A stretch of 53,894 bases of DNA, taken from the IMG/VR virus record IMGVR_UViG_3300020392_000021, positions 1 to 53,894 of that record; one strand, 5' to 3'. The position numbers were made by a program, and so were the translations under genes. The notes under the pieces are model-generated. The model was not told where the DNA came from and searched no databases. It saw only the letters and a program-made list of their open reading frames with translations. This DNA is from a virus. This document shows positions 1 to 53,894 of this stretch, piece by piece (within the stretch, counting starts at the first letter, position 1; each line of letters opens with the position of its first letter).

Positions 1-54
1 ACCTTCTTCCATATCGTGACCTTCTTCCATATCGTGACCTTCTTCCATATCGTG
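1..54 (-). repeat. Perfect 18-bp tandem repeat, three copies visible
   Basis: The 18-base unit ACCTTCTTCCATATCGTG occurs three times in a row at 1-18, 19-36 and 37-54, followed by a degenerate fourth unit at 55-72. In the minus-strand frame it encodes HDMEEG repeats of the scaffold-like protein. The array may continue beyond the window. Confidence 0.95.
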
Positions 55-756
55 ACCTTCTTTCATGTCATCCATTTCATCTAGTTCTATTTCATACATT
101 ACTTCTTCGTCCATATGGTCATGTCCTTCTTCGTAACGTTTTCCACATCCTGCTTCCTCTTTCATACAATCTTTCTCTTCATCCATTTTGTCGTAAGATT
201 CTTCATAATGTTCGTCACCTTCTTTAATGTAATATTCTGCACCGGTTTCGTTATCTGTTAAGTGGATTCCGTCTGCGTCTTTAACAACCTCAACCTCGTC
301 TTCATCGCTCATTTTCTTAAATACTGCGATTACTTCTTCGTCTGATGCTCCAGTTAAATCTAATTCTTCTTCATCACCCATATCTAAATCTGAGGGTAAT
401 TCAGCAACATCTAATTCAACTTCATCATCATTATCTCCCGCTAAAGCGTCAAGATCAACATCTAAATCCATTAATTCTGACTCTTCTGAGTCTGCTTCTT
501 CAGCATCCCCTTCTGAATCGTCTCCAGCTTCTAACGCTGGCATTTCTTCCATTTCTTCATCGGACCCTTCCACATCGATATCTAGCTCTTCAGCTTCTTC
601 TTCATCTTGTTCTTTTAAAGATGACTCTACGATGTTCTCAATTTCTTGCTTCATATGATTGGCAAGCATTTCTTTCGTATTGGCTTTTAAGGCATCCTCT
701 AAAGACTTTGCTTCTAACAAAGCCTCTTCGATGATTGATTTTCTTTTTGTAGCCAT
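1..756 (-). CDS. Acidic prohead core/scaffold-like protein (partial, runs off the window)
   Basis: The reading frame is open for all 252 codons from the ATG at 756 to the window edge. The protein starts MATKRKSIIEEALLEAKSLE, has a helical N-terminal part and then a very Asp/Glu-rich body, ending at the edge in repeats of the hexapeptide HDMEEG. It lies directly downstream of the prohead protease, where T4 has the scaffold gene 22 followed by the capsid gene 23. Acidity, helix content and position all fit a scaffold core that gp21-like protease would digest; IIEEALLEA near the start offers possible cleavage sites. I recognise no domain, so the call rests on synteny and composition. The 3' end and the capsid gene are outside the window. 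Confidence 0.6.
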   Translation of the reverse strand, partial: MATKRKSIIEEALLEAKSLEDALKANTKEMLANHMKQEIENIVESSLKEQDEEEAEELDIDVEGSDEEMEEMPALEAGDDSEGDAEEADSEESELMDLDVDLDALAGDNDDEVELDVAELPSDLDMGDEEELDLTGASDEEVIAVFKKMSDEDEVEVVKDADGIHLTDNETGAEYYIKEGDEHYEESYDKMDEEKDCMKEEAGCGKRYEEGHDHMDEEVMYEIELDEMDDMKEGHDMEEGHDMEEGHDMEEG

Positions 757-800
757 TGTAAATTTTTATTTTTTTACATTTTGTTATTATAATAAAAAAT

Positions 801-824
801 GCAGGCACTAAGTGCGCTGTTTTT
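801..824 (-). terminator. Hairpin with flanking T-runs between protease and scaffold genes
   Basis: GCAC-TAA-GTGC with an extended, bulged stem (CAG...CTG) is followed on the minus strand by ATTTTTTATT, which fits a rho-independent terminator after the protease gene. It also lies inside the 5' leader of any transcript starting at the ATATTTAT box at 828-835, so it may act as a partial terminator or an RNA stabiliser for the scaffold message. Confidence 0.5.
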
Positions 825-827
825 TTT

Positions 828-835
828 ATAAATAT
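828..835 (-). promoter_or_regulatory. ATATTTAT box before the scaffold gene
   Basis: Minus-strand GCATATTTATAAAAAAAAC lies 71 nt before the scaffold ATG, the longest leader among the boxes, with the hairpin at 801-824 in between. Confidence 0.45.
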
Positions 836-870
836 GCAAAAAATGATAAAAGTGTTACTTTATTGTGAAA

Positions 871-1560
871 TTAATCTGACAGAAAATTATTTAATCCATC
901 TACTAGTAAATTCTTATCTGTTTTTTTAGATTCAGACATTTGTTGTTCTTCTTTAGATGGTGACTCATTATATATCCAAGATCCTGGTGTTGATGGTGAG
1001 GTAACTACATCCCAACAGATTAATTCAAAATCATCTTGAACAACATTTTTTCCGTTTTCTTTCTTTAATGAACCTACACCTCTAGAAGATACACCAATCT
1101 TTAAACCCTTTCTTAAAAGGTTTGCAACTTGATCACCTTCACATGAAATAATACCTTGTGTTACAAAACCTGGAGACATAATAATTTCTAATTTACCCAT
1201 CATCACATTTCCTTCCCACCACAATTCTGTAACGTTATGTGAAATTCTACTTATTGCAACAATAGAAGATTCTGGGTGATCAGCCTCCCCCATAGCTCTT
1301 TTTTCATTTATTAATTTCATATAATTTTCACCTTCTTTCTTAAGAATGTTTTCAGGATAAACTCTACCATTCCTATTTTCAACACCATATTTTTGTAATA
1401 CTGCATAAACAACCAAAGGTTCTTCAATAATTTGTTGACCTTTAGTTAGTTTATTTATTTCGTTAATAAAGTGTCTATTATCTTTAGGTGAAATATAACC
1501 AGCATCATACTCGACTAGTATACCTTTTTTATTTAGGTTATTGTTTTTTAAAATTTCCAT
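871..1560 (-). CDS. Prohead maturation protease, T4 gp21-like
   Basis: This 229-residue serine protease should process the prohead scaffold and every protein carrying an (L/I)-x-E site. The sequence shows the gp21 pattern in order: NGRVYPENIL (64-73), the GEADHP motif with likely catalytic His95, ISHNVTELWWEG (106-117), the IGVSSRGVGSL segment (155-165) with the candidate nucleophile Ser at 158/159, and WDVVTSPSTPG. It sits between portal and scaffold as in T4. The C-terminal tail is Ser/Lys-rich and may be removed on maturation. An ATATTTAT box precedes it by 20 nt. It is the likely processing enzyme for the leaders and polyproteins described elsewhere in the window. Confidence 0.9.
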   Translation of the reverse strand: MEILKNNNLNKKGILVEYDAGYISPKDNRHFINEINKLTKGQQIIEEPLVVYAVLQKYGVENRNGRVYPENILKKEGENYMKLINEKRAMGEADHPESSIVAISRISHNVTELWWEGNVMMGKLEIIMSPGFVTQGIISCEGDQVANLLRKGLKIGVSSRGVGSLKKENGKNVVQDDFELICWDVVTSPSTPGSWIYNESPSKEEQQMSESKKTDKNLLVDGLNNFLSD

Positions 1561-1580
1561 AATAAGAATATTATTTACTA

Positions 1581-1588
1581 ATAAATAT
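1581..1588 (-). promoter_or_regulatory. ATATTTAT box before the prohead protease
   Basis: Minus-strand GATATATTTATTAG, 20 nt upstream of the protease ATG. Confidence 0.45.
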
Positions 1589-1607
1589 ATCTTTATTATA
1601 AAAAACT

Positions 1608-2042
1608 TTATTTTTTAGTTTTAAAGAAAGTAAAATGTTCGTTTTTATTTAAACAGTCTTTTATAATATCTTCTATTATTTCTTTTGAAGAATTAACTAT
1701 ATCTGTATTGGTTATTGGAGTTTTTTCTTTTTGGAATAATGTTATTTCACAAGACATGAAACTTCTCTTTGTTGGTTTTATTCCTGATGATCTCATATCT
1801 AAGTCTACAATATACTTACCATTATGAAAAGCATCTATGTTATAACTATTAATTTTATGTTTAATTTTTGTTCTCAGTTTGTTAATTACATTATCGTAAT
1901 TTAAGTCTATATCGTACTTTTTTAATTGCCCCCAAGCAGTTAAATTTATATATATCGTTTTTGGGTTTTTATTATCTACTGTACCTAATTTAATCTTATA
2001 ATTTGGGTTTAAATCTAACTTTAATTCTTTTCCTCGTTTCAT
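1608..2042 (-). CDS. Hypothetical protein in the head gene block
   Basis: This is a 144-residue basic protein beginning MKRGKELKLDLNPNYKIKLG. I recognise no family. It is predicted to be mixed alpha/beta, with no signal peptide or membrane segment and no (L/I)-x-E leader. It lies between portal and protease, where T4 carries the small core genes 67 and 68, but those are acidic or small and I see no sequence resemblance. A terminator hairpin at 2127-2150 separates it from the upstream membrane protein. Confidence 0.7.
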   Translation of the reverse strand: MKRGKELKLDLNPNYKIKLGTVDNKNPKTIYINLTAWGQLKKYDIDLNYDNVINKLRTKIKHKINSYNIDAFHNGKYIVDLDMRSSGIKPTKRSFMSCEITLFQKEKTPITNTDIVNSSKEIIEDIIKDCLNKNEHFTFFKTKK

Positions 2043-2120
2043 TCATAATTTCTTTATTTTAATGTTATTTATGTATAAAGATAATCATTTTATGTATATA
2101 TGTCAAATTAACGCTATTGC

Positions 2121-2150
2121 AAAAAAAAACTCACAACTTAGTGTGAGTTT
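2121..2150 (-). terminator. Rho-independent terminator after the small membrane protein
   Basis: A perfect 9-bp stem (AAACTCACA at 2127-2135 pairing with TGTGAGTTT at 2142-2150, 6-nt loop) is followed on the minus strand by a run of nine T. It lies 24 nt past the stop of the gene at 2174-2398. Confidence 0.85.
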
Positions 2151-2173
2151 ATATTTAGTTATTAATTATGTTG

Positions 2174-2398
2174 TTATTTTTTATTTAAGATATTCACTAA
2201 TACTACAACTGCTAGTAATCCAACAAATCCAGAGTTACCTAAAGATTCAATTAAATTAGTAACGTTACCTACTACGTCCATCCCAAATACTGCACCTCCG
2301 AAAAGTACTTGTACTAGAATACCGACACTTAAAAATGTCATTAATAGGTCAGTAATACCCGCGAAAAAACCTTTTACTTTGTTAAAAATTTCTTCCAT
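2174..2398 (-). CDS. Small membrane protein with two transmembrane segments
   Basis: The 74-residue protein has a charged start (MEEIFNKVKGFFAG), a hydrophobic stretch from about residue 12 to 40 rich in Leu, Val and Gly, and a second at about 55-71, ending NKK. The shape, two helices with a short turn, is seen in holin-like proteins and also in uncharacterised membrane proteins of T4-like head modules. Its place between portal and protease speaks for a role in prohead assembly at the membrane rather than lysis, but this is inference. A strong terminator follows it. Confidence 0.7.
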   Translation of the reverse strand: MEEIFNKVKGFFAGITDLLMTFLSVGILVQVLFGGAVFGMDVVGNVTNLIESLGNSGFVGLLAVVVLVNILNKK

Positions 2399-2417
2399 AA
2401 TATAAATTTATTTTTTG

Positions 2418-3185
2418 TTATTCCTCAGTGGCCACTGAATTTTTAAGTTCATAAACACTATTTATGTCCTTAACATATTCATCTGGATTATAAGTCATTC
2501 TTAATAATTTATCTTTGACTTTAAGTAACTTATCTTTGATGTCCAGATCAACATTCTCATTTAGTTTTTTATCTATGATATCGATACATTCAGTTTTTAA
2601 GTTTTTATAAACTTCTTTTTTATCTTCATCACTCCCATTTAATATAGTTTTAATGATTTCTTTTTCCCCTTCAGTAATATCTTGATATTTTAAGTTAAAT
2701 CTGTTGGTTGCCATCTTAGTTAAAATACTTGGTGGTATATCTACTTTATCGAACTCTTCTTCCTCTACTATAACTTCTTTTAACATATTATTAGTTAAAA
2801 AATTCAAAGACTCTTGAATATTAATAATATTTTCTGGTGTCTTTTTAGTGTTTCTTAAGATATTAATATGTTCATATATTTCACTATTATCTTTTACTAT
2901 TTCATTACCCTCTAAAATAGACTCTAATTTTTTAATACCTTTAGTGGCATTGTTATTTTTTAATAAATTAATGTTTTCTTTAATAAAATATTTTGCGTCT
3001 GACTCATTGTCAAATCTAACAGAAGTTAAATTTTTAAATAATAAGTATTCATTTTTTAAATTACTGTCTTCTTTTAATAATTTTATAAATTTAGAAAATA
3101 TTTCTTTACCCTTTTTATTTTTGGTTAATAACGAATTAGATAATATGTTATTAAATGTATCTTTTATGTTTCCAAAGTTATTCAT
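2418..3185 (-). CDS. Helical hypothetical protein next to the portal gene
   Basis: This 255-residue protein is Lys/Glu/Asn-rich and largely helical with no membrane segment. Possible prohead protease sites include KLNEN near residue 210. I do not recognise the family. It is transcribed right after the portal gene, from its own ATATTTAT box at 3200-3207, and could be a core component (gp67/gp68 position). Function is unassigned. Confidence 0.7.
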   Translation of the reverse strand: MNNFGNIKDTFNNILSNSLLTKNKKGKEIFSKFIKLLKEDSNLKNEYLLFKNLTSVRFDNESDAKYFIKENINLLKNNNATKGIKKLESILEGNEIVKDNSEIYEHINILRNTKKTPENIINIQESLNFLTNNMLKEVIVEEEEFDKVDIPPSILTKMATNRFNLKYQDITEGEKEIIKTILNGSDEDKKEVYKNLKTECIDIIDKKLNENVDLDIKDKLLKVKDKLLRMTYNPDEYVKDINSVYELKNSVATEE

Positions 3186-3199
3186 AGTATTGTTTATTT

Positions 3200-3207
3200 A
3201 TAAATAT
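3200..3207 (-). promoter_or_regulatory. ATATTTAT box before the gene at 2418-3185
   Basis: Minus-strand TAATATTTATAAATAAAC, 14 nt before the ATG. Confidence 0.4.
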
Positions 3208-3225
3208 TAGAATATAATAAAAAGT

Positions 3226-5184
3226 TTATTTTTCTTCTTCTTTTAAAATATTATCTATATCTGAAGACATTTTTTCTATCTTAGAGTTTATTGTGTTTAC
3301 TTCGTTATCCATACCTTCTACATTAAACACCCTTTCATCTGAATCAATACTTTCTATTAGTCTTTTTAAATATACGTTTTGATATTTTTTTGTTTTTTTA
3401 CTTAACTTTAATTTCTCTTGTTCTAATAGTAGGTTTTCTTTTTTACTTAAAGATTCCTCAGTAGGTGCAGCCTCTGTTTCTGTTTCACCTCCTGTATCAC
3501 CTCCTGTATCACCACCTGCGTCTGATCCCATATCACCAAAGCCACCTCCCATATCACCAAAACCTACACCTGTGTCGCCACCAGCAGCATCTCCACCTGC
3601 AGCATCTCCACCAGCAGCATCTCCACCAGCAGCATCTGCACCCAATGGATCACCATATAATGTATCAATTCTATCAAATATACCTGTTTTCTTAATTATA
3701 GTAGAAGTTTGTTCCATTTCTGCACCTGCAGCTTTTTCCATTCTTTGTTGTTCTAAATCAACTCTAATTTCTTCTTCAGACATTCCTAAAATATCTCTTT
3801 TCGCTCTAGTCATAGAATAAGCACCAAAACCATTACCTGCATCCGAAACTGCATCTTTATAAAGTGTTACTTTAAGTTGATTTTGTTCAATCTTTAACAT
3901 CTCCGCTTGTGTAGAAGGATTATTTAATGAAAGTGTGAAATTTTCTAAATCATCTTCTAACCCTAAAATATATAAATGTATTATTGCTAATTTATTTAAT
4001 TCTTGTATAATTGCTTGTTGTACTCTATTAATTGTTCTAGCAAATCTAATATCTTGTAATGCCAAATTTTTACCTTCACCATTAACTTCCTCAAAACCTA
4101 AAAATGGTTTAGGTACTCTTAAAGCGGTAAATAATTTTTTCTGTAAAAATTGTATATCTGCAATTTCAGATAAATTAGTTGCTCCAGGTAAAGTATCTAT
4201 TGGGCTAGGTGCATTAGGATCCCTAACAGGTACAAAATAATCTTGATCTTGTGCCATTTGATTGTATCTAGTGTCTATTTGTCCTGTTTGTTGATCAATT
4301 ACCGGACTTCTTTTAAAATTATCTGCAATCTTATTAACATATGCGGGAACATCTTTTTCATCAATATTACCAACGAAGATTTTAAAAATTCTTCTTTCGG
4401 GTGCTCTGGTAACTCTATATATTAACATTGCATCTTCAGAAAGTAATAATTGTTTCCATATCCTTCTAGCTTTTTCTAATATAGATGTACCATAAGGTAA
4501 TCTTCTATCATCACCTAATAATCTAAAATGTGCTACTTGCCAAGCATTAAACTCCATATCTTTTTGTCCCCACACAAATTTAACTGGATTAAATTTATCA
4601 TCTTTACTAGTGTTTGCATTTTCACCAAAACCGTCATTTTCTTTTCTACTAATTTCTATATTAGGTAATTGTTTTACACTTTGTATCCCATTTTCACTGT
4701 CTATCGATAGATATAAGAAATTATCTCCGTACTTACATGTATTTCTTACCCACATAGGTAAATTAGTATGGATATCTAATCTATTAAAAAATAGATCTTG
4801 TAATATCCTCCTTACCCTTTTACTTTCAGAAAATATATTTAATATTCTACCATCATTATTAGGTGTAGTAGACTCTTCCATAAAAATATCTAAAGCCGCC
4901 GCAATTTCGGGAAAAAATTCCATACCCTCGAAATCAGCATAAGAAGCTAATCTCGTAGTTTCGTAATAAATAGAATGTTGATATATTTCGTTATCAACCT
5001 TCTTCCATTGATTAGATAAATAAGCGTCTTGTTGTTTTTGTAATAACTCATAGTTATATTCTTCTTGTGATTTAGTTTTTAATAATTCTTTGTCATTTAA
5101 AGAATATCTAGATTTATTAGAAGTCTGTTTTCTTTCCGGACCAAATAAGTCACCTAATTGTTGAAATATTGTTTTTTTTGCCAT
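3226..5184 (-). CDS. Portal vertex protein, T4 gp20-like
   Basis: The 652-residue protein forms the dodecameric DNA channel at one capsid vertex. Family features include TTRLASYADFEGMEFFPEIA near residues 75-95, DIFMEESTTPN, RNTCKYGDNFLYL and the WQVAHFRLLGDDRRLPYGTS region, typical of T4-type portals. It lies directly after the terminase gene as in T4. Unusually, a Gly/Ala/Asp-rich low-complexity segment (four DAAGG units plus GFGDMGG repeats, about residues 515-565) is inserted before the C-terminal coiled coil. Repeats of this kind could give length variation. An ATATTTAT box lies 27 nt upstream. Confidence 0.92.
   Translation of the reverse strand: MAKKTIFQQLGDLFGPERKQTSNKSRYSLNDKELLKTKSQEEYNYELLQKQQDAYLSNQWKKVDNEIYQHSIYYETTRLASYADFEGMEFFPEIAAALDIFMEESTTPNNDGRILNIFSESKRVRRILQDLFFNRLDIHTNLPMWVRNTCKYGDNFLYLSIDSENGIQSVKQLPNIEISRKENDGFGENANTSKDDKFNPVKFVWGQKDMEFNAWQVAHFRLLGDDRRLPYGTSILEKARRIWKQLLLSEDAMLIYRVTRAPERRIFKIFVGNIDEKDVPAYVNKIADNFKRSPVIDQQTGQIDTRYNQMAQDQDYFVPVRDPNAPSPIDTLPGATNLSEIADIQFLQKKLFTALRVPKPFLGFEEVNGEGKNLALQDIRFARTINRVQQAIIQELNKLAIIHLYILGLEDDLENFTLSLNNPSTQAEMLKIEQNQLKVTLYKDAVSDAGNGFGAYSMTRAKRDILGMSEEEIRVDLEQQRMEKAAGAEMEQTSTIIKKTGIFDRIDTLYGDPLGADAAGGDAAGGDAAGGDAAGGDTGVGFGDMGGGFGDMGSDAGGDTGGDTGGETETEAAPTEESLSKKENLLLEQEKLKLSKKTKKYQNVYLKRLIESIDSDERVFNVEGMDNEVNTINSKIEKMSSDIDNILKEEEK
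3578..3637 (-). repeat. Four 15-bp tandem repeats in the portal gene
   Basis: The unit CCACCAGCAGCATCT is repeated at 3578-3592, 3593-3607 (one change), 3608-3622 and 3623-3637. It encodes DAAGG units of the portal protein's low-complexity segment. Confidence 0.9.
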
Positions 5185-5211
5185 TTTTATATATTATCTT
5201 TTACTATTATA

Positions 5212-5219
5212 ATAAATAT
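5212..5219 (-). promoter_or_regulatory. ATATTTAT box before the portal gene
   Basis: Minus-strand AGATATTTATTATAAT, 27 nt before the ATG. Confidence 0.45.
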
Positions 5220-5236
5220 CTAGTAAAAACTAAATA

Positions 5237-7030
5237 TTACTTTATACCAAATAACCAATTATATTCACCATTATCAGTATTATTATGGTTTTGTTTAGGA
5301 TTATAAGTAGGGGTATTACTATAAAATGGGTTAGTATGAATAGGTTTAGGTGTAATTTTATTACTACTGTTACTAACAGTTGTCCAACTATCTAACATTG
5401 CTCTTGTTTGATTTTCTGCCTGTTTTAATTTTTTAAACGTTGTTTGAACTACAAATAATGGCATTGCCAATGCCATTATGATATCATCATGATATCCATC
5501 CATATGATCGGGCCTACCATTTCTATAAACAAAAGTTTTTAATTCTGATATTAACCTAACAGAACGAATTATTGTTTTATTTTCTCTTATGTGTTCTTCT
5601 AAATCACTAACCATTTGTAATCTACTACTACCAACATTAAAACCAGGTACTTTATCACCTTGTTTATATAATGTTTTAACGTATTTCTCACTTAATTTTC
5701 TACTTTTAGGATCATCATAATGTAAATGTTCATACCCCATCTCTAATAATTTCATTACAGTAGAAACTCCCATACCACCTGTAATATCTACTACAGTATA
5801 TGCATTATATAAGTTACCATATTTATAAACTATTTCTGCCAATAGATCTGGAGGTAATTTATACTTAAATTCTGCAACTTGTTCTAAGTTTTCAAAATCC
5901 AATATTACAATAGTAGAGCTATCTTTCCCATCTCCTCTAGAAACATCTACACCCATAATATATTTATGTCCGTCTTCAGGTTCTTTCCATATCCACATAG
6001 ATTTTTCCATCTCTGCCTTATATTTTGGTTCTTGTACATTATTTTTTTCTTGAAACTCTATGTATTCTTCATCTATTACATTACCTCCTGAAGAAACAAA
6101 GGATACGTCTAATTCCTGTGCTATTTGTTTTTTGTCCCCATTCATATCTCTACACATTTCTTCATACCACGGAGAAGAACCTTTCCACCCATCTTTTACC
6201 ATCACATTATAGTCACTTATATCAATACTATTAGTTTCATATGTTTTACCACTGTATTCCCATCTCAATGTTTCTCTACCTACCGTTTCACATTCAATAA
6301 CTTCGTCTTCACCTCTTAACCATTTTAAACCCCTATTATATCTAATATCTTCATGCCACCTCATTTCGATTATATTGAAGTTATTATCACCTTGTTTAGC
6401 ACCATCATAAGTTTTATAGTATAATGCATCTTGTCCGTTAGGTGTTGAAATTAAAGTTACTTTACCACCTGTACCTAACGAAGTTAGTGCAGCACCAAAT
6501 ACTTCTGCTCCTTTATCGATAAATGCCGCTTCATCCATAACTAAAAATGTTGGTGTATACCCCCTTAATGCATCTTTAGAAGTTGCTAACGCTTTTACTT
6601 CACATTGAGTGTCTTTAGTTTTAATATGTCCCTTAGATTCAATAGATAAATAAGATTCATCTTCGTCTATTCCCCATACCCATGATGGTATTTGATCTAG
6701 GAAATCTTTTATTTTTTTAAGGAACTCTTGTGCTAATGTTTGTTTATTCGCTAATACTAGTACTTTCCATGGATTATTAGGATCACCAAATGCAATCTTT
6801 GCTGCAATATATGCTGCAGTGGTAGTTGATACACCAGCCTGTCTAGGTTTAGTTACAATATTACGATTGTATTTTTCGTATGAACTAATTATTTCTTTTT
6901 GTTTATGAAATAGTTTAAAAGGAACGAACCCTTTTTGAGTTAAGTCATAAGTTTTAAGAAATGTTTCTATTGCATATATTGGATCACCTAAACACTTCGC
7001 ATATAATTTTAATTTTTCACCTCTATCCAT
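5237..7030 (-). CDS. Terminase large subunit, T4 gp17-like
   Basis: This 597-residue packaging motor and nuclease translocates DNA through the portal and cuts concatemers. Visible ATPase motifs are Walker A-like KPRQAGVST (61-69), Walker B LVMDEAAFI (162-170) and the coupling motif STPNG (195-199). The RNase H-like nuclease domain shows GVDVSRGDGKDSS with Asp361, VVDITGGMG with Asp414 and YHDDIIMA with Asp514/Asp515. Length and motif order match T4 gp17. A low-complexity Asn/Thr/Pro tail precedes the C-terminal YNWLFGIK. An ATATTTAT box is 15 nt upstream. No small terminase subunit is recognisable in the window. Confidence 0.95.
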   Translation of the reverse strand: MDRGEKLKLYAKCLGDPIYAIETFLKTYDLTQKGFVPFKLFHKQKEIISSYEKYNRNIVTKPRQAGVSTTTAAYIAAKIAFGDPNNPWKVLVLANKQTLAQEFLKKIKDFLDQIPSWVWGIDEDESYLSIESKGHIKTKDTQCEVKALATSKDALRGYTPTFLVMDEAAFIDKGAEVFGAALTSLGTGGKVTLISTPNGQDALYYKTYDGAKQGDNNFNIIEMRWHEDIRYNRGLKWLRGEDEVIECETVGRETLRWEYSGKTYETNSIDISDYNVMVKDGWKGSSPWYEEMCRDMNGDKKQIAQELDVSFVSSGGNVIDEEYIEFQEKNNVQEPKYKAEMEKSMWIWKEPEDGHKYIMGVDVSRGDGKDSSTIVILDFENLEQVAEFKYKLPPDLLAEIVYKYGNLYNAYTVVDITGGMGVSTVMKLLEMGYEHLHYDDPKSRKLSEKYVKTLYKQGDKVPGFNVGSSRLQMVSDLEEHIRENKTIIRSVRLISELKTFVYRNGRPDHMDGYHDDIIMALAMPLFVVQTTFKKLKQAENQTRAMLDSWTTVSNSSNKITPKPIHTNPFYSNTPTYNPKQNHNNTDNGEYNWLFGIK

Positions 7031-7045
7031 AAGATAAGTTTATTA

Positions 7046-7053
7046 ATAAATAT
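7046..7053 (-). promoter_or_regulatory. ATATTTAT box before the terminase gene
   Basis: Minus-strand TGATATTTATTAATAAAC, 15 nt before the ATG. Confidence 0.45.
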
Positions 7054-7071
7054 CAAAATGTAAATAAATAG

Positions 7072-7917
7072 TTAAAATGCAACTAAATTACCGTTTTTCC
7101 ACGCTTCGTAATTGGGACCTAATTCGTAAGTGATTGTTCTACCATCCCTAACTTTTTTAATAATACCCGCATGTACTGCCGCTCTAAAAAATGTTGAGTG
7201 TTGTCCTGATGATCTACCTCTAGAATTTATATATCTTAAAAATCCTTCTTTAGTTTTCTTAGGTTTATCTTGAATGTAATTTATTAGTGACTGTATCATA
7301 CCATCCTTTTTCTCAAAAGTTAGTCCCGCAGTTTTATAGAATAACACTAGTCCGTGTCTTTCTGCAAAATTATTAATTTTATTCATAATTTCCCTTGGAT
7401 CAAAAAAAACACCTCCACCTCTTATTTTTTTATATAAAATTGATGCTAATTGTATTGCTTTTTTAGGTGGGTTATGTTCAAAAAAATAGTCTAATGCTGG
7501 ATCTACAGTATTTAATAACCTTTCTACAGTTTCATTTCCTGCAACTGAATCATCAAATAGATAAAGTATTTGCTTTAGTTCTATTGCCTTCTGTGGGGGT
7601 GAGATATTGGATATATATACGTCATCACTAAGTTTTTCTGCAATCGCATTCATATACCTTCTATAAGGTCTAGGATTAAAACCTAAGTAACCCGAATTTC
7701 GTACTCTATCTAACATTTTATAACCTAATAAGTGATATAACATCTCATCTTCTATAACTTCATCTACAGTAAACCCATATACATTTACTATTAAATCCCA
7801 AACATGTTCAAAATCATCACCTTCAATTTCTTTATAGACTTTATTCATAAAGTTAGTGCGGTTAGTATCTTCCGATACAAACTTACGATATTGTTCCTCT
7901 GTTAATTTAATTTTCAT
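7072..7917 (-). CDS. Leader-tagged protein with one YGL-type unit and a C-terminal winged-helix-like region
   Basis: I chose the ATG at 7917 because it gives the leader MKIKLTEEQYRKFVSE; a GTG 12 nt upstream is in frame. After the leader (FVSE|D, near the (L/I)-x-E rule) comes FMNKVYKEIEGDD...VYGFTVDEVIEDE, a short form of the repeat unit found in the polyproteins at 36828-38630, 46444-47451 and 48716-51004. The C-terminal 60 residues (GFLRYINSRGRSSGQHSTFF, then AGIIKKVRDGRTITYELG) look like a winged helix-turn-helix DNA-binding fold. Its start overlaps closely with the end of the gene at 7922. A capsid-internal DNA-associated protein is plausible but inferred. Confidence 0.65.
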   Translation of the reverse strand: MKIKLTEEQYRKFVSEDTNRTNFMNKVYKEIEGDDFEHVWDLIVNVYGFTVDEVIEDEMLYHLLGYKMLDRVRNSGYLGFNPRPYRRYMNAIAEKLSDDVYISNISPPQKAIELKQILYLFDDSVAGNETVERLLNTVDPALDYFFEHNPPKKAIQLASILYKKIRGGGVFFDPREIMNKINNFAERHGLVLFYKTAGLTFEKKDGMIQSLINYIQDKPKKTKEGFLRYINSRGRSSGQHSTFFRAAVHAGIIKKVRDGRTITYELGPNYEAWKNGNLVAF

Positions 7918-7921
7918 AGTA

Positions 7922-9166
7922 TTATGCACTCATTTCCAAATAATTATATAAACTTTCTTCAAACCACTCTTTCGCCTTTGTAGTATCAGGATAGTAGTAA
8001 TCTAAATCAGGCAAGGATAATTTTTCATATTCCTCATCTAACATCCTTGCAACCGCATCTAAAAAGTATGATTCTTGTTCCTCAACAAAAGCGGTTTCAA
8101 CATCAATATAATGTTCAATTACCCTATCTATTAATTCAGTAGGAATTGGTACTTCTAAATTATACTTATTAGTATTTTCACTCTTTTTATTTTCTACCCA
8201 ATCTGGTTTACCACCAAATAACTCAGTAATTTCTTCTATACCTCGATTTGTTATATCTGATTCTGTCACATCATTCATTGTCCTTTCGTAGGCACTTCTA
8301 ATATCTCTTTCTAAGTCAATCAGTTCACTATAATCTAATAAAAAATTTAAAACATCTTCTCCATCTACTTCATTATTTTTTATCTGTGTCCTTAATGTAT
8401 TTATAAAAGTTGGGTTAATGTCTAAGAAATCATCATCACCTACAACCTCTTCAGGCATACCCATTTCATATAACTCTTCTCCTCCATCCACACCAACCAT
8501 AATTTTGTCTGTATATGCAGGTATGGATTCTATTACACTATCCATTGCCTTTCCTGTCATATCTGAGACTATCTCATCTATTGGGGTATCGTAATAAGAA
8601 AAGAAATCACTATAATCTTCACTAAATGCCTCTTCCGCTAAATCTCTATTCTTAAATAATTCTGAGAACTCATCCCATCCATCAACAGATAATACCATAT
8701 TAGGGTATAATCCTTCGGTGTCGTTAAATGACATAGTATCATAATAATTAAGTTTTTCAGGATTACCATCTTTATCAGTTTTTCCTGTCTTAAAACTTTT
8801 ATTAAAAAAATCTAACTTTTTTAATATACCATATATGGTAGTCATATTTTTCCAACCCCTTACCTCATCTAACTGAAACTCACTAAATATATTACCTCCA
8901 TCTTCCTCATTCCATTTAGAATTAGGGTCTAATGTCCATTTTATGAAAAAATATAAAACAACTTCATAGTCTAATGCGACCATTTCTCCAAAGTAATCTA
9001 ATACCTGTGCAAGATTATCATATCTAAAACCGGTTCTATGTGGACTATTATCTTCATCCCTCCATAAAGAAAAAAACTCCCTATTAAACAGACGAAACAT
9101 CATGTTTTCTATTTTAGGGTTGTCCTCAGTACTTTCGTTAATTATATGTTGGAAGTTTAAATTCAT
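7922..9166 (-). CDS. Acidic hypothetical protein with short INES leader
   Basis: The 414-residue protein starts MNLNFQHIINES, which ends in an (L/I)-x-E|S site at residue 11, so it may be trimmed by the prohead protease. The body is Asp/Glu-rich and helical, with segments such as FRYDNLAQVLDYFGEMVALD and EVPIPTELIDRVIEHYIDVE. I recognise no enzyme motif or membrane segment. Its ATG overlaps the stop of the upstream gene at 9163 by four bases, indicating one operon with 9163-11147. Confidence 0.65.
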   Translation of the reverse strand: MNLNFQHIINESTEDNPKIENMMFRLFNREFFSLWRDEDNSPHRTGFRYDNLAQVLDYFGEMVALDYEVVLYFFIKWTLDPNSKWNEEDGGNIFSEFQLDEVRGWKNMTTIYGILKKLDFFNKSFKTGKTDKDGNPEKLNYYDTMSFNDTEGLYPNMVLSVDGWDEFSELFKNRDLAEEAFSEDYSDFFSYYDTPIDEIVSDMTGKAMDSVIESIPAYTDKIMVGVDGGEELYEMGMPEEVVGDDDFLDINPTFINTLRTQIKNNEVDGEDVLNFLLDYSELIDLERDIRSAYERTMNDVTESDITNRGIEEITELFGGKPDWVENKKSENTNKYNLEVPIPTELIDRVIEHYIDVETAFVEEQESYFLDAVARMLDEEYEKLSLPDLDYYYPDTTKAKEWFEESLYNYLEMSA

Positions 9167-9423
9167 AGTTTTTTAATTCTTACTTTTAAATCTCCATCTC
9201 CTTTTATTACTCTATGATATACCTCTTTAGGTATAAATGTTCTTTCAGTTAAAGGTTTAGGTATTTCATTGTCTAATTGAATCATCCAGTTAGTGTCACC
9301 TATAGATTCTACAATTCTATCTTCTTTGTCTCTATGCCACACTAATTCACCACTATCAGTCTCATTAGAGAATGTTCTGATGTGATATCCATTATCTAAC
9401 TTTTCTTTAAATGGTAAACTCAT
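9163..9423 (-). CDS. Small cupin-like phage protein
   Basis: The 86-residue protein contains ELVWHRDKEDR, TNWMIQLDNEIPKPL and FIPKEVYHRVIKGDGDLKVRI. This pattern of a WHxDxE motif and a later YHR motif on beta strands is familiar to me from small uncharacterised proteins of T4-like marine phages and resembles a one-domain cupin; the His and Asp/Glu residues could bind a metal. It has no leader, unlike its neighbours. Start and stop overlap the flanking genes (start shares bases with the stop at 9423), so it is co-translated with them. The enzymatic role is unknown. Confidence 0.65.
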   Translation of the reverse strand: MSLPFKEKLDNGYHIRTFSNETDSGELVWHRDKEDRIVESIGDTNWMIQLDNEIPKPLTERTFIPKEVYHRVIKGDGDLKVRIKKL

Positions 9424-9806
9424 TACTTTGGGTAAGGATTAAAACTATTACCATACTTATCGTGAGTATTATAATAATCTTCTGTATCATCATATTTACC
9501 AAAATCATGATCTACTGAAGGAAACTCATCAGTACCTACTGCATTAGATTGTTTATTCATAAAGAAATCGAATACACTATCAATATTTGTTTTAGATTCA
9601 CTTATCTTATCGTCTGCCCAGTCGTGTCCATCCGCTAATGTGGAATCCACCCAATGAGGGTTAAAATTTTCTAACATCATATCAATCTGTCTTCTCATTT
9701 GTTTAAGGTTACTAAAGAACATATAGTTTTCAGTTTTCCTATCTTCCTTAATAGTTTTCTTAACTATCCTCAATAAATCTTTTTCTGTTAATTTTATCTT
9801 TTTCAT
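9423..9806 (-). CDS. Leader-tagged small acidic protein
   Basis: The 127-residue protein begins MKKIKLTEKDLLRIVKKTIK and the leader ends at IKE|D (Glu21), matching the prohead protease consensus. The rest is polar, with NPHWVDSTLADGHDWADDKI in the middle and a C-terminal tail rich in Asp, Tyr and Asn. I recognise no domain. It lies between the basic polyprotein at 9819 and the cupin-like gene in one operon. Confidence 0.65.
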   Translation of the reverse strand: MKKIKLTEKDLLRIVKKTIKEDRKTENYMFFSNLKQMRRQIDMMLENFNPHWVDSTLADGHDWADDKISESKTNIDSVFDFFMNKQSNAVGTDEFPSVDHDFGKYDDTEDYYNTHDKYGNSFNPYPK

Positions 9807-9818
9807 ATCTTTTTTTTT

Positions 9819-11147
9819 TTACCACCATGTTCCACCACCAGATAAACCTAATTTCTTAGCGTATCTTGGTAACCTACAAGACCAATATCCTGCCTTACAT
9901 TTATCGTTATGTCTACCTTTAGAACAACCGTGTCTAGCGTTGTAAGATTTCTTAGCATCTTTATTACTTAACTTAGCCTTTAATCCACCAGAACCAAATC
10001 TAATTTGTTTTACTCCAGATGGGTTGGATTTGGTTTTATTAACACATCCACTTACATATACTCTATATGCTTTACCACCAGAAGAACTTCTTTGTGGAGA
10101 ATTAGTCTTTACTGTCTTACCTCTAAATTTTGCTTCAGTTAAAATTTCATTGTCTTCCATTGGGATATCTAGCCAAACTTCTTTACCCTCAAATACTGCT
10201 TTCCTACCAATATCTGTTTTAAGTAATTCTTCATCTAAATAAGATAAATTAACTTTATTACTACTATGTAATTTTCTTACTTCATTAATTAAATTAAAAA
10301 AAGATTCACTACCGTATCTATAAATGTTTTCTGATAAAGGTATTTGATTATCTAAATGATATCTTAATCCTTCACTAACAATTGTTCTGTTTTCAGTAAT
10401 CATCATTCTGTTGATGTTTACTGATTCATTCTTTTTAGATTTTCTCTTAGAAGATTTTCTTTTTCTTGGTTTGTAATTTTTTACTTTAATTGGGCTAGGG
10501 GATTGTCCTTTACCCGATTTACCATCATTCTTTTCTTTTTCTCTTTTACGTCTACATGCAGAATCTTTTGCAGACTGTGACATATTAGCCGCAACACTTT
10601 TTGCCCTACATACAGGATAACCTCCTTTATCTGAATCACTTCTTCCACATGTAGGGTGTCCACCACCTTTCTTTTTTCTACATATGTTTACCCATGGTCC
10701 TTGTGGTTGTTTACCCCCTTTTTTCTTTTTTTTTGTACCGAACCATACGGCTAAATCTTCGTCTAACCTTTCTACAACTTCTACCTCACCTATTTCGTAA
10801 GATTCATTTTTTTTCCCTCTACAGTAACTTCCACTACATTTTTTAGTACCATCTAAACCTTTTATTTTACCTTTACATACTTGAACTGCGTATCCATTAG
10901 CATAAGCAGATGGGTAAACATCAAACTTAGCCTTAGCAGCACTCTTACCTCTAGCACATAATGTATTTTTCTTTTTCTTAGATTTACTTCTTGTAGATTT
11001 ACGTTTTCGTGATTTACGTTTTTTTCTTCTTTTCTTTCTACCTTCGTCTATATGTTCTTCTTCTGAAAATAAACCGGTAGATTTACCATCAAAACGCATT
11101 TCATTTAAAACTCTTTTCAGTTGTGATTCTGTTAATTTAATTTTCAT
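9819..11147 (-). CDS. Highly basic, Cys-rich leader-tagged polyprotein
   Basis: The leader MKIKLTESQLKRVLNE gives a cut at Glu16. The 442-residue body has several modules: an Arg/Lys tract (37-60); CARGKSAAKAKFDVYPSAYA (64-83) with further Cys at 91, 104 and 109; a second Cys module (about 150-200); a linker with ITE|N (252) and LSE|N (273); and a C-terminal domain after LTE|A (338) that ends YWSCRLPRYAKKLG. The modules recall short basic Cys-containing domains in T4-like cyanophages (from memory, unverified). Charge and Cys pairs suggest zinc-bound DNA-binding units packed with the genome. An ATATTTAT box is 15 nt upstream, opening an operon down to 7072. Confidence 0.7.
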   Translation of the reverse strand: MKIKLTESQLKRVLNEMRFDGKSTGLFSEEEHIDEGRKKRRKKRKSRKRKSTRSKSKKKKNTLCARGKSAAKAKFDVYPSAYANGYAVQVCKGKIKGLDGTKKCSGSYCRGKKNESYEIGEVEVVERLDEDLAVWFGTKKKKKGGKQPQGPWVNICRKKKGGGHPTCGRSDSDKGGYPVCRAKSVAANMSQSAKDSACRRKREKEKNDGKSGKGQSPSPIKVKNYKPRKRKSSKRKSKKNESVNINRMMITENRTIVSEGLRYHLDNQIPLSENIYRYGSESFFNLINEVRKLHSSNKVNLSYLDEELLKTDIGRKAVFEGKEVWLDIPMEDNEILTEAKFRGKTVKTNSPQRSSSGGKAYRVYVSGCVNKTKSNPSGVKQIRFGSGGLKAKLSNKDAKKSYNARHGCSKGRHNDKCKAGYWSCRLPRYAKKLGLSGGGTWW

Positions 11148-11162
11148 CTCAATGTTTTATTA

Positions 11163-11170
11163 ATAAATAT
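11163..11170 (-). promoter_or_regulatory. ATATTTAT box before the basic polyprotein operon
   Basis: Minus-strand TTAATATTTATTAATAAAAC, 15 nt before the ATG at 11147. Confidence 0.45.
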
Positions 11171-11247
11171 TAAGAAATTACAAAAAAAAATAGATGTTAA
11201 TGGTAAAGTTATTCTATTGGGATTTAATAAAAATCAAATAGTATCAA

Positions 11248-12990
11248 TTAATTATCTAAATCAAAGTTTTCGTAATCAGCATTAGGAATGGGATCTATAC
11301 TATTCATCAAACTATCAACTAATTCTTGTTCTTTATATTTATTACTAACATTTGTGTCATTTGTATCTTTATTTAGTCGATTAACAAAAAAGTCATCCTC
11401 TACATTTACATCTTTATTTTTTAATAAATCATCGGATGGATTAAAACTATTAACTTTTTCCTTATTTTTAAATAAGTCTTTATATTTTTTTGTTTGGTAT
11501 TTTTCAGGTACTTCATTAAAATCCATTTGTGTTGGGTTTTTTATACTTTTATTAAACGGTCTCCATCCCTCTTCCCACGCCTTCTTTAAGTTAAGATTAT
11601 CTTCTTTAGATTTTTCAAAACTATAATCAGGATCATCTTCTGAGATAGCACCGAAAGCTTGTTTAGTGGTAAACCAATCATAACCTTCCAACTCAACAGT
11701 GTTTCGAATATCTGGTATCAATATATCCCTAAGTTCCCTAATACCTTTACTAATAAATAATCCCACTTTTTCGTTTCTTAATGATTTATCTAACGCATAA
11801 AATAAAGATAGCTCCATAACCGCTTCTCTACGTGCAACTTTATTCAAATACTTAGACAATGCTTCAGGTATGTTGTTATCACTATTTTTTAATATCGTTT
11901 GGAATACATTGTTGTTTTGCATTAACTGTTTTAAATTAGCTCTTTGGACTACGTTTAAATCTTCACCTATAACCTTAATAGCCTCTGTATAATTATTAAT
12001 TATGTTTTTGTCTAACGTCTTAAGACTATTAAGTATTTTATCTACAGTTTTTAACTCTTTAGTTGTTAATTTATATTTATTATTAAGTTTTTCTATATTA
12101 GACTTTAATATTTTATTATTGCTACTTTTATTTCCTAAATCAATTAAATCACTACAATATTTATATATATCTTTATTTGTCCCAACCTCTTTTACTATAT
12201 TAACACTTTGTTTAATACCTTTACCAGCAATACCACCAAGAAACGAGAATGTTGCACCAATTAATAGTGCTTGTTTTTCTTCTCTAGTTGACGCATTATT
12301 ATATCTAACTACATACCACGCTCCGTGACCAATATCTATTGCTGCACTTAACGCTAAACCTACACCAGGAAGTGCTATAACTGCAACAGAAGCAACATCT
12401 ATAAGACAATCTAAATCATTAAAACAATCTTCTACCCATTCCCCAAAGTCTTCTATTCCTTTTTCAACTGATTCTATACCAGACTCAAGTGCGTATTTTA
12501 GTGGTTTTAAAATTTCCTTTTTCCCAAATTGATAAAAATGGTGAATACCATTTAAAACATCACCAATATGTTCTTCAGGTGATTTTTCTTTAAGACTTTT
12601 TAATAGTCCTTGTTTAAATCCTTCCAAAACTTCATCAAGTTCATCTCCTGTATACATTTTGTAAAGTTTACCAAACGATTCGGGAATTTCAGGAATTTCT
12701 TCTATCGCTTTTTTAGTTTCTCTTGAAATTTTGTTTTTATCTGCTTCTGTATACCCAAAATATGGTATTTTTGCATCTCCAATCTTACCATTCTCCAAAC
12801 CATCAGTATCGTCAGTTTTTGATCCATACCATATATAATCTCCAAAGTCCGTAAGATGTTTACCTACGTTATGATCTAACCAAGCTGAGAACCCAACTAC
12901 TAGATCCATCGGATTTTGTTCTACTAAAATAAGTTTATTTTTTTCAGTTAATAATCTTTTGAGTTGGGATTCTGTTAAAATAACTCTCAT
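11248..12990 (-). CDS. Leader-tagged large protein with a hydrophobic membrane-insertion-like segment
   Basis: The leader MRVILTESQLKRLLTE has candidate cuts at Glu16 and at LVE|Q (Glu24). Around residues 190-260 is a hydrophobic Gly/Ala-rich stretch (DVASVAVIALPGVGLALSAA, then GATFSFLGGIAGKG) resembling the membrane-active regions of polymorphic toxins and some tail or ejection proteins. The rest of the 580 residues is helical, with a polar Asp/Asn tail. It may be an internal virion protein that enters the host envelope, but I find no catalytic motif. A GTATTTAT box lies 14 nt upstream, within the last codons of the gene at 13003. Confidence 0.65.
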   Translation of the reverse strand: MRVILTESQLKRLLTEKNKLILVEQNPMDLVVGFSAWLDHNVGKHLTDFGDYIWYGSKTDDTDGLENGKIGDAKIPYFGYTEADKNKISRETKKAIEEIPEIPESFGKLYKMYTGDELDEVLEGFKQGLLKSLKEKSPEEHIGDVLNGIHHFYQFGKKEILKPLKYALESGIESVEKGIEDFGEWVEDCFNDLDCLIDVASVAVIALPGVGLALSAAIDIGHGAWYVVRYNNASTREEKQALLIGATFSFLGGIAGKGIKQSVNIVKEVGTNKDIYKYCSDLIDLGNKSSNNKILKSNIEKLNNKYKLTTKELKTVDKILNSLKTLDKNIINNYTEAIKVIGEDLNVVQRANLKQLMQNNNVFQTILKNSDNNIPEALSKYLNKVARREAVMELSLFYALDKSLRNEKVGLFISKGIRELRDILIPDIRNTVELEGYDWFTTKQAFGAISEDDPDYSFEKSKEDNLNLKKAWEEGWRPFNKSIKNPTQMDFNEVPEKYQTKKYKDLFKNKEKVNSFNPSDDLLKNKDVNVEDDFFVNRLNKDTNDTNVSNKYKEQELVDSLMNSIDPIPNADYENFDLDN

Positions 12991-13002
12991 AATTGTATTT
13001 TT

Positions 13003-14430
13003 TTATAAATACTTAGATAACATACCTACGGTATCAAAATCACCAGCATCTAAAGCATCATCTATAAGTGATTGTATTTCTCTAGGTGACATTTCTGAAT
13101 AATCAACTTCAACATCTACTTCTTCAGTAGGTTCATCTTGTGGTGGTGCAACACCAGCATCAACCATTAAATCTTCTAAACCATCTTCAAAGTTATCTTC
13201 ATCACCCATAATTAAATCATCTAATTCTTCATCTTCGTCTGCTAAGTGTAATTCTTTTAAGTGTCCAATTACTTCTTTACATTTACCACTGTTAGATAAA
13301 ATCTCTTTCATAAAGGTATGAAATTGTTGTGCTGGTAACTTAGTAAGTTCATGAAAGAACCATTGTTTTAATTTATAATCATCATCATCGATACAAGCTA
13401 CAAATTTTTCCCACATACCTGGACCTAATCTCATTCCCCATATTTCATTTTCTGGTGTATCTGCTCTATCTATAACGTGTTTTTGTTCTTCAAAATCTAA
13501 ATGACCTTCTCCCCAATTGGATGCGGCTAATTCCATAGCACCTTTAATAAGTTCGTGTACTAATAATGGGAATATCCATGCTTTAGCTTCTACCACTGGT
13601 TCTTCTTCTTCATCCTCCTGTTCATTACCTTCTTCATCTTTAGGTTTTTCCCATTTAATTTTTTCTGTTCCACCTATTTGTCCACCCATTACTTGATCAG
13701 GTATCACCCAATATTGGAAATCTGCTAAAGACATTAGTTTACCATATAAACTCATTAATCTAGGATCGATACTGTCTAACTCATCTGCAACCATATGGAA
13801 AATATAATGTCCTTTTTTGGCTGCTCCCTGCATTAATGCATTAATTACATTTCTTTTATCTACCTCAATTTCTAATTCTTCCATTCGTTCAGCACTCTTA
13901 GACTGAAACTCTTCCTGTTCTTCTTCTTCCCCATCTTCATCTTGTTCTAAATCTAATGGTGAACCCGGAGGTAATAATTCCGCATCTAACATATCATCTG
14001 GAATATCAAATTCCTCACTTACAATTTCTACTGCTAATCTTTCTAACGCATCTTTGTGTTGTGTTTCTATTTGCGCAACTTGTTGCATAATCATCATCAT
14101 CTGCATCATCATTTGAGGATTGATTTGTTGAATACCGTGATACCTTTTGACTTTATTAATAATATCTTTAAAACGAGAACTCGCTAATTTTTCTGAAAAG
14201 TTTTGATTAGTACCTGTCGCAGGTAAACCCTTATTTCTACCAAAGGTATGTTCACCACTTCTTAATTTATCTTCTAAATTAGGATTCATTCTTTCTGGAT
14301 GATTAGGATCATATTCGATACCTTCATTAAGTTTTTCAATTCTCTTTAACTCACCTTTTAACATTTGGTGTTCTTTAATTACTTTCTTAGTAATTTTATC
14401 TAAGTCTATTTTAATTTTTACCTTTTTCAT
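13003..14430 (-). CDS. Acidic structural-type protein with VHELIKG motif
   Basis: The 475-residue protein begins MKKVKIKIDLDKITKKVIKE (IKE|H at 20) and has a second site at KLNE|G (36). It carries a Met/Gln-rich helix (NPQMMMQMMMIMQQVAQIET), an acidic stretch near 165-180, and the central segment PLLVHELIKGAMELAASNWG followed by IWGMRLGPGMWEKFVACID. I associate VHELIKG with a conserved, uncharacterised structural protein of phages infecting Bacteroidota (memory only). The C-terminal third is acidic. Together with neighbours at 14441-17682 it belongs to a block of head or core proteins. Confidence 0.65.
   Translation of the reverse strand: MKKVKIKIDLDKITKKVIKEHQMLKGELKRIEKLNEGIEYDPNHPERMNPNLEDKLRSGEHTFGRNKGLPATGTNQNFSEKLASSRFKDIINKVKRYHGIQQINPQMMMQMMMIMQQVAQIETQHKDALERLAVEIVSEEFDIPDDMLDAELLPPGSPLDLEQDEDGEEEEQEEFQSKSAERMEELEIEVDKRNVINALMQGAAKKGHYIFHMVADELDSIDPRLMSLYGKLMSLADFQYWVIPDQVMGGQIGGTEKIKWEKPKDEEGNEQEDEEEEPVVEAKAWIFPLLVHELIKGAMELAASNWGEGHLDFEEQKHVIDRADTPENEIWGMRLGPGMWEKFVACIDDDDYKLKQWFFHELTKLPAQQFHTFMKEILSNSGKCKEVIGHLKELHLADEDEELDDLIMGDEDNFEDGLEDLMVDAGVAPPQDEPTEEVDVEVDYSEMSPREIQSLIDDALDAGDFDTVGMLSKYL
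13005..13012 (-). promoter_or_regulatory. GTATTTAT variant box before the gene at 11248-12990
   Basis: Minus-strand AAGTATTTATAAAAAAATAC, 14 nt before the ATG; it overlaps the stop codon region of the upstream gene. Confidence 0.35.
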
Positions 14431-14440
14431 TTATTTTGTT

Positions 14441-15034
14441 TTAACCTATACTATATAATGAAGTCCACATAACCCAAGCATCTTTCGCCATTCTCTCAAA
14501 CACGTTTTGTACATTTCTAGTTTCATGATTTCCATCAGTATTATCAATCCTTTTTAATGCTCCCCTTATTAATATGTCTCTTACTTCTCTTTTATTATCT
14601 AATAAATATTTTATAATTTCTATTTCTTCTTCTAACGAATCTAATTCTGATTCATATATGCCACTATCTTCACCTTCATTTTCTATATCGTACTCTAAAT
14701 TTTCTTTTTGTTGTTCTAAAGAATCTAAATCTTTTCTCATACCATATAACCATCTATGTAAATCATCTTTAGTCCAATTTAAGATAGGATGTGCACCAAA
14801 CATATTAGTTAACCCACTCTCTCTAATTTTCTCTAAATACTTAATTAACATTTTAACTTCAGGACCACTTAATTCATTGGTAAATCTAGGAAAATCATAT
14901 TGATCTCTTCGTGCTTCACCTAGTAAATCAGATTTTTTGTATTTTTTATATCCACCATTTTTTTTGAATTTAATATATTCTACTAAATCCTTTTTCTTCA
15001 TTTTTGGTTTGGTATATTTATCTACTGTTTTCAT
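14441..15034 (-). CDS. Leader-tagged coiled-coil protein
   Basis: The 197-residue protein starts with a Lys-rich leader ending DLLGE|A (Glu40), which fits the prohead protease rule. The rest is helical, with a coiled coil around DSLEQQKENLEYDIENEGED and ELDSLEEEIEIIKYLLDNKR. There is no membrane segment or known catalytic motif. It lies 10 nt downstream of 15053-15538 in the same operon as the acidic core-like proteins. Confidence 0.65.
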   Translation of the reverse strand: MKTVDKYTKPKMKKKDLVEYIKFKKNGGYKKYKKSDLLGEARRDQYDFPRFTNELSGPEVKMLIKYLEKIRESGLTNMFGAHPILNWTKDDLHRWLYGMRKDLDSLEQQKENLEYDIENEGEDSGIYESELDSLEEEIEIIKYLLDNKREVRDILIRGALKRIDNTDGNHETRNVQNVFERMAKDAWVMWTSLYSIG

Positions 15035-15052
15035 CTGAATAAAGTATAAAAA

Positions 15053-15538
15053 TTATTTTCTTAGGTTCTCTCTAACGATATCCTCAATATTAACTTCGTA
15101 TTGTGGATTATTAGGTAATTTAGGTGATATATAGTCAAACATTTGTTGTCCATATATATCATATAACCTTTTAATTACCCTTTCAGGATTTTTTCTAATA
15201 TATCTTAGTACTGATGGTGGTATTTCTTCACCATATTGTCCGAATACCCCCTCAATATCCCTTTCTCTAGGAGACTGTCTATAATTTTTTCTACTATATG
15301 TGTCTTTCATTTCAAACTCTTCAGTCATCTCTTCAGATTCATTTTTAGTATAAGTGGTAATATTACCAGTATCGTCTTTTACCCCAAACTGTTCACCTGA
15401 TTCTACATCTGGTATTGGATCACCTTTTTGGTAAACCGTCATTTGTTCTTCCTCATCTAAAATATTCTCCATTAATTTTCTTCTGACTGCCCTTTTAATT
15501 TCTGATTCGTAAATTCTTACTTTTTTCATTTTATCCAT
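15053..15538 (-). CDS. Leader-tagged hypothetical protein
   Basis: The 161-residue protein starts MDKMKKVRIYESEIKRAVRR; an ATG three codons later is also possible. Candidate cuts are LME|N (24) and LDE|E (29). After an acidic middle, the C-terminal half is basic and helical (YGEEIPPSVLRYIRKNPERV, RLYDIYGQQMFDYISPKLP). Its start overlaps the stop of the gene at 15531 by eight bases, so the two are probably translationally coupled. No family is recognised. Confidence 0.65.
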   Translation of the reverse strand: MDKMKKVRIYESEIKRAVRRKLMENILDEEEQMTVYQKGDPIPDVESGEQFGVKDDTGNITTYTKNESEEMTEEFEMKDTYSRKNYRQSPRERDIEGVFGQYGEEIPPSVLRYIRKNPERVIKRLYDIYGQQMFDYISPKLPNNPQYEVNIEDIVRENLRK

Positions 15539-15929
15539 TTATTAATTCATTGTTATAAGATAGTACCATATCTTTTTCATATAATTTAGATTCTACTGAG
15601 TCTATTTCTTCACCAAACTCAAAGAATAATCTTTTTTCTGGATATTCATCATATCCTTCTAAGTTTTCCCAAGCCATTGCTATAATACCATCTACGGCAT
15701 CCCACATAGCAAATGAATCAGATTCTTGTATAACATCTAATTTTAATTCACTCGTTAATGAACCTGTTTTTTTTATAAATTTTTCTTCTGGTGATTCAGG
15801 ATTTCCCGATGCGGGATACGCATCCCATCCCTCACCGTCTATATCGGTTATAATATCAGAAAAGAGAAATTCATATATGAAGTTCCCTTTCCAATTTTGT
15901 CCAACCTTATTTATATAAACTAAGTTCAT
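15531..15929 (-). CDS. Conserved T4-like phage protein without leader
   Basis: The 132-residue protein contains GWDAYPASGNPESPEEKFI, LDVIQESDSFAMWDAVDGII, AMAWENLEGYDEYPEKRLFF and FGEEIDSVESKLYEKDMVLS. I recognise this pattern as a conserved uncharacterised protein of T4-like phages of aquatic bacteria. It lacks an (L/I)-x-E leader, so unlike its operon partners it should not be processed. Its position between two core-like genes suggests a head or neck role. Confidence 0.7.
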   Translation of the reverse strand: MNLVYINKVGQNWKGNFIYEFLFSDIITDIDGEGWDAYPASGNPESPEEKFIKKTGSLTSELKLDVIQESDSFAMWDAVDGIIAMAWENLEGYDEYPEKRLFFEFGEEIDSVESKLYEKDMVLSYNNELING

Positions 15930-15930
15930 T

Positions 15931-17682
15931 TTATCTATACATACCTTTTCTACCTAAATGAAATTTTCTTCTATCTGTTGCCTTTGGTTTTGGATTAACT
16001 TCTGGTCTAGGTATTTTTTTCCATCTTGGTTTTTTTCTACCTGGTGTAGTTGACGGTGGTGCAATTCCCGGTTCTTTAGTTGGTGCTGGAGAATTACCCA
16101 TTAATGAATCAAAATCTATTTCAATAAATTCCTCGTCATCAAAAGTTGGGTGATCTAAGTCACCATCCATATTACTATCCATATCTAATCTATTTGGTAT
16201 TTGATCACCATCTCTATCTAAATCTCCAGACGCTTGTAAGTAATTTTGTCCTGTAGCAATTGCATCTACTACAGACATATTTTCTTCGTGTACTACACCT
16301 ACATCGTCACCCGCTAATTCTGAAGTTTGATTTGTAATATCTAGATCTTCATCGACATGACAATCACCTTCATGCATTTCACCACATTTTTCACAAATTA
16401 GTTCATTCTCTTTAAGAATTTTGTTTAAAGACTCATTAATGTTTTTTTTTAAAAAGTTTTCCATTAATTGTTTTTTAGAAAATTTTCTAGACTCATTTTT
16501 TTCTTCCTTATCTCCAGTAACATCATATTTTTTACCATCAACTTCAAACTCGTCTTCACCTGCATCGATTGCTTTTTGTCTTTCACCACTAAATTTATTT
16601 CCTTCTTCTAGTTCATCATCAGATTCATCTAATTTAAGAGTTACATCACCACAATCACACTTACCATCTTTTTTTAACATTTCCATTTGTTTTTTAGAAA
16701 TATTAATTGTCTCTTTTTCTTCTTTAATTTCTTCAGATTCTGCTAATTCTTCTTCACCACCTTCTTCTTCATCTGCGAATGGATCTTCTTCACCACCTTC
16801 TTCATCTGTGAATGGATCTTCTTCACCACCTACTTCATCACCACCTTCTAATTCACCATCTTCTTCATCTTCACCCTCAATCTTAGCAATAATGTCTTCA
16901 ACATCTTCATCAGGAATCTCCTCCCAATCAATTGCAGATATTATAGAATTAATAACGTATTTGTCTAATTCTGCATCTGGTTCATCTTTATCTCTCAGTA
17001 GCTGACCAATTTTACCTGTAAGTTTTTGAATTTTTTTAGTTTTATCATCTCCATCTTCATCGTCACCTCCTTCTTCATCAGCAAATGGATCTTCATCACC
17101 TCCTTCTTCATCAGCAAATGGATCTTCATCACCTCCTTCTTCATCAGCAAATGGGTCATCTTCAACTTCTGTATCCACAACCTCATCCTCAACAGGTGCG
17201 GAAGAAGGTGCAGGTGCATCTACTTTAATTACTTTCTTTTGTTCCTCCACTTCTTTTGGTTCTTCTTCTTTAACAACAACACCACTAGCGTTTGCTTCTT
17301 TTACTTCTACCGCATCAGACTCAAACAAGTTAATATTAGTTTTAACACCAAAAGACTCATTTAACATATCAAATTTTAAATTTAATTGTTTTAAAGCTTC
17401 AGCGTAAGAATCATATCTTTCACTATTTTTATTCTGTAAACCACCAATATAATTAAAGTCTTCTGCTAATATAGTACCAGAAGTTTTTTCAGTGGTTTTT
17501 ATAAAGTAACTATGATTTTCTCTTACTATACCATAAATTACTCCGTTAGCACCCCTTTTTACGTTATCAACTTCAGATGTTGAGGTACTCTCATTTAAGG
17601 TGTTCATTTTACCCATTAGATCTTTAATTCTATCTAATTTGTCTTGACCTTTTATTTTTTTTGGATTTACAAAATTTTTCAT
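15931..17682 (-). CDS. Prohead core-like acidic protein with leader, acidic repeats and Ca-binding-like loop
   Basis: The 583-residue protein begins with a basic segment ending DRIKDLMGKMNTLNE|S (31). Residues about 80-120 contain FNYIGGLQNKNSERYDSYAE and LNLKFDMLNE|S, a domain I associate with core proteins of related phages. Two blocks of DPFADEEGG-type repeats make the middle strongly acidic. Cys pairs occur in DGKCDCGD and CEKCGEMHEGDCH. DLDRDGDQIPNRLDMDSNMD near residue 490 resembles a thrombospondin type 3 calcium-binding repeat. The C-terminus is basic, ending HLGRKGMYR. Many (L/I)-x-E sites suggest digestion of a scaffold-like core, leaving the basic tail with DNA; that model is inference. 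Confidence 0.7.
   Translation of the reverse strand: MKNFVNPKKIKGQDKLDRIKDLMGKMNTLNESTSTSEVDNVKRGANGVIYGIVRENHSYFIKTTEKTSGTILAEDFNYIGGLQNKNSERYDSYAEALKQLNLKFDMLNESFGVKTNINLFESDAVEVKEANASGVVVKEEEPKEVEEQKKVIKVDAPAPSSAPVEDEVVDTEVEDDPFADEEGGDEDPFADEEGGDEDPFADEEGGDDEDGDDKTKKIQKLTGKIGQLLRDKDEPDAELDKYVINSIISAIDWEEIPDEDVEDIIAKIEGEDEEDGELEGGDEVGGEEDPFTDEEGGEEDPFADEEEGGEEELAESEEIKEEKETINISKKQMEMLKKDGKCDCGDVTLKLDESDDELEEGNKFSGERQKAIDAGEDEFEVDGKKYDVTGDKEEKNESRKFSKKQLMENFLKKNINESLNKILKENELICEKCGEMHEGDCHVDEDLDITNQTSELAGDDVGVVHEENMSVVDAIATGQNYLQASGDLDRDGDQIPNRLDMDSNMDGDLDHPTFDDEEFIEIDFDSLMGNSPAPTKEPGIAPPSTTPGRKKPRWKKIPRPEVNPKPKATDRRKFHLGRKGMYR
17064..17162 (-). repeat. Three 33-bp tandem repeats in the acidic core protein gene
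   Basis: The 33-base unit starting CACCTCCTTCTTCATCAGCA occurs at 17064-17096, 17097-17129 and, with changes near its end, 17130-17162. It encodes DEDPFADEEGG. A second, more diverged cluster of the same motif lies at about 16750-16835. Confidence 0.9.
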
Positions 17683-17703
17683 TTTATTTTTTTTTAATTT
17701 TTT

Positions 17704-17991
17704 TTAGCTTTGTATTGGATTACCGTTTTTAATATTCACATATTCCCCTATACCTACTTTAGTTTGTGGCGCTATTGGATTACCTAATAATAAGAATCCT
17801 GCATTTAATTGAGTTGTAGATTTATTTACAATGATATCTAATGTTCTACCTGCAGTTCCTGCAACAGAAGTACCGTTAATGATAAATGGTCCTGATCCAG
17901 TAAAATATAATGCACTATAAATAAAATTATCAAAGTCTGCAGTATTATTATTATGTATTACTGAATATGTACCTGTTAAATATGTTCCCAT
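17704..17991 (-). CDS. Small beta-rich structural-type protein
   Basis: The 95-residue protein (MGTYLTGTYSVIHNNNTADF, YSALYFTGSGPFIINGTSVA, TLDIIVNKSTTQLNAGFLLL) is rich in Gly, Thr, Asn and beta-branched residues, with no charge clusters, leader or signal peptide. It looks like a small beta-structured virion protein such as a decoration or fibre-attachment subunit. I cannot name a family. It has its own ATATTTAT box 17 nt upstream and lies just before the acidic core-like gene. Confidence 0.65.
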   Translation of the reverse strand: MGTYLTGTYSVIHNNNTADFDNFIYSALYFTGSGPFIINGTSVAGTAGRTLDIIVNKSTTQLNAGFLLLGNPIAPQTKVGIGEYVNIKNGNPIQS

Positions 17992-18008
17992 AATTATGTT
18001 TTTATTTA

Positions 18009-18016
18009 ATAAATAT
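18009..18016 (-). promoter_or_regulatory. ATATTTAT box before the gene at 17704-17991
   Basis: Minus-strand GTAATATTTATTAAATAAAA, 17 nt before the ATG; it may drive the run 17991 to 13003. Confidence 0.45.
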
Positions 18017-18052
18017 TACAAATTCAATAAAAAAACTCAAAATAGTATATAT

Positions 18053-18844
18053 TTAGTTTCTTATAAATTGTATTGATTCATCCAATGTTAATGATTTATC
18101 ATACGCCAAAGTTTCTAACTCACTTAACTTATCTAAAAATTCCATTCTTCTTAATACCTTAAATGTAATATTTTCATAAGAATATTCTCCTTCTCTATCT
18201 AACCCTGTTTGTCTCATTTTTTTAATTTTTTCTTTAAGGGTTTTTATTGACCTAATTAATTTATCATAGTCACCACCTTTATAAAGTTCAAAAAAATGTT
18301 TTATTGTATCAATTAAACTGTTAGCTTTTTCTTTTACTTTCTTATTATCTATTTGGAAATTTTCTCTTTCAGGTTTTACATTCCATTTGTCCCATAATAC
18401 TGAATATACCCCACTAGCGACATGTGGTTCATCTTGATCTTGTACATATAATTCTACATCATATCCTTTTACTGTGATATTATGTTTTTCATTCCATAAA
18501 TTTTTCTTTGAGTTAAAATATGAACGAACTAATTCTTCGTTTTCATCTACGTCACCAAAATCTAAAAGTATATGTAAATCTACGTCAGAAAAACGAGACC
18601 AATTAAAGTTCGCTAAACTTCCAGTTAATATAATATCACTTATTTCTACATAACCAATATCTAAAGTTTCAAAAAAGTCATCTGCAATCATTAACAGTCT
18701 CTTTCTTATTTCTTTATACATTTGTTGTTCTCTATCGAATATTTTTGGGTTTAATGTTTCTTTGATTCTGAAAGAAGATAAATCAATGTTCTCCTTTTCA
18801 ATAATATCATTAACTTCTTGTTCTTCTAAATTATTTATTTTCAT
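18053..18844 (-). CDS. Predicted nucleotidyltransferase
   Basis: The 263-residue protein has the minimal nucleotidyltransferase signature: ILTGSLANFNWSRFSDVDLH, where GS is followed by the paired Asp of SDVDLH, and a third acidic position in YDVELYVQDQ. The fold transfers a nucleotide to a protein, RNA or small molecule; the target is unknown. The C-terminal part is helical (LIRSIKTLKEKIKKMRQTGL). The N-terminus (MKINNLEEQEVNDIIEKENI) resembles but does not clearly match the leaders. A GTATTTAT box is 16 nt upstream. Related proteins occur in T4-like phages. Confidence 0.8.
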   Translation of the reverse strand: MKINNLEEQEVNDIIEKENIDLSSFRIKETLNPKIFDREQQMYKEIRKRLLMIADDFFETLDIGYVEISDIILTGSLANFNWSRFSDVDLHILLDFGDVDENEELVRSYFNSKKNLWNEKHNITVKGYDVELYVQDQDEPHVASGVYSVLWDKWNVKPERENFQIDNKKVKEKANSLIDTIKHFFELYKGGDYDKLIRSIKTLKEKIKKMRQTGLDREGEYSYENITFKVLRRMEFLDKLSELETLAYDKSLTLDESIQFIRN

Positions 18845-18860
18845 TGGTATCTTTTTTTAT

Positions 18861-18868
18861 ATAAATAC
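18861..18868 (-). promoter_or_regulatory. GTATTTAT variant box before the nucleotidyltransferase
   Basis: Minus-strand CAAGTATTTATATAAAAAAA, 16 nt before the ATG. Confidence 0.4.
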
Positions 18869-18886
18869 TTGTATTTTATATAAATT

Positions 18887-19057
18887 CTAAATACCAATAG
18901 TACCTATCTTATTAATGATTCTATATTCTAATTTTTCTATTATTAAATGAAGTGTTCTAATTTCTTCATACATTTCCTGACTAATTAAAATATCACTTAA
19001 TGATTCTTCTAAATTATATAATTCACCTAAAATTTTTTGTTCTTCTGTTACTATCAT
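18887..19057 (-). CDS. Small helical protein (56 codons)
   Basis: Translation from the ATG at 19057 gives 56 residues, MIVTEEQKILGELYNLEESL then a helix ending KIGTIGI. The start overlaps the stop of the KTSC gene (ATGA), which supports real translation. It is amphipathic and probably a coiled coil. No family is recognised. Confidence 0.55.
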   Translation of the reverse strand: MIVTEEQKILGELYNLEESLSDILISQEMYEEIRTLHLIIEKLEYRIINKIGTIGI

Positions 19058-19347
19058 TGATTTTTAAGGTTTTCTATTTGTTCTAATATTAGTGTCGTAT
19101 CTACAATACCCTCAATTTTTTCTGTCTTATAGTTTTTAATTTTACTATTTAATATTTTACCTTGACTGTTTGCTGACTCAAATTCATTATAATCAGTTCT
19201 TTTTACGTCATGATATAGGTATTGTCTACCACCTTTAAATATAATCGCCAACTTTTGACTTATTGTATTATAACGAGATGCTAGTATATTACTAGATTCG
19301 TATAAATTTTCTATTGATTCTTTATCTATGTGTTTATTTAATAACAT
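19054..19347 (-). CDS. KTSC-domain protein
   Basis: Residues about 26-72 (ASRYNTISQKLAIIFKGGRQ, YLYHDVKRTDYNEFESANSQ, GKILNSKIKNY) match the KTSC pattern, a small beta domain also found at the C-terminus of lysyl-tRNA synthetases and in many phages, thought to bind nucleic acid. The protein is 97 residues and ends in a short helix. It is the middle gene of a three-gene set (19352-19591, this, 18887-19057) that starts from a host-type promoter at 19596-19627. Confidence 0.75.
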   Translation of the reverse strand: MLLNKHIDKESIENLYESSNILASRYNTISQKLAIIFKGGRQYLYHDVKRTDYNEFESANSQGKILNSKIKNYKTEKIEGIVDTTLILEQIENLKNQ

Positions 19348-19351
19348 ATTT

Positions 19352-19591
19352 CTAATTTTTATATAATTTGTAACTATCTATTTCCTTTAACTCATAAATT
19401 TTACCCATTACCGAATGTTCATCGTCTATACTATTTCCTTGAAAATCCTCAGTTATAATAACATAATCACCTGTTATTACCATCGCACAATCTTCATGTA
19501 TAACTCTAATTTTAGAAGATATATCGCTAGAAGGAATTTTACTTTTTATGAGTAAAACTATTTTTTTAAATTTTGGTGCCGTATTTAACAT
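19352..19591 (-). CDS. Small hypothetical protein, first gene of the KTSC operon
   Basis: The 79-residue protein begins MLNTAPKFKKIVLLIKSKIP and carries VIHEDCAMVITGDYVIITED, suggesting a small beta fold. The host-type promoter has its -7 box only four bases before this ATG, so either the message is leaderless or translation begins at a later codon. No family is recognised. Confidence 0.55.
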   Translation of the reverse strand: MLNTAPKFKKIVLLIKSKIPSSDISSKIRVIHEDCAMVITGDYVIITEDFQGNSIDDEHSVMGKIYELKEIDSYKLYKN

Positions 19592-19595
19592 ACCT

Positions 19596-19627
19596 CAAAT
19601 ATACTAAATTTATTTTTTAATTTCAAA
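19596..19627 (-). promoter_or_regulatory. Host-type (Bacteroidota) promoter TTTG-N20-TATATTTG
   Basis: The minus strand carries TTTG (19627-19624) and TATATTTG (19603-19596) with exactly 20 nt between, upstream of the KTSC operon. Confidence 0.65.
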
Positions 19628-20144
19628 TAAAAACATCTATTTCTTTTCCTTCTGGATACATTTGTTTTAGAAGATATACTCTATGATTACCATCAGTTAT
19701 TATGTATTTATTATTTTTTATTGAAATTTTTACATAACTATTATTTTCAGGATTATATCCTTCTTTAGTTAATGAGTTATGAAGATCTCTCCAGTCATAG
19801 TAAAGGTAGTCAAAACTATCTTTATAAATAACCCATATATTAATATTTTTTTTTAGAAAAATATAATAGATGAGTTTAGGTAAAAATAAAGATAGTGGTA
19901 ATAATAATAATAATATTGGGTAATAAAAAAAATTGGTGTTCTTCATTTTATTTTTTAATTTTATAATTAAATTTATTCTTATAATAAAAAAAAAATTAAA
20001 ACAAAAATATATAATATTTTTTAAATGATGATAGGAAAATATAGAAGGTTTTTTTATAATAATTTTATTATCTTTTACTTCTAAAAAAAAACCTTTATTA
20101 TCAAAAATAGTAGTCATGTTATTTATATTGAAAGTCTTTTTCAT
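19623..20144 (-). CDS. Membrane-anchored protein with ParB/sulfiredoxin-like C-terminal domain
   Basis: Two starts are possible: the ATG at 20144 (173 residues) and the ATG at 19946, just before a transmembrane segment (NTNFFYYPILLLLLPLSLFL). The C-terminal 70 residues read WRDLHNSLTKEGYNPENNSY then NNKYIITDGNHRVYLLKQMY. DGNHRV is the hallmark of ParB/Srx-like domains. With only this half-domain the role (DNA binding, nuclease or NTP hydrolysis) cannot be told. The longer form has a second hydrophobic stretch (IIYFCFNFFFIIRINLIIKL). It follows the Hsp20 terminator. Confidence 0.55.
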   Translation of the reverse strand: MKKTFNINNMTTIFDNKGFFLEVKDNKIIIKKPSIFSYHHLKNIIYFCFNFFFIIRINLIIKLKNKMKNTNFFYYPILLLLLPLSLFLPKLIYYIFLKKNINIWVIYKDSFDYLYYDWRDLHNSLTKEGYNPENNSYVKISIKNNKYIITDGNHRVYLLKQMYPEGKEIDVFI

Positions 20145-20154
20145 ATTACAAGTA

Positions 20155-20189
20155 TAAAAAAAACCCACAACAAGTAAAGTTATGGGTTT
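20155..20189 (-). terminator. Terminator after Hsp20
   Basis: AAACCCA (20161-20167) pairs with TGGGTTT (20183-20189), and the minus strand continues into a T-run. Confidence 0.75.
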
Positions 20190-20215
20190 ATTTTTCTTTA
20201 TAGTTATTAAATATT

Positions 20216-20674
20216 TTAAGCTATATCTACTGTTCTACTTCCTTTTTTATTTTTAGTTGGTGTTACTTTAGGTAAAAACAAAATAGTAATACCATTTTCA
20301 ACTTTTGCGTGTACTTCATCTAATACAACGTTTTCTGGTAAATTAAATGATCTAAAAAATTTAGATGTATGATATTCTTTAGAAATATATTCACCTTTAT
20401 CTTTTTTATTTTCAGTTTTTCTTTCACCTTTAACTTCTAAAACATTTTCTTCTATTTTAATAGTTAAATCCTTTTTAGTAAATCCTGGTGTCGATAATTC
20501 ATATCTATATGACCATTCATCTTCATATACGTTAGTAGATGGTGTGTTATCACTATAATCTTTTGTTTTAAGATTATTAGTTCTGATTCTTGGTAAACTA
20601 ATTTCATAACTTCTACCAAATAAATCATCGTTCATAAACTCTCTTAAAAATTCGTTTAAATTTCTATTATACAT
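20216..20674 (-). CDS. Small heat shock protein (Hsp20/alpha-crystallin)
   Basis: The 152-residue chaperone has the alpha-crystallin domain from about residue 47 to 140: STNVYEDEWSYRYELSTPGF, KKDLTIKIEENVLEVKGERK, FFRSFNLPENVVLDEVHAKV and ENGITILFLPK. It holds unfolded proteins for refolding. Hsp20 is common in T4-like phages of aquatic hosts. With the ClpC-type unfoldase at 21739 it forms a small proteostasis set. A strong terminator follows; I see neither promoter class directly upstream. Confidence 0.92.
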   Translation of the reverse strand: MYNRNLNEFLREFMNDDLFGRSYEISLPRIRTNNLKTKDYSDNTPSTNVYEDEWSYRYELSTPGFTKKDLTIKIEENVLEVKGERKTENKKDKGEYISKEYHTSKFFRSFNLPENVVLDEVHAKVENGITILFLPKVTPTKNKKGSRTVDIA

Positions 20675-20754
20675 TTTTTTTATTTTAAATTATTATTATT
20701 ATAAACTAATATAATCAAAATAAATGCCAATAGAATTTTTGTGACATTTTGTCA

Positions 20755-21678
20755 TTAAGGGTTATTTATGTGTTTACCTTTTATTTTATAATAGTTTACA
20801 TCAATACCCTTTTCCTCTAATAAATTTTTAGGGATATATAATTCTCCTGTTTCTAAATAGTGATTCATTCTTTTTCTTCCGAAATTAATATTAAATTCTA
20901 CTAAGTCGACACCAATAAAGTTTCTATTGTTTTTTAATGAGGCTACACCTGTTGTTGATGACCCAGCGAATGGATCTAAAACCACATCGTTTTCATTACT
21001 ACCTATTTTAACAAACCATTCCGCCAATTCAACACTAAATGGTGCGGGATGTAGAATTCCTGGATTTGTTTCTGACGCAGCAATTACAACATTGTGTGGT
21101 AAAGAACCTTTTTTATTTAACTCTCTCATTTGTGAATCATATACACCATCTCTAGAATTAATTGTAGTGACTGGTTTTTTGAATCTTTTTTTGGTAACTT
21201 CTGAATGTTCTGTTCTACAGTTATCTGCAACAAATTTAGGTTTATTAGAATTAGAAAAGTGAAACACATATTCATATCTATCTATTGCCCTATATTTGCA
21301 ATTGGTTGGTATAGCGTTTTTCTTAAACCATATATACGGTTTAGCAACCATATACCATCCCTGTCTTCTCATTTTATATTTTAATTCATCAATCACAGGA
21401 TGTACTACTCCATTATCTATTTTATCATTAATATTTAAGAAAAAACTACCATTGGGTTTTAATACTTTTAAAAATAATTCTGTAAACTCTAAAAACCAAT
21501 CGGCATAATCATCAACATGTATAGATCCGATTTCTCCATCATCATTACCACTATAATTTTTTCTCATTGAGAAATAGGGTGGTGATGTGAATATCATATC
21601 TACTTTTTGATTTTCTTTTATCATAGTAGAAATTATTTTTTTTGTGTCTCCTAAATGTAATTTATATTGACTTTCCAT
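20755..21678 (-). CDS. DNA methyltransferase, beta class (N6-adenine or N4-cytosine)
   Basis: The 307-residue enzyme shows the catalytic TSPPY motif (31-35) ahead of the SAM-binding DPFAGSSTTG motif (235-244) followed by NFIGVDL; this order is that of beta-class amino-methyltransferases. The middle FKKNAIPTNCKYRAIDRYEY is typical of the family. No cognate restriction gene is nearby, so it is probably a solitary enzyme protecting phage DNA or marking it. A host-type promoter at 21701-21732 suggests expression by the unmodified host polymerase, which suits early action. Confidence 0.9.
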   Translation of the reverse strand: MESQYKLHLGDTKKIISTMIKENQKVDMIFTSPPYFSMRKNYSGNDDGEIGSIHVDDYADWFLEFTELFLKVLKPNGSFFLNINDKIDNGVVHPVIDELKYKMRRQGWYMVAKPYIWFKKNAIPTNCKYRAIDRYEYVFHFSNSNKPKFVADNCRTEHSEVTKKRFKKPVTTINSRDGVYDSQMRELNKKGSLPHNVVIAASETNPGILHPAPFSVELAEWFVKIGSNENDVVLDPFAGSSTTGVASLKNNRNFIGVDLVEFNINFGRKRMNHYLETGELYIPKNLLEEKGIDVNYYKIKGKHINNP

Positions 21679-21700
21679 AATTTATTTTATATCTTTAATA

Positions 21701-21732
21701 CAAATATAGAGATATTTATATAAAAAAACAAA
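21701..21732 (-). promoter_or_regulatory. Host-type promoter for the methyltransferase
   Basis: Minus-strand TTTG (21732-21729), 20 nt, then TATATTTG (21708-21701), 22 nt before the ATG. It overlaps the leader region of the divergent clpC-type gene. Confidence 0.7.
21712..21719 (+). promoter_or_regulatory. ATATTTAT box before the ClpC-type gene
   Basis: Plus-strand GATATTTATATAAAAAAAC, 19 nt before the ATG. It has the same orientation relative to its gene as the minus-strand boxes, which supports a directional promoter. Confidence 0.5.
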
Positions 21733-21738
21733 TTAAGT

Positions 21739-24207
21739 ATGAAGAAAGTACAACCAAAGGTTAAAAAAATCATAAATAAGTCTATAGAAGAGGCTAAATT
21801 GTATGGTGATGTGGAAATTAATATAGAACATATTATTATTGCCTTAATCAATGATTATGATAATGAAGCAATAAAATATTTAATTGAGTTGGGTGTAGAT
21901 ATTAATAAACTACACGGTAAGATTGAAAAAATAGTATATTCACCAACAGAAGACGACACTATTATAAATTTATCTTTATTACCTATGTCAAAATACACTA
22001 AAAAAATTATTGCAGATGCTGAAATAGAGTGTGATAAATTAAAAGAACTATATCTTAATACTGCACATATAATGTTATCGATACTAAAAGAAAAAAATAA
22101 TGTAAGTAAAATATTGGAAAAAATGGGAGCAAACTATAAAGATTATAAAAAAACTGTAAAGAAACATCTTATTGAGGATTCTTTTGATTCTATGGACGAA
22201 GAAGAAAACATGTTTAGTAATAGACCACCAAAAAAGAAAAATAAAAATTCTGGTACACCTATATTAGATAATTTTTCTGTAGATGTAACTAAAAAAGCGT
22301 CAGAAGGTAAAATTGATCCTGTAATTGGTAGGGATGATGTAATTCAGAGAGTTGCACAAATATTGTCTAGAAAGAAAAAAAATAATCCTGTTTTAATTGG
22401 TGATCCTGGAGTTGGTAAAACTACAGTTATTGAGGGGTTAGCATTAAAAATAAATGAGGGTGATGCACCAAGAACATTATTGGATAAAAGATTAATTTCT
22501 TTAGATTTAACTTCATTAGTTGCTGGTACTAAATATAGGGGACAATTCGAAGAAAGAATCAAAGGATTAGTAGATGAGTTAGTTGATGTTGACAATATTA
22601 TATTATTTATTGACGAGTTACATACTTTAGTAGGTGCTGGTAACGCATCTGGTTCTATGGATGCGGCTAATGTATTAAAACCAGCTTTATCTAGAGGAGA
22701 TATTCAGATAATAGGTGCAACTACGTTAGATGAGTTTAGAGAACACATAGAAAAAGATGGGGCACTAACTAGAAGATTTCAACAGGTAGTCATTGAACCC
22801 CCTTCAATAAGTGAAACAATAGAAATATTAGAAAAGATTAAATCTTCATATGAAAAATATCACAAAGTTAGTTATTTAGAAGATACCATAATTCAATGTG
22901 TTAAATTAGCAGATAGATATGTTACTGATAGAGAATTTCCTGATAAAGCTATTGATATTATGGATGAGGTTGGTGCTAGATCACAAGTTAATGCAAAACC
23001 ACCTAAAATAATTAGTGACTTAGAACAAGAAATTGTTTCTATTAAAGATGAAAAAAATAGAGTAGTTAGGAGTCAGAAATATGAAGAAGCTGCAAAATTA
23101 AGAGATAAAGAAAGACAAGTTATTGATAAATTAGAAAGTAGAAAAGAAGAATGGAAAAATAATTTAGATAAAAAAAGAACAATAATCAATCCAGAAGACG
23201 TTAGCGAAGTAGTGGCAACTATGACTGGTATACCACTAAAAAGACTTACCAACGATGAAGGTAAAAGATTATTAGGTATGGAGAAAGAGATGAAAGGTAG
23301 TGTTATAGGACAAGATGATGCAGTAGTTAAAATTGCTAAGTCATTAAGAAGAAATAGGGTAGGTATTAGAAACCCTAAAAAACCTATTGGTACATTTATG
23401 TTCTTAGGACCTACAGGTACAGGTAAAACACACTTAGCCAAAAAACTTGCACAATATATGTTCGGTGATGAAGATTCACTAATAAGGATTGATATGTCAG
23501 AATATCAAGAGAAACACGCACTTTCTAGAATGGTAGGTGCACCTCCAGGATATGTAGGACACGAAGAAGGTGGGCAACTTACAGAAAAAGTAAGAAGAAA
23601 ACCATATTCAATAATTCTATTTGATGAGATTGAGAAAGCACATAAAGATATCTACAATGTTTTATTACAATTGTTGGATGATGGACAATTAACAGATAGT
23701 TTAGGTAGAAAAGTTAACTTTAAAAACTGTATGGTTATTATGACATCAAATGTAGGAATTAAAAAATTACAAGAGTTCGGTAGCGGTGTTGGTTTCAGTA
23801 CAAAAAGTTTAGAGAAAAATAAAGATCAAGAGAAGTCTAATTTTCTTAATAAAGAATTAAAGAAACATTTCCCACCAGAATTTTTAAATAGATTAGATGA
23901 TGTGGTTATATTTAATTCACTTAAATCAAATGAAATTAAAAAAATAGTAGAATTAGAAGTAGTTGCAATAACTAAACGTATTAAAGAGTTAGGGTTTGGT
24001 TTAAAAATATTAAAATCTGCAAAAGACTTTTTAAGTGAGGTTGGGTATGATGAAGAATATGGTGCAAGACCACTTAATCGAGCAATACAAAAATATATTG
24101 AAGACCCAATATCAGAAGAAATATTAAAAGATAATATTAAAGAAGGACAAACTATTATGGTATCATATAGTAAGGTAAAAGAAAAGATAGACGTTAAGGT
24201 AATTTAA
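21739..24207 (+). CDS. ClpC-type AAA+ unfoldase
   Basis: The 822-residue protein has a Clp-N domain (about 1-145), AAA domain 1 with GDPGVGKT (221-228) and LFIDELHT (289-296), a short middle region with a UVR-like motif (KYEEAAKLRDKERQ, 447-460), and AAA domain 2 with GPTGTGKT (557-564), LFDEIEKAH and an arginine finger region near FLNRLDD. The short middle and UVR motif are ClpC-like, not ClpB-like. VGFS (684-687) sits where ClpC carries its ClpP-docking loop (VGFN), so the protein could redirect the host ClpP peptidase. No clpP is in the window. It is driven by an ATATTTAT box. Confidence 0.92.
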   Translation: MKKVQPKVKKIINKSIEEAKLYGDVEINIEHIIIALINDYDNEAIKYLIELGVDINKLHGKIEKIVYSPTEDDTIINLSLLPMSKYTKKIIADAEIECDKLKELYLNTAHIMLSILKEKNNVSKILEKMGANYKDYKKTVKKHLIEDSFDSMDEEENMFSNRPPKKKNKNSGTPILDNFSVDVTKKASEGKIDPVIGRDDVIQRVAQILSRKKKNNPVLIGDPGVGKTTVIEGLALKINEGDAPRTLLDKRLISLDLTSLVAGTKYRGQFEERIKGLVDELVDVDNIILFIDELHTLVGAGNASGSMDAANVLKPALSRGDIQIIGATTLDEFREHIEKDGALTRRFQQVVIEPPSISETIEILEKIKSSYEKYHKVSYLEDTIIQCVKLADRYVTDREFPDKAIDIMDEVGARSQVNAKPPKIISDLEQEIVSIKDEKNRVVRSQKYEEAAKLRDKERQVIDKLESRKEEWKNNLDKKRTIINPEDVSEVVATMTGIPLKRLTNDEGKRLLGMEKEMKGSVIGQDDAVVKIAKSLRRNRVGIRNPKKPIGTFMFLGPTGTGKTHLAKKLAQYMFGDEDSLIRIDMSEYQEKHALSRMVGAPPGYVGHEEGGQLTEKVRRKPYSIILFDEIEKAHKDIYNVLLQLLDDGQLTDSLGRKVNFKNCMVIMTSNVGIKKLQEFGSGVGFSTKSLEKNKDQEKSNFLNKELKKHFPPEFLNRLDDVVIFNSLKSNEIKKIVELEVVAITKRIKELGFGLKILKSAKDFLSEVGYDEEYGARPLNRAIQKYIEDPISEEILKDNIKEGQTIMVSYSKVKEKIDVKVI

Positions 24208-24217
24208 TAGTATTTTA

Positions 24218-24249
24218 TTTGGTAGATTAAAATATTTTTCTTATATTTG
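24218..24249 (+). promoter_or_regulatory. Host-type promoter for the first DUF2927-like gene
   Basis: TTTG (24218-24221), 20 nt, TATATTTG (24242-24249), then 15 nt to the ATG. Confidence 0.7.
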
Positions 24250-24255
24250 TATAAA

Positions 24256-24326
24256 TCAAACAATATGAAAAAGTTAATCACATTATTATTAGTATTAGTA
24301 ACACTAAACAGTTATAGTCAGTCTAA
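24256..24326 (+). repeat. 71-bp repeat, copy 1 (5' leader plus signal peptide)
   Basis: This segment matches 42686-42756 with only two mismatches by eye. It covers the end of the untranslated leader and the codons for the signal peptide of two paralogous secreted proteins. Confidence 0.9.
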
Positions 24327-24888
24327 GAGAGAAGTTTACGATTATTATGAAGAAATAACCCACTATACAGAGTGTTGTGGTAGAAAAAAACCGTGTAAAT
24401 TTGAGAAGGACGTTAAAATATATGTAGATGGCGTTAAAAAACCTTATTTAATAACAGAGTTGAATAAGATTGTTGGTGAATTGAATGATTTAATTGAATC
24501 AATTAATATTTCTATAGTTAATGATAGTTCAGAATCTAATGTTTATCTATTTTTTGGGAATGCTGACGATTTTGCAGATAATTTGAACGATTCTGATAGA
24601 TGGAAGAAACATATTAGAAAAAGAGCAAAAAAATGTAACGGACTTTTCGTAATCACAACAAATTATAATAAAGATTACATAAAACATTCCGAAGTATTTA
24701 TAGATTTAGAAGCGGGTAATAGTATCAACAAAGAAAAACATACACTACGAGAAGAAATTACACAATGTTTAGGACTAACTAACGATTCTTATAAATATGA
24801 TGATAGTATATTTTATCAATTAAATAATGAAGTGACAAAATATTCAAAAATAGATAAAAAGATTATTAAATTATTTTATAACGAATAA
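24265..24888 (+). CDS. Secreted DUF2927-like protein, paralogue 1
   Basis: The ATG at 24265 gives a clean signal peptide, MKKLITLLLVLVTLNSYSQS, typical of Bacteroidota. The mature part (about 187 residues) has CCGRKKPCKFEKDVKIYVDG, LNDLIESINISIV and the family-like TLREEITQCLGLTNDSYKYD followed by DSIFYQ, close to the EExTQxLGLxND pattern of DUF2927. In that family this region looks zincin-like, but here no full HExxH is visible. A near-copy lies at 42695-43291. It ends four bases before the convergent gene at 24892. Confidence 0.75.
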   Translation: MKKLITLLLVLVTLNSYSQSKREVYDYYEEITHYTECCGRKKPCKFEKDVKIYVDGVKKPYLITELNKIVGELNDLIESINISIVNDSSESNVYLFFGNADDFADNLNDSDRWKKHIRKRAKKCNGLFVITTNYNKDYIKHSEVFIDLEAGNSINKEKHTLREEITQCLGLTNDSYKYDDSIFYQLNNEVTKYSKIDKKIIKLFYNE

Positions 24889-24891
24889 TCA

Positions 24892-26175
24892 TTAATTATT
24901 CTTCATTTTTTGTATTTTTCTTTCATGATTCTTATCTTTACGGGTTAACTTTCCTTGATCAAAGAAAACACAACTATATTTTCTTTTTTTATAGTTTTTT
25001 TGTTTATACTTTTTATCCCAGTTAGTAAGAATTTTAGGTAAGTATATAGTCAATGGTGATCTGTAACTACTAAAAGTAATTTTATAGTCTTCAAATTCCA
25101 ATGAATCTCCTTCATCCTCACCCTCTTCTTTTGGGTCTACACAATGGTTTATAATTACATCTAATTTTACATTACAATACTTATGTTTTTCATATTCTTC
25201 AATACTACCATATGGTTTACCTTTGATGTTTCTATCTTCTTCTGTTGCGTTTTCTATTTTACTGCCGTGACTACCATTTTTAGAAACTTCATATCCTTTC
25301 GGTGGATTTGGACCTGATGAACCATCACCATTTTCACCATCAAATTTTTGGTTTATTTTAGTATTACCATCTATTGCTACACCAATACTTTTTAATTGAT
25401 TAGTTATATATTCTAATGCGGAGGTATTACGTTTTTTAGATAATTCAAGCCAAGTATGGGATTCACCATTTCTTAATCTTGAAGCGGACGTACTAATAGA
25501 AATATTATCTAAGTATGCACGATCTTCTTCGTCATCACAATTAAAGTCAGACATAGCATCCTTCAATACCGAAATTATTTTTTCACTAACCTCCTTCTTT
25601 AATAAATCAGTAACTTCCCATTCATCATTTTCAAAATATTCAGATGAGGGAGTACCACTAAATGGTAATGAAATATTAAACCCAGGATATTCGTTAGGTG
25701 GTGTAGGTGGGGTAGTATCTTCTCTTTTAGTTTCACCTAATTCTACCTTTTGCCACTTATATTTTTTATAAGTTTCATTAAATCTTTCTAGAGACGCAAC
25801 TGCAAAACCTTTTTGTTTTTGACATTCTTCATCACAATCAGATAAACTCTTATCAGAATTTTTAAGGGATTCCCATATATTTTTAGAGTCAACCCCCATT
25901 TTACTAGTAATTCTACCATCTTTTTTTAAAAACTTATCCCATAATTCTTGATTCAAATTAGGTTTAAGTTGTCCCATTTCTAAACTTTCATTACCCTGTC
26001 TTTTTTTTCTTAGGGTAATTGGTTTACCTTTACCCCAGTCAAATGATATATATTTTCTTTTAGTACCGATTCTGGTTTGTTCATCTAATGTATCACTATA
26101 AGAAGTTCCAGACTTATAATCTAATAAAGTCTGCATTCTTTTTAATTCTTCGTTTAATGTTTTAATTTTTTTCAT
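24892..26175 (-). CDS. Leader-tagged OmpA-like protein
   Basis: The ATG at 26175 yields the RM-type leader MKKIKTLNEELKRMQTLL with sites LNE|E (9) and TLDE|Q (32). The in-frame extension upstream lies inside the preceding gene and is not needed. The centre reads SISTSASRLRNGES, LELSKKRNTSALEYITNQLK and GENGDGSSGPNPPKGYEVSK, an OmpA-like peptidoglycan-binding pattern (SxSRxRN...LSxxRA...). The C-terminus is basic. It is a paralogue of the next gene (26186) and, more distantly, of 43288 and 47811. A wall-binding internal or tail protein is the best guess. Confidence 0.65.
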   Translation of the reverse strand: MKKIKTLNEELKRMQTLLDYKSGTSYSDTLDEQTRIGTKRKYISFDWGKGKPITLRKKRQGNESLEMGQLKPNLNQELWDKFLKKDGRITSKMGVDSKNIWESLKNSDKSLSDCDEECQKQKGFAVASLERFNETYKKYKWQKVELGETKREDTTPPTPPNEYPGFNISLPFSGTPSSEYFENDEWEVTDLLKKEVSEKIISVLKDAMSDFNCDDEEDRAYLDNISISTSASRLRNGESHTWLELSKKRNTSALEYITNQLKSIGVAIDGNTKINQKFDGENGDGSSGPNPPKGYEVSKNGSHGSKIENATEEDRNIKGKPYGSIEEYEKHKYCNVKLDVIINHCVDPKEEGEDEGDSLEFEDYKITFSSYRSPLTIYLPKILTNWDKKYKQKNYKKRKYSCVFFDQGKLTRKDKNHERKIQKMKNN

Positions 26176-26185
26176 AACATTTTTT

Positions 26186-28090
26186 TTATCCACCGAAAGC
26201 TTCACATTTAGTATCACCCCATTTTTTACCATCACCACCGCCACCACTATCTTTGGCTTTTTTCCTAAAATTGAATCTTAGTGTTGGGAATTTTAATTCG
26301 AATGGTCTTTTACCTGGTGCAAAAAATGAAATTGGGTATGATACGTTTTCTACTTCTATAACATCAAGTTTATCGTCACCACCTTCTTCTTTTTTATCAC
26401 CATCTGGATCTACAGGTGTAGTGTCATTGAAAACTAATTCTACAATACCTTTAACAAATTTATATTTATCATAATCTACAGAAGTTGCATGTGGTGCACC
26501 TGCTTGATCTCTATTTATCTCTTTACCATTTATTATACAACTATCTGGAAAACCATCCATATCAGGATCACCTTCTTTAAACCTACAATTATCACTCATA
26601 GATACCCCCTTACCAACAGGTACAAAAGATTTATTTTTTGGGGGGTTAGGACCTCTACTACCGTCACCATTACTACCTTCAGTTACAAATTTCCAACCTT
26701 CACCTTCTGCAACTATGTCTGTACCATCATATTTATATATTTCTTTAAAGTCTTCATGTTTTACTGCACCTAACTTTTCTAACCATTGAAAGATGTAATC
26801 TTTCATAGTTGTTAGTCTTTTTTGTGCTAACTCCTCAAACGTAAGTGGTCCAGTACCACATGTTTTAGATTCAGCATTTCTATAACGTGAACAAGAAGAT
26901 ACTATCACAATTTGTTTTACCGCACATTTGGGTTGCCCTTCTGGTGGGTTAAGTACACTAATTATTTTTTGATAATCTTCCATTTGTTTATCTATCGCCT
27001 GAAATAAATCACCTGCAGCTTGAGGACACCATTCATTATCAGCAAACAAATTAGTATCACTATTAAATTTTGGTAATTGTGTGGTAACTCTTGGAAACAC
27101 CTTTTTTTCTTCATCCTTATCTCCATCTTTCTCCTTTGGAAAGTATTTAAGAAGGGTTTCTGTATCTCTACCCACAGTAACTGTTTTCCATTTAGTTATA
27201 GGGTTGGTTTTAGTAAAATATTCAACCGAAGCCACTGCAAATCCTAAGTCTATCTTCTTTTGTTCTTCGTCTTTACCTTTGGTTGATGTTAACATTTGCC
27301 ACTTACCTTTAGAATACTTACTCATTTTTTTAATCATTTTTCTAGCATCTTTAGATGTTAATACATTTGCCCAATCCTCTTCGGGTGCATTAGGTGTAAA
27401 ATCTTCTGTCGAATCCATACTATGTGATTTAGAAGGTTTATACTTACCAATTTTCCATGAATGAGCATAACCAAAATCTATGCTTTTACCATCAATCCAT
27501 TTTGCTTTTAATTGCTTAGTAAAATGTCTACGAACTTTTTTGGAAAACTCTTTAAATTTTCTTCCGATTTTTTTACCCACTTCTCTAAGATATTTTTTGA
27601 ACCTACGCACCCCATTCCCGATTGAGTCCCAAATATTCCAATTTTTAATTTTCCTTTTAAGTTTCCTAAATCTTCTTTCCCACCAGTTCCACCACTTGGT
27701 ATCAACTAAATACTGTTCATTTAAATTTTCTTCACTATCACCACCGAGTAACTTATCAAAATACAAATAAATATATGAAAGATATTGGTTTGCTTCTTCT
27801 TGTTCACCTTTAAAATTTTTATACAAAGAATGTATAAATTTCATAAATAAATCCTCTTTTTCATTATCATTCATTTCGTCATTTTTCTCTTCTTGTTCAT
27901 TTAGATAAACAGATTCGGATAAAGTTTCTGATATTATTTCTTTATGCAAAGTTAATGCGTTTTCGTACGTCCAAAACATAGGATTAGAATATTTCATATT
28001 TTCTTCTGATAAAACATTATGTGAATTATCCTCATAGGTAAACCCTATAAGTGTTCGCATACGTTTTTGTTCTTCTATAAGTGATTTCAT
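26186..28090 (-). CDS. Leader-tagged OmpA-like protein, large paralogue
   Basis: The 634-residue protein begins MKSLIEEQKRMRTLIGFTYE and has VLSE|E at 29. A basic helical region (KKIGRKFKEFSKKVRRHFTK, about 195-215) precedes the OmpA-like part: VIVSSCSRYRNAES, EELAQKRLTTMKDYIFQWLE and GSNGDGSRGPNPPKNKSF, similar to its downstream neighbour. An inserted DPDMDGFPDSCIINGKEINR resembles a Ca-binding loop. The basic helix could touch DNA or membrane. It follows the 44-residue leader-only gene by ten bases in one operon. Confidence 0.65.
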   Translation of the reverse strand: MKSLIEEQKRMRTLIGFTYEDNSHNVLSEENMKYSNPMFWTYENALTLHKEIISETLSESVYLNEQEEKNDEMNDNEKEDLFMKFIHSLYKNFKGEQEEANQYLSYIYLYFDKLLGGDSEENLNEQYLVDTKWWNWWERRFRKLKRKIKNWNIWDSIGNGVRRFKKYLREVGKKIGRKFKEFSKKVRRHFTKQLKAKWIDGKSIDFGYAHSWKIGKYKPSKSHSMDSTEDFTPNAPEEDWANVLTSKDARKMIKKMSKYSKGKWQMLTSTKGKDEEQKKIDLGFAVASVEYFTKTNPITKWKTVTVGRDTETLLKYFPKEKDGDKDEEKKVFPRVTTQLPKFNSDTNLFADNEWCPQAAGDLFQAIDKQMEDYQKIISVLNPPEGQPKCAVKQIVIVSSCSRYRNAESKTCGTGPLTFEELAQKRLTTMKDYIFQWLEKLGAVKHEDFKEIYKYDGTDIVAEGEGWKFVTEGSNGDGSRGPNPPKNKSFVPVGKGVSMSDNCRFKEGDPDMDGFPDSCIINGKEINRDQAGAPHATSVDYDKYKFVKGIVELVFNDTTPVDPDGDKKEEGGDDKLDVIEVENVSYPISFFAPGKRPFELKFPTLRFNFRKKAKDSGGGGDGKKWGDTKCEAFGG

Positions 28091-28100
28091 AGGTTAATTT

Positions 28101-28235
28101 TTACTTTCTACGGGCAACTCTTCTTTTTGACTCATTTATTTTTCTTTTCTTTTCAGATTTAACTTGATTTACAATGTTTTCGATTAAAGTAACCATTTCA
28201 GATTCTGTTAATCTAACTGTTTTTTTATTTGACAT
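28101..28235 (-). CDS. Leader-like mini-protein (44 residues)
   Basis: Translation from the ATG at 28235 gives MSNKKTVRLTESEMVTLIEN, then a Lys/Arg-rich tail with KINE|S (35) ending RRVARRK. It is little more than a capsid-targeting-type leader plus a basic decapeptide that prohead protease would release. It is preceded by an ATATTTAT box and followed after ten bases by the OmpA-like gene. Its homology to the leaders of much larger proteins argues that it is a real gene. Confidence 0.6.
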   Translation of the reverse strand: MSNKKTVRLTESEMVTLIENIVNQVKSEKKRKINESKRRVARRK

Positions 28236-28271
28236 GTCTTATTATTTTTATAATATATGTTATTATATACT

Positions 28272-28279
28272 ATAAATAT
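28272..28279 (-). promoter_or_regulatory. ATATTTAT box before the 28235-24892 operon
   Basis: Minus-strand AATATATTTATAGTATA, 36 nt before the mini-gene ATG. Confidence 0.45.
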
Positions 28280-28304
28280 ATTAATAAAATAAAAAAATTA
28301 AATT

Positions 28305-28460
28305 TTAATTTGTTTTTAGAACGTTATAGATTTTAATTAAATCTAATTCACTTAAATTTTTAACTGCTGCAAAATAAATAATTGCTAATTCTAAACTGTG
28401 TGTATAGTGTGAATGTATAACTTCTTCAGTTTCTTTATGTGTTAAAATATATTTTCCCAT
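28305..28460 (-). CDS. Small hypothetical protein (51 residues)
   Basis: The frame from the ATG at 28460 encodes MGKYILTHKETEEVIHSHYT followed by a helix, HSLELAIIYFAAVKNLSELD. It has an ATATTTAT box ten bases upstream and fills the gap between two larger genes. Function is unknown. Confidence 0.5.
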   Translation of the reverse strand: MGKYILTHKETEEVIHSHYTHSLELAIIYFAAVKNLSELDLIKIYNVLKTN

Positions 28461-28470
28461 ATCTCTTTTT

Positions 28471-28478
28471 ATAAATAT
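28471..28478 (-). promoter_or_regulatory. ATATTTAT box before the 51-residue gene
   Basis: Minus-strand CTTATATTTATAAAAAGAG, 10 nt before the ATG. Confidence 0.45.
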
Positions 28479-28503
28479 AAGAATAAATAATTACAAACTC
28501 AAA

Positions 28504-30129
28504 TTAGGCAACTAAATATCCTATACCATTAGGATCCTCTAAAAACGTATTCCACTCTTTTTGGTTTTCAGGCGATAACTGATTCACATCAATAGAACCA
28601 ACAAATCTCGCCAATCTTTCATTCACTAATTGATTTAGTGGTTCTATATTAATTTTAGTTACTGGGTTTTCTTGTAAATTAATTACGAACATATTTTTAA
28701 ATTTTCCGTATCCTTCTAAAGGTGCTTCAGTTATTTGGTTACCTTTCATAGTTAATACTTCTATATTATCAGGTAAATGTTCTGGAGATGGTAATCTCTT
28801 TAATCCACAATTATTACAAGATATTCTTTCTGCTTTTTTAAATTCTGAAACATCTGGAAAAACTTTTAAGTCCATATCACTAAAGTCTAAAGTCCCCATA
28901 TCTTTATTAAGATAATCAGTAATTTCTACACCTTCAGTATTTTCCATTAACCACTTTAAGTATTTATTATTTTGTAATGCCCCTTGTTGTTCACTCGCCA
29001 ATTTACGTATTGACTGGACACCTGCATCCCATACTTCGTCATCAATGACATCTTTAATGTCACCACCAAATTTAGTTAAATATTTTAGATATTTACTATC
29101 CATTAATCCAGAACCATTTCTAATATCACCAGTTGCTAATGCACCTAATTCCTTTTTAAAGAAATCAGTTAGTCCACTAAATTTAGATAATACATTAGGT
29201 AATTCACCCCTTTCAATACTTCTATTATTTTTATCATGCAATTGTCCAGATTCAAAATGGAATTGTAACGGATACATTTCTTCATCATCACCATCAAATA
29301 ACTTCTTAGGCATTACCACATAGTAATCAGATAAACTACCATCTGGTTTAGGATTATTTCTTCTATAAGAATCGAAATAACTATTTCCTTCCCTTCTAGT
29401 ACACCAAGATGCTAAATTACCTAATGGTTCACAACTAGATTCGATAGTCTGTGGTGTATAAACTAATACATCATTATCTCTATATGCTAACTTAGCGTGT
29501 CCTAAGTCTATATATTTTTTTAGTTTACCCCATAATCCACCATCACCTTCATCGTCTGCGCCTATAAATGGGCTAACTATTGAGTATAGGTGTGCTAAAT
29601 CGTTATATTGTGTAATATCACTTACGTTTTCTGGTGCGTTTGGTCTATTAGGTGCACCAGTTTTAAATACCTTTTTCTTCCTTACCTTATCAAACACTTC
29701 TAAGTATTCATTTGCTTCAGGTAAATCTTCAGTTAAAAATCTAATTGCTTGATCAACATCTCCATCTTTTAAATGTCTCATAAATACAGTAATCATCCAT
29801 TGTACGAATTCTTTTTTATTAGTTGGGTCAGATTCAACAATGTCAACAAATATATCATCAGTAAGAACTACTTTACTTTTACCTTTTTTATTTGTTACTA
29901 TATATGCAATGTCCAATCCATCATGATCTTGTATAGGTTCTAACTTTTCTTTAGGTTTTCCCATTCCACCTGCGGGTCTATCACCATCTTCGAATTCTTT
30001 TTCGTCATTCTTACCATCTGTTGCTTTATCCAACAATTTTGGATCTATTACGAACTGACTTCTTAAAAAATCTACTCTATCTTCCCTTAATAGAATAGTA
30101 TATTGATTTTCACTAATTACGTATTTCAT
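28504..30129 (-). CDS. Leader-tagged protein with leucine-rich repeats
   Basis: The leader MKYVISENQYTILLRE ends at LRE|D (16). Residues about 165-310 contain SCEPLGNLASWCTRREGNSY, DYYVVMPKKLF and PLQFHFESGQLHDKNNRSIE, a domain I associate with internal or structural proteins of large phages. The last 140 residues form several leucine-rich repeats: MGTLDFSDMDLKVFPDVSEF, ISCNNCGLKRLPSPEHLPDN, IEVLTMKGNQITEAPLEGYG and MFVINLQENPVTKINIEPLN. LRRs bind proteins, so an injected factor acting on a host target is conceivable. The box at 30146-30153 precedes it. Confidence 0.7.
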   Translation of the reverse strand: MKYVISENQYTILLREDRVDFLRSQFVIDPKLLDKATDGKNDEKEFEDGDRPAGGMGKPKEKLEPIQDHDGLDIAYIVTNKKGKSKVVLTDDIFVDIVESDPTNKKEFVQWMITVFMRHLKDGDVDQAIRFLTEDLPEANEYLEVFDKVRKKKVFKTGAPNRPNAPENVSDITQYNDLAHLYSIVSPFIGADDEGDGGLWGKLKKYIDLGHAKLAYRDNDVLVYTPQTIESSCEPLGNLASWCTRREGNSYFDSYRRNNPKPDGSLSDYYVVMPKKLFDGDDEEMYPLQFHFESGQLHDKNNRSIERGELPNVLSKFSGLTDFFKKELGALATGDIRNGSGLMDSKYLKYLTKFGGDIKDVIDDEVWDAGVQSIRKLASEQQGALQNNKYLKWLMENTEGVEITDYLNKDMGTLDFSDMDLKVFPDVSEFKKAERISCNNCGLKRLPSPEHLPDNIEVLTMKGNQITEAPLEGYGKFKNMFVINLQENPVTKINIEPLNQLVNERLARFVGSIDVNQLSPENQKEWNTFLEDPNGIGYLVA

Positions 30130-30145
30130 TTTATAATCTTTTTAT

Positions 30146-30153
30146 ATAAATAT
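30146..30153 (-). promoter_or_regulatory. ATATTTAT box before the LRR gene
   Basis: Minus-strand ATATATTTATATAAAAAG, 16 nt before the ATG. Confidence 0.45.
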
Positions 30154-30156
30154 ATA

Positions 30157-30414
30157 TTAAATTGAATTAATTAACAAATCTAATCTATTACTTTTTTTTT
30201 CTACTCTTGATAAAACATCTTTAAAAACCTTTTTATCATTTTCTTTGTCAGTAATTCTATATTTAATCTCATCGATTAAAGTTTTTTCATTTAACATATA
30301 TAATTCATCTAATATGTTATCATAGTTTATCCATTTTCTTTTTATTTCTGTTCTCGCACCTTTAATTTGTTCAAACACAAATACTTTATAGCTATGTTCT
30401 AATTCTTCACCCAT
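30157..30414 (-). CDS. Small helical hypothetical protein
   Basis: I prefer the ATG at 30414 (85 codons), MGEELEHSYKVFVFEQIKGA, because it shares its A with the stop of the upstream hydrolase gene (TAATG), a layout repeated elsewhere in the window; an ATG 27 nt upstream is in frame. The protein is charged and helical with no known domain. Coupling to the wall hydrolase suggests a partner or regulator, but this is not shown. Confidence 0.55.
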   Translation of the reverse strand: MGEELEHSYKVFVFEQIKGARTEIKRKWINYDNILDELYMLNEKTLIDEIKYRITDKENDKKVFKDVLSRVEKKSNRLDLLINSI

Positions 30415-31241
30415 TATCTTCCAGTAAAATTTTTGGACCATTTAGTTGTAGTATCCCTACCAAAGATATGATCTAAACCTTTAGGTGGGTGAGGTATCCA
30501 AGTTTTACTTTCTTGTCCCCATGGTGGTTCTATTTTATTTGGGTTATAATAATGTGTTGCACCTTTAGTGTTATCAGAAATATTACCACCACCTAAAAGT
30601 AGTTTTGCGTATTTAACCGCCAATTCCCAAGATTTTCTATTTTGATACCTATCATCATTAGGTCTATTCATCATAATATTCTTCATAGTCTCATTATCCC
30701 TACTAACTGGTTGGTGTTTGTTCCATCCTGAGAATTGTTTGGGTTCTAAAACGACATCTACCACACTACCTCTCCCTGCTTTACTTCTGTTTAATATTAC
30801 ATTTGCAATACCTTTTATGTCCGATTCTTTATCTTCTGATTCTTCCATAACAAAATTTATTGCTAATATTAATTCATTTAATGATAGGGTAGGTGGTTTT
30901 TTAAACCCTAATTTCCCTAAAGTTTTTGGTCCAATAGATACAGTACTTAAATCTTTAAATTTAACATCAAATAACTTACCTATCATTCTAGATGTTCTAT
31001 CACCGAAGTCTTTATCTGCACGAAAACCAATTTCTTCTGCAAATTTAGGAAATTTATCGTATAATTTTTGTTGTACTAGATTTAAAGGTCCTAAATCATT
31101 AGTTTGGTAGTCACCGTGATTCAAAGTATCGAAACCGTACCATATATCTTTGAGTGAAACGTAAGTTTTATCTACTTTATCACTAGTTTTTTCACTAATA
31201 ATTAGTTTTTTTAATTGTTTTTCTGTTAAATAAACCCTCAT
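30414..31241 (-). CDS. Leader-tagged cell wall hydrolase, SleB-like, with peptidoglycan-binding-like domain
   Basis: The leader MRVYLTEKQLKKLIISE ends at ISE|K (17). Residues about 45-115 (LNLVQQKLYDKFPKFAEEIG to SIGPKTLGKLGF) look like a peptidoglycan-binding domain. The C-terminal half has ELILAINFVMEESEDKESDI, GIANVILNRSKAGRGSVVDV, VLEPKQFSGWNKHQ and DNTKGATHYYNPNKIEPPWG, the SleB/hydrolase_2 pattern of lytic transglycosylase-like or amidase enzymes. A leader on a wall hydrolase implies packaging in the virion and use at entry rather than at lysis. The box at 31268-31275 precedes it. Confidence 0.78.
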   Translation of the reverse strand: MRVYLTEKQLKKLIISEKTSDKVDKTYVSLKDIWYGFDTLNHGDYQTNDLGPLNLVQQKLYDKFPKFAEEIGFRADKDFGDRTSRMIGKLFDVKFKDLSTVSIGPKTLGKLGFKKPPTLSLNELILAINFVMEESEDKESDIKGIANVILNRSKAGRGSVVDVVLEPKQFSGWNKHQPVSRDNETMKNIMMNRPNDDRYQNRKSWELAVKYAKLLLGGGNISDNTKGATHYYNPNKIEPPWGQESKTWIPHPPKGLDHIFGRDTTTKWSKNFTGR

Positions 31242-31260
31242 TTTAATATTTTTACTTATT

Positions 31261-31275
31261 TATTTATATAAATAT
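31261..31275. promoter_or_regulatory. Palindromic ATATTTAT-type element between divergent genes
   Basis: TATTTATATAAATAT reads as ATATTTAT on the minus strand (31275-31268, 26 nt before the hydrolase ATG) and as TATTTATA on the plus strand, 25 nt before the HNH-like gene. Confidence 0.45.
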
Positions 31276-31293
31276 AATAATAATGTCTAAATT

Positions 31294-31695
31294 ATGAAAA
31301 AATTACCTAAAAATAACCCCAAAAGTAAAAATAGTAATAATTTTAATAAAATTAGGTATAAAATACGAAAAATCACCAAAAAATACCCTAAAATTAAACA
31401 AAAAATTAAAAATATTAAGAATTTAGAGAAAAAATTGTATTATGCTATGGTTTGGGAGGTTACTGAGGAACAACCTCTACAGATTTTAGAGAATTCTGAT
31501 AAAAGAGGGTGGAAAAATCATCATTTGGATCATATTTACCCTATTGCAATGGGTTTTCATAACAAAATATCACCTAAAAAGATAGGAAATATTAAAAATT
31601 TACGTTTTATACCCTATAAAGAGAACCTTCGTAAAGGTTCTTCACTAACTAATGAGTCACGAAACGCTTTACGAAGGTTAAAAAGGTTAAAATAG
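31294..31695 (+). CDS. HNH-type endonuclease-like protein
   Basis: The 133-residue protein has a very basic N-terminal half (MKKLPKNNPKSKNSNNFNKI) and an HNH-like core: KNHHLDHIYPIAMGFHNKIS, then IGNIKNLRFIPYKENLRKGS. HLDH gives the first His/Asp pair, and the NL...N..K part gives the second. Such free-standing nucleases in T4-like phages are often homing endonucleases. It is alone on the plus strand between minus-strand operons, which fits insertion of a mobile gene. Confidence 0.75.
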   Translation: MKKLPKNNPKSKNSNNFNKIRYKIRKITKKYPKIKQKIKNIKNLEKKLYYAMVWEVTEEQPLQILENSDKRGWKNHHLDHIYPIAMGFHNKISPKKIGNIKNLRFIPYKENLRKGSSLTNESRNALRRLKRLK

Positions 31696-31700
31696 GGTAA

Positions 31701-31913
31701 TTATGCCCTAGTTGGTTTAAATGTGTGGAATAATTTCTGAGCTTCTTGCACAATTATTGATTTTTTTCTTTCTAATTCATCTAATCTAGATAATTGCTCC
31801 TTATTTAAATCCATACCTGCCGCTTCTGCTTTAATATCTGCTACTTGTCCATCTAATTTATCATGTTTTAATAATAAACTATGATAATACTCTGCTTTTT
31901 GATCGTTATTCAT
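31701..31913 (-). CDS. Small coiled-coil protein
   Basis: The 70-residue protein (MNNDQKAEYYHSLLLKHDKL ... ELERKKSIIVQEAQKLFHTF) is almost wholly helical with heptad spacing. No family name is known to me. It lies two bases after the gene at 31916 and converges with the HNH-like gene. Confidence 0.55.
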   Translation of the reverse strand: MNNDQKAEYYHSLLLKHDKLDGQVADIKAEAAGMDLNKEQLSRLDELERKKSIIVQEAQKLFHTFKPTRA

Positions 31914-31915
31914 TT

Positions 31916-32128
31916 TTATTTTTTTACTTTTTTATTATTATTGATAACCATTATTTCATATCTACAACCGTTATCTGTATTTTCATTTAATAAACCTACT
32001 AAATATTCTGCTTTACTTAATGTTGTTAATTCTAAAACTTGACTATGACCATCGGTTATTAGTACATGTAAGTCTTTTCCTGTGTTATCTCTATAACACT
32101 TTTTTATCATATAGGAATCTTTACTCAT
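31916..32128 (-). CDS. Small hypothetical protein
   Basis: The 70-residue protein begins MSKDSYMIKKCYRDNTGKDL and is predicted to be a small alpha/beta fold with a Lys-rich end. An ATATTTAT box ends three bases before its ATG, so the message would be leaderless. Function is unknown. Confidence 0.5.
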   Translation of the reverse strand: MSKDSYMIKKCYRDNTGKDLHVLITDGHSQVLELTTLSKAEYLVGLLNENTDNGCRYEIMVINNNKKVKK

Positions 32129-32131
32129 ATT

Positions 32132-32139
32132 ATAAATAT
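32132..32139 (-). promoter_or_regulatory. ATATTTAT box directly abutting the gene at 31916-32128
   Basis: Minus-strand AATATTTATAATATG: the box ends three bases before the ATG. Confidence 0.35.
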
Positions 32140-32334
32140 TTAAGTTGTTTGCCCGGTAAATGTACTAATATCACCAACCTCTTCAATCTCCATCTCTCTA
32201 TTTTTCATATCTTCCATATATTTCATAAACTGTTCTTGTATTTTCTTTTCCATAGACCTTTTTTGGATTTTTAACCTTTCGGTTCTAGCTTTGGATTTTT
32301 GTTTTTGATTTTTTCTATGTTTACTTTTTGGCAT
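32140..32334 (-). CDS. Small basic helical protein, conserved-type in phages
   Basis: The 64-residue protein starts MPKSKHRKNQKQKSKARTER and continues as a Met/Glu-rich helix (KKIQEQFMKYMEDMKNREME). A basic start SKxKHRKNHKQK of this kind is familiar to me from small uncharacterised phage proteins. The basic half could bind nucleic acid. A variant box ATATTTAA lies 17 nt upstream at 32352-32359. Confidence 0.6.
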   Translation of the reverse strand: MPKSKHRKNQKQKSKARTERLKIQKRSMEKKIQEQFMKYMEDMKNREMEIEEVGDISTFTGQTT

Positions 32335-32383
32335 TATTATAATTTTTTTATTTAAATATAATCTTATTTTATTTAAATGTCAA

Positions 32384-32391
32384 ATATTTAT
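32384..32391 (+). promoter_or_regulatory. ATATTTAT box before the DUF192 gene
   Basis: Plus-strand AAATATTTATTAGTATG, only four bases before the ATG, suggesting a leaderless transcript. Confidence 0.4.
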
Positions 32392-32395
32392 TAGT

Positions 32396-32800
32396 ATGAA
32401 ATTTATAGATATTTTAAATGAAATGGTTAAACACCCCTTCCCAAATAAAAAAAACGTTGTTATAAAAAATAGTGATGATAATGACGTTACTATTGAGTGT
32501 GAATATGCGCAAACAAGTAAACAAAAAATGACTGGTGCTTTAGGGATGGATTCTATGTGTGATTATTGTGGTATATTATTCGATGAAATATCACCCACAT
32601 ATTACCATATGCAAGGTGTAAAATTTCCATTAGATATGATTTTTTGTGATAGTAATGGTACTATTTTAGATATTGTTACTGCAGAACCTGATGGTGAGAA
32701 CGTATATCCACCAGATGGTTCAAAATATAATATAGAAGTTAATGGTGGTTTCTGTAATAAAAATAATATAAATAAAGGAGACGTTATTTACGTTTCATAA
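32396..32800 (+). CDS. DUF192-family protein with short leader
   Basis: The 134-residue protein begins MKFIDILNE|M, a minimal (L/I)-x-E leader. The rest matches DUF192: KMTGALGMDSMCDYCGILFD, YYHMQGVKFPLDMIFCDSNG, TILDIVTAEPDG and NIEVNGGFC with a final GDVIYVS. DUF192 is a small beta-barrel family of unknown function, often exported. Two Cys (CDYC) form a possible metal or disulphide pair. The 3' end overlaps the convergent zincin gene by 13 bases. Confidence 0.8.
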   Translation: MKFIDILNEMVKHPFPNKKNVVIKNSDDNDVTIECEYAQTSKQKMTGALGMDSMCDYCGILFDEISPTYYHMQGVKFPLDMIFCDSNGTILDIVTAEPDGENVYPPDGSKYNIEVNGGFCNKNNINKGDVIYVS

Positions 32801-33657
32801 ATTTCAGGATTCTCTCTACCATATTTACGAACAAGTTCTCCGGCTTTTGCATTTGCTTCATCTTCCCACGGTGAACCATCTTCACCTTCTTCTTTTCTAC
32901 CTGTTAATTCACCTCTCTCATTTTGTTTATGGTGAACTAATTCATGTGCAACAGAACGAATGATATCTGGTAAAGCTCTATCTTTACCTAATACTGTTAC
33001 TTCATTATTGTTAATATCGTAACTTGCCAATGTTTCTACATCGTCAGAATCATTTGTAATATCTACGGTAAAGTTATCATCTAATTCTAAATCACCACTT
33101 ACAAAATCAACAAAATCATCTATTTTATCTTCCGTTAACTCTAATCGTCCAATAACACCTCTACTGCTTTCACCTCTTTTGATTATTTTAATTTTATCAT
33201 GTGGTAATAAAACTTTTAAAGTTCTACCATTTTCCCAATTAATCCATAAATGTTCTTCAGGTATACCTGAAATAACTTGTGAGTCTATTCTAGTTACTAC
33301 ACCCTTTGTTCCTGGTAGTATCGGGTTTGGATCTTCTCCCTCCATTTCAATCATTTCAATGGTGTCCCCAACCATTGGATAATCATCGTTATACAAATAT
33401 CTAACAAATTTATCTAAAATAGGTTTAATTAAATCCTCATTTTCAAAATACTCTAAACTATAAACATCCTCAATATGTGGTATGGCAGCATTATTAATAA
33501 TATTCTTAATTGCCTTTATACAGTTATAATATTCAGGCCCCCAATCATAAATTAATATTTCTTCGTTAAATGTATTAACTAAATCATCAAATATTACATC
33601 ACTTAGTGATCTTTGTTGTGTTTCTTCTTTAAGTATTTTTCTGATGAGAGATTTCAT
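32788..33657 (-). CDS. Leader-tagged zinc metalloprotease-like protein
   Basis: The leader MKSLIRKILKE|E cuts at 11. The 289-residue protein has an SH3/KOW-like middle (GTKGVVTRID, then HLWINWENGRTLKVLLPHDK), an internal site LELTE|D (176), and a C-terminal zincin: SVAHELVHHKQ with the HExxH pair His238/Glu239/His242 and a likely third ligand Glu in EDEANAKAG (267). Cutting at 176 would free the protease domain. If packaged, it could attack a host protein on entry. It is the last of a run of four genes sharing the IRKILKEE leader. Confidence 0.78.
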   Translation of the reverse strand: MKSLIRKILKEETQQRSLSDVIFDDLVNTFNEEILIYDWGPEYYNCIKAIKNIINNAAIPHIEDVYSLEYFENEDLIKPILDKFVRYLYNDDYPMVGDTIEMIEMEGEDPNPILPGTKGVVTRIDSQVISGIPEEHLWINWENGRTLKVLLPHDKIKIIKRGESSRGVIGRLELTEDKIDDFVDFVSGDLELDDNFTVDITNDSDDVETLASYDINNNEVTVLGKDRALPDIIRSVAHELVHHKQNERGELTGRKEEGEDGSPWEDEANAKAGELVRKYGRENPEIYET

Positions 33658-33662
33658 ATAAT

Positions 33663-33670
33663 ATAAATAT
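33663..33670 (-). promoter_or_regulatory. ATATTTAT box before the zincin gene
   Basis: Minus-strand CTTATATTTATATTATATG, five bases before the ATG. Confidence 0.4.
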
Positions 33671-33741
33671 AAGTTAAGTGGATAAAATTTTGCGTACTTT
33701 TATTAATAAAGTGAATATTTTTGATTATATGATATAATCTT

Positions 33742-33861
33742 TTATTTTGAACTTGTTGTTAAAACTTTAGATTTTACAGTCTTTGTCTTAACATTTAAAT
33801 CCTTAACCAACTTTACTAAGTCTTGTTCAGTCAGTCTAATAGAACCTCTTCTTGTTTTCAT
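33742..33861 (-). CDS. Leader-only mini-protein (39 residues)
   Basis: The frame from the ATG at 33861 encodes MKTRRGSIRLTEQDLVKLVK and a Lys/Thr/Ser tail ending VLTTSSK. The first half is a clear relative of the RLTESDLKRIVKR leaders, but no (L/I)-x-E follows. It may be a decoy, a peptide passenger, or the remnant of a longer gene. An ATATTTAT box at 33900-33907 lies 38 nt upstream. Confidence 0.55.
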   Translation of the reverse strand: MKTRRGSIRLTEQDLVKLVKDLNVKTKTVKSKVLTTSSK

Positions 33862-33899
33862 ATTATAAAAAATTTAGATTATAAGTGTCTTATATATAA

Positions 33900-33907
33900 A
33901 TAAATAT
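33900..33907 (-). promoter_or_regulatory. ATATTTAT box before the 39-residue gene
   Basis: Minus-strand CACATATTTATTTATATATA, 38 nt before the ATG; it lies just past the stop of the gene at 33914. Confidence 0.35.
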
Positions 33908-33913
33908 GTGTAA

Positions 33914-34792
33914 TTACATAAAAGAACTATACTCATCGTATAATCTATTATATAAGTACTCATTAAATTCTTTTATATCTAGTGTTCCTGCACCACCATA
34001 TCTGAAATGTCTATACTCATCTATAGTTACTGGTTCACCGAATAAAACATCTCCTTCATCACCATTCCAAACATCTTCCCACTCCCTTTCAACTATGGCA
34101 CTAACGACTTCATTCCAGTCATATCCTTGTTCTAAACTATCGGATAGTATATCTAATGCTGCATCATGATTCATTATATCACAAACCGATATTCTACCTT
34201 TTAATGTGTGGGTATCCCAATCCCATTTACCCTCTATTTTATCGGTTACTTCATGTACCCCATCTAAAAAGTCTTCATGTAATGCATTTATATCGGCATT
34301 TTGTTGTGCGTCACTATATGCACAACCAATCGCACTTTCTAAATCACCGTTTTTAATAAATTCTCTTAAGGTTTCATCTTCCTCTTTTTGTGATTCATAT
34401 ATTTTTATTATGATTTTCATGTTCTCTTCATTAATATCATCTAATTGATATTCGTCATAATAACATTCGTAACCATCATACATATAATCATAATCATCTT
34501 CTAAAAACCTTTTTACCATATTTTGTATGTCATAATCGCCATCGTAAAACATATTTGAAATTTCGTCTGCCTCTAATACAAAATTAATATATTCATCACA
34601 TCCACCATCATAATCTTTAAGGTATTTCCACATAAGATTTATTTCTTCTTCAACATCTAGCTCCATATCTCTAAGGTACTCATCAATAAATTTTTCAATA
34701 CCAATCTTATCGATAATTTTAAATGCGCCCAATTCAAACTTGTTAAAGTTTGATGTCTCCTCCTTTAATATTTTTCTAATTAATTTTTTCAT
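33914..34792 (-). CDS. Leader-tagged acidic protein
   Basis: The ATG at 34792 shares its A with the upstream stop (TAATG) and gives the leader MKKLIRKILKE|E (11). The 292-residue body is very acidic and Tyr-rich (DGDYDIQNMVKRFLEDDYDY, GYECYYDEYQLDDINEENMK) and contains GYDWNEVVSAIVEREWEDVW. No catalytic motif is recognised. Such a negatively charged protein could mimic DNA, but this is speculation. Confidence 0.65.
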   Translation of the reverse strand: MKKLIRKILKEETSNFNKFELGAFKIIDKIGIEKFIDEYLRDMELDVEEEINLMWKYLKDYDGGCDEYINFVLEADEISNMFYDGDYDIQNMVKRFLEDDYDYMYDGYECYYDEYQLDDINEENMKIIIKIYESQKEEDETLREFIKNGDLESAIGCAYSDAQQNADINALHEDFLDGVHEVTDKIEGKWDWDTHTLKGRISVCDIMNHDAALDILSDSLEQGYDWNEVVSAIVEREWEDVWNGDEGDVLFGEPVTIDEYRHFRYGGAGTLDIKEFNEYLYNRLYDEYSSFM

Positions 34793-35271
34793 TACCAATC
34801 CATATCGTGTTCTTCAGGATAATCATTTATGGGATCATTATCCATATGTTTTTTTATTCTATCAAATAAATATTGATAAATAATACTATAAAATTCCATA
34901 TCACTTGATTCACCACCGAACATATCTATTATCGCTAACTCCACTGCACTAACAAATTGATCGTTATCTTCCGCATGTACTACATTATATATGTCGTGTG
35001 TACCTGTAGGGTAATGGAATGTACCACTACACCCATAACAATAATTTTTAGCGATAGGTTCTACATCATCAAAATAAACGGTATACGTTGTGGAATTATC
35101 GGATTTAACAATCATATCTATATTAATGATATTATCTAAATATTTTATTATTAATGGTAATATTTTTTTGTTAGTGAAGTATTCTTGCCATTGTGTAGAC
35201 ATAATTTTTTTATAGTCCTCAATCCTTTCACTATACTCTTCCCTTAAAATTTTTTTAATTAATTTTTTCAT
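34792..35271 (-). CDS. Leader-tagged hypothetical protein
   Basis: The leader is MKKLIKKILRE|E (11). The 159-residue protein has a CYGCSGTFHYPTGTHDIYNV segment with two Cys and two His that could bind a metal, and an acidic C-terminus (NDYPEEHDMDW). The start overlaps the stop of 35268 (ATGA) and the stop overlaps the next start, so three consecutive IRKILKEE-type genes are translationally coupled. Confidence 0.65.
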   Translation of the reverse strand: MKKLIKKILREEYSERIEDYKKIMSTQWQEYFTNKKILPLIIKYLDNIINIDMIVKSDNSTTYTVYFDDVEPIAKNYCYGCSGTFHYPTGTHDIYNVVHAEDNDQFVSAVELAIIDMFGGESSDMEFYSIIYQYLFDRIKKHMDNDPINDYPEEHDMDW

Positions 35272-35795
35272 CCTCTAATAATATCCCACAATTTATCTTT
35301 ATTGGTTTTAATTATTTCACCCTGATTCCATGGTCTCATTTGACTCATTTGTTTTTTAGTGGACATAGAATAACCATCTTCATTTTCAAACCATTGTCCA
35401 TCCTTATAAACAAATACAGGATACCAATCATAAGAAAATACCACATACGCACCATTTCTATATTCTGCGTGTGTATTATTACCTTTAAATGGTATTCTAT
35501 TAATAACTAAATCTCTAGATCTAATATTTGCAGTTCTCATCTTCCTATCCTTTATGTCTTTTCTTACTAAAGGATTATTAGATATAGTACTAACATTATC
35601 TTTAAATAATTGATACATCTCAAACGCCTCCATACCAACAATACCCATCACATCATTAAGGTATCTTAATACTTTTTGGTACGGTGTTCTCGAATCGAAT
35701 CCTTCACGCCTTAATATGTCTATCATATTCTTTTGATAATTGTCTTGTTGTGCAGTTACCTCCTCTTTTAATATTTTACGTATAATTTGTTTCAT
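35268..35795 (-). CDS. Leader-tagged hypothetical protein, first gene of the IRKILKEE operon
   Basis: The leader is MKQIIRKILKE|E (11), followed by VTAQQDNYQKNMIDILRREG. The 175-residue protein has a beta-rich C-terminal part (TRNGAYVVF-like strands: AEYRNGAYVVFSYDWYPVFV, YKDGQWFENEDGYSM). I do not recognise a family. It is preceded by an ATATTTAT box nine bases upstream and heads the operon 35795 to 33914. Confidence 0.65.
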   Translation of the reverse strand: MKQIIRKILKEEVTAQQDNYQKNMIDILRREGFDSRTPYQKVLRYLNDVMGIVGMEAFEMYQLFKDNVSTISNNPLVRKDIKDRKMRTANIRSRDLVINRIPFKGNNTHAEYRNGAYVVFSYDWYPVFVYKDGQWFENEDGYSMSTKKQMSQMRPWNQGEIIKTNKDKLWDIIRG

Positions 35796-35804
35796 ATTCT
35801 TTTA

Positions 35805-35812
35805 ATAAATAT
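35805..35812 (-). promoter_or_regulatory. ATATTTAT box before the IRKILKEE operon
   Basis: Minus-strand CAAATATTTATTAAAAGAAT, nine bases before the ATG at 35795. Confidence 0.45.
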
Positions 35813-35843
35813 TTGTAAAATTAAATAAATTTTTCTATATTTG
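35812..35843 (+). promoter_or_regulatory. Host-type promoter for the papain-like gene
   Basis: TTTG (35812-35815), 20 nt, TATATTTG (35836-35843), then 16 nt to the ATG. Its -33 box overlaps the divergent ATATTTAT box. Confidence 0.7.
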
Positions 35844-35859
35844 TATAAAATCAAACATT

Positions 35860-36456
35860 ATGAATAAACACATAGTTTTCAAACACCCCAAAACAAACAT
35901 ACCCTATATAGATACTGATGATGCAATAGTAGGTTATTCTAAAAGTGCAATAGCAAAAAGTGAGGATAATGATTGTTGTGTAAGAGCATTTGCATCAGTA
36001 ACAGAATCACCCTATGATGATGCACACGATTACGTTAAGAAAATATTTAAAAGAAAAAAAGGAAAAGGTACGCCACGTTTTCCATTAACAATGAGTGAAA
36101 GAGAAGGTTTAAAGACGTTAAATGGTTATAAGTATAAAGAATTAAAGAATCACGATAAAACCACCTTTAAAAAACCTGTTAAGTATTACTGTTGGGAAGA
36201 TCGTAAATATAAGTATCGTTATGTAGAACGTACATTAGATAGTAAGTATTACCCACTTATAACTACCTATGGTAAAACCAGAGCCAGTCAAATGACTGTA
36301 GGCACATTTATCAAAGAATATAATATTGGTAGATATTTAATACATGTAAGAGGTCATGCATTTACAATAATAGATGGTGTGGTTGTTGGTAATTCTTGTG
36401 ATTCTAAACAACTAAAATGTAGAATAGTGGGTGCATATAAATTTTATAAAAAATGA
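35860..36456 (+). CDS. Papain/C39-like cysteine peptidase-type protein
   Basis: The 198-residue protein has EDNDCCVRAFASVTESPYDD (Cys at about 39-40 in the helix-capping DCCVRA context) and, near the end, YLIHVRGHAFTIIDGVVVGN, with His in RGHAF and a following Asp. Cys, His and Asp in this order and spacing match small papain-like folds of phages. No signal peptide is present, so it would act in the cytoplasm. It starts a three-gene plus-strand set with four-base overlaps. The host-type promoter suggests early expression. Confidence 0.65.
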   Translation: MNKHIVFKHPKTNIPYIDTDDAIVGYSKSAIAKSEDNDCCVRAFASVTESPYDDAHDYVKKIFKRKKGKGTPRFPLTMSEREGLKTLNGYKYKELKNHDKTTFKKPVKYYCWEDRKYKYRYVERTLDSKYYPLITTYGKTRASQMTVGTFIKEYNIGRYLIHVRGHAFTIIDGVVVGNSCDSKQLKCRIVGAYKFYKK

Positions 36457-36680
36457 ATGATTTAAGTTTAATAGAATATTTAATAATTTTTTTATCAATA
36501 ACCTTTATTTTTTGGGGTGGATACCTTATAGGTATTAATAAGGATAAATTATTTCCCAAAGAAGAAAAAGAAGAAAAAACCCTTACGGAATTAGATTTAG
36601 AATTAGAAGAAGCTTTAGAAGTAGAAGACTATGAAGAAGCAATGAAAATAACAAAACAAATAGAAAAAATAAAAAAATGA
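36453..36680 (+). CDS. Membrane-anchored protein with UVR-like tail
   Basis: The 75-residue protein has one N-terminal transmembrane helix (LIEYLIIFLSITFIFWGGYL, about 5-24) and a charged cytoplasmic tail. The tail ends LEEALEVEDYEEAMKITKQI, then EKIKK, which resembles a UVR motif (ExAxxxEDYExAxxLRDxI). UVR motifs mediate contacts with UvrA/UvrB or ClpC, so a link to the ClpC-type protein in this window is possible. It overlaps both neighbours by four bases (ATGA). Confidence 0.6.
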   Translation: MNDLSLIEYLIIFLSITFIFWGGYLIGINKDKLFPKEEKEEKTLTELDLELEEALEVEDYEEAMKITKQIEKIKK

Positions 36681-36838
36681 ACAACACAACCACCGATTAT
36701 GATGATTCAGTAAAAAAAATGGAGTGTACTGACATTATAGAAGGTTATTTATTAGATAACTATCCACACATATATAATACAATAACTAGAAGAGAAATAA
36801 AACTTTGGGTTGAGAAATATTTAGAGACTAATAAGTAA
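36677..36838 (+). CDS. Small hypothetical protein (53 residues)
   Basis: The ATG overlaps the preceding stop (ATGA) and encodes MNNTTTDYDDSVKKMECTDI followed by IEGYLLDNYPHIYNTITRRE and IKLWVEKYLETNK. It is acidic then helical. The last 11 bases overlap the end of the convergent polyprotein gene. Function is unknown; coupling to the two upstream genes supports reality. Confidence 0.6.
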   Translation: MNNTTTDYDDSVKKMECTDIIEGYLLDNYPHIYNTITRREIKLWVEKYLETNK

Positions 36839-38630
36839 GTTTTTGTCCGTGATAATCTTCTAAGTAAGATATTAAATCTTCGTGATAAGGTTTAAAGTCT
36901 TCCTTAGTCCACCCATCAAAAAAACCTTCATCCTTTAATGTGGCTTCGTATGCTCTTTTACCTCTAAAAAATCTTGATTCACTACCAGCACCTAAATAAT
37001 CTATTTTACCATATCTAGACCATTTAAGTATATCTATATAGTCTTCTATCTTTCTTAGATCATAATCTCTTGTTAGATAACTACCCCAGTCTTCTTCTCT
37101 AATTATTAATGAGGGGGTATACTCTAAATCCCAATCACCGATTAAAACGCTATTCATAGAATTTAAACGATTACTTTTAAATATATGGTAAAGTGCTGCA
37201 TTATATACATCTTCAACCTCGCTATAATTTAATCCATATATATCACCATAAAAGTCTCTAAATCTATTGAATAACCAGTCCCCTCTTAACTTATTTAATA
37301 TCCCTTGTTTTTCTACCCTAACTGGTGCAACATTATCATCGTAAGTAGGTTCTACCATCTCATTAAAATTCCAAAACCTATCATCTTCACTTATAGAGTC
37401 AATCACTTTTTTTTTAACTTTATCTAAATAGTCTGTCTGTTTAGTAGATTCCGCCAATATCCATTCCTCATTCCAATCCTCCCAATCTTCATCTCTTTGG
37501 TAATTATTTATTTGTTCTATAATTTCATCACTTAATATTTCGGATATTATAGGTACGGTAGGATCATCATCTCCTGATAATAAACTTTGTTTCTTTAAAT
37601 ATTGTTTAACTAATTCAGGTATATTTCTTCTGACTACATCTATACTATCTTTTGTTAATCCTGTTTTATCGTTCCATCTATATAATAATTGTGGTAGATT
37701 ATTACCACCCTCAAAACCTAACCCATTAAAATCAAATAAAACTTTAAAGGATCTTAAAAGAGTCATTTTTAAAATGTCAGTAACTATTCTATTTATAAAT
37801 CCATTCTTATGATATATTTTACCTACATTCTGTCTAATCTGAGGTGCGGTTTGTTCAGTTAATGAAGAACGAAGATTAACCAACTTTCTTACATAACCTT
37901 TATCTTTTGCAATTTTATATGTATTTTGTGTTAATTTTTTCGCAATGGGTGCAACCATCGGATCATCAAAGTGTCTGTTGGTTATTCTTTTTGGTACACC
38001 TATACCCATTGTTTTAAATAGATAATATGCAACTAAGTTAGATAAAGTACTCAATACAAATTCATAATCAAATATTCCTACATTACTGTGATAAGGATCA
38101 TAATAAAAATCAACATTTCTACTAAGATCACTATCTCTAAACCCATAATCTATAGTATTAAAATTTATACTCTCTTTACTGTATCTAAAATTCTTTTCAA
38201 TATCCCTAACCACCTTATCAATTAATGACTCAATATTTTTATTTTCTCTCATAACAATAGGGGCATCTGGTGTATCATCTTCTTTAAGATATCTATTATA
38301 AAGTTTAGGTATAAAAAATCTAGCCAAAACATTTATTATATCTTTAAGGTTAAAATATCCATAATGATCCTCAAAAATAATAAAAAAGTCATTAAGTGTT
38401 TGGCTAACTATATCCCTAGTTAATTCCATTAATGGTTGGTAACTTTGACGAATTCTTTCTAAATCATCTTTAGATAAACTATAATGCACACTATTTTTCT
38501 CATCAAACCCAAACCAGACATTATAATCAGTATCCCCATCTTCTTCTGAAGGAGGACTTACATAAATATTATTCATCAGTTCATCTGCAACTTTCTCTAA
38601 GAATTTATATGAATTAGATTGTGTTTCCAT
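36828..38630 (-). CDS. Polyprotein of diverged FLDKV/YGL repeat units
   Basis: The 600-residue protein begins METQSNSYKFLEKVADELMN. Candidate protease junctions VMRE|N (129), SLTE|Q (259) and ILAE|S (394) split it into segments of about 129, 130, 135 and 206 residues. Each starts near a FLxKV-like helix (FLEKVADEL at 10, SLIDKVVRDI at 135, YLDKVKKKV at 401), and YGLNYSEVEDVYNAALYHIF in the last segment is the family's second motif. The units have no domain name I know. An ATATTTAT box lies six bases upstream. It has no separate N-terminal leader, so units may reach the capsid through the repeat itself. Confidence 0.72.
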   Translation of the reverse strand: METQSNSYKFLEKVADELMNNIYVSPPSEEDGDTDYNVWFGFDEKNSVHYSLSKDDLERIRQSYQPLMELTRDIVSQTLNDFFIIFEDHYGYFNLKDIINVLARFFIPKLYNRYLKEDDTPDAPIVMRENKNIESLIDKVVRDIEKNFRYSKESINFNTIDYGFRDSDLSRNVDFYYDPYHSNVGIFDYEFVLSTLSNLVAYYLFKTMGIGVPKRITNRHFDDPMVAPIAKKLTQNTYKIAKDKGYVRKLVNLRSSLTEQTAPQIRQNVGKIYHKNGFINRIVTDILKMTLLRSFKVLFDFNGLGFEGGNNLPQLLYRWNDKTGLTKDSIDVVRRNIPELVKQYLKKQSLLSGDDDPTVPIISEILSDEIIEQINNYQRDEDWEDWNEEWILAESTKQTDYLDKVKKKVIDSISEDDRFWNFNEMVEPTYDDNVAPVRVEKQGILNKLRGDWLFNRFRDFYGDIYGLNYSEVEDVYNAALYHIFKSNRLNSMNSVLIGDWDLEYTPSLIIREEDWGSYLTRDYDLRKIEDYIDILKWSRYGKIDYLGAGSESRFFRGKRAYEATLKDEGFFDGWTKEDFKPYHEDLISYLEDYHGQKLTY

Positions 38631-38636
38631 CTAAAA

Positions 38637-38644
38637 ATAAATAT
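38637..38644 (-). promoter_or_regulatory. ATATTTAT box before the polyprotein at 36828-38630
   Basis: Minus-strand GTGATATTTATTTTTAGATG, six bases before the ATG; it overlaps the stop codon of the upstream gene. Confidence 0.4.
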
Positions 38645-39036
38645 CACTTCTTTTTATAAAAAGTATGTGGATTTCCATTGTCATCAAAAACAATAAATTC
38701 ACTATATGGATTTTCCAAAACTATATTAGGATTAGAAAGTAATTCCTTTTTAATTATATTAAATGGTTTACGTTTATACCATTCTTCCACTTTACCCAAT
38801 AAATTAACTGTTACTACTAAATAATATAATTCTTTTTTATCTACAACATCCTCAATAACCTCAAAACCTCTTTTACATAATAATTCTTTTCTTTCATCGT
38901 AAGTTCTTATTAATTTAATATTATTTATAAAGTCAGTATCTGACATATTAATAATATCCTTTTTAATTTTTTCTAATGCTATGTTTGAGTCAACATATCC
39001 ATATATTTCTTTAGTTGTAACTTTAGTACCTTTCAT
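38644..39036 (-). CDS. Hypothetical protein, start corrected to 39036
   Basis: A longer in-frame stretch upstream runs through a terminator hairpin (39070-39093) and a promoter-like box, so the ATG at 39036 (MKGTKVTTKEIYGYVDSNIA) is preferred, giving 130 residues. The protein is a charged alpha/beta sequence (ELYYLVVTVNLLGKVEEWYK, IIKKELLSNPNIVLENPYSE) ending in FYKKK. No family is recognised and there is no leader. Confidence 0.6.
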   Translation of the reverse strand: MKGTKVTTKEIYGYVDSNIALEKIKKDIINMSDTDFINNIKLIRTYDERKELLCKRGFEVIEDVVDKKELYYLVVTVNLLGKVEEWYKRKPFNIIKKELLSNPNIVLENPYSEFIVFDDNGNPHTFYKKK

Positions 39037-39050
39037 TTTATAGTTTATAT

Positions 39051-39058
39051 ATAAATAT
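39051..39058 (-). promoter_or_regulatory. ATATTTAT box before the gene at 38644-39036
   Basis: Minus-strand TATATATTTATATATAAAC, 14 nt before the ATG. Confidence 0.45.
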
Positions 39059-39069
39059 ATAGGCATAAA

Positions 39070-39093
39070 AAAACCCTCACTGTAGAGGGTTTT
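39070..39093 (-). terminator. Terminator after the three-helix membrane protein
   Basis: AAAACCCTC pairs perfectly with GAGGGTTTT across a 6-nt loop, and the minus strand continues with a T-run. It lies 20 nt past the stop of 39114-39419. It is nearly symmetrical and might act both ways. Confidence 0.85.
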
Positions 39094-39113
39094 ATTATTT
39101 TTATTATTTATAC

Positions 39114-39419
39114 TTACGCAATAATATACAAATATGTAATAATAACTGGTAGGTGAGTATACGCAAAGTACCTCTTCCAATCATTATCATTAACATTTAA
39201 TATTCCAATAAGTGTAGTTCTTAAAAACTTAGAGAATTTTTTACCTATACCGTAAGCTACCACACTTAACATTGCAAATACTGAAGGTGCGTTGTACTGA
39301 TAATCTAATGGAAATATAGAAAAGAATAAGAATACCGTACATATTCCGAATATTACATCTACTGCAGTAATTTTGATTCCATTACTGTTTAAAATTGAAT
39401 TTTGATTTGAATTTTTCAT
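39114..39419 (-). CDS. Small membrane protein with three transmembrane segments
   Basis: The 101-residue protein has hydrophobic stretches at about 17-37 (ITAVDVIFGICTVFLFFSIF), 44-58 (APSVFAMLSVVAYGI) and 86-101 (YTHLPVIITYLYIIA), joined by a basic loop (GKKFSKFLRTTLIG). It is monocistronic: host-type promoter upstream, terminator downstream. Superinfection exclusion, a holin or an antiholin are options, none shown. Confidence 0.65.
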   Translation of the reverse strand: MKNSNQNSILNSNGIKITAVDVIFGICTVFLFFSIFPLDYQYNAPSVFAMLSVVAYGIGKKFSKFLRTTLIGILNVNDNDWKRYFAYTHLPVIITYLYIIA

Positions 39420-39441
39420 ATTATTTATTTTTTATTTACTA

Positions 39442-39473
39442 CAAATATAAGGCAAATATATTAAACTACCAAA
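39442..39473 (-). promoter_or_regulatory. Host-type promoter for the membrane protein
   Basis: Minus-strand TTTG (39473-39470), 20 nt, TATATTTG (39449-39442), 22 nt before the ATG. A second TATATTTG lies at 39460-39453 with a TTTG 21 nt further up (39485-39482), so two overlapping promoters are possible. Confidence 0.7.
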
Positions 39474-39488
39474 TATTTGTACAAAAAA

Positions 39489-39514
39489 AACCCTATAAAC
39501 TTAATTATAGGGTT
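39489..39514 (-). terminator. Terminator after the acidic leader-tagged gene
   Basis: AACCCTATAA (39489-39498) pairs with TTATAGGGTT (39505-39514), followed on the minus strand by a T-run. Confidence 0.85.
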
Positions 39515-39539
39515 AATTTTTTTAAAAATAAAATGAATG

Positions 39540-40166
39540 TTAACTAACAAATTGTTTTAATGTTCTATATTCTGATTCAGTAAGTGTATTTAATATATTA
39601 CCATATTTTTTACCACTAACTAAATTTTTATTGTTAGAAGTATATCTTTTTAATGTTCTATACTCTGACTCAGTAAGTGTATTTAAGATTTTTTTGTATT
39701 TTTTATTTTCGTTCTGTCCCTCTTTTGGTACTACATTAGGGGAATCAATTTTTTTATTTTGATTTTTAAGGTCATCTAAAATCATTTCTATATTTTTTTC
39801 ACATCTACTTAATCTACCTTCTATATCCTCTGCTTCTTCTTCTTTAATAGTGTCTTCTGAATCGTGATCATCACCTTCTTCCATTTTTTTACAAGAATCA
39901 TACATTTCTTTTATTTCTTCTTCGTTACATTCGGAATATTTTTCACATATTTGTTCTTTTGACATTCCTTCGGAAATACATTTTTTCATTTCGTCCATAG
40001 TTGGTAATTTGGATTCCTCTTCTTTAATTGTGTCTTCTTCTTGTTCTTCCATATCATCCATTTCCATCATGTCATCCATTTCCATAACTTCTTCTTCTTC
40101 TTTGATCAGATTAAGACCCATTAATCTTCTCATATCATTTGTTTCTTTTAATACATGTTTTTTCAT
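39540..40166 (-). CDS. Acidic leader-tagged protein with duplicated TESEYRTLK tail
   Basis: The ATG at 40166 overlaps the upstream stop (TGATG) and gives an RM-type leader, MKKHVLKETNDMRRLMGLNL, with LKE|T (8) and IKE|E (23). The middle is strongly acidic with Met-rich repeats and a CISEGMSKEQICEKYSECNE segment. The C-terminus carries two copies of ILNTLTESEYRTLK separated by 20-odd residues, itself like an LTESxxRxL leader. This is a leader-like motif at the wrong end, which could be a second targeting element. A terminator follows. Confidence 0.65.
   Translation of the reverse strand: MKKHVLKETNDMRRLMGLNLIKEEEEVMEMDDMMEMDDMEEQEEDTIKEEESKLPTMDEMKKCISEGMSKEQICEKYSECNEEEIKEMYDSCKKMEEGDDHDSEDTIKEEEAEDIEGRLSRCEKNIEMILDDLKNQNKKIDSPNVVPKEGQNENKKYKKILNTLTESEYRTLKRYTSNNKNLVSGKKYGNILNTLTESEYRTLKQFVS
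39555..39596 (-). repeat. 42-bp repeat, copy 1, in the acidic leader-tagged gene
   Basis: Near-identical to 39647-39688; encodes the final ILNTLTESEYRTLK copy. Confidence 0.85.
39647..39688 (-). repeat. 42-bp repeat, copy 2, in the acidic leader-tagged gene
   Basis: Near-identical to 39555-39596; encodes the first ILNTLTESEYRTLK copy. Confidence 0.85.
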
Positions 40167-40468
40167 CACGATTCTTTTTTACTTTCTTTTTTATTAATCT
40201 TATCTTCTATTCTCTCAATTTGGGTTTCTACAGAAGTATCTATATCATTTAGTATTTTATTAACTTCAGTACCATATTCAGTACTTTTTAACATCTCATT
40301 TAATTCTTTTAACTTAGATATGATTTCTTCAATCCTTCTATTTTTACCAATATTCATACGAGACTGTCTATCCTCCGATAAAAATCTTTTTATCTTATAT
40401 TGTTTAACTATTTCTTTTATTTCAGATTCAGTTAAATTTAATACTTTACCATTTTTTTTGATTTTCAT
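40166..40468 (-). CDS. Leader-tagged coiled-coil protein
   Basis: The 100-residue protein begins MKIKKNGKVLNLTESEIKEI, and the leader ends FLSE|D (32). The remaining 68 residues form a coiled coil (NRRIEEIISKLKELNEMLKS, TSVETQIERIEDKINKKESK). No known domain is present. It overlaps the start of the downstream acidic gene. Confidence 0.65.
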   Translation of the reverse strand: MKIKKNGKVLNLTESEIKEIVKQYKIKRFLSEDRQSRMNIGKNRRIEEIISKLKELNEMLKSTEYGTEVNKILNDIDTSVETQIERIEDKINKKESKKES

Positions 40469-40502
40469 GTGATTAATATTTATTTTTTGTTAATTCAAAA
40501 AA

Positions 40503-41033
40503 TTAGCTTCCCATTTTTCTCATATGTCTTTTAACTTTCCTCATACCTTTTCTGGTTTTGTCTTTAAGTAATTGGATTAGTTTTTGCATTTGTCTTAAAA
40601 ATCTTCCCGCTTTAGCTTTTGATTTAGGGTTTTTGATTTTTGAAATCAGTTTATCTAAAGGACCTTGACCATCAGAACCTACTTTTTGTTCGTGTAATCT
40701 TTGTTCGTTAAATAAACCAGTGAACCAATCACCTACTTCTTCTGCTGCATCAACAATTTCATTACCCATTGTCTCAAATCCTCTACCTACTTCTTGCCAA
40801 TTTTTCTTTGATGTTAAGAAGTCACCTAATTTTGCAAAGCTACTAGGAATTTCTGAAGTTTCGCTTGCGGCGTCTTTAATATCATTCCATATATATTTAG
40901 CACCTCTAGTAAACTCATCCCAAAATGAAGGTGGTGTATATGTATCTTCTTGTTCAGTTAATATTCTTTTTACAATTCTTTTAAGATCAGATTCAGTTAA
41001 TCTAATTACTTGTCCATTCTTTTTAATATTCAT
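40503..41033 (-). CDS. Leader-tagged protein with basic C-terminus
   Basis: The leader contains RLTESDLKRIVKRILTE|Q (27) and is nearly identical at DNA level to those at 52551 and 52896. The 176-residue body includes amphipathic helices (WDEFTRGAKYIWNDIKDAAS, GNEIVDAAEEVGDWFTGLFN) and a Lys/Arg-rich end (GRFLRQMQKLIQLLKDKTRK). Helix pattern and basic end fit membrane- or DNA-binding cargo. An ATATTTAT box is 35 nt upstream. Confidence 0.68.
   Translation of the reverse strand: MNIKKNGQVIRLTESDLKRIVKRILTEQEDTYTPPSFWDEFTRGAKYIWNDIKDAASETSEIPSSFAKLGDFLTSKKNWQEVGRGFETMGNEIVDAAEEVGDWFTGLFNEQRLHEQKVGSDGQGPLDKLISKIKNPKSKAKAGRFLRQMQKLIQLLKDKTRKGMRKVKRHMRKMGS
40969..41033 (-). repeat. 65-bp leader repeat, copy 1
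   Basis: A 65-base segment encoding the first 21-22 residues (KNGxVIRLTESDLKRIVK type); clearly related to the copies at 52810-52874 and 53347-53411 but more diverged. Confidence 0.85.
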
Positions 41034-41068
41034 TTTATTTTATTTTATAATATATTATTTGTTTTTAT

Positions 41069-41076
41069 ATAAATAT
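41069..41076 (-). promoter_or_regulatory. ATATTTAT box before the gene at 40503-41033
   Basis: Minus-strand CTATATTTATATAAAAAC, 35 nt before the ATG. Confidence 0.45.
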
Positions 41077-41115
41077 AGAGAAATAACAAAAAATTACATT
41101 TTTGTGACAACAACA

Positions 41116-41123
41116 ATATTTAT
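41116..41123 (+). promoter_or_regulatory. ATATTTAT box before the SET gene
   Basis: Plus-strand ACAATATTTATTAGTGAAAATG, eight bases before the ATG. Confidence 0.4.
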
Positions 41124-41131
41124 TAGTGAAA

Positions 41132-41446
41132 ATGAAAGTGAAAGGTAAAAATTATAGACCCCTACCTAGTTATTTAACTATACAAAAATCAACTATCGAA
41201 GGTTTAGGTTTATTTGCGATAGAATCTATTTCTGCAAATACCAATTTAGGTATTTCACATGTACACCATATAGACTATGAGGATGACTATATAAGAACAC
41301 CATTAGGTGGGTTTATTAACCATTCTAACACACCTAATTGTGATATCTATAATGACATAGGTGATTTATATTTAAAAACTATTAAAGACATTAAAAAGGG
41401 AGAAGAATTAACACTTAAATATACATTATACGATCCTACTAATTGA
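41132..41446 (+). CDS. Minimal SET-domain protein (putative lysine methyltransferase)
   Basis: From the ATG at 41132 (a GTG six bases upstream is in frame) the protein is 104 residues. It shows the SET signature end to end: STIEGLGLFAIESISANTNL (20-39), GGFINHSNTPNC (59-70) with the NHS core, and LKTIKDIKKGEELTLKYTLY (81-100) with the terminal catalytic Tyr region. It has no pre- or post-SET parts and is close to the smallest possible SET fold. The substrate could be a host or phage protein. It is followed by a conserved small gene on the same strand. Confidence 0.82.
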   Translation: MKVKGKNYRPLPSYLTIQKSTIEGLGLFAIESISANTNLGISHVHHIDYEDDYIRTPLGGFINHSNTPNCDIYNDIGDLYLKTIKDIKKGEELTLKYTLYDPTN

Positions 41447-41487
41447 CTTATTGATTTTTTTATTTTATATTTAAATAAAATTAAGTT

Positions 41488-41748
41488 ATGGGTAGATTAT
41501 TAGACGGTATAGTAAGCTATTATGTAGATGAAGAAATTTTAACTGCAGATGGTTTCGATGATGCAGTCATAGGTATTGACGATAAAACAATGAGAGTAAT
41601 ATACTCAGTTACCAAATGCATTGAAATATTAATGACTGAAATGGATATGGGTATGGAAGAAGCAGTAGAATTCTTCGAATTTAACGTAAAAGGTTCTGAA
41701 TTAGGTGAAAAGACACCTATCTGGTGTGAAGATATGTTAATTGAATAG
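41488..41748 (+). CDS. Conserved small phage protein
   Basis: The 86-residue protein (MGRLLDGIVSYYVDEEILTA, DGFDDAVIGIDDKTMRVIYS, MGMEEAVEFFEFNVKGSELG, EKTPIWCEDMLIE) has the pattern FDDAxIGI...EEAxExFxFNV...GxxTPIW that I know as a widespread, uncharacterised phage protein. It is acidic and probably a small helical bundle. A variant ATATTTAA box (41467-41474) lies 13 nt upstream. Its end overlaps the convergent gene at 41737 by 12 bases. Confidence 0.7.
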   Translation: MGRLLDGIVSYYVDEEILTADGFDDAVIGIDDKTMRVIYSVTKCIEILMTEMDMGMEEAVEFFEFNVKGSELGEKTPIWCEDMLIE

Positions 41749-42591
41749 TTCGGGACTTTTTCTCATCAAATCTTCGTCTCTAGTATAGGTAGAACATCCC
41801 TTTTCAAGACAACGTTGGAGAAAATCTCTCCTTTCCCAATAGGCTTTGTCCCCACCAGCGACTTGATTACCGCCCCAAACATATTTTGGACAACCATCAC
41901 AACCATAATCGTCTTTAATAGGTGGTAATCCTTTGATTCTTTTAATACATTCCATAAATGCTTTCCATCTATCCCCAATAGTTTGGGAAGAGGTATTAAT
42001 TTTTTTAATACACATAAATATATCACCACATTGTTCGTCTCTAATATCTACATCTATTTCACCTAATTTAGGTATATCCTCATCACCAGTAATTGGAACG
42101 CCAGGACCATCAATTGGAACGTCTTTACCAGGATTTTCATCATCTATATCATCACATTTACATTGGAAAGGACAAAAATCATCTTTAGATAAACTGATAG
42201 TAAATTTTAAAACTTCACACATTTTATCTAATGTTTTAGGCCCAACTATACCATCAATGGATAATTTATGTGCTCTTTGAAACTCTTCTACCGCTTTTTT
42301 AGTTTCTCTTCTGAATTTACCGTCACAAACCGGCCATTCTTCAATACAACCTTTTTTAATTCCACCACCTTGTGCACCTTCATTAAAACCATTATTACCT
42401 AATAGATGTTGTATTTTTTTAACTATCTCACCATTAGAACCATATTTGGCGTGTCTAATATTACACTTAATTAAACATGTGTCAGTATCACCATTTTCTA
42501 TTCTACCCGCTCTACTTTCGGTTAATAAACCTAAATTTCTTCTGTTAGCTTCGTTTATTGCTTCTCTTTTTAATTTACTTAATCTTCCCAT
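41737..42591 (-). CDS. Leader-tagged peptidoglycan-binding protein
   Basis: The ATG at 42591 gives the leader MGRLSKLKREAINEANRRNL with INE|A (14) and LTE|S (25); a longer frame upstream would translate the promoter box and is rejected. Residues about 45-120 form a PG_binding_1 domain (NGEIVKKIQHLLGNNGFNEG; FRRETKKAVEEFQRAHKLSI; DGIVGPKTLDKMCEVL). The C-terminal half is Cys-rich (about ten Cys in CPFQCKC, CGDIFMC, CDGCPKY, CLEKGC), suggesting disulphides or a metal site. Likely a virion protein that binds the wall during entry. Confidence 0.75.
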   Translation of the reverse strand: MGRLSKLKREAINEANRRNLGLLTESRAGRIENGDTDTCLIKCNIRHAKYGSNGEIVKKIQHLLGNNGFNEGAQGGGIKKGCIEEWPVCDGKFRRETKKAVEEFQRAHKLSIDGIVGPKTLDKMCEVLKFTISLSKDDFCPFQCKCDDIDDENPGKDVPIDGPGVPITGDEDIPKLGEIDVDIRDEQCGDIFMCIKKINTSSQTIGDRWKAFMECIKRIKGLPPIKDDYGCDGCPKYVWGGNQVAGGDKAYWERRDFLQRCLEKGCSTYTRDEDLMRKSPELFN

Positions 42592-42608
42592 TACGAATGT
42601 TTTTTTAT

Positions 42609-42616
42609 ATAAATAT
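42609..42616 (-). promoter_or_regulatory. ATATTTAT box before the peptidoglycan-binding gene
   Basis: Minus-strand TTATATTTATATAAAAAAAC, 17 nt before the ATG. Confidence 0.45.
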
Positions 42617-42646
42617 AATGAAAACATAAAAAAAAATGTCTAATAG

Positions 42647-42678
42647 TTTGGTAGACTGGTTATTTATTTATATATTTG
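42647..42678 (+). promoter_or_regulatory. Host-type promoter for the second DUF2927-like gene
   Basis: TTTG (42647-42650), 20 nt, TATATTTG (42671-42678), 16 nt to the ATG; the -33 region shares TTTGGTAGA with copy 1 at 24218. Confidence 0.7.
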
Positions 42679-42685
42679 TATAAAA

Positions 42686-42756
42686 TCAAACAATATGAAA
42701 AAGTTAATCACACTATTATTAGTATTACTAACACTAAACAGTTATAGTCAGTCTAA
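42686..42756 (+). repeat. 71-bp repeat, copy 2 (5' leader plus signal peptide)
   Basis: Matches 24256-24326 with two mismatches by eye. Confidence 0.9.
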
Positions 42757-43291
42757 AGAAGAAATAGAAAATTATTTAGACACTATCATACATTATGTAG
42801 AAGGAAATGATAATAAATATATACCAACCAAATACTCAGAAGATGTTAAGATATATGTAGATGGTGATAAGAAACCTTATTTGTTAACAGAATTAGATAA
42901 AATTATAAACGAATTAAATGATTTAATTACCACAATAAATTTTAGTTTAGTAGAAAGTAAATCTAAATGTAATATGTATATATATTTTGGTGATGTTAAA
43001 GGGTATTCTAAAATAAGTGAAGATGTTTTAAGTAAAAAAAATGTTAACGGTTTTGGTGAAATTTATCCTGATCTAGATTATAATATAATTTATACATCAA
43101 TATTTATCAATATCGGTAAAGTTAAGGACATTAAAAGACAAAAACATGTTCTTAGAGAGGAAGTTACACAATCATTAGGGTTAACTAATGATACTTATCA
43201 ATATTTTGATAGTATGTTTTATCAAGGGTACTCTAATGTTACCGAATATTCTAATTTAGATAAAGAAATAATTAAATTATTTTATAACTAA
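42695..43291 (+). CDS. Secreted DUF2927-like protein, paralogue 2
   Basis: The 198-residue protein has the same signal peptide as its paralogue at 24265 (MKKLITLLLVLLTLNSYSQS) and the same layout: KYSEDVKIYVDGDKKPYLLT, LDKIINELNDLITTINFSLV and HVLREEVTQSLGLTNDTYQY followed by DSMFYQ. The mature halves have diverged much more than the signal region. Export to the periplasm or surface is expected. It converges with 43288 with a four-base overlap. Confidence 0.75.
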   Translation: MKKLITLLLVLLTLNSYSQSKEEIENYLDTIIHYVEGNDNKYIPTKYSEDVKIYVDGDKKPYLLTELDKIINELNDLITTINFSLVESKSKCNMYIYFGDVKGYSKISEDVLSKKNVNGFGEIYPDLDYNIIYTSIFINIGKVKDIKRQKHVLREEVTQSLGLTNDTYQYFDSMFYQGYSNVTEYSNLDKEIIKLFYN

Positions 43292-44736
43292 TTTTTATTT
43301 CTTTTATTTTTTCTTTTATTTTTCCTACCCCTTTCATTCTTTGTTTTATTCTTTTTATTCCATTTAAATAATTTTTTCGTCATTCCATCATCTGTGGAAT
43401 GTTTCTTAAGAATATCACAAGCTGCAAAAGTATGTAGTTTAACTACCTTATCATACTTATTAGGTGTACTTACCTCGACCTCTTTTCTTTTATTTAATGA
43501 TGGGATATCTAATTTTATTCTACCAACACCCTCATGACAATCAAAACCACCCTTCTTTTTCCACGGACCTAAATCTATACCATTTTTTCTAAATGTCTTT
43601 TTACACGCTGCAGTAATAACTAATTTACCATCATGTTTACCTATAATATCTTCGTTGAAGAATTCTTTATTATCTCCATCTATAGTTAATTTAAATACGT
43701 TCCTTCTACCCATACCTGGTTTACTACTATTTATAATTAATGCGTTATCCATAATTTTTTTATTATTTAAACTAGCATAATCATAAAGTACACCATCTCT
43801 ACCTGTTCTTTTTAGTTTATAACCATTAGCATAAATTTCATATATTGCGTGATTACAACTGTGTCCTGAACCATCATAAATAACTTCTATAGTAGAATTA
43901 TCAAAGCAAGTCTCAAACAATTCTGGAAGTTCTGGTTCTTCAGGATCTTTAGGGTCTTTAGGATCTTCAGGATCTTTAGGATCTTCAGGATTTTCTTTTT
44001 TAGCAACGCATTTACAATCAGGTTCTTTTAACCATATTGGTTTTTCTGGAGGACAACCACCCTCTGGTTCTTTACATTCATCAGTAATTTCTGTTTTAGG
44101 TACATAACAAATTTTTATTAGAATCTGAACTATCTGACCAGTATTTTTATATTTATCTTTTTTTCTATTCTTGTCCGTTGTACCTCCTGTATCTACAACT
44201 ACACCTTCAGTTTTAGATATTGCATTTTCTAGTACACCATCTTTAAATTTTATCTTCAAAGTATCCAACCCACCAGGACTATTTAATTTTTTAGCGACAT
44301 TATTTGCTCTATCAACTGCTAACTGTTTATTTTTTTTATAGTTACCACTATTTTTTTTATGTTTATATGTTCCTTTAGGTGGGTTTGATTTTCTGTCATT
44401 TGCAACATCTGGTTCTACAGAACCCCCATAATAGTTACTAGCACCACCTTTAACTGAAAATTCTGTTACGAATAAACCTATACCTTTATCAGATAGTTTT
44501 TTTAGTGTGGGATTCCCTTTAATTTTTTGATTTACTGCGTCTAAGAACCCTTTAAATGCGCCTGATCCAGTAGTAACACTAACGGGAAAATTACCAACAT
44601 GACTAACAACTTCACATACAGGTTTGTTCGGTATTTCTTTTTGTTCTAAAATTGGATTTTTGTAATTACCGTTTTGGTAAACCATCAAACCCTTCATTCG
44701 TTTTATTTCCTCGTTTAAAGTATTTCTTTTATTCAT
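43288..44736 (-). CDS. Leader-tagged OmpA-like protein with Pro/Glu/Asp linker and basic tail
   Basis: The RM-type leader MNKRNTLNEEIKRMKGLMVY has LNE|E (9) and ILE|Q (31). Residues about 75-215 show an OmpA-like pattern (FSVKGGASNYYGG, KNKQLAVDRANNVAKKLNSP). Then come a Cys-containing segment (CKEPEGGCPPEKPIWLKEPD), a linker of DPKDPEDPKD repeats and a C-terminal domain (TIEVIYDGSGHSCNHAIYEI ... VVKLHTFAACDILKKH). It ends in a polybasic tail (RGRKNKRKNKRNKN) that could hold DNA. An ATATTTAT box is 18 nt upstream. Confidence 0.68.
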   Translation of the reverse strand: MNKRNTLNEEIKRMKGLMVYQNGNYKNPILEQKEIPNKPVCEVVSHVGNFPVSVTTGSGAFKGFLDAVNQKIKGNPTLKKLSDKGIGLFVTEFSVKGGASNYYGGSVEPDVANDRKSNPPKGTYKHKKNSGNYKKNKQLAVDRANNVAKKLNSPGGLDTLKIKFKDGVLENAISKTEGVVVDTGGTTDKNRKKDKYKNTGQIVQILIKICYVPKTEITDECKEPEGGCPPEKPIWLKEPDCKCVAKKENPEDPKDPEDPKDPKDPEEPELPELFETCFDNSTIEVIYDGSGHSCNHAIYEIYANGYKLKRTGRDGVLYDYASLNNKKIMDNALIINSSKPGMGRRNVFKLTIDGDNKEFFNEDIIGKHDGKLVITAACKKTFRKNGIDLGPWKKKGGFDCHEGVGRIKLDIPSLNKRKEVEVSTPNKYDKVVKLHTFAACDILKKHSTDDGMTKKLFKWNKKNKTKNERGRKNKRKNKRNKN

Positions 44737-44754
44737 AAATTAATATTATATAAT

Positions 44755-44762
44755 ATAAATAT
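44755..44762 (-). promoter_or_regulatory. ATATTTAT box before the gene at 43288-44736
   Basis: Minus-strand CAATATATTTATATTATAT, 18 nt before the ATG. Confidence 0.45.
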
Positions 44763-44811
44763 ATTGATTTTATGAATAATTTTATATATATTATATAAAA
44801 CAGTTAAAGTT

Positions 44812-46077
44812 ATGAGTAAAATTTTATTATTGTTATTATTATTATTACCTGTAATGATTTTAACACAAACACCGTGTGCTACAGATGAATATAATAAACC
44901 CTTTATTGAAGAAAATCCACAAAGGTACGATAAAATAGAAAAAGATATACAAAACTATTTAAGAAGTCCGCAAAAGAAATCAGAAAATAGTTATATAATT
45001 CCAGTTGTAGTTCATATAGTCTATAACGATTGGAGAGAAAATCTTCATGACTCTATAATCTATCAACAATTAAAGGTTTTAAATGATAGATTTAACCTTA
45101 GAAACGCTGATACAGTATTATTAACTGATACCCTACAGAATTGGAAAGGTAATTTTAAAATATCATTTGAGTTGGCACATATTGATCCTGAAGGATATCC
45201 AACTACAGGAATTACAAGAACTAAAACAAATGTTGGTGAATTTTCTTATTATAGTAATAATGTTAAAAAATCAAGTCAAGGAAAAGTGGGTTGGCCAAAC
45301 GACAGATATCTTAATATTTGGATATGCGACCTCTATGATGGATTGATGGGTTATGCACAATTTCCTGGCGGTGAAGACTGGTCGGATGGAGTTGTTGTAG
45401 ATTGGCAAAGTGTTGGGGATAGAGTCTATTCTTGGACTTATCCAATGTTCAATAAATGGGCAAAAGGACATGTCCTTGTTCATGAAATAGGACATTGGTT
45501 AAACCTTCATCATCCTTGGGGAGATTGGGGTCCATGTGGAGAAGACTATATTCCAGAGACAGGTTTACAAGATGGACCTATTTACCCAAGTGCTGAATGT
45601 CCAGATACCCTATTTAGTCAATGTGATACACCAGAAAGGGTGTTTGTAAAACATTATATGGACTATGTAGGTGCAGATTGTATGTGTACTTTTACAAAAA
45701 ATCAAGTTGTTAGAGGTATTGCATCTTTGGAAACCTATAGAATAGATCTATTAAATAATTATGTACCAAAGCCACAGTTAACTGGTTTTGAGAATACGGT
45801 AGTTAGACCATCATTTACTAAAGGTAGAGTTATTTTACAATTTCCAGACTATGAAGGAGAACTACAAATCATAATTTATGATATGTTAGGGAGAATAGTT
45901 TATAGAGAATATACTACATTTCCATTTATTGATATGAGATTAAAATTAACTAACGGTAGTTACTTAATAGATGTACTTAAAAAAAGTGAAAGAGTATTTC
46001 AAAGAAAGATTATAATTAATAGTGCGTCACCATACGGTGCTAGTTTAAAACCAATAATAAATAAAGATAAAATTTAA
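44812..46077 (+). CDS. Secreted M43-type (pappalysin-like) metalloprotease with T9SS-like sorting domain
   Basis: The 421-residue protein has a signal peptide (MSKILLLLLLLLPVMILTQT), the propeptide-like YIIPVVVHIVYND, and the zinc motif VHEIGHWLNLHHPW with His224, His228 and His234 and catalytic Glu225. HYMDY supplies the Met-turn. Cys residues are spaced as in secreted M43 enzymes. The last ~80 residues (GRVILQFPDYEGELQIIIYD, MLGRIVYREYTTFPFIDMRL, TNGSYLIDVLKKSERVFQRK) resemble a type A T9SS C-terminal domain of Bacteroidota. This looks host-derived and would exit via host machinery. No promoter of either class is obvious upstream. Confidence 0.88.
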   Translation: MSKILLLLLLLLPVMILTQTPCATDEYNKPFIEENPQRYDKIEKDIQNYLRSPQKKSENSYIIPVVVHIVYNDWRENLHDSIIYQQLKVLNDRFNLRNADTVLLTDTLQNWKGNFKISFELAHIDPEGYPTTGITRTKTNVGEFSYYSNNVKKSSQGKVGWPNDRYLNIWICDLYDGLMGYAQFPGGEDWSDGVVVDWQSVGDRVYSWTYPMFNKWAKGHVLVHEIGHWLNLHHPWGDWGPCGEDYIPETGLQDGPIYPSAECPDTLFSQCDTPERVFVKHYMDYVGADCMCTFTKNQVVRGIASLETYRIDLLNNYVPKPQLTGFENTVVRPSFTKGRVILQFPDYEGELQIIIYDMLGRIVYREYTTFPFIDMRLKLTNGSYLIDVLKKSERVFQRKIIINSASPYGASLKPIINKDKI

Positions 46078-46080
46078 ATT

Positions 46081-46269
46081 ATGGAAAAAATAATAGAAGA
46101 AAAGATGTCAGTAAGATTCCCTAATGAATCATTTTATGATGAAGTGTATAACTTCAATATAAAAGACTTTAATATGGAAAAGAAGTTTTCAGATGAAGTG
46201 TTTGGTTATTGGTGTGGGAGTTATGTAGTAATTAAGAGAGAAGATTACGATAGATTAAGTAAAAATTAA
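46081..46269 (+). CDS. Small hypothetical protein after the metalloprotease
   Basis: The 62-residue protein begins MEKIIEEKMSVRFPNESFYD and ends YCGSY-like (FGYWCGSYVVIKREDYDRLS). It starts three bases after the protease stop and is probably co-transcribed. It has no signal peptide and no recognised domain. Confidence 0.55.
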   Translation: MEKIIEEKMSVRFPNESFYDEVYNFNIKDFNMEKKFSDEVFGYWCGSYVVIKREDYDRLSKN

Positions 46270-46368
46270 TCACTTATATTTCCTTATATTACGTATAAGG
46301 GCAATAATATATCCACCCATTACTAATATAGGTAAAAGACCAAGCCATATTATTTGATGTATGTTCAT
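46270..46368 (-). CDS. Tiny single-helix membrane protein (32 residues)
   Basis: The frame from the ATG at 46368 encodes MNIHQIIWLGLLPILVMGGY then IIALIRNIRKYK: one transmembrane helix with a basic cytoplasmic end. An ATATTTAT box 17 nt upstream supports expression. The size and shape resemble small inner-membrane phage peptides such as lysis or exclusion modulators; the function is unknown. Confidence 0.5.
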   Translation of the reverse strand: MNIHQIIWLGLLPILVMGGYIIALIRNIRKYK

Positions 46369-46385
46369 AATTTATAATTAAGAAT

Positions 46386-46393
46386 ATAAATAT
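46386..46393 (-). promoter_or_regulatory. ATATTTAT box before the 32-residue membrane protein
   Basis: Minus-strand GTATATTTATATTCTTAAT, 17 nt before the ATG. Confidence 0.45.
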
Positions 46394-46443
46394 ACCCTTA
46401 GTGTAAAAAGTTCGATAAGTAATGTTATGAAATTGTAAATTGT

Positions 46444-47451
46444 TTAATATCCTCTTGTGAATGAGTCCCAGTACTCTTCAGTCTTCTCCCATATCTCACC
46501 CTGTAATGAACCCCAAATACGATTCCATTCACTACCACTGATTCCATACATATCTTCTATGTGATTCATTAAGTCAACATGCCAGTTAGTATTTGGTGAA
46601 CTAATATCATTAGTAAATGCATCGTCTGCAGAAACCGCAGATAAAAAATCATCGTCCCTAATACTAGCGGAATAATCTATCATAGGGAAATAAACAAGTC
46701 CTCTATCAAAGTCCCACACTATTTCTTTAAGAACTCTGTCAGTAACCTTTTCAACGTATGCTAAATCAATACCTTCATCTAATCTAGGTCTGGTTTTATA
46801 AGATAAATCGAAAAACCTCTTAAAGTATTTTTCAAAGATATCATTAAAATACCAATACATTACCTCTTCTATTTCATCAATTTCTGTAATACCAAACATG
46901 TCTAAATATCTGGTGAAAATCTTACCCATAGTAAACTCATCATCAAAATTATCAACCATCTTTTTACAATAGTGTGCACTCAATACAAATACATTTCCTG
47001 TTTGTCTATCGGCAATAAATGGTGTTATAACACTAGCACCAGTTTCATTAAAGGGTTTAGTCTCATCTATCATCGTATCTACAACTTTTTGTAGGAATTC
47101 TGTTTGTTTATCTATTTTAGATTCTCTTAGGTAATCAACATGTACTCTTAGATATGGTGATACATGTTCTTTTTTGGATAGTACCATATTAATAATATGT
47201 TCATCATACTTATCCCAAAATAATTCTTCTATTTCATTATAGGTTAATCCCCAATAATCTTTTAGATAATTTTCTAAACATTCTGGTATATAGTTAAAAT
47301 AAGGTGCTTCACTTCCCCAACGAATACCAACTTGTAAACTTTTACACTTACCATCATATAAGTCTATTTCTTTATAAGATGCATCTCTGAATTTAGTATT
47401 CTTAACTAAATCATTATAAACATATTCTAAATATTCTTTTTGTTTATCCAT
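46444..47451 (-). CDS. Polyprotein of three FLDKV/YGL repeat units
   Basis: The 335-residue protein splits at YLRE|S (110) and RLDE|G (226) into units of about 110, 116 and 109 residues. Each begins with a FLxKVxDxLxKET-type helix (YLEYVYNDLVKNTKF at 8; FLQKVVDTMIDETKP at 119; YVEKVTDRVLKEIVW at 232) and ends with the second motif (YLKDYWGLTYNEIEELFWDK; YLDMFGITEIDEIEEVMYWY; HIEDMYGISGSEWNRIWGSL). The even size and sites exactly between units are strong signs of a processed polyprotein. It overlaps the leader-tagged gene 47444 by eight bases. Confidence 0.78.
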   Translation of the reverse strand: MDKQKEYLEYVYNDLVKNTKFRDASYKEIDLYDGKCKSLQVGIRWGSEAPYFNYIPECLENYLKDYWGLTYNEIEELFWDKYDEHIINMVLSKKEHVSPYLRVHVDYLRESKIDKQTEFLQKVVDTMIDETKPFNETGASVITPFIADRQTGNVFVLSAHYCKKMVDNFDDEFTMGKIFTRYLDMFGITEIDEIEEVMYWYFNDIFEKYFKRFFDLSYKTRPRLDEGIDLAYVEKVTDRVLKEIVWDFDRGLVYFPMIDYSASIRDDDFLSAVSADDAFTNDISSPNTNWHVDLMNHIEDMYGISGSEWNRIWGSLQGEIWEKTEEYWDSFTRGY

Positions 47452-47797
47452 TATCGTTAGGTGTTATCTTAATGGACTTACCATCTATTTCTACTTTAAA
47501 GTCATTTGGAGAAAGGTTTTCGAAATAATCTTTTAAATATTTAATCTTACCGTCTTTTCCCTTCATTGTGGTGGGAACATCCACTTGTCTTACATAAGGT
47601 GGTTTAGGTGGTTTCTTTTCCACCCATTTAACAGTATTTTTATCCGTAGCGTATGCATCGAAATCATCTTTCGTTGTAAACTCCCAATACTTATCACCTT
47701 TACGTTTTCTATAATAGGTGTCACCACCTATGTCTCTTACTTGATATTCGTACTGAGAAACTTCTTCTAATAATATTTTTCTTATTATGTCCCTCAT
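47444..47797 (-). CDS. Leader-tagged small protein upstream of the repeat polyprotein
   Basis: The leader is MRDIIRKILLE|E (11). The 117-residue protein contains YQVRDIGGDTYYRKRKGDKY, WEFTTKDDFDAYATDKNTVK and a C-terminal beta hairpin (FKVEIDGKSIKITPNDNG). It is basic with no known family. Its stop overlaps the start of the polyprotein gene, so the two may be made in fixed ratio. Confidence 0.62.
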   Translation of the reverse strand: MRDIIRKILLEEVSQYEYQVRDIGGDTYYRKRKGDKYWEFTTKDDFDAYATDKNTVKWVEKKPPKPPYVRQVDVPTTMKGKDGKIKYLKDYFENLSPNDFKVEIDGKSIKITPNDNG

Positions 47798-47810
47798 TTA
47801 AATAAATTTA

Positions 47811-48692
47811 TTACAACATAATAGATACGATTGCACCACCTTTAGCAAAACTAATTTTCGCAACTTTACCTTTTCCACTATTATTTGCAGCGTTGTTAAT
47901 TGCATTTACAATATCTTCTCTTTCTTCAGTATCACTACCCATACCTGTTAACCCATCAGTAATAGTATTATTTATAAATCCTTCTAATCCACCGTTGTTT
48001 CTTAATTCATAATCTAAGTCTACAATATCTGAATATGTTTCTAATTCTTTTATTGCGTTTACAATTGATTCTTCATCTTCATGACCCAAATAATCTGCAC
48101 CCCTCATTTTATCACCCACACTACCAATAGATTTTTTATCTAATCCCATAGTTGTAAGTGGACTAATTACGACAAAACCATATCTATCCATATCTCTAGG
48201 TAGTGATCTATTCCTATCATAAATTGGGTTTAAATCACTAGGTTTGTAAGATGAATTACTATTAGTGGTAATTAAGTCTTCTATTACATCTTTAGCCACA
48301 TATTTACCTGTAATATCACCCACAATATCAAATGACATAAAAACTATATCTTTCATTTCTTCCATTCTAGATCTACCTAATTCTGCATTTCTATCTCTAC
48401 TACCAGTAGAGGATGTACCACTACCAATGGTAATGAATTTAGGGATGTTTTTTTCCGCTCTAAATCTTTCTATAGTTGGTAATGATCTCATAATGTCTCT
48501 AGATAAGTGTTGTGCTGCCATTTTTTTATCACTATCAGATATTGTGTCCTTACCCTCTTCAAAAAACATTTGATATCCAACATCTCCTTCACTTTTATCT
48601 ATAACTGGTTCTATACCTAATTTATCTTCACCTAATAATCTTTTATTAGATTCTAATATTAATTCTCTTTTTAATTTTGCTAATCTTCCCAT
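47811..48692 (-). CDS. Leader-tagged OmpA-like protein
   Basis: The leader MGRLAKLKRELILESNKRLL has ILE|S (14) and LGE|D (22) and matches that of the peptidoglycan-binding gene at 41737. The core IPKFITIGSGTSSTGSRDRN then AELGRSRMEEMKDIVF is OmpA-like (GxTSxxGxxxxNxxLxxxRA). The C-terminal part is hydrophobic and Gly-rich (NNSGKGKVAKISFAKGGAIV). Total length 293 residues. It probably contacts peptidoglycan. The box at 48707-48714 precedes it. Confidence 0.68.
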   Translation of the reverse strand: MGRLAKLKRELILESNKRLLGEDKLGIEPVIDKSEGDVGYQMFFEEGKDTISDSDKKMAAQHLSRDIMRSLPTIERFRAEKNIPKFITIGSGTSSTGSRDRNAELGRSRMEEMKDIVFMSFDIVGDITGKYVAKDVIEDLITTNSNSSYKPSDLNPIYDRNRSLPRDMDRYGFVVISPLTTMGLDKKSIGSVGDKMRGADYLGHEDEESIVNAIKELETYSDIVDLDYELRNNGGLEGFINNTITDGLTGMGSDTEEREDIVNAINNAANNSGKGKVAKISFAKGGAIVSIML

Positions 48693-48706
48693 TTTACTTT
48701 TTTTAT

Positions 48707-48714
48707 ATAAATAT
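48707..48714 (-). promoter_or_regulatory. ATATTTAT box before the gene at 47811-48692
   Basis: Minus-strand AACATATTTATATAAAAAAA, 14 nt before the ATG. Confidence 0.45.
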
Positions 48715-48715
48715 G

Positions 48716-51004
48716 TTATATTTTTTCAATATCTAAATATTTTGCCCCTCTACCTTTATTCTTTAAAGTTATTTCTTTTTCATGAGGATAAAGGATATTA
48801 TTATTTAATGTCTCCATTACATCTACTTCACTTTTAGGTACTTTAACAGTTATTAAATATGCATCTTCTCCTTGTCTGTGTCCGTATATACTACCTCTAT
48901 TATAATGGTTATTAATTAAGTCTGTTCTGTCTTGTGAATAATGACTACCTAATTCATCGTAATTTATTTGATTTCCATCATCTAAGTAAAGTACTCTATA
49001 TAGAAATAATTCTTCTGGTAAATCTTTTACCCACGTAATTAATTCTCCTAATTCTTCTGATGCAATTTCTGGTGGAGTACCCATATCCCCAAAAGATTGT
49101 AATAGTGATTTATGTTCATCACCAGTTAAATTTTGTTCCGTTATAATTGCATCATCAGGAATATCGGGCAAACCTGGATTCACAAGTTTTAATTTTTTTC
49201 TTCTTAATTTATCTTTATACATTTCCCATAAAAATGCACTTTCTCTGGCTTGTGCAATACTATTACCTGTAGGAAACATTATTTGGTTATCACCCACCCC
49301 ATATATATCATCTACGTATTTCTCAAAACTACTGTGCCTATAGTCATTTATAAATACATCGTATTCAAATTTTCCGAAAGGAGTAAATACAATAAAACCA
49401 CCATCCTGAAAAACTTCATCGGATTCTAGTTTAGTTTCTTTATCTAACCTATCTACTACATTTTTTAAATACCTAATTTCTTTACTATCAATTCTTCTAT
49501 AGAATGGTACGTTGATGTCCGTACTTAATATATCAATACCTTTAGCCTTTAATAAATTTATGTTTTGTTCTCTAGCCCTTTCATCCCAATCCTCATAATG
49601 TTGTTCTCTTAATGAACCATAATGTTTTTTATGTTTTTCATTATACACCAAAATATTTTTAGCATTTAAACTGTCCCATACAAGATCTGATACCATTTCT
49701 GTCTCTGCCTTTGTTAACCCATATGTATCTTTTGAGTGTTTTTCTAAACCAACCCAAAAACCTCTACCACCTGTAGACATATCACTCCACGAACCGAATC
49801 CCCTAACTTTAAAATTGTCGTTGGAAATTTCTATTTCTTTCATAATAGAGTCTGCAACTTTATATAGATATTTAAGATCCATTCCTTTAGGTTTTTCTGT
49901 AGATTCATTAAGTCCTTTTTGGTAATAGTAATTGGTTTTAATTTCATAGAAGTAATTATTCCATACATAATCAATTTCTTCATCGGTTAACCCATAAACA
50001 TCTCTACAATGCTTTATTGTGTGGGTTAAAAATCTATTGTACAAATAATCTAAATGATCAAACATTTTTATCGCATTCCATTTTTCATCTGGATTACCTG
50101 GTATACTTATCATATCTCCACTGTAAGAAGTATATATAATAGTCTCCTTAACAAGTTGTTCAATAACCCTATCTAAGAATCTTCCTTGTTTATCTATAGA
50201 TTCATTTAAACTACCACCAATTTCAAATACCTCATCACCTCTAAACCATTCTTCTGATTTACTGGTAGGTATTTTATCATCTTCATTCATTTCTAAATAA
50301 CTTTTATAAATATTATTATAAAGTGTAGTATAATAGTTAAAAATGACTTCTTGTATTTCTTCAGAATTTAGTCCATATATATTAGTTAGATGATCTTCTT
50401 CGTAGTCTTCTATGTATTCTTCTTTTCTTTTTTTTCTTTTAAGTGCACTGTTTTTTACCGAGTCCATAGAAAAAACTTCAATAGGTTCTCCTGTTCGTGT
50501 ATTAGTAAGTGCAAAAATTATTTCTACTCGTGTTACTTTTTTAATATCTGTAGCGAAATCTTTATTTTCCCATATTCTATACATTGATTCTTTAAGTAAT
50601 CTATCTACAACCTTGTCTAAAAAATCTTTTTGTGTGTCATTTGATTCGGTTAAGATATTTTCTTCTTCACCTTGTGTTTTAACAATTTGTTTAAGAATAA
50701 AATAATAAACATGATGTAATTCATTTAACTCATTTTCTGGTACTTCATACTTCTCTATATAGTTAACACTTTTACTTGGTGATTCTAACTCATAATCTCC
50801 ATCATAATTAAAATGAAGTACAGAACTCCTTGATGGATATTTGTGATTATGTACTAACTTAGATCGGTGCAATAAGTCTTTAAGGATTTCTCTATAATAT
50901 TTATAGTTAAGGTATTTACTCCAGTATTCTCCCAGCACATTATCCCTAACATCATCTAAGATGTCATCGAACCATGCATCATACATATGTTTACTATTAT
51001 CCAT
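48716..51004 (-). CDS. Repeat polyprotein ending in an ADP-ribosyltransferase-like domain
   Basis: The 762-residue protein has candidate prohead protease sites at ILTE|S (120), SLNE|S (268), GLNE|S (367), SLRE|Q (467) and IITE|Q (623). Segments 2-5 carry the unit motifs (FLDKVVDRLLKES 128-140; FLDRVIEQLVKET 276-288; YLYKVADSIMKEI 379-391; YLKNVVDRLDKET 512-524, and IYGLNSEEIQEV, VYGLTDEEIDYV, TYGLTKAETEMV). The last 138 residues look like an ART fold: LFLYRVLYLDD (Arg670), ELGSHYSQD (STS-like, 684-692), AYLITVKVPKSEVDVMET and YPHEKEITLKNKG with the ExE pair Glu742/Glu744. T4 Alt is a capsid-packaged ART, so this is a plausible functional counterpart. A leaderless-type box is seven bases upstream. 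Confidence 0.75.
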   Translation of the reverse strand: MDNSKHMYDAWFDDILDDVRDNVLGEYWSKYLNYKYYREILKDLLHRSKLVHNHKYPSRSSVLHFNYDGDYELESPSKSVNYIEKYEVPENELNELHHVYYFILKQIVKTQGEEENILTESNDTQKDFLDKVVDRLLKESMYRIWENKDFATDIKKVTRVEIIFALTNTRTGEPIEVFSMDSVKNSALKRKKRKEEYIEDYEEDHLTNIYGLNSEEIQEVIFNYYTTLYNNIYKSYLEMNEDDKIPTSKSEEWFRGDEVFEIGGSLNESIDKQGRFLDRVIEQLVKETIIYTSYSGDMISIPGNPDEKWNAIKMFDHLDYLYNRFLTHTIKHCRDVYGLTDEEIDYVWNNYFYEIKTNYYYQKGLNESTEKPKGMDLKYLYKVADSIMKEIEISNDNFKVRGFGSWSDMSTGGRGFWVGLEKHSKDTYGLTKAETEMVSDLVWDSLNAKNILVYNEKHKKHYGSLREQHYEDWDERAREQNINLLKAKGIDILSTDINVPFYRRIDSKEIRYLKNVVDRLDKETKLESDEVFQDGGFIVFTPFGKFEYDVFINDYRHSSFEKYVDDIYGVGDNQIMFPTGNSIAQARESAFLWEMYKDKLRRKKLKLVNPGLPDIPDDAIITEQNLTGDEHKSLLQSFGDMGTPPEIASEELGELITWVKDLPEELFLYRVLYLDDGNQINYDELGSHYSQDRTDLINNHYNRGSIYGHRQGEDAYLITVKVPKSEVDVMETLNNNILYPHEKEITLKNKGRGAKYLDIEKI

Positions 51005-51011
51005 TATAATA

Positions 51012-51019
51012 ATAAATAT
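51012..51019 (-). promoter_or_regulatory. ATATTTAT box before the ART polyprotein
   Basis: Minus-strand AGGATATTTATTATTATAATG, seven bases before the ATG. Confidence 0.4.
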
Positions 51020-51045
51020 CCTATAAATGGATAATAAACTAAATA

Positions 51046-51450
51046 CTATTTTTTATCTTTTGATATTTGTTTTTCCCAGAAATGGGTGTCAGATTCAGAA
51101 CGAAAAAATATAGTACCTCTTTGTTCTAAATTATATACCATAATCTCTGTTTCTTCATCTATTGTGATACAAACGTGACTACCGTTAATTTTAAAGCTAG
51201 CCTCTTTTTTATCTTTCATTTTTTCTTTAACTTTTTCTAAATAGATTCTTTTAACTGGTTGTCCTTTTAGTTCTTTAGGCTCATCAATATACATTTCTTC
51301 TAAACTGATGTCTACAGTTAGATTTTCATTATTTAATAATATATCATCTACAAAACCTTTCTCAGGTTTCTTAAAAGATTTAACACCATAAAGTTCTTTT
51401 ACTTCTTCTACAGATAATTTTTTAAATACTATGTTTTTATTGATTCTCAT
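51046..51450 (-). CDS. Hypothetical protein
   Basis: The 134-residue protein starts MRINKNIVFKKLSVEEVKEL and is Lys/Glu-rich with alternating strands and helices (ASFKINGSHVCITIDEETEI, MVYNLEQRGTIFFRSESDTH). The start is weakly like the leaders but there is no (L/I)-x-E nearby. Function is unassigned. It lies 41 bases upstream of the ART polyprotein gene. Confidence 0.6.
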   Translation of the reverse strand: MRINKNIVFKKLSVEEVKELYGVKSFKKPEKGFVDDILLNNENLTVDISLEEMYIDEPKELKGQPVKRIYLEKVKEKMKDKKEASFKINGSHVCITIDEETEIMVYNLEQRGTIFFRSESDTHFWEKQISKDKK

Positions 51451-51525
51451 ACACCGTTGTTTAAAAATAAATAGGTGTATAAGTCTTAGATTTAATTAAG
51501 AAATGTAAAAGTTATGTAATGTATA

Positions 51526-52113
51526 TTATGGGTTATTTACAGGAGGATCTATTGTACTATGATAAATAACTCCAGTATTTGGATTACCTCCACCAATCGG
51601 CACGACTCCTCCACCAGAATTAGGTGGTGTTGTCGAATTAGGTATTTTAAGACTACTAATCTTTCTAATTAACATTTTTAGAATTGGGTGATTTTTTATT
51701 ACTACTATTGATAAACTAGCAACTAATACACCTAATATCCCTTTAAGTATTTTTTTAGAAGCTGCATTTCTAGTTTCAGATGTGGTATTTTCTAATTTCT
51801 CAATCTGTCGTTCTAATTTCTTAATATTTTTATTTTCCCTTTTTAAAATTTTTCCACTGACTCTATTAGATTTCAATTGTTCTAAGTATGCTTCTAGTTT
51901 TATTTTACTTAAGTTCTTTTCAATCTTTAAACGTTCTGCTTCTTCTACTGCTGCTCTAAGTTCTTCTTCTAACTTTTTACCTTGTTCCTTAGATAATTTT
52001 AACTGATTATCTAAAGGAGAAGATTCAATATTATCCAAAGTTTCTTGTTCGGTTAATATAGATAACCCCATTAATCTCCTCATTTTATTTGTTTCGTCTA
52101 ATCTAGTCTTCAT
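51526..52113 (-). CDS. Leader-tagged coiled-coil protein with a transmembrane helix
   Basis: The RM-type leader MKTRLDETNKMRRLMGLSIL has LDE|T (7) and LTE|Q (22). A long coiled coil follows (about 35-120; EEELRAAVEEAERLKIEKNL), then one transmembrane helix (KGILGVLVASLSIVVIKNHP, about 127-146) and a Pro/Gly/Asn-rich tail. If delivered with the DNA it could anchor in the host inner membrane. The upstream region shares a long similarity with that of the gene at 52896, including the box and the GC-rich element. Confidence 0.65.
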   Translation of the reverse strand: MKTRLDETNKMRRLMGLSILTEQETLDNIESSPLDNQLKLSKEQGKKLEEELRAAVEEAERLKIEKNLSKIKLEAYLEQLKSNRVSGKILKRENKNIKKLERQIEKLENTTSETRNAASKKILKGILGVLVASLSIVVIKNHPILKMLIRKISSLKIPNSTTPPNSGGGVVPIGGGNPNTGVIYHSTIDPPVNNP

Positions 52114-52129
52114 CTTAATAGTTTTTTAT

Positions 52130-52137
52130 ATAAATAT
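52130..52137 (-). promoter_or_regulatory. ATATTTAT box before the gene at 51526-52113
   Basis: Minus-strand GTTATATTTATATAAAAAAC, 16 nt before the ATG; GTTGTTATATTTATATAAAA is shared with 53430-53450. Confidence 0.5.
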
Positions 52138-52163
52138 AACAACTTATTAAAAAGAATGAAATA

Positions 52164-52200
52164 GAGGAGGGGGGCTGGGGGGAGAAGTCGACAGTTCCGC
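52164..52200 (+). repeat. GC-rich dispersed element, copy 1
   Basis: GAGGAGGGGGGCTGGGGGGA followed by GAAGTCGACAGTTCCGC stands out as strongly G-rich in an AT-rich genome. A second copy is at 53470-53502. Both lie in noncoding DNA about 30-50 nt upstream of an ATATTTAT box. On the plus strand the motif resembles the 5' end of tmRNA (GGGGCTG...TTCGACAG) but nothing else of tmRNA follows. Confidence 0.75.
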
Positions 52201-52249
52201 CGGTCAATTTTAAAAATGACATAAGTATTACAAAAATAATTGCATAAAA

Positions 52250-52275
52250 AAAGGTATTAAATCAATAATACCTTT
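52250..52275 (-). terminator. Terminator after the gene at 52309
   Basis: AAAGGTATTA (52250-52259) pairs with TAATACCTTT (52266-52275), followed on the minus strand by a T-run. Confidence 0.85.
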
Positions 52276-52308
52276 AATATCTCCTTTCTAGATAATTAGT
52301 TTGTGTTG

Positions 52309-52527
52309 TTATTTCAATGCATCTGGTAATGTACCCAATGCAGGAATTGCTCTTCTTCTTACACCACCATAACCACCTGCAGCACCACCTCTAACTACAA
52401 CATCATATATTCTACTTAACATTTCTCTATCCTCTTCAGTAAATGATACTGGACGACTCTCCCCTTCTGCCCAAGATTGTTCAGAAATAATTTCTTTATA
52501 TTGTTTTTCAGTTATTCTAATTTTCAT
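52309..52527 (-). CDS. Leader-tagged mini-protein
   Basis: The leader MKIRITEKQYKEIISE|Q (16) makes up a fifth of this 72-residue protein. The cargo is SWAEGESRPVSFTEEDREML followed by a Gly/Arg segment (VVRGGAAGGYGGVRRRAIPA). It is followed by a strong terminator. As with the gene at 28101, a short cargo behind a full leader suggests that a small peptide is delivered. Confidence 0.62.
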   Translation of the reverse strand: MKIRITEKQYKEIISEQSWAEGESRPVSFTEEDREMLSRIYDVVVRGGAAGGYGGVRRRAIPALGTLPDALK

Positions 52528-52550
52528 AATATAATGTTTTTTTTAAATTA

Positions 52551-52874
52551 TTAATACTTTAAAACATGATCTACTAAATTTTGTAAATCATCGGATAAAT
52601 AATCAATCTGATAGTGAAAATCTTCAATTATAAATCTCGCTATCTTATCTATCACCATATCTACCTTATCTGAAGGTATCATCTCTAGAATCGCTTCTCT
52701 TTCCATTAAGCTATCCCTTACTTCTTTTTCAATCATTTCAATAGTAATGGGACGGTGAAAATGGTTAACCATTTCTTCATCACCCATACGTTGTTCAGAT
52801 AGTGTTCTCTTTACAATTCTTTTAAGGTCTGATTCTGTTAATCTAATTACCTTACCGTTTTTTTTAATTTTCAT
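52551..52874 (-). CDS. Leader-tagged small acidic protein
   Basis: The leader RLTESDLKRIVKRTLSE|Q (27) is nearly identical to that of 52896. The remaining 80 residues are acidic helices (HFHRPITIEMIEKEVRDSLM, IPSDKVDMVIDKIARFIIED, YQIDYLSDDLQNLVDHVLKY). No family is recognised. It is part of a run of four leader-tagged genes (51526-53411). Confidence 0.65.
   Translation of the reverse strand: MKIKKNGKVIRLTESDLKRIVKRTLSEQRMGDEEMVNHFHRPITIEMIEKEVRDSLMEREAILEMIPSDKVDMVIDKIARFIIEDFHYQIDYLSDDLQNLVDHVLKY
52810..52874 (-). repeat. 65-bp leader repeat, copy 2
   Basis: Differs from copy 3 (53347-53411) at three positions by eye, although the proteins behind the two leaders are unrelated. Confidence 0.9.
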
Positions 52875-52895
52875 AATCTTTTTTTATTTTTATTT

Positions 52896-53411
52896 TTATT
52901 TACCAAATAAACTAACAAATTTAGGATCTAATTCATTTATATTTTTAGGTAAATCTAATGAACCCCTAAATATTGGTTCGATATGTTTATTACATTCCGC
53001 CACTTCCAATTTATCTGGTGCACATTTATAAGGACATCTCGCAGTGCTCATTCCATATGATTCTACTGAATCTAAAAATATATCTTTACGTTTTTTAGTA
53101 AAAGTTAAGATAACACCAGGTTCAAATGTTTCAGTTTCACCATCCTTATTTACCCATATACATTTTTTTAATGCATCTGAAAATAAAGATTCATAGTTTT
53201 TTATATTATCTGATATACCTACATATATTACTACAGTATCATTTTCGGATTTCACATAAGGCATATCATAAACCTCACCCTCATGTATTGTTATATCACC
53301 TATGGTTATACCATTCTGATCTATTGTGTTTTCATTTAACACTCTTTTTACAATTCTTTTAAGGTCTGATTCTGTTAACCTAATTACCTTACCATTTTTC
53401 TTAATTTTCAT
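52896..53411 (-). CDS. Leader-tagged hypothetical protein, start at 53411
   Basis: The ATG at 53411 starts the leader RLTESDLKRIVKRVLNE|N (27); a TTG-initiated extension upstream translates the promoter and is rejected. The 171-residue protein has a beta-rich N-terminal domain (NGITIGDITIHEGEVYDMPY, SENDTVVIYVGISD) and, near the end, four residues CPYKCAPDKLEVAECN with three Cys. No match to a known family. An ATATTTAT box is 20 nt upstream. Confidence 0.67.
   Translation of the reverse strand: MKIKKNGKVIRLTESDLKRIVKRVLNENTIDQNGITIGDITIHEGEVYDMPYVKSENDTVVIYVGISDNIKNYESLFSDALKKCIWVNKDGETETFEPGVILTFTKKRKDIFLDSVESYGMSTARCPYKCAPDKLEVAECNKHIEPIFRGSLDLPKNINELDPKFVSLFGK
53347..53411 (-). repeat. 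65-bp leader repeat, copy 3
   Basis: Encodes the KNGKVIRLTESDLKRIVK leader; three differences from copy 2. Confidence 0.9.
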
Positions 53412-53431
53412 AATATAATGTTTTTTTTTAT

Positions 53432-53439
53432 ATAAATAT
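53432..53439 (-). promoter_or_regulatory. ATATTTAT box before the gene at 52896-53411
   Basis: Minus-strand GTTATATTTATATAAAAAAA, 20 nt before the ATG. Confidence 0.5.
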
Positions 53440-53469
53440 AACAACTTTATAAAAACGACAATCTAATAA

Positions 53470-53502
53470 GAGGGGGCTGGGGGAGATTTCGACAGTTCCG
53501 CG
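53470..53502 (+). repeat. GC-rich dispersed element, copy 2
   Basis: GAGGGGGCTGGGGGAGATTT followed by CGACAGTTCCGCG; shares GGGGGCTGGGGG and TCGACAGTTCCGC with copy 1. An inverted repeat CATCATT-T-AATGATG lies just beyond at 53519-53533. Confidence 0.75.
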
Positions 53503-53587
53503 AGTTAATAAATGTAACCATCATTTAATGATGAACTTTACAAAATTCTTTATAAGTTCGTATAATACGATGATTGTAACAATTTTT

Positions 53588-53893
53588 TCAATATCTTCCA
53601 TTTAACTTTAATAAAATTATATCAATATATTTTTTAAGAGTGTATGATACTTCTTCTTTAGATAAACCATATATGTTTTTAACATGTAATCGAAAATTAT
53701 GAGATAATTTACTTACAGGAAAAAATCTCCTAGTTTGTAATTCTATATTAATCTGATTAAATACATCCTCCGGAAATACCGAATCATAAAATGGTGTTCG
53801 TATGAATTTAAATCTTTTATGTTTAGATAACTCTGTTTCAGATGCTATCCGATCCGCCACCTTATCTAAATATTTTTTAACGTTATCTTCCAT
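53588..53893 (-). CDS. FLDKV/YGL repeat-unit protein, possibly partial
   Basis: The 101-residue frame runs from an ATG one base inside the window edge: MEDNVKKYLDKVADRIASET, ending HVKNIYGLSKEEVSYTLKKY and a short tail. It is exactly one unit of the repeat family and the start resembles METQS, MDNSK and MDKQK of the other family members, so it may be complete. It could equally be the last unit of a longer polyprotein whose start lies outside the window. Confidence 0.65.
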   Translation of the reverse strand: MEDNVKKYLDKVADRIASETELSKHKRFKFIRTPFYDSVFPEDVFNQINIELQTRRFFPVSKLSHNFRLHVKNIYGLSKEEVSYTLKKYIDIILLKLNGRY

Positions 53894-53894
53894 T

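What the first reader, a model, noticed from the sequence alone, without database searches (positions are those of the whole stretch)
44812..46077. Phage-encoded M43 metalloprotease with a type IX secretion-type C-terminal domain
Signal peptide, HEIGHWLNLHH zinc site and a C-terminal YDMLGRIVYR...GSYLIDV...RKIIIN pattern indicate export by the host's T9SS, which exists only in Bacteroidota. A phage using this pathway would alter the surface or surroundings of the infected cell, for example to remove receptors, block superinfection or help release. I do not know of a described phage case.
Basis: partly seen in the sequence, partly recalled or inferred. Interest (0 to 1): 0.85.

Follow-up and report, generated by a model that had tools for sequence, protein, structure and literature searches.

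The report
Phage-encoded secreted surface protease
A large T4-like phage, probably of Bacteroidota bacteria, carries a gene for a zinc protease that bears an export tag for the host's own type IX secretion machine, so the infected cell probably puts a phage protease on its surface; phage genes with this tag have been reported before, but the report known to me covers other enzymes.

Summary
ORF 44812-46077 (+) is a complete M43B (pappalysin) metalloprotease: signal peptide, pro-region with the mirolysin-type switch cysteine (Cys22), HEIGHWLNLHH, Met-turn, and a C-terminal Ig-like domain of the T9SS type A sorting family. The window copy scores just below the TIGR04183 cut-off (21.8 against 23 bits), but six homologues in other viral records all exceed it (27.8-36.1). 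The predicted tail structure best matches a T9SS cargo tail solved on the translocon (NucA, Z 11.4, 1.9 A). The contig is a T4-like phage (terminase, gp20-type portal, S77 prohead protease) and is not chimeric at this gene: an independent 160-kb record has the gene with the same right flank at 80-96% nucleotide identity. Nine phage proteins form one clade (support 100/100) outside all sampled bacterial ones, under purifying selection. The nearest cultured Bacteroidota phage, Flavobacterium phage immuto, also encodes a T9SS-tagged protein. Most likely function: host T9SS-exported surface proteolysis during infection; the target (receptor shaving, release or feeding) is untested. An unexplained 18-residue extension follows the sorting domain.

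The parts
44812..46077 (+). Gene for the M43B metalloprotease with a T9SS type A sorting domain (421 aa)
44812..44865 (+). Predicted signal peptide (residues 1-18, MSKILLLLLLLLPVMILT); cleavage before Gln19 is inferred from the mirolysin start Q20RTC
   Evidence: Hydropathy scan; N-terminus conserved in kind in all homologues; mirolysin NTP start from PMC8259862. No dedicated signal-peptide program was available.
44866..44991 (+). Pro-region (residues 19-60) with switch cysteine Cys22 (44875-44877), at the place of mirolysin Cys23
   Evidence: Cys22 invariant in 29 aligned M43 proteins; aligned with the promirolysin cysteine; role from PMC8259862
44992..45759 (+). Catalytic domain (residues 61-316); zinc site HEIGHWLNLHH at 45481-45513, Met-turn HYMDYV at 45652-45669
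   Evidence: ulilysin 2j83 E 1.9e-24; promirolysin 6r7v E 8.7e-24
45784..46020 (+). T9SS type A C-terminal sorting domain (residues 325-403), seven-stranded beta-sandwich
46021..46074 (+). C-terminal extension beyond the sorting domain (residues 404-421, SASPYGASLKPIINKDKI), low model confidence, motif S-x-SP(Y/F)GA shared by five phage proteins
42695..43291 (+). Neighbouring secreted protein, DUF2927 family (PF11150 E 5.6e-19)
24265..24888 (+). Paralogous secreted DUF2927 protein (PF11150 E 5.9e-26; 53% identical to the other, near-identical signal peptide)
3226..5184 (-). Portal protein, T4 gp20 type (phrog_213 E 4.2e-61)
5237..7030 (-). Terminase large subunit (phrog_2 E 3.5e-47)
871..1560 (-). 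Prohead core protease, Peptidase_S77 (E 2.4e-24)

Best explanation
A T4-like phage, most likely of an aquatic Bacteroidota, encodes a zymogen metalloprotease of the mirolysin/ulilysin type. [quoted passage not shown] On the cell surface or in the medium the pro-region with its switch cysteine is removed and the protease cuts proteins there. Shown by computation: gene, domains, intact active site, sorting domain, conservation in nine phage contigs, purifying selection. Inferred: Sec/T9SS export, late timing, activation. [quoted passage not shown]
For: Domain and motif evidence. All six orthologues first found pass the TIGR04183 cut-off. The full model (pLDDT 85) superposes on ulilysin and promirolysin; the tail model (pLDDT 88) best matches the NucA cargo tail in the T9SS translocon complex (8glk_D, Z 11.4, 1.9 A over 74 residues), then the mirolase tail (8qb1), with PorZ, PorU, RemA and FspA tails also listed. 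Terminase and/or portal on the same record in five of eight viral records of the clade. One independent record shares right-flank synteny. Clade support 100/100. dN/dS about 0.07 (catalytic) and about 0.2 (tail) among close copies. In L005 the gene lies downstream of a gp23-like capsid gene on the same strand, one gene between, which fits late expression. The nearest cultured Bacteroidota phage by terminase, portal and prohead protease is Flavobacterium phage immuto, which has its own T9SS-tagged protein. T9SS mutations give phage resistance in Flavobacterium columnare (PMC9233685), and SprB/RemA are named as possible phage receptors (PMC13288928).
Against: No expression, secretion or activity data. 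The host is inferred: a portal relative is annotated as a Microcystis phage, and one clade member lies in a contig of a Prochlorococcus single-cell genome; T9SS is confined to Bacteroidota and its superphylum (PMC7468147). The window copy is just under the T9SS profile cut-offs, and five phage copies, including this one, carry about 13-37 residues after the sorting domain, where tails of bacterial cargo end; this could weaken recognition. The mirolysin zymogen activates slowly in vitro (days, PMC8259862), which is slow against a lytic cycle. Nothing in the sequence tells the substrate.
Confidence: 0.6

Rival explanations
1. Nutritional or environmental proteolysis: the phage adds an exported peptidase so that the infected cell gains amino acids from proteins outside during a long infection, as an auxiliary gene; surface receptors are not the target.
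For: Bacteroidota themselves commonly have T9SS-tagged M43 proteases. The gene sits in varying neighbourhoods like an accessory gene. Bellas et al. found T9SS-tagged glycoside hydrolases in Cryophage.
Against: A cell near lysis gains little from slow extracellular digestion (inference). The gene is kept under strong purifying selection over large divergence, without linked peptide uptake genes seen in the ORFs read.
Confidence: 0.2
2. Release or spread aid: the protease loosens the surface layer, gliding adhesins or extracellular matrix so that progeny leave the debris or biofilm.
For: In L005 the gene lies shortly downstream of the major capsid gene, fitting late expression. A peptidoglycan-binding protein gene and another secreted protein lie nearby in the window.
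Against: The window gene is on the strand opposite to the structural genes, and a late-promoter test was negative. No linked holin or spanin was identified.
Confidence: 0.2
3. Virion-associated protease that acts during entry, the Ig-like tail being a virion attachment domain.
For: Some other viral M43 domains sit inside very large proteins without a signal peptide (L024, L031, L032). Ig-like domains are common on virions (general knowledge).
Against: Every member of this clade has an N-terminal signal peptide and a pro-region, and the tail falls with T9SS cargo tails rather than generic Ig domains in both profile and structure searches.
Confidence: 0.06
4. Non-functional passenger or assembly artefact: a host gene joined to a phage contig, or decaying cargo.
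For: The window tail is just below curated cut-offs, and there is an odd C-terminal extension.
Against: Nine phage contigs, shared right flank in an independent record, a clade separate from bacterial genes, intact catalytic residues and low dN/dS.
Confidence: 0.03

Closest known systems
Mirolysin (Tannerella forsythia, M43B, KLIKK protease; PDB 6r7u/6r7v/6r7w) and ulilysin (2cki, 8cdb)
   Same: Catalytic domain 36-40% identical and same fold; pro-region with switch cysteine at the same place (QTPC against QRTC); mirolysin also carries a T9SS tail (PMC8259862)
   Different: Phage-encoded; belongs to a separate long-stem clade; extra residues after the sorting domain; specificity not known
T9SS type A cargo of Flavobacterium johnsoniae (NucA, RemA, FspA tails on the SprA-PorV translocon; 8glk, 8gl6, 8glj) and mirolase tail (8qb1)
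   Same: Predicted tail fold matches NucA at Z 11.4, 1.9 A, 74 residues; profile match
   Different: About 22% sequence identity; 18 further residues at the C-terminus in the window copy
Cryophage T9SS-tagged cargo (Bellas et al. 2020, PMC7468147)
   Same: Phage genes with T9SS type A sorting domains in variable modules of the genome
   Different: Cargo there is an endoglucanase, a GH39 enzyme and a PA14 protein; here it is an M43 protease in T4-like phages
Flavobacterium phage vB_FspM_immuto gene immuto26A_15 (QQO91694, cohesin domain plus T9SS tail)
   Same: Cultured T4-like Bacteroidota phage, the nearest such isolate; T9SS tail 46.5 bits
   Different: Cohesin domain instead of a protease; annotated only as a cohesin domain protein

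Membership tests
M43B pappalysin metalloproteases | Catalytic domain profile match above curated cut-off | tested here: met
   PF05572 44.4 bits against 23; mirolysin E 1.3e-50
M43B pappalysin metalloproteases | HExxHxxxxxH zinc site and Met-turn | tested here: met
   H224 E225 H228 H234 and M283 invariant in 29 aligned sequences
M43B pappalysin metalloproteases | Pappalysin fold | tested here: met
   Foldseek ulilysin E 1.9e-24, promirolysin E 8.7e-24
M43B pappalysin metalloproteases | Zinc-dependent proteolytic activity | not testable with these tools
   needs purified protein
T9SS type A cargo (TIGR04183 / PF18962) | Sorting domain profile above the curated cut-off | tested here: inconclusive
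   Window copy 21.8 against 23 and 23.4 against 27 bits; all six orthologues exceed the TIGR04183 cut-off, 27.8-36.1 bits
T9SS type A cargo (TIGR04183 / PF18962) | Ig-like tail structure as in solved T9SS cargo | tested here: met
   8glk_D Z 11.4 and 8qb1_A Z 10.7, first two of 996 chains
T9SS type A cargo (TIGR04183 / PF18962) | N-terminal Sec signal peptide | tested here: met
   Hydropathy heuristic and all homologues; no dedicated predictor was at hand
T9SS type A cargo (TIGR04183 / PF18962) | Sorting domain at the very C-terminus (usual, whether strictly required is not settled here) | tested here: inconclusive
   The domain is the last folded domain, but 18 residues follow it in the window copy; in L004, L006, L007 and L021 it is terminal
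T9SS type A cargo (TIGR04183 / PF18962) | T9SS-dependent secretion | not testable with these tools
   needs expression in a T9SS host and a T9SS mutant
Phage-encoded T9SS cargo (Cryophage kind) | Gene lies in a phage genome | tested here: met
   Terminase, portal and prohead protease in the window; clade members in other phage records
Phage-encoded T9SS cargo (Cryophage kind) | Phage infects a T9SS-bearing (Bacteroidota) host | tested here: inconclusive
   Terminase, portal and prohead protease near Flavobacterium phage immuto but also near Microcystis phage Mel-JY01

The most novel reading that the evidence does not exclude
Large T4-like and jumbo phages of Bacteroidota routinely arm the infected cell's surface with their own T9SS cargo, and this M43 clade is a long-standing phage-specific tool, a zymogen that shaves the T9SS-exported adhesins used as receptors, giving superinfection exclusion through the host's own secretion machine; the phage-specific C-terminal extension would tune export or anchoring.
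Probability: 0.25. Interest if true: 0.78.

Novelty: new member of a known kind. Interest (0 to 1): 0.52.

Why it matters
It adds a protease to the few known phage-encoded T9SS cargos, shows that such a gene can be an old phage-resident family rather than a recent host pick-up, and points to a cultured phage-host pair (immuto on Flavobacterium sp. LMO8) where T9SS hijacking by a phage can be tested directly. T9SS components and cargo are linked to phage resistance in Flavobacterium, so a phage protease sent out by the same route would be a direct link between secretion, receptors and superinfection.

Tried and rejected
Late promoter: TATAAATA is enriched in the window (42 against 22 expected), but only 6 of 63 genes have it upstream in sense and 12 in antisense, so no promoter claim is made, although one copy lies 51-58 bases before this gene. 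First genome-contig scan found nothing because its peptide patterns were unsuitable; the second worked. Separate capture of the L022/L023 protease: the quick tree suggested it, but the AU test did not reject one clade with the window group (p 0.967), and the quick tree contained badly placed long rows; the careful tree puts L022 elsewhere, but I leave the number of captures open. PorV in phage records: no match, but the control search was silent too, so it says nothing. Looking for further T9SS tails in the phages collection by tblastn found only the immuto isolates; tails are too divergent for this. TIGR04183 in four other records (Mel-JY01, a 484-kb uncultured phage, Tenacibaculum phage PTm1, Cellulophaga phage phi14:2) gave no match. 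Tail as a generic fibronectin-like domain: such domains score Z up to 9.6, below the two T9SS cargo tails at 11.4 and 10.7. Rfam was not searched (no RNA question) and no tRNA was found.

Full report
Check of the observation. ORF 44812-46077 (+) codes for 421 residues. Pfam finds Peptidase_M43 at E 2e-11, above its cut-off, and Por_Secre_tail below its cut-off (19.7 against 27 bits). NCBIfam finds TIGR04183 over residues 337-403 with 21.8 bits against a cut-off of 23. A search of solved structures finds promirolysin (E 1.3e-50) and ulilysin (E 2e-47) over residues 22-312. The zinc site, the Met-turn and the switch cysteine (Cys22, opposite mirolysin Cys23; PMC8259862) are all present and invariant in 29 aligned relatives.

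Is the tail really a T9SS sorting domain? Taken alone it is borderline, so relatives were used. A scan of viral contigs found homologues at 52-86% identity in six other records of 49-160 kb, and an alignment-based scan added a 51% homologue in a 380-kb record. The six first records all pass the TIGR04183 cut-off at the end of this gene (27.8-36.1 bits), and so does the 380-kb one (38.8 bits). All 23 tails in a mixed phage and bacterial alignment match PF18962 at E up to 0.01. AlphaFold2 gave a confident model (mean pLDDT 85; tail alone 88). The tail's first two structural matches are the NucA cargo tail bound to the T9SS translocon (8glk_D, Z 11.4, 1.9 A, 74 residues) and the mirolase tail (8qb1, Z 10.7); RemA, FspA and RemZ cargo tails and the T9SS proteins PorU and PorZ also appear. 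Fibronectin domains follow at Z up to 9.6.

Is it a phage gene and not a chimera? The window has a terminase, a gp20-type portal and an S77 prohead protease; the nearest isolates are Flavobacterium phage immuto and Microcystis phage Mel-JY01. Terminase and/or portal were found on the window and on the records of L002, L005, L006 and L021. L003, from a record of another sample, shares the protease gene (85% nucleotide identity) and the genes to its right (80-96% by segment) with the window. To the left, L003 has the 86-residue gene of window 41488-41748 directly before the protease, so the 3 kb between them in the window (a peptidoglycan-binding protein, a DUF2927 protein and another ORF) are not between them there. 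The gene lies in different neighbourhoods in L002, L004, L005, L006 and L007.

Relationship to bacterial proteins. Many Bacteroidota copies have T9SS-like tails. A careful tree of 67 catalytic domains puts the window protein and eight other phage proteins in one clade (bootstrap 100, SH-aLRT 100) on a stem of 1.4 changes per column, with all bacterial rows on the other side. One member (L044) is in a contig assigned to a Prochlorococcus single-cell genome, but it sits near a methyltransferase gene like that near the protease in L004 and is most simply a phage contig. Catalytic-domain dN/dS is about 0.07 among the close copies and 0.14-0.28 for the tail: both parts are kept.

Other T9SS tails in phages. 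The 49-kb record of L007 has a second T9SS-tagged ORF. Records of 137, 172, 246 and 464 kb that carry other M43 genes have one to four T9SS-tagged ORFs each, above the cut-off; terminase and mostly portal genes are on these records. The cultured immuto phage has a 243-residue protein with a signal peptide, a cohesin domain and a T9SS tail. In the library of predicted viral structures the tail matches a protein named 'Secretion system C-terminal sorting domain [uncultured Caudovirales phage]' and one named 'Protease 1 [uncultured marine phage]'. T9SS-tagged phage proteins are therefore a recurring thing in large phages, not a peculiarity of this window.

Mechanism. Shown: an intact secreted-type zymogen with an export tag, conserved in phages. 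Inferred from established knowledge of Sec and T9SS: export by the host. Timing: in L005 the gene lies downstream of a gp23-like major capsid gene on the same strand with one gene between (the capsid gene was recognised by its N-terminal sequence and position after the prohead protease, not by a profile), so late expression is likely there; in the window no promoter evidence was obtained. Target: T9SS or gliding gene mutations give phage resistance in F. columnare (PMC9233685), and the T9SS adhesins SprB and RemA are named as possible receptors (PMC13288928), so shaving of such adhesins is my first choice; feeding and release remain open. Bellas et al. had proposed superinfection exclusion or inter-strain competition for Cryophage cargo.

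What does not fit. Five phage copies (window, L002, L003, L005, L044) have about 13-37 residues after the sorting domain, starting S-x-SP(Y/F)GA; the other phage copies and the bacterial tails aligned end at the domain. In the model this part is disordered. Whether export tolerates it is not known. The host is not proven.

Verdict. A true, well-conserved phage T9SS-tagged M43 protease; a new member of the already reported kind 'phage-encoded T9SS cargo', with an enzyme class not named for such cargo in the papers I could search. Interest is moderate.

Noticed in passing
window 24265-24888 (+) and 42695-43291 (+): Two paralogous DUF2927 proteins (53% identical) with almost identical signal peptides MKKLITLLLVL(V/L)TLNSYSQSK; with the M43 gene these are the only three ORFs in the window that passed a simple signal-peptide scan, all on the + strand. 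The conserved H-x-LREE-x-TQ-x-LGL stretch looks like a degenerate zincin motif. Only one other record (that of L003) of 14 has the family.
   Followed up: partly
window 46021-46074; ends of the genes in L002, L003, L005, L044: Conserved extension S-x-SP(Y/F)GA(N/S) after the sorting domain, only in five phage copies; not explained.
   Followed up: partly
window 41737-42627, 47811-48692; L003 3813-4697, 4699-5400: Several otherwise different proteins begin with the same type of basic tag (MGRLxKLKRExIxExNxRLL); this resembles the capsid targeting sequences of T4-like internal head proteins (from memory, not tested).
   Followed up: no
L031, L032, L024: M43 domains embedded in very large phage-record proteins (1133 to over 4000 residues) without signal peptide, with repeats; possible virion proteases.
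   Followed up: no
L027-L030: M43 lipoprotein-like proteins (no T9SS tail) in viral records up to 465 kb; the 465-kb record also has four T9SS-tagged ORFs.
   Followed up: partly
L131 28-2923 (Flavobacterium phage immuto genes 13-15): A secreted C-type lectin protein and a T9SS-tagged cohesin protein near each other (one hypothetical gene between) in a cultured phage; the T9SS tail is not annotated.
   Followed up: partly
L044 (QCKH01000018.1): Contig in a Prochlorococcus single-cell genome is most likely a phage contig: methyltransferase gene like that of L004 and the M43 gene of the phage clade.
   Followed up: partly
window 41747-44811 against L003 1-442: About 3 kb between the 86-residue gene and the protease in the window is not there in L003: a variable module next to the protease.
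   Followed up: partly
L002 7417-7959 and L004 2388-2927: A conserved phage lipoprotein (MKK..CxKIDENGFK...) is directly upstream of the M43 gene in L002 and elsewhere on the same locus in L004.
   Followed up: no
hits of P0001's model in the library of viral structures: Ulilysin-like proteases are also predicted in giant viruses (Tupanvirus, mimivirus, Yasminevirus).
   Followed up: no

What the first reader, a model, noticed from the sequence alone, without database searches (positions are those of the whole stretch)
48716..51004. Polyprotein of repeat units with protease sites exactly between units, ending in an ART-like domain
Five (L/I)-x-E|S/Q sites at residues 120, 268, 367, 467 and 623 fall at the unit borders, and the last frees a 138-residue domain with ART features (LYR near 670, LGSHYS near 687, HEKE with Glu742/744). 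T4 Alt is a packaged ADP-ribosyltransferase that modifies host RNA polymerase after injection. A phage polyprotein that delivers an ART together with several copies of an unknown repeat domain would be a new arrangement.
Basis: partly seen in the sequence, partly recalled or inferred. Interest (0 to 1): 0.92.

Follow-up and report, generated by a model that had tools for sequence, protein, structure and literature searches.

The report
Phage polyprotein of packaged effector modules
A T4-like virus of (probably Bacteroidota) bacteria makes a long chain of small repeated protein modules ending in a predicted ADP-ribosyltransferase, with cutting sites for the virus's own head-maturation protease exactly between the modules, which suggests a new way to load and inject many effector proteins at once.

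Summary
The 762-aa ORF has (L/I)xE|S/Q after residues 120, 268, 367, 467 and 623, each at a module border. Four of the six segments (121-268, 269-367, 368-467 and the core of 468-623) belong to one new repeat family; 1-120 does not, and 624-762 is a separate C-terminal domain. Two orthologs (360 and 1039 aa) lose or gain modules between the same sites. The unit family recurs as multi-unit polyproteins (up to 8 units) in two distant freshwater phages: 45 of 49 unit-unit linkers carry the motif, 13 times its density in unit cores. The same motif occurs at the presumed propeptide site of relatives' Gp23 capsid proteins and in related prohead-core proteins; the window encodes the S77 prohead protease. 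AlphaFold2 gives the last domain an ART-like fold (pLDDT 85.7); the 50 VIA-align rows are mostly ART-superfamily proteins (best Z 5.5), with R670, H688, E742, E744 invariant. Best reading: a T4-type internal-protein polyprotein, cut in the prohead and injected, delivering an ART and several copies of an unknown domain. Cleavage, packaging and catalysis are inferred; this ORF lacks the usual targeting leader. Nothing similar was found in 50,697 phage records or the papers searched.

The parts
48716..51004 (-). polyprotein ORF, 762 aa (P0001)
   Evidence: orthologs L003 and L002
50645..51004 (-). segment 1 (aa 1-120), not of the repeat family, no recognisable leader
   Evidence: 92.5% identical in L003, absent from L002
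50642..50653 (-). site LTE|S (aa 118-121)
50201..50644 (-). repeat unit A (aa 121-268)
   Evidence: HMM; alignment A4
50198..50209 (-). site LNE|S (aa 266-269); L003 carries an extra 59-aa module between two such sites here
49904..50200 (-). repeat unit B (aa 269-367), AF2 model helix-hairpin-helix-helix with unstructured ends
49901..49912 (-). site LNE|S (aa 365-368)
49604..49903 (-). repeat unit C (aa 368-467)
49601..49612 (-). site LRE|Q (aa 465-468)
49136..49603 (-). segment 5 (aa 468-623): ~37-aa extension plus repeat unit D (core ~504-623); present twice in L003
49133..49144 (-). site ITE|Q (aa 621-624)
48719..49135 (-). predicted ADP-ribosyltransferase domain (aa 624-762); invariant R670, H688, E742, E744
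46444..47451 (-). second polyprotein, three repeat units, sites LRE|S (110) and LDE|G (226)
36828..38630 (-). third protein with repeat units (about aa 5-152 and 395-505, the latter after LAE|S 394)
53588..53893 (-). single stand-alone repeat unit (101 aa), without leader
871..1560 (-). prohead core serine protease (Peptidase_S77, T4 gp21-like), the presumed cutter
   Evidence: Pfam 2.4e-24, PHROG head maturation protease 3.2e-43
1..756 (-). prohead core/scaffold-type protein (cut off by the contig end); homologs carry INE|SVDRK
   Evidence: role inferred from position between protease and Gp23

Best explanation
The gene encodes a cargo polyprotein of a T4-like phage. It is made with the head proteins, enters the prohead core, and the phage's gp21-like (S77) prohead protease cuts it after Glu at the five (L/I)xE|(S/Q) sites, freeing four or five small internal proteins (four of one repeat family) and a 139-aa ADP-ribosyltransferase, all then injected with the DNA, as T4 Alt and the T4 internal proteins are. 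Shown by sequence: the sites, the unit family, gain and loss of whole modules at the sites, the same motif at the presumed Gp23 propeptide border and in core proteins of relatives, and the protease gene. Predicted: the ART fold. Inferred: actual cutting, packaging, injection and ADP-ribosylation of host proteins. The target and the function of the repeat unit are unknown; injected host-takeover or anti-defence proteins are the likeliest guess.
For: Sites and chance tests. Module indels edged by the sites in two orthologs. 45 of 49 linkers with [LIVMF]xE[SQ] (the other four read ITE|R, TNE|S and LDE|G twice), 4.1 per 100 residues in linkers against 0.31 in cores. Eight- and four-unit polyproteins with INE|SVDRK/SVDNK borders in G003 and G005. 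In the same genomes single units follow a leader ending at the same place (MKNVIKKILKE|E.., MKIIITENQFKRLINE|SV..). Gp23 of G003/G005 reads ..ASALLNE|STSSDSSG after 60 residues, of G001 ..LLNE|ATD. Core-protein homologs carry PINE|SVDRK. S77 protease in the window, G001, G003, G005. Borders are unstructured in the unit model. ART; a relative has the domain fused behind a Pfam ART-PolyVal domain. L002's short version begins MKKGKDNILTE|S, a leader of T4 length. About 23 of 68 gene-like ORFs in the window carry leader-like N-termini by a loose regex. T4 precedents: PMC9026906, PMC12373910, PMC9503650.
Against: P0001 and several other polyproteins have no recognisable capsid-targeting leader, and in G003/G005 the ART copy is a separate leaderless gene, so this ART family is not always head cargo. 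The unit-border motif may partly be inherited by duplication, so the 49 linkers are not independent, and G003/G005 share many of them. ART structural scores are modest (Foldseek best E 0.04, VIA Z 5.5) and no sequence profile reaches a known ART family. The Ser of a classical STS motif is not conserved (V in two relatives). No cleavage or proteome data exist.
Confidence: 0.74

Rival explanations
1. An uncut multidomain effector ('polyvalent protein'): the modules work as one chain, and LxES is only a flexible linker that also serves as a recombination junction.
For: Polyvalent phage proteins with ARTs, up to 12 ART copies in one chain, are described (PMC5512222); the linkers are unstructured; modules recombine at these points.
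Against: Linkers differ in length (11-80 aa) and sequence, yet the xE| motif is kept in nearly all, and it matches the presumed protease sites of Gp23 and the core protein of relatives. A plain linker need not keep Glu.
Confidence: 0.12
2. The protein is cut by the prohead protease but the units serve head assembly (core filling, size control, internal scaffolding) rather than being injected effectors; the ART is a passenger.
For: Border sequence shared with the prohead-core protein; most listed unit segments have an acidic calculated pI; many copies per genome.
Against: Units are highly divergent and vary in number between phages, unlike core proteins; a predicted host-modifying enzyme in the same chain fits effectors better.
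Confidence: 0.09
3. The gene is expressed early and never enters the head; the ART acts like T4 ModA/ModB and the LxES motifs are fortuitous.
For: No leader on P0001; leaderless stand-alone ART genes in related phages.
Against: It lies on the same strand as terL, portal and protease, among leader-bearing genes; motif enrichment; the L002 ortholog has a short leader ending in LTE|S.
Confidence: 0.05

Closest known systems
T4 Alt (packaged ADP-ribosyltransferase cut by gp21)
   Same: ART predicted to be loaded into the head of a T4-like phage and freed by the gp21-type protease after a short-motif Glu; T4 Alt loses a 7-residue propeptide and is also cut at its C-terminus (PMC9026906)
   Different: The Alt ART clade uses R-S-E (PMC5512222); here a 139-aa domain with R/GxH/ExE and no Pfam match sits at the end of a repeat polyprotein; target unknown
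T-even internal proteins IPI-IPIII with capsid targeting sequence
   Same: Small, variable, injected proteins behind a shared N-terminal leader cut by the prohead protease (PMC9026906, PMC12373910); leader-bearing single units exist in G003/G005
   Different: IPs are one protein per gene; here up to eight related units per gene with internal sites, unrelated sequence, and mostly acidic by calculated pI
Polyvalent proteins of phages and conjugative elements (PMC5512222)
   Same: Several domains, often ARTs, in one virion-delivered chain
   Different: Release there is ascribed to embedded peptidase domains; here a separate structural protease would do it, and most modules are paralogs of one domain
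phiKZ/SPN3US head and inner-body proteins
   Same: Many head proteins cut after Glu by a gp21-like protease (PMC10052503, PMC9026906)
   Different: The passages read describe propeptide removal from single proteins; no series of mature repeat units from one gene was found in them

Membership tests
Substrate of a T4-type (S77) prohead protease | gp21/S77 protease encoded in the same genome | tested here: met
   window 871-1560 -, Pfam Peptidase_S77 2.4e-24; also G001, G003, G005
Substrate of a T4-type (S77) prohead protease | (L/I)xE| motif at domain borders, matching the phage's own capsid and core protein | tested here: met
   Gp23 and full core protein examined in relatives, since the window is cut off before Gp23
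Substrate of a T4-type (S77) prohead protease | cleavage observed | not testable with these tools
   no proteome data
ART superfamily | ART fold | tested here: met
   AF2 pLDDT 85.7, pTM 0.80; the 50 VIA rows are mostly ART-superfamily proteins, best Z 5.5; Foldseek best E 0.04. A predicted-fold match only
ART superfamily | conserved Arg on strand 1 and catalytic Glu (ExE) | tested here: met
   R670, E742 and E744 invariant in 11 sequences
ART superfamily | curated profile match (Pfam) | tested here: not met
   no ART family hit; one relative is fused to ART-PolyVal, 37.6 bits over cut-off
ART superfamily | NAD-dependent transfer | not testable with these tools
   needs an enzyme assay
T4 Alt/VIP2 clade | R-S-E active site with STS serine, sequence similarity to Alt | tested here: inconclusive
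   R and E present, the serine position varies (V in L017 and L042); no direct comparison with Alt made
Polyvalent-protein ART (Tox-ART-HYD2) | H-Y-D active site | tested here: not met
   R / GxH / ExE instead (definition from PMC5512222)
T4 internal protein with capsid targeting sequence | short N-terminal leader ending at the protease site | tested here: inconclusive
   absent from P0001; MKKGKDNILTE|S in L002; leaders on single units in G003/G005; many neighbours have leaders

The most novel reading that the evidence does not exclude
A phage counterpart of viral polyproteins: T4-like phages of Bacteroidota evolve by adding, losing and shuffling effector modules between prohead-protease sites in long genes, so one gene loads up to eight paralogous injected proteins, and sometimes an ADP-ribosyltransferase, into each head.
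Probability: 0.6. Interest if true: 0.85.

Novelty: new variant of a known kind. Interest (0 to 1): 0.76.

Why it matters
T4 injects a handful of internal proteins, each from its own gene. If modules are strung together and released by the structural protease, a phage can change its set of injected proteins by simple recombination at protease sites, and the LxE|S signature becomes a way to find injected effectors in uncultured phages. It also adds a predicted ART domain and a repeat domain that no library searched here holds, in genomes with an expanded injected arsenal (leader-bearing genes are frequent throughout the window).

Tried and rejected
Pfam, PHROGs, NCBIfam and PDB sequence profiles for P0001, its ART domain or units: no usable hit among those run. 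tblastn of P0001, the ART relative P0002, unit B, two G003 proteins and the leader peptide against 50,697 phage records: none significant. Unit fold search: best VIA hits Cas12k at Z 5.2 over 68-75 residues, within the noise stated by the tool, and no Foldseek viral match with E <= 0.001; no assignment made. Alignment A4 was too divergent for a collection scan. INESVDRK DNA pattern: besides G003/G005 it found core-protein homologs (kept as evidence) and one unrelated protein, L112. Host: a T9SS sorting tail just under NCBIfam's cut-off suggests Bacteroidota; the guess that ORF 2062-2259 is phage bS21 was wrong. Paper searches for prohead-processed phage polyproteins found none, but subscription journals and preprints are mostly not held.

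Full report
Location and genome. The window is an IMG/VR virus record (G000, 53,894 b, probably a fragment). It encodes T4-type head genes on the minus strand: terminase (5237-7030), portal (3226-5184) and a Peptidase_S77 prohead protease (871-1560; Pfam 2.4e-24, PHROG head maturation protease 3.2e-43). The nearest isolates by terminase, about 29% identity, include Flavobacterium phage Immuto. The host is unknown; a metalloprotease gene with a T9SS-like tail just below NCBIfam's cut-off suggests Bacteroidota.

Observation. The ORF is on the minus strand, 762 aa. [LI]xE[SQ] occurs after residues 120, 139, 268, 367, 467 and 623; five of the six are the reported sites and lie one in each linker. 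Shuffled compositions average 1.0 such motifs (P(>=6)=0.00035), and the concentration in linkers has p=0.0014, with linker limits set partly by eye. A profile HMM places one repeat family at 121-268, 269-367, 368-467 and ~505-623, with E-values inflated because these units were in the seed. Residues 1-120 do not score, and 468-623 has a ~37-aa extension before its unit.

Orthologs. In IMG/VR two close relatives were found. L003 (contig of 159.6 kb) has 1039 aa with an extra 59-aa module between LNE|S and LNE|S and a second copy of segment 5. L002 (64 kb contig, also filed in a Prochlorococcus single-cell assembly) has 360 aa: an 11-residue start MKKGKDNILTE|S, the same 59-aa module, segment 5 and the ART. 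In the alignment the gained or lost blocks run from site to site. The neighbouring second polyprotein (46444-47451, three units) likewise gains an N-terminal unit in L003.

The family elsewhere. The unit profile found 20 and 15 places in G003 (126.6 kb) and G005 (253.9 kb), which first came up through their separate ART genes. There, genes of 189-846 aa hold two to eight units joined by INE|SVDRK, INE|SVDNK, MNE|SVERK and the like. Over the window and G001, G002, G003 and G005, 45 of 49 unit-unit linkers contain [LIVMF]xE[SQ]; the other four read ITE|R, TNE|S and LDE|G (twice). Density is 4.1 per 100 residues in linkers and 0.31 in cores. The linkers are not independent (paralogs; G003 and G005 share many). 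Single-unit or two-unit genes in the same genomes begin with leaders (MKNVIKKILKE|EVDN.., MKRIIREILKE|EVDN.., MKIIITENQFKRLINE|SVN..) whose end takes the same place in front of the unit.

What cuts there. The Gp23 capsid protein of G001 (Pfam Gp23, 245 bits) reads QASALLNE|ATDAASSG, and those of G003 and G005 read QASALLNE|STSSDSSG and STSADSSG after 60 residues; T4 Gp23 loses a 65-residue propeptide (PMC9026906). A scan of viral contigs for the INESVDRK DNA pattern also returned L113 and L116, homologs of the prohead-core-type protein beside the protease, with PINE|SVDRK and KINE|SVDRK near their C-termini; the G001 copy has PITE|SVENK. So the border motif of the polyproteins recurs where prohead-protease sites are expected. 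No cleavage was measured.

The C-terminal domain. Twenty-two viral loci encode relatives: as the polyprotein end, after a unit-like stretch plus INE|S (L030), after LNE|G (L040), behind a Pfam ART-PolyVal domain in one leader-bearing protein (L042), or alone, with or without a leader (L017, L027). Invariant in 11 sequences: LYR (R670), GxH (H688) and YPxExEIxLK (E742, E744). No family library or PDB sequence matched convincingly. AF2: pLDDT 85.7, pTM 0.80. Foldseek: ParT first (E 0.04), then IcmQ, CNFy and cholera A among its leading rows; VIA-align: mostly ART-superfamily proteins, best Z 5.5 (TreX). Scores are modest, but the agreement of many different ARTs, with Arg on the first strand and ExE at a late strand, makes an ART fold likely. 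Activity and target are unknown.

The repeat unit. AF2 for unit B: pLDDT 87.4, pTM 0.80; helix, hairpin, two long helices, with unstructured ends holding the sites. No convincing relative by fold or sequence. Most listed unit segments have an acidic calculated pI; other phage proteins were not compared, so this is a weak hint only.

Mechanism. Most likely the chain is packed into the prohead core and cut by the S77 protease, and the pieces are injected, as for T4 Alt and the internal proteins (PMC9026906, PMC12373910, PMC9503650). Shown: sites, modularity, motif match, protease gene. Predicted: ART fold. Inferred: cutting, packaging, injection, host modification. Unexplained: how a leaderless chain such as P0001 enters the prohead.

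Known relatives. It works like T4 internal proteins plus Alt, but one gene carries many units. Polyvalent proteins (PMC5512222) share the multi-domain delivery idea, but their release is ascribed to embedded peptidases and their ARTs to an H-Y-D class. No paper on phage polyproteins of this kind was found; the library lacks many journals.

Noticed in passing
window 7072-53444, many genes on the minus strand: About 23 of 68 gene-like ORFs carry leader-like N-termini (LTESDLKRIVKRxLxE, IRKILKEE, KLKRExxxE, N(D/K)MRRLMGL; loose regex), which suggests a large set of packaged proteins.
   Followed up: partly
L009:1459-1986 and 1988-2458 (minus): Two adjacent leader-bearing genes in G002; the 175-aa one is a distant copy of this ART domain, the 156-aa one has LYR and ESE and may be another ART (no Pfam ART hit).
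   Followed up: partly
L042:4302-5423: A leader-type start (MKLTKIYEEVLRE|S), a Pfam ART-PolyVal domain and this ART domain in one 373-aa protein.
   Followed up: partly
window 44812-46077 (+): M43-type metalloprotease with a T9SS-like sorting tail (just under NCBIfam's cut-off), conserved in G002; looks host-derived.
   Followed up: partly
window 32788-33657 and 30414-31241 (minus): Leader-bearing HELVHH metalloprotease-like protein with a DUF4314 match, and a leader-bearing cell wall hydrolase (PF07486): possible further head cargo.
   Followed up: no
window 9819-11147 (minus): Leader followed by a very Lys/Arg-rich stretch and several internal LxE motifs; possible packaged DNA-binding protein.
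   Followed up: no
L002 / L047 (QCKH01000009.1): This phage contig is filed inside a Prochlorococcus single-cell assembly, probably a co-sorted or misassigned virus.
   Followed up: no
window 24247-24888 and 42695-43291 (+): Two paralogous proteins with signal-peptide-like starts (MKKLITLLLVL.TLNSYSQSK), on the strand opposite to the head genes.
   Followed up: no
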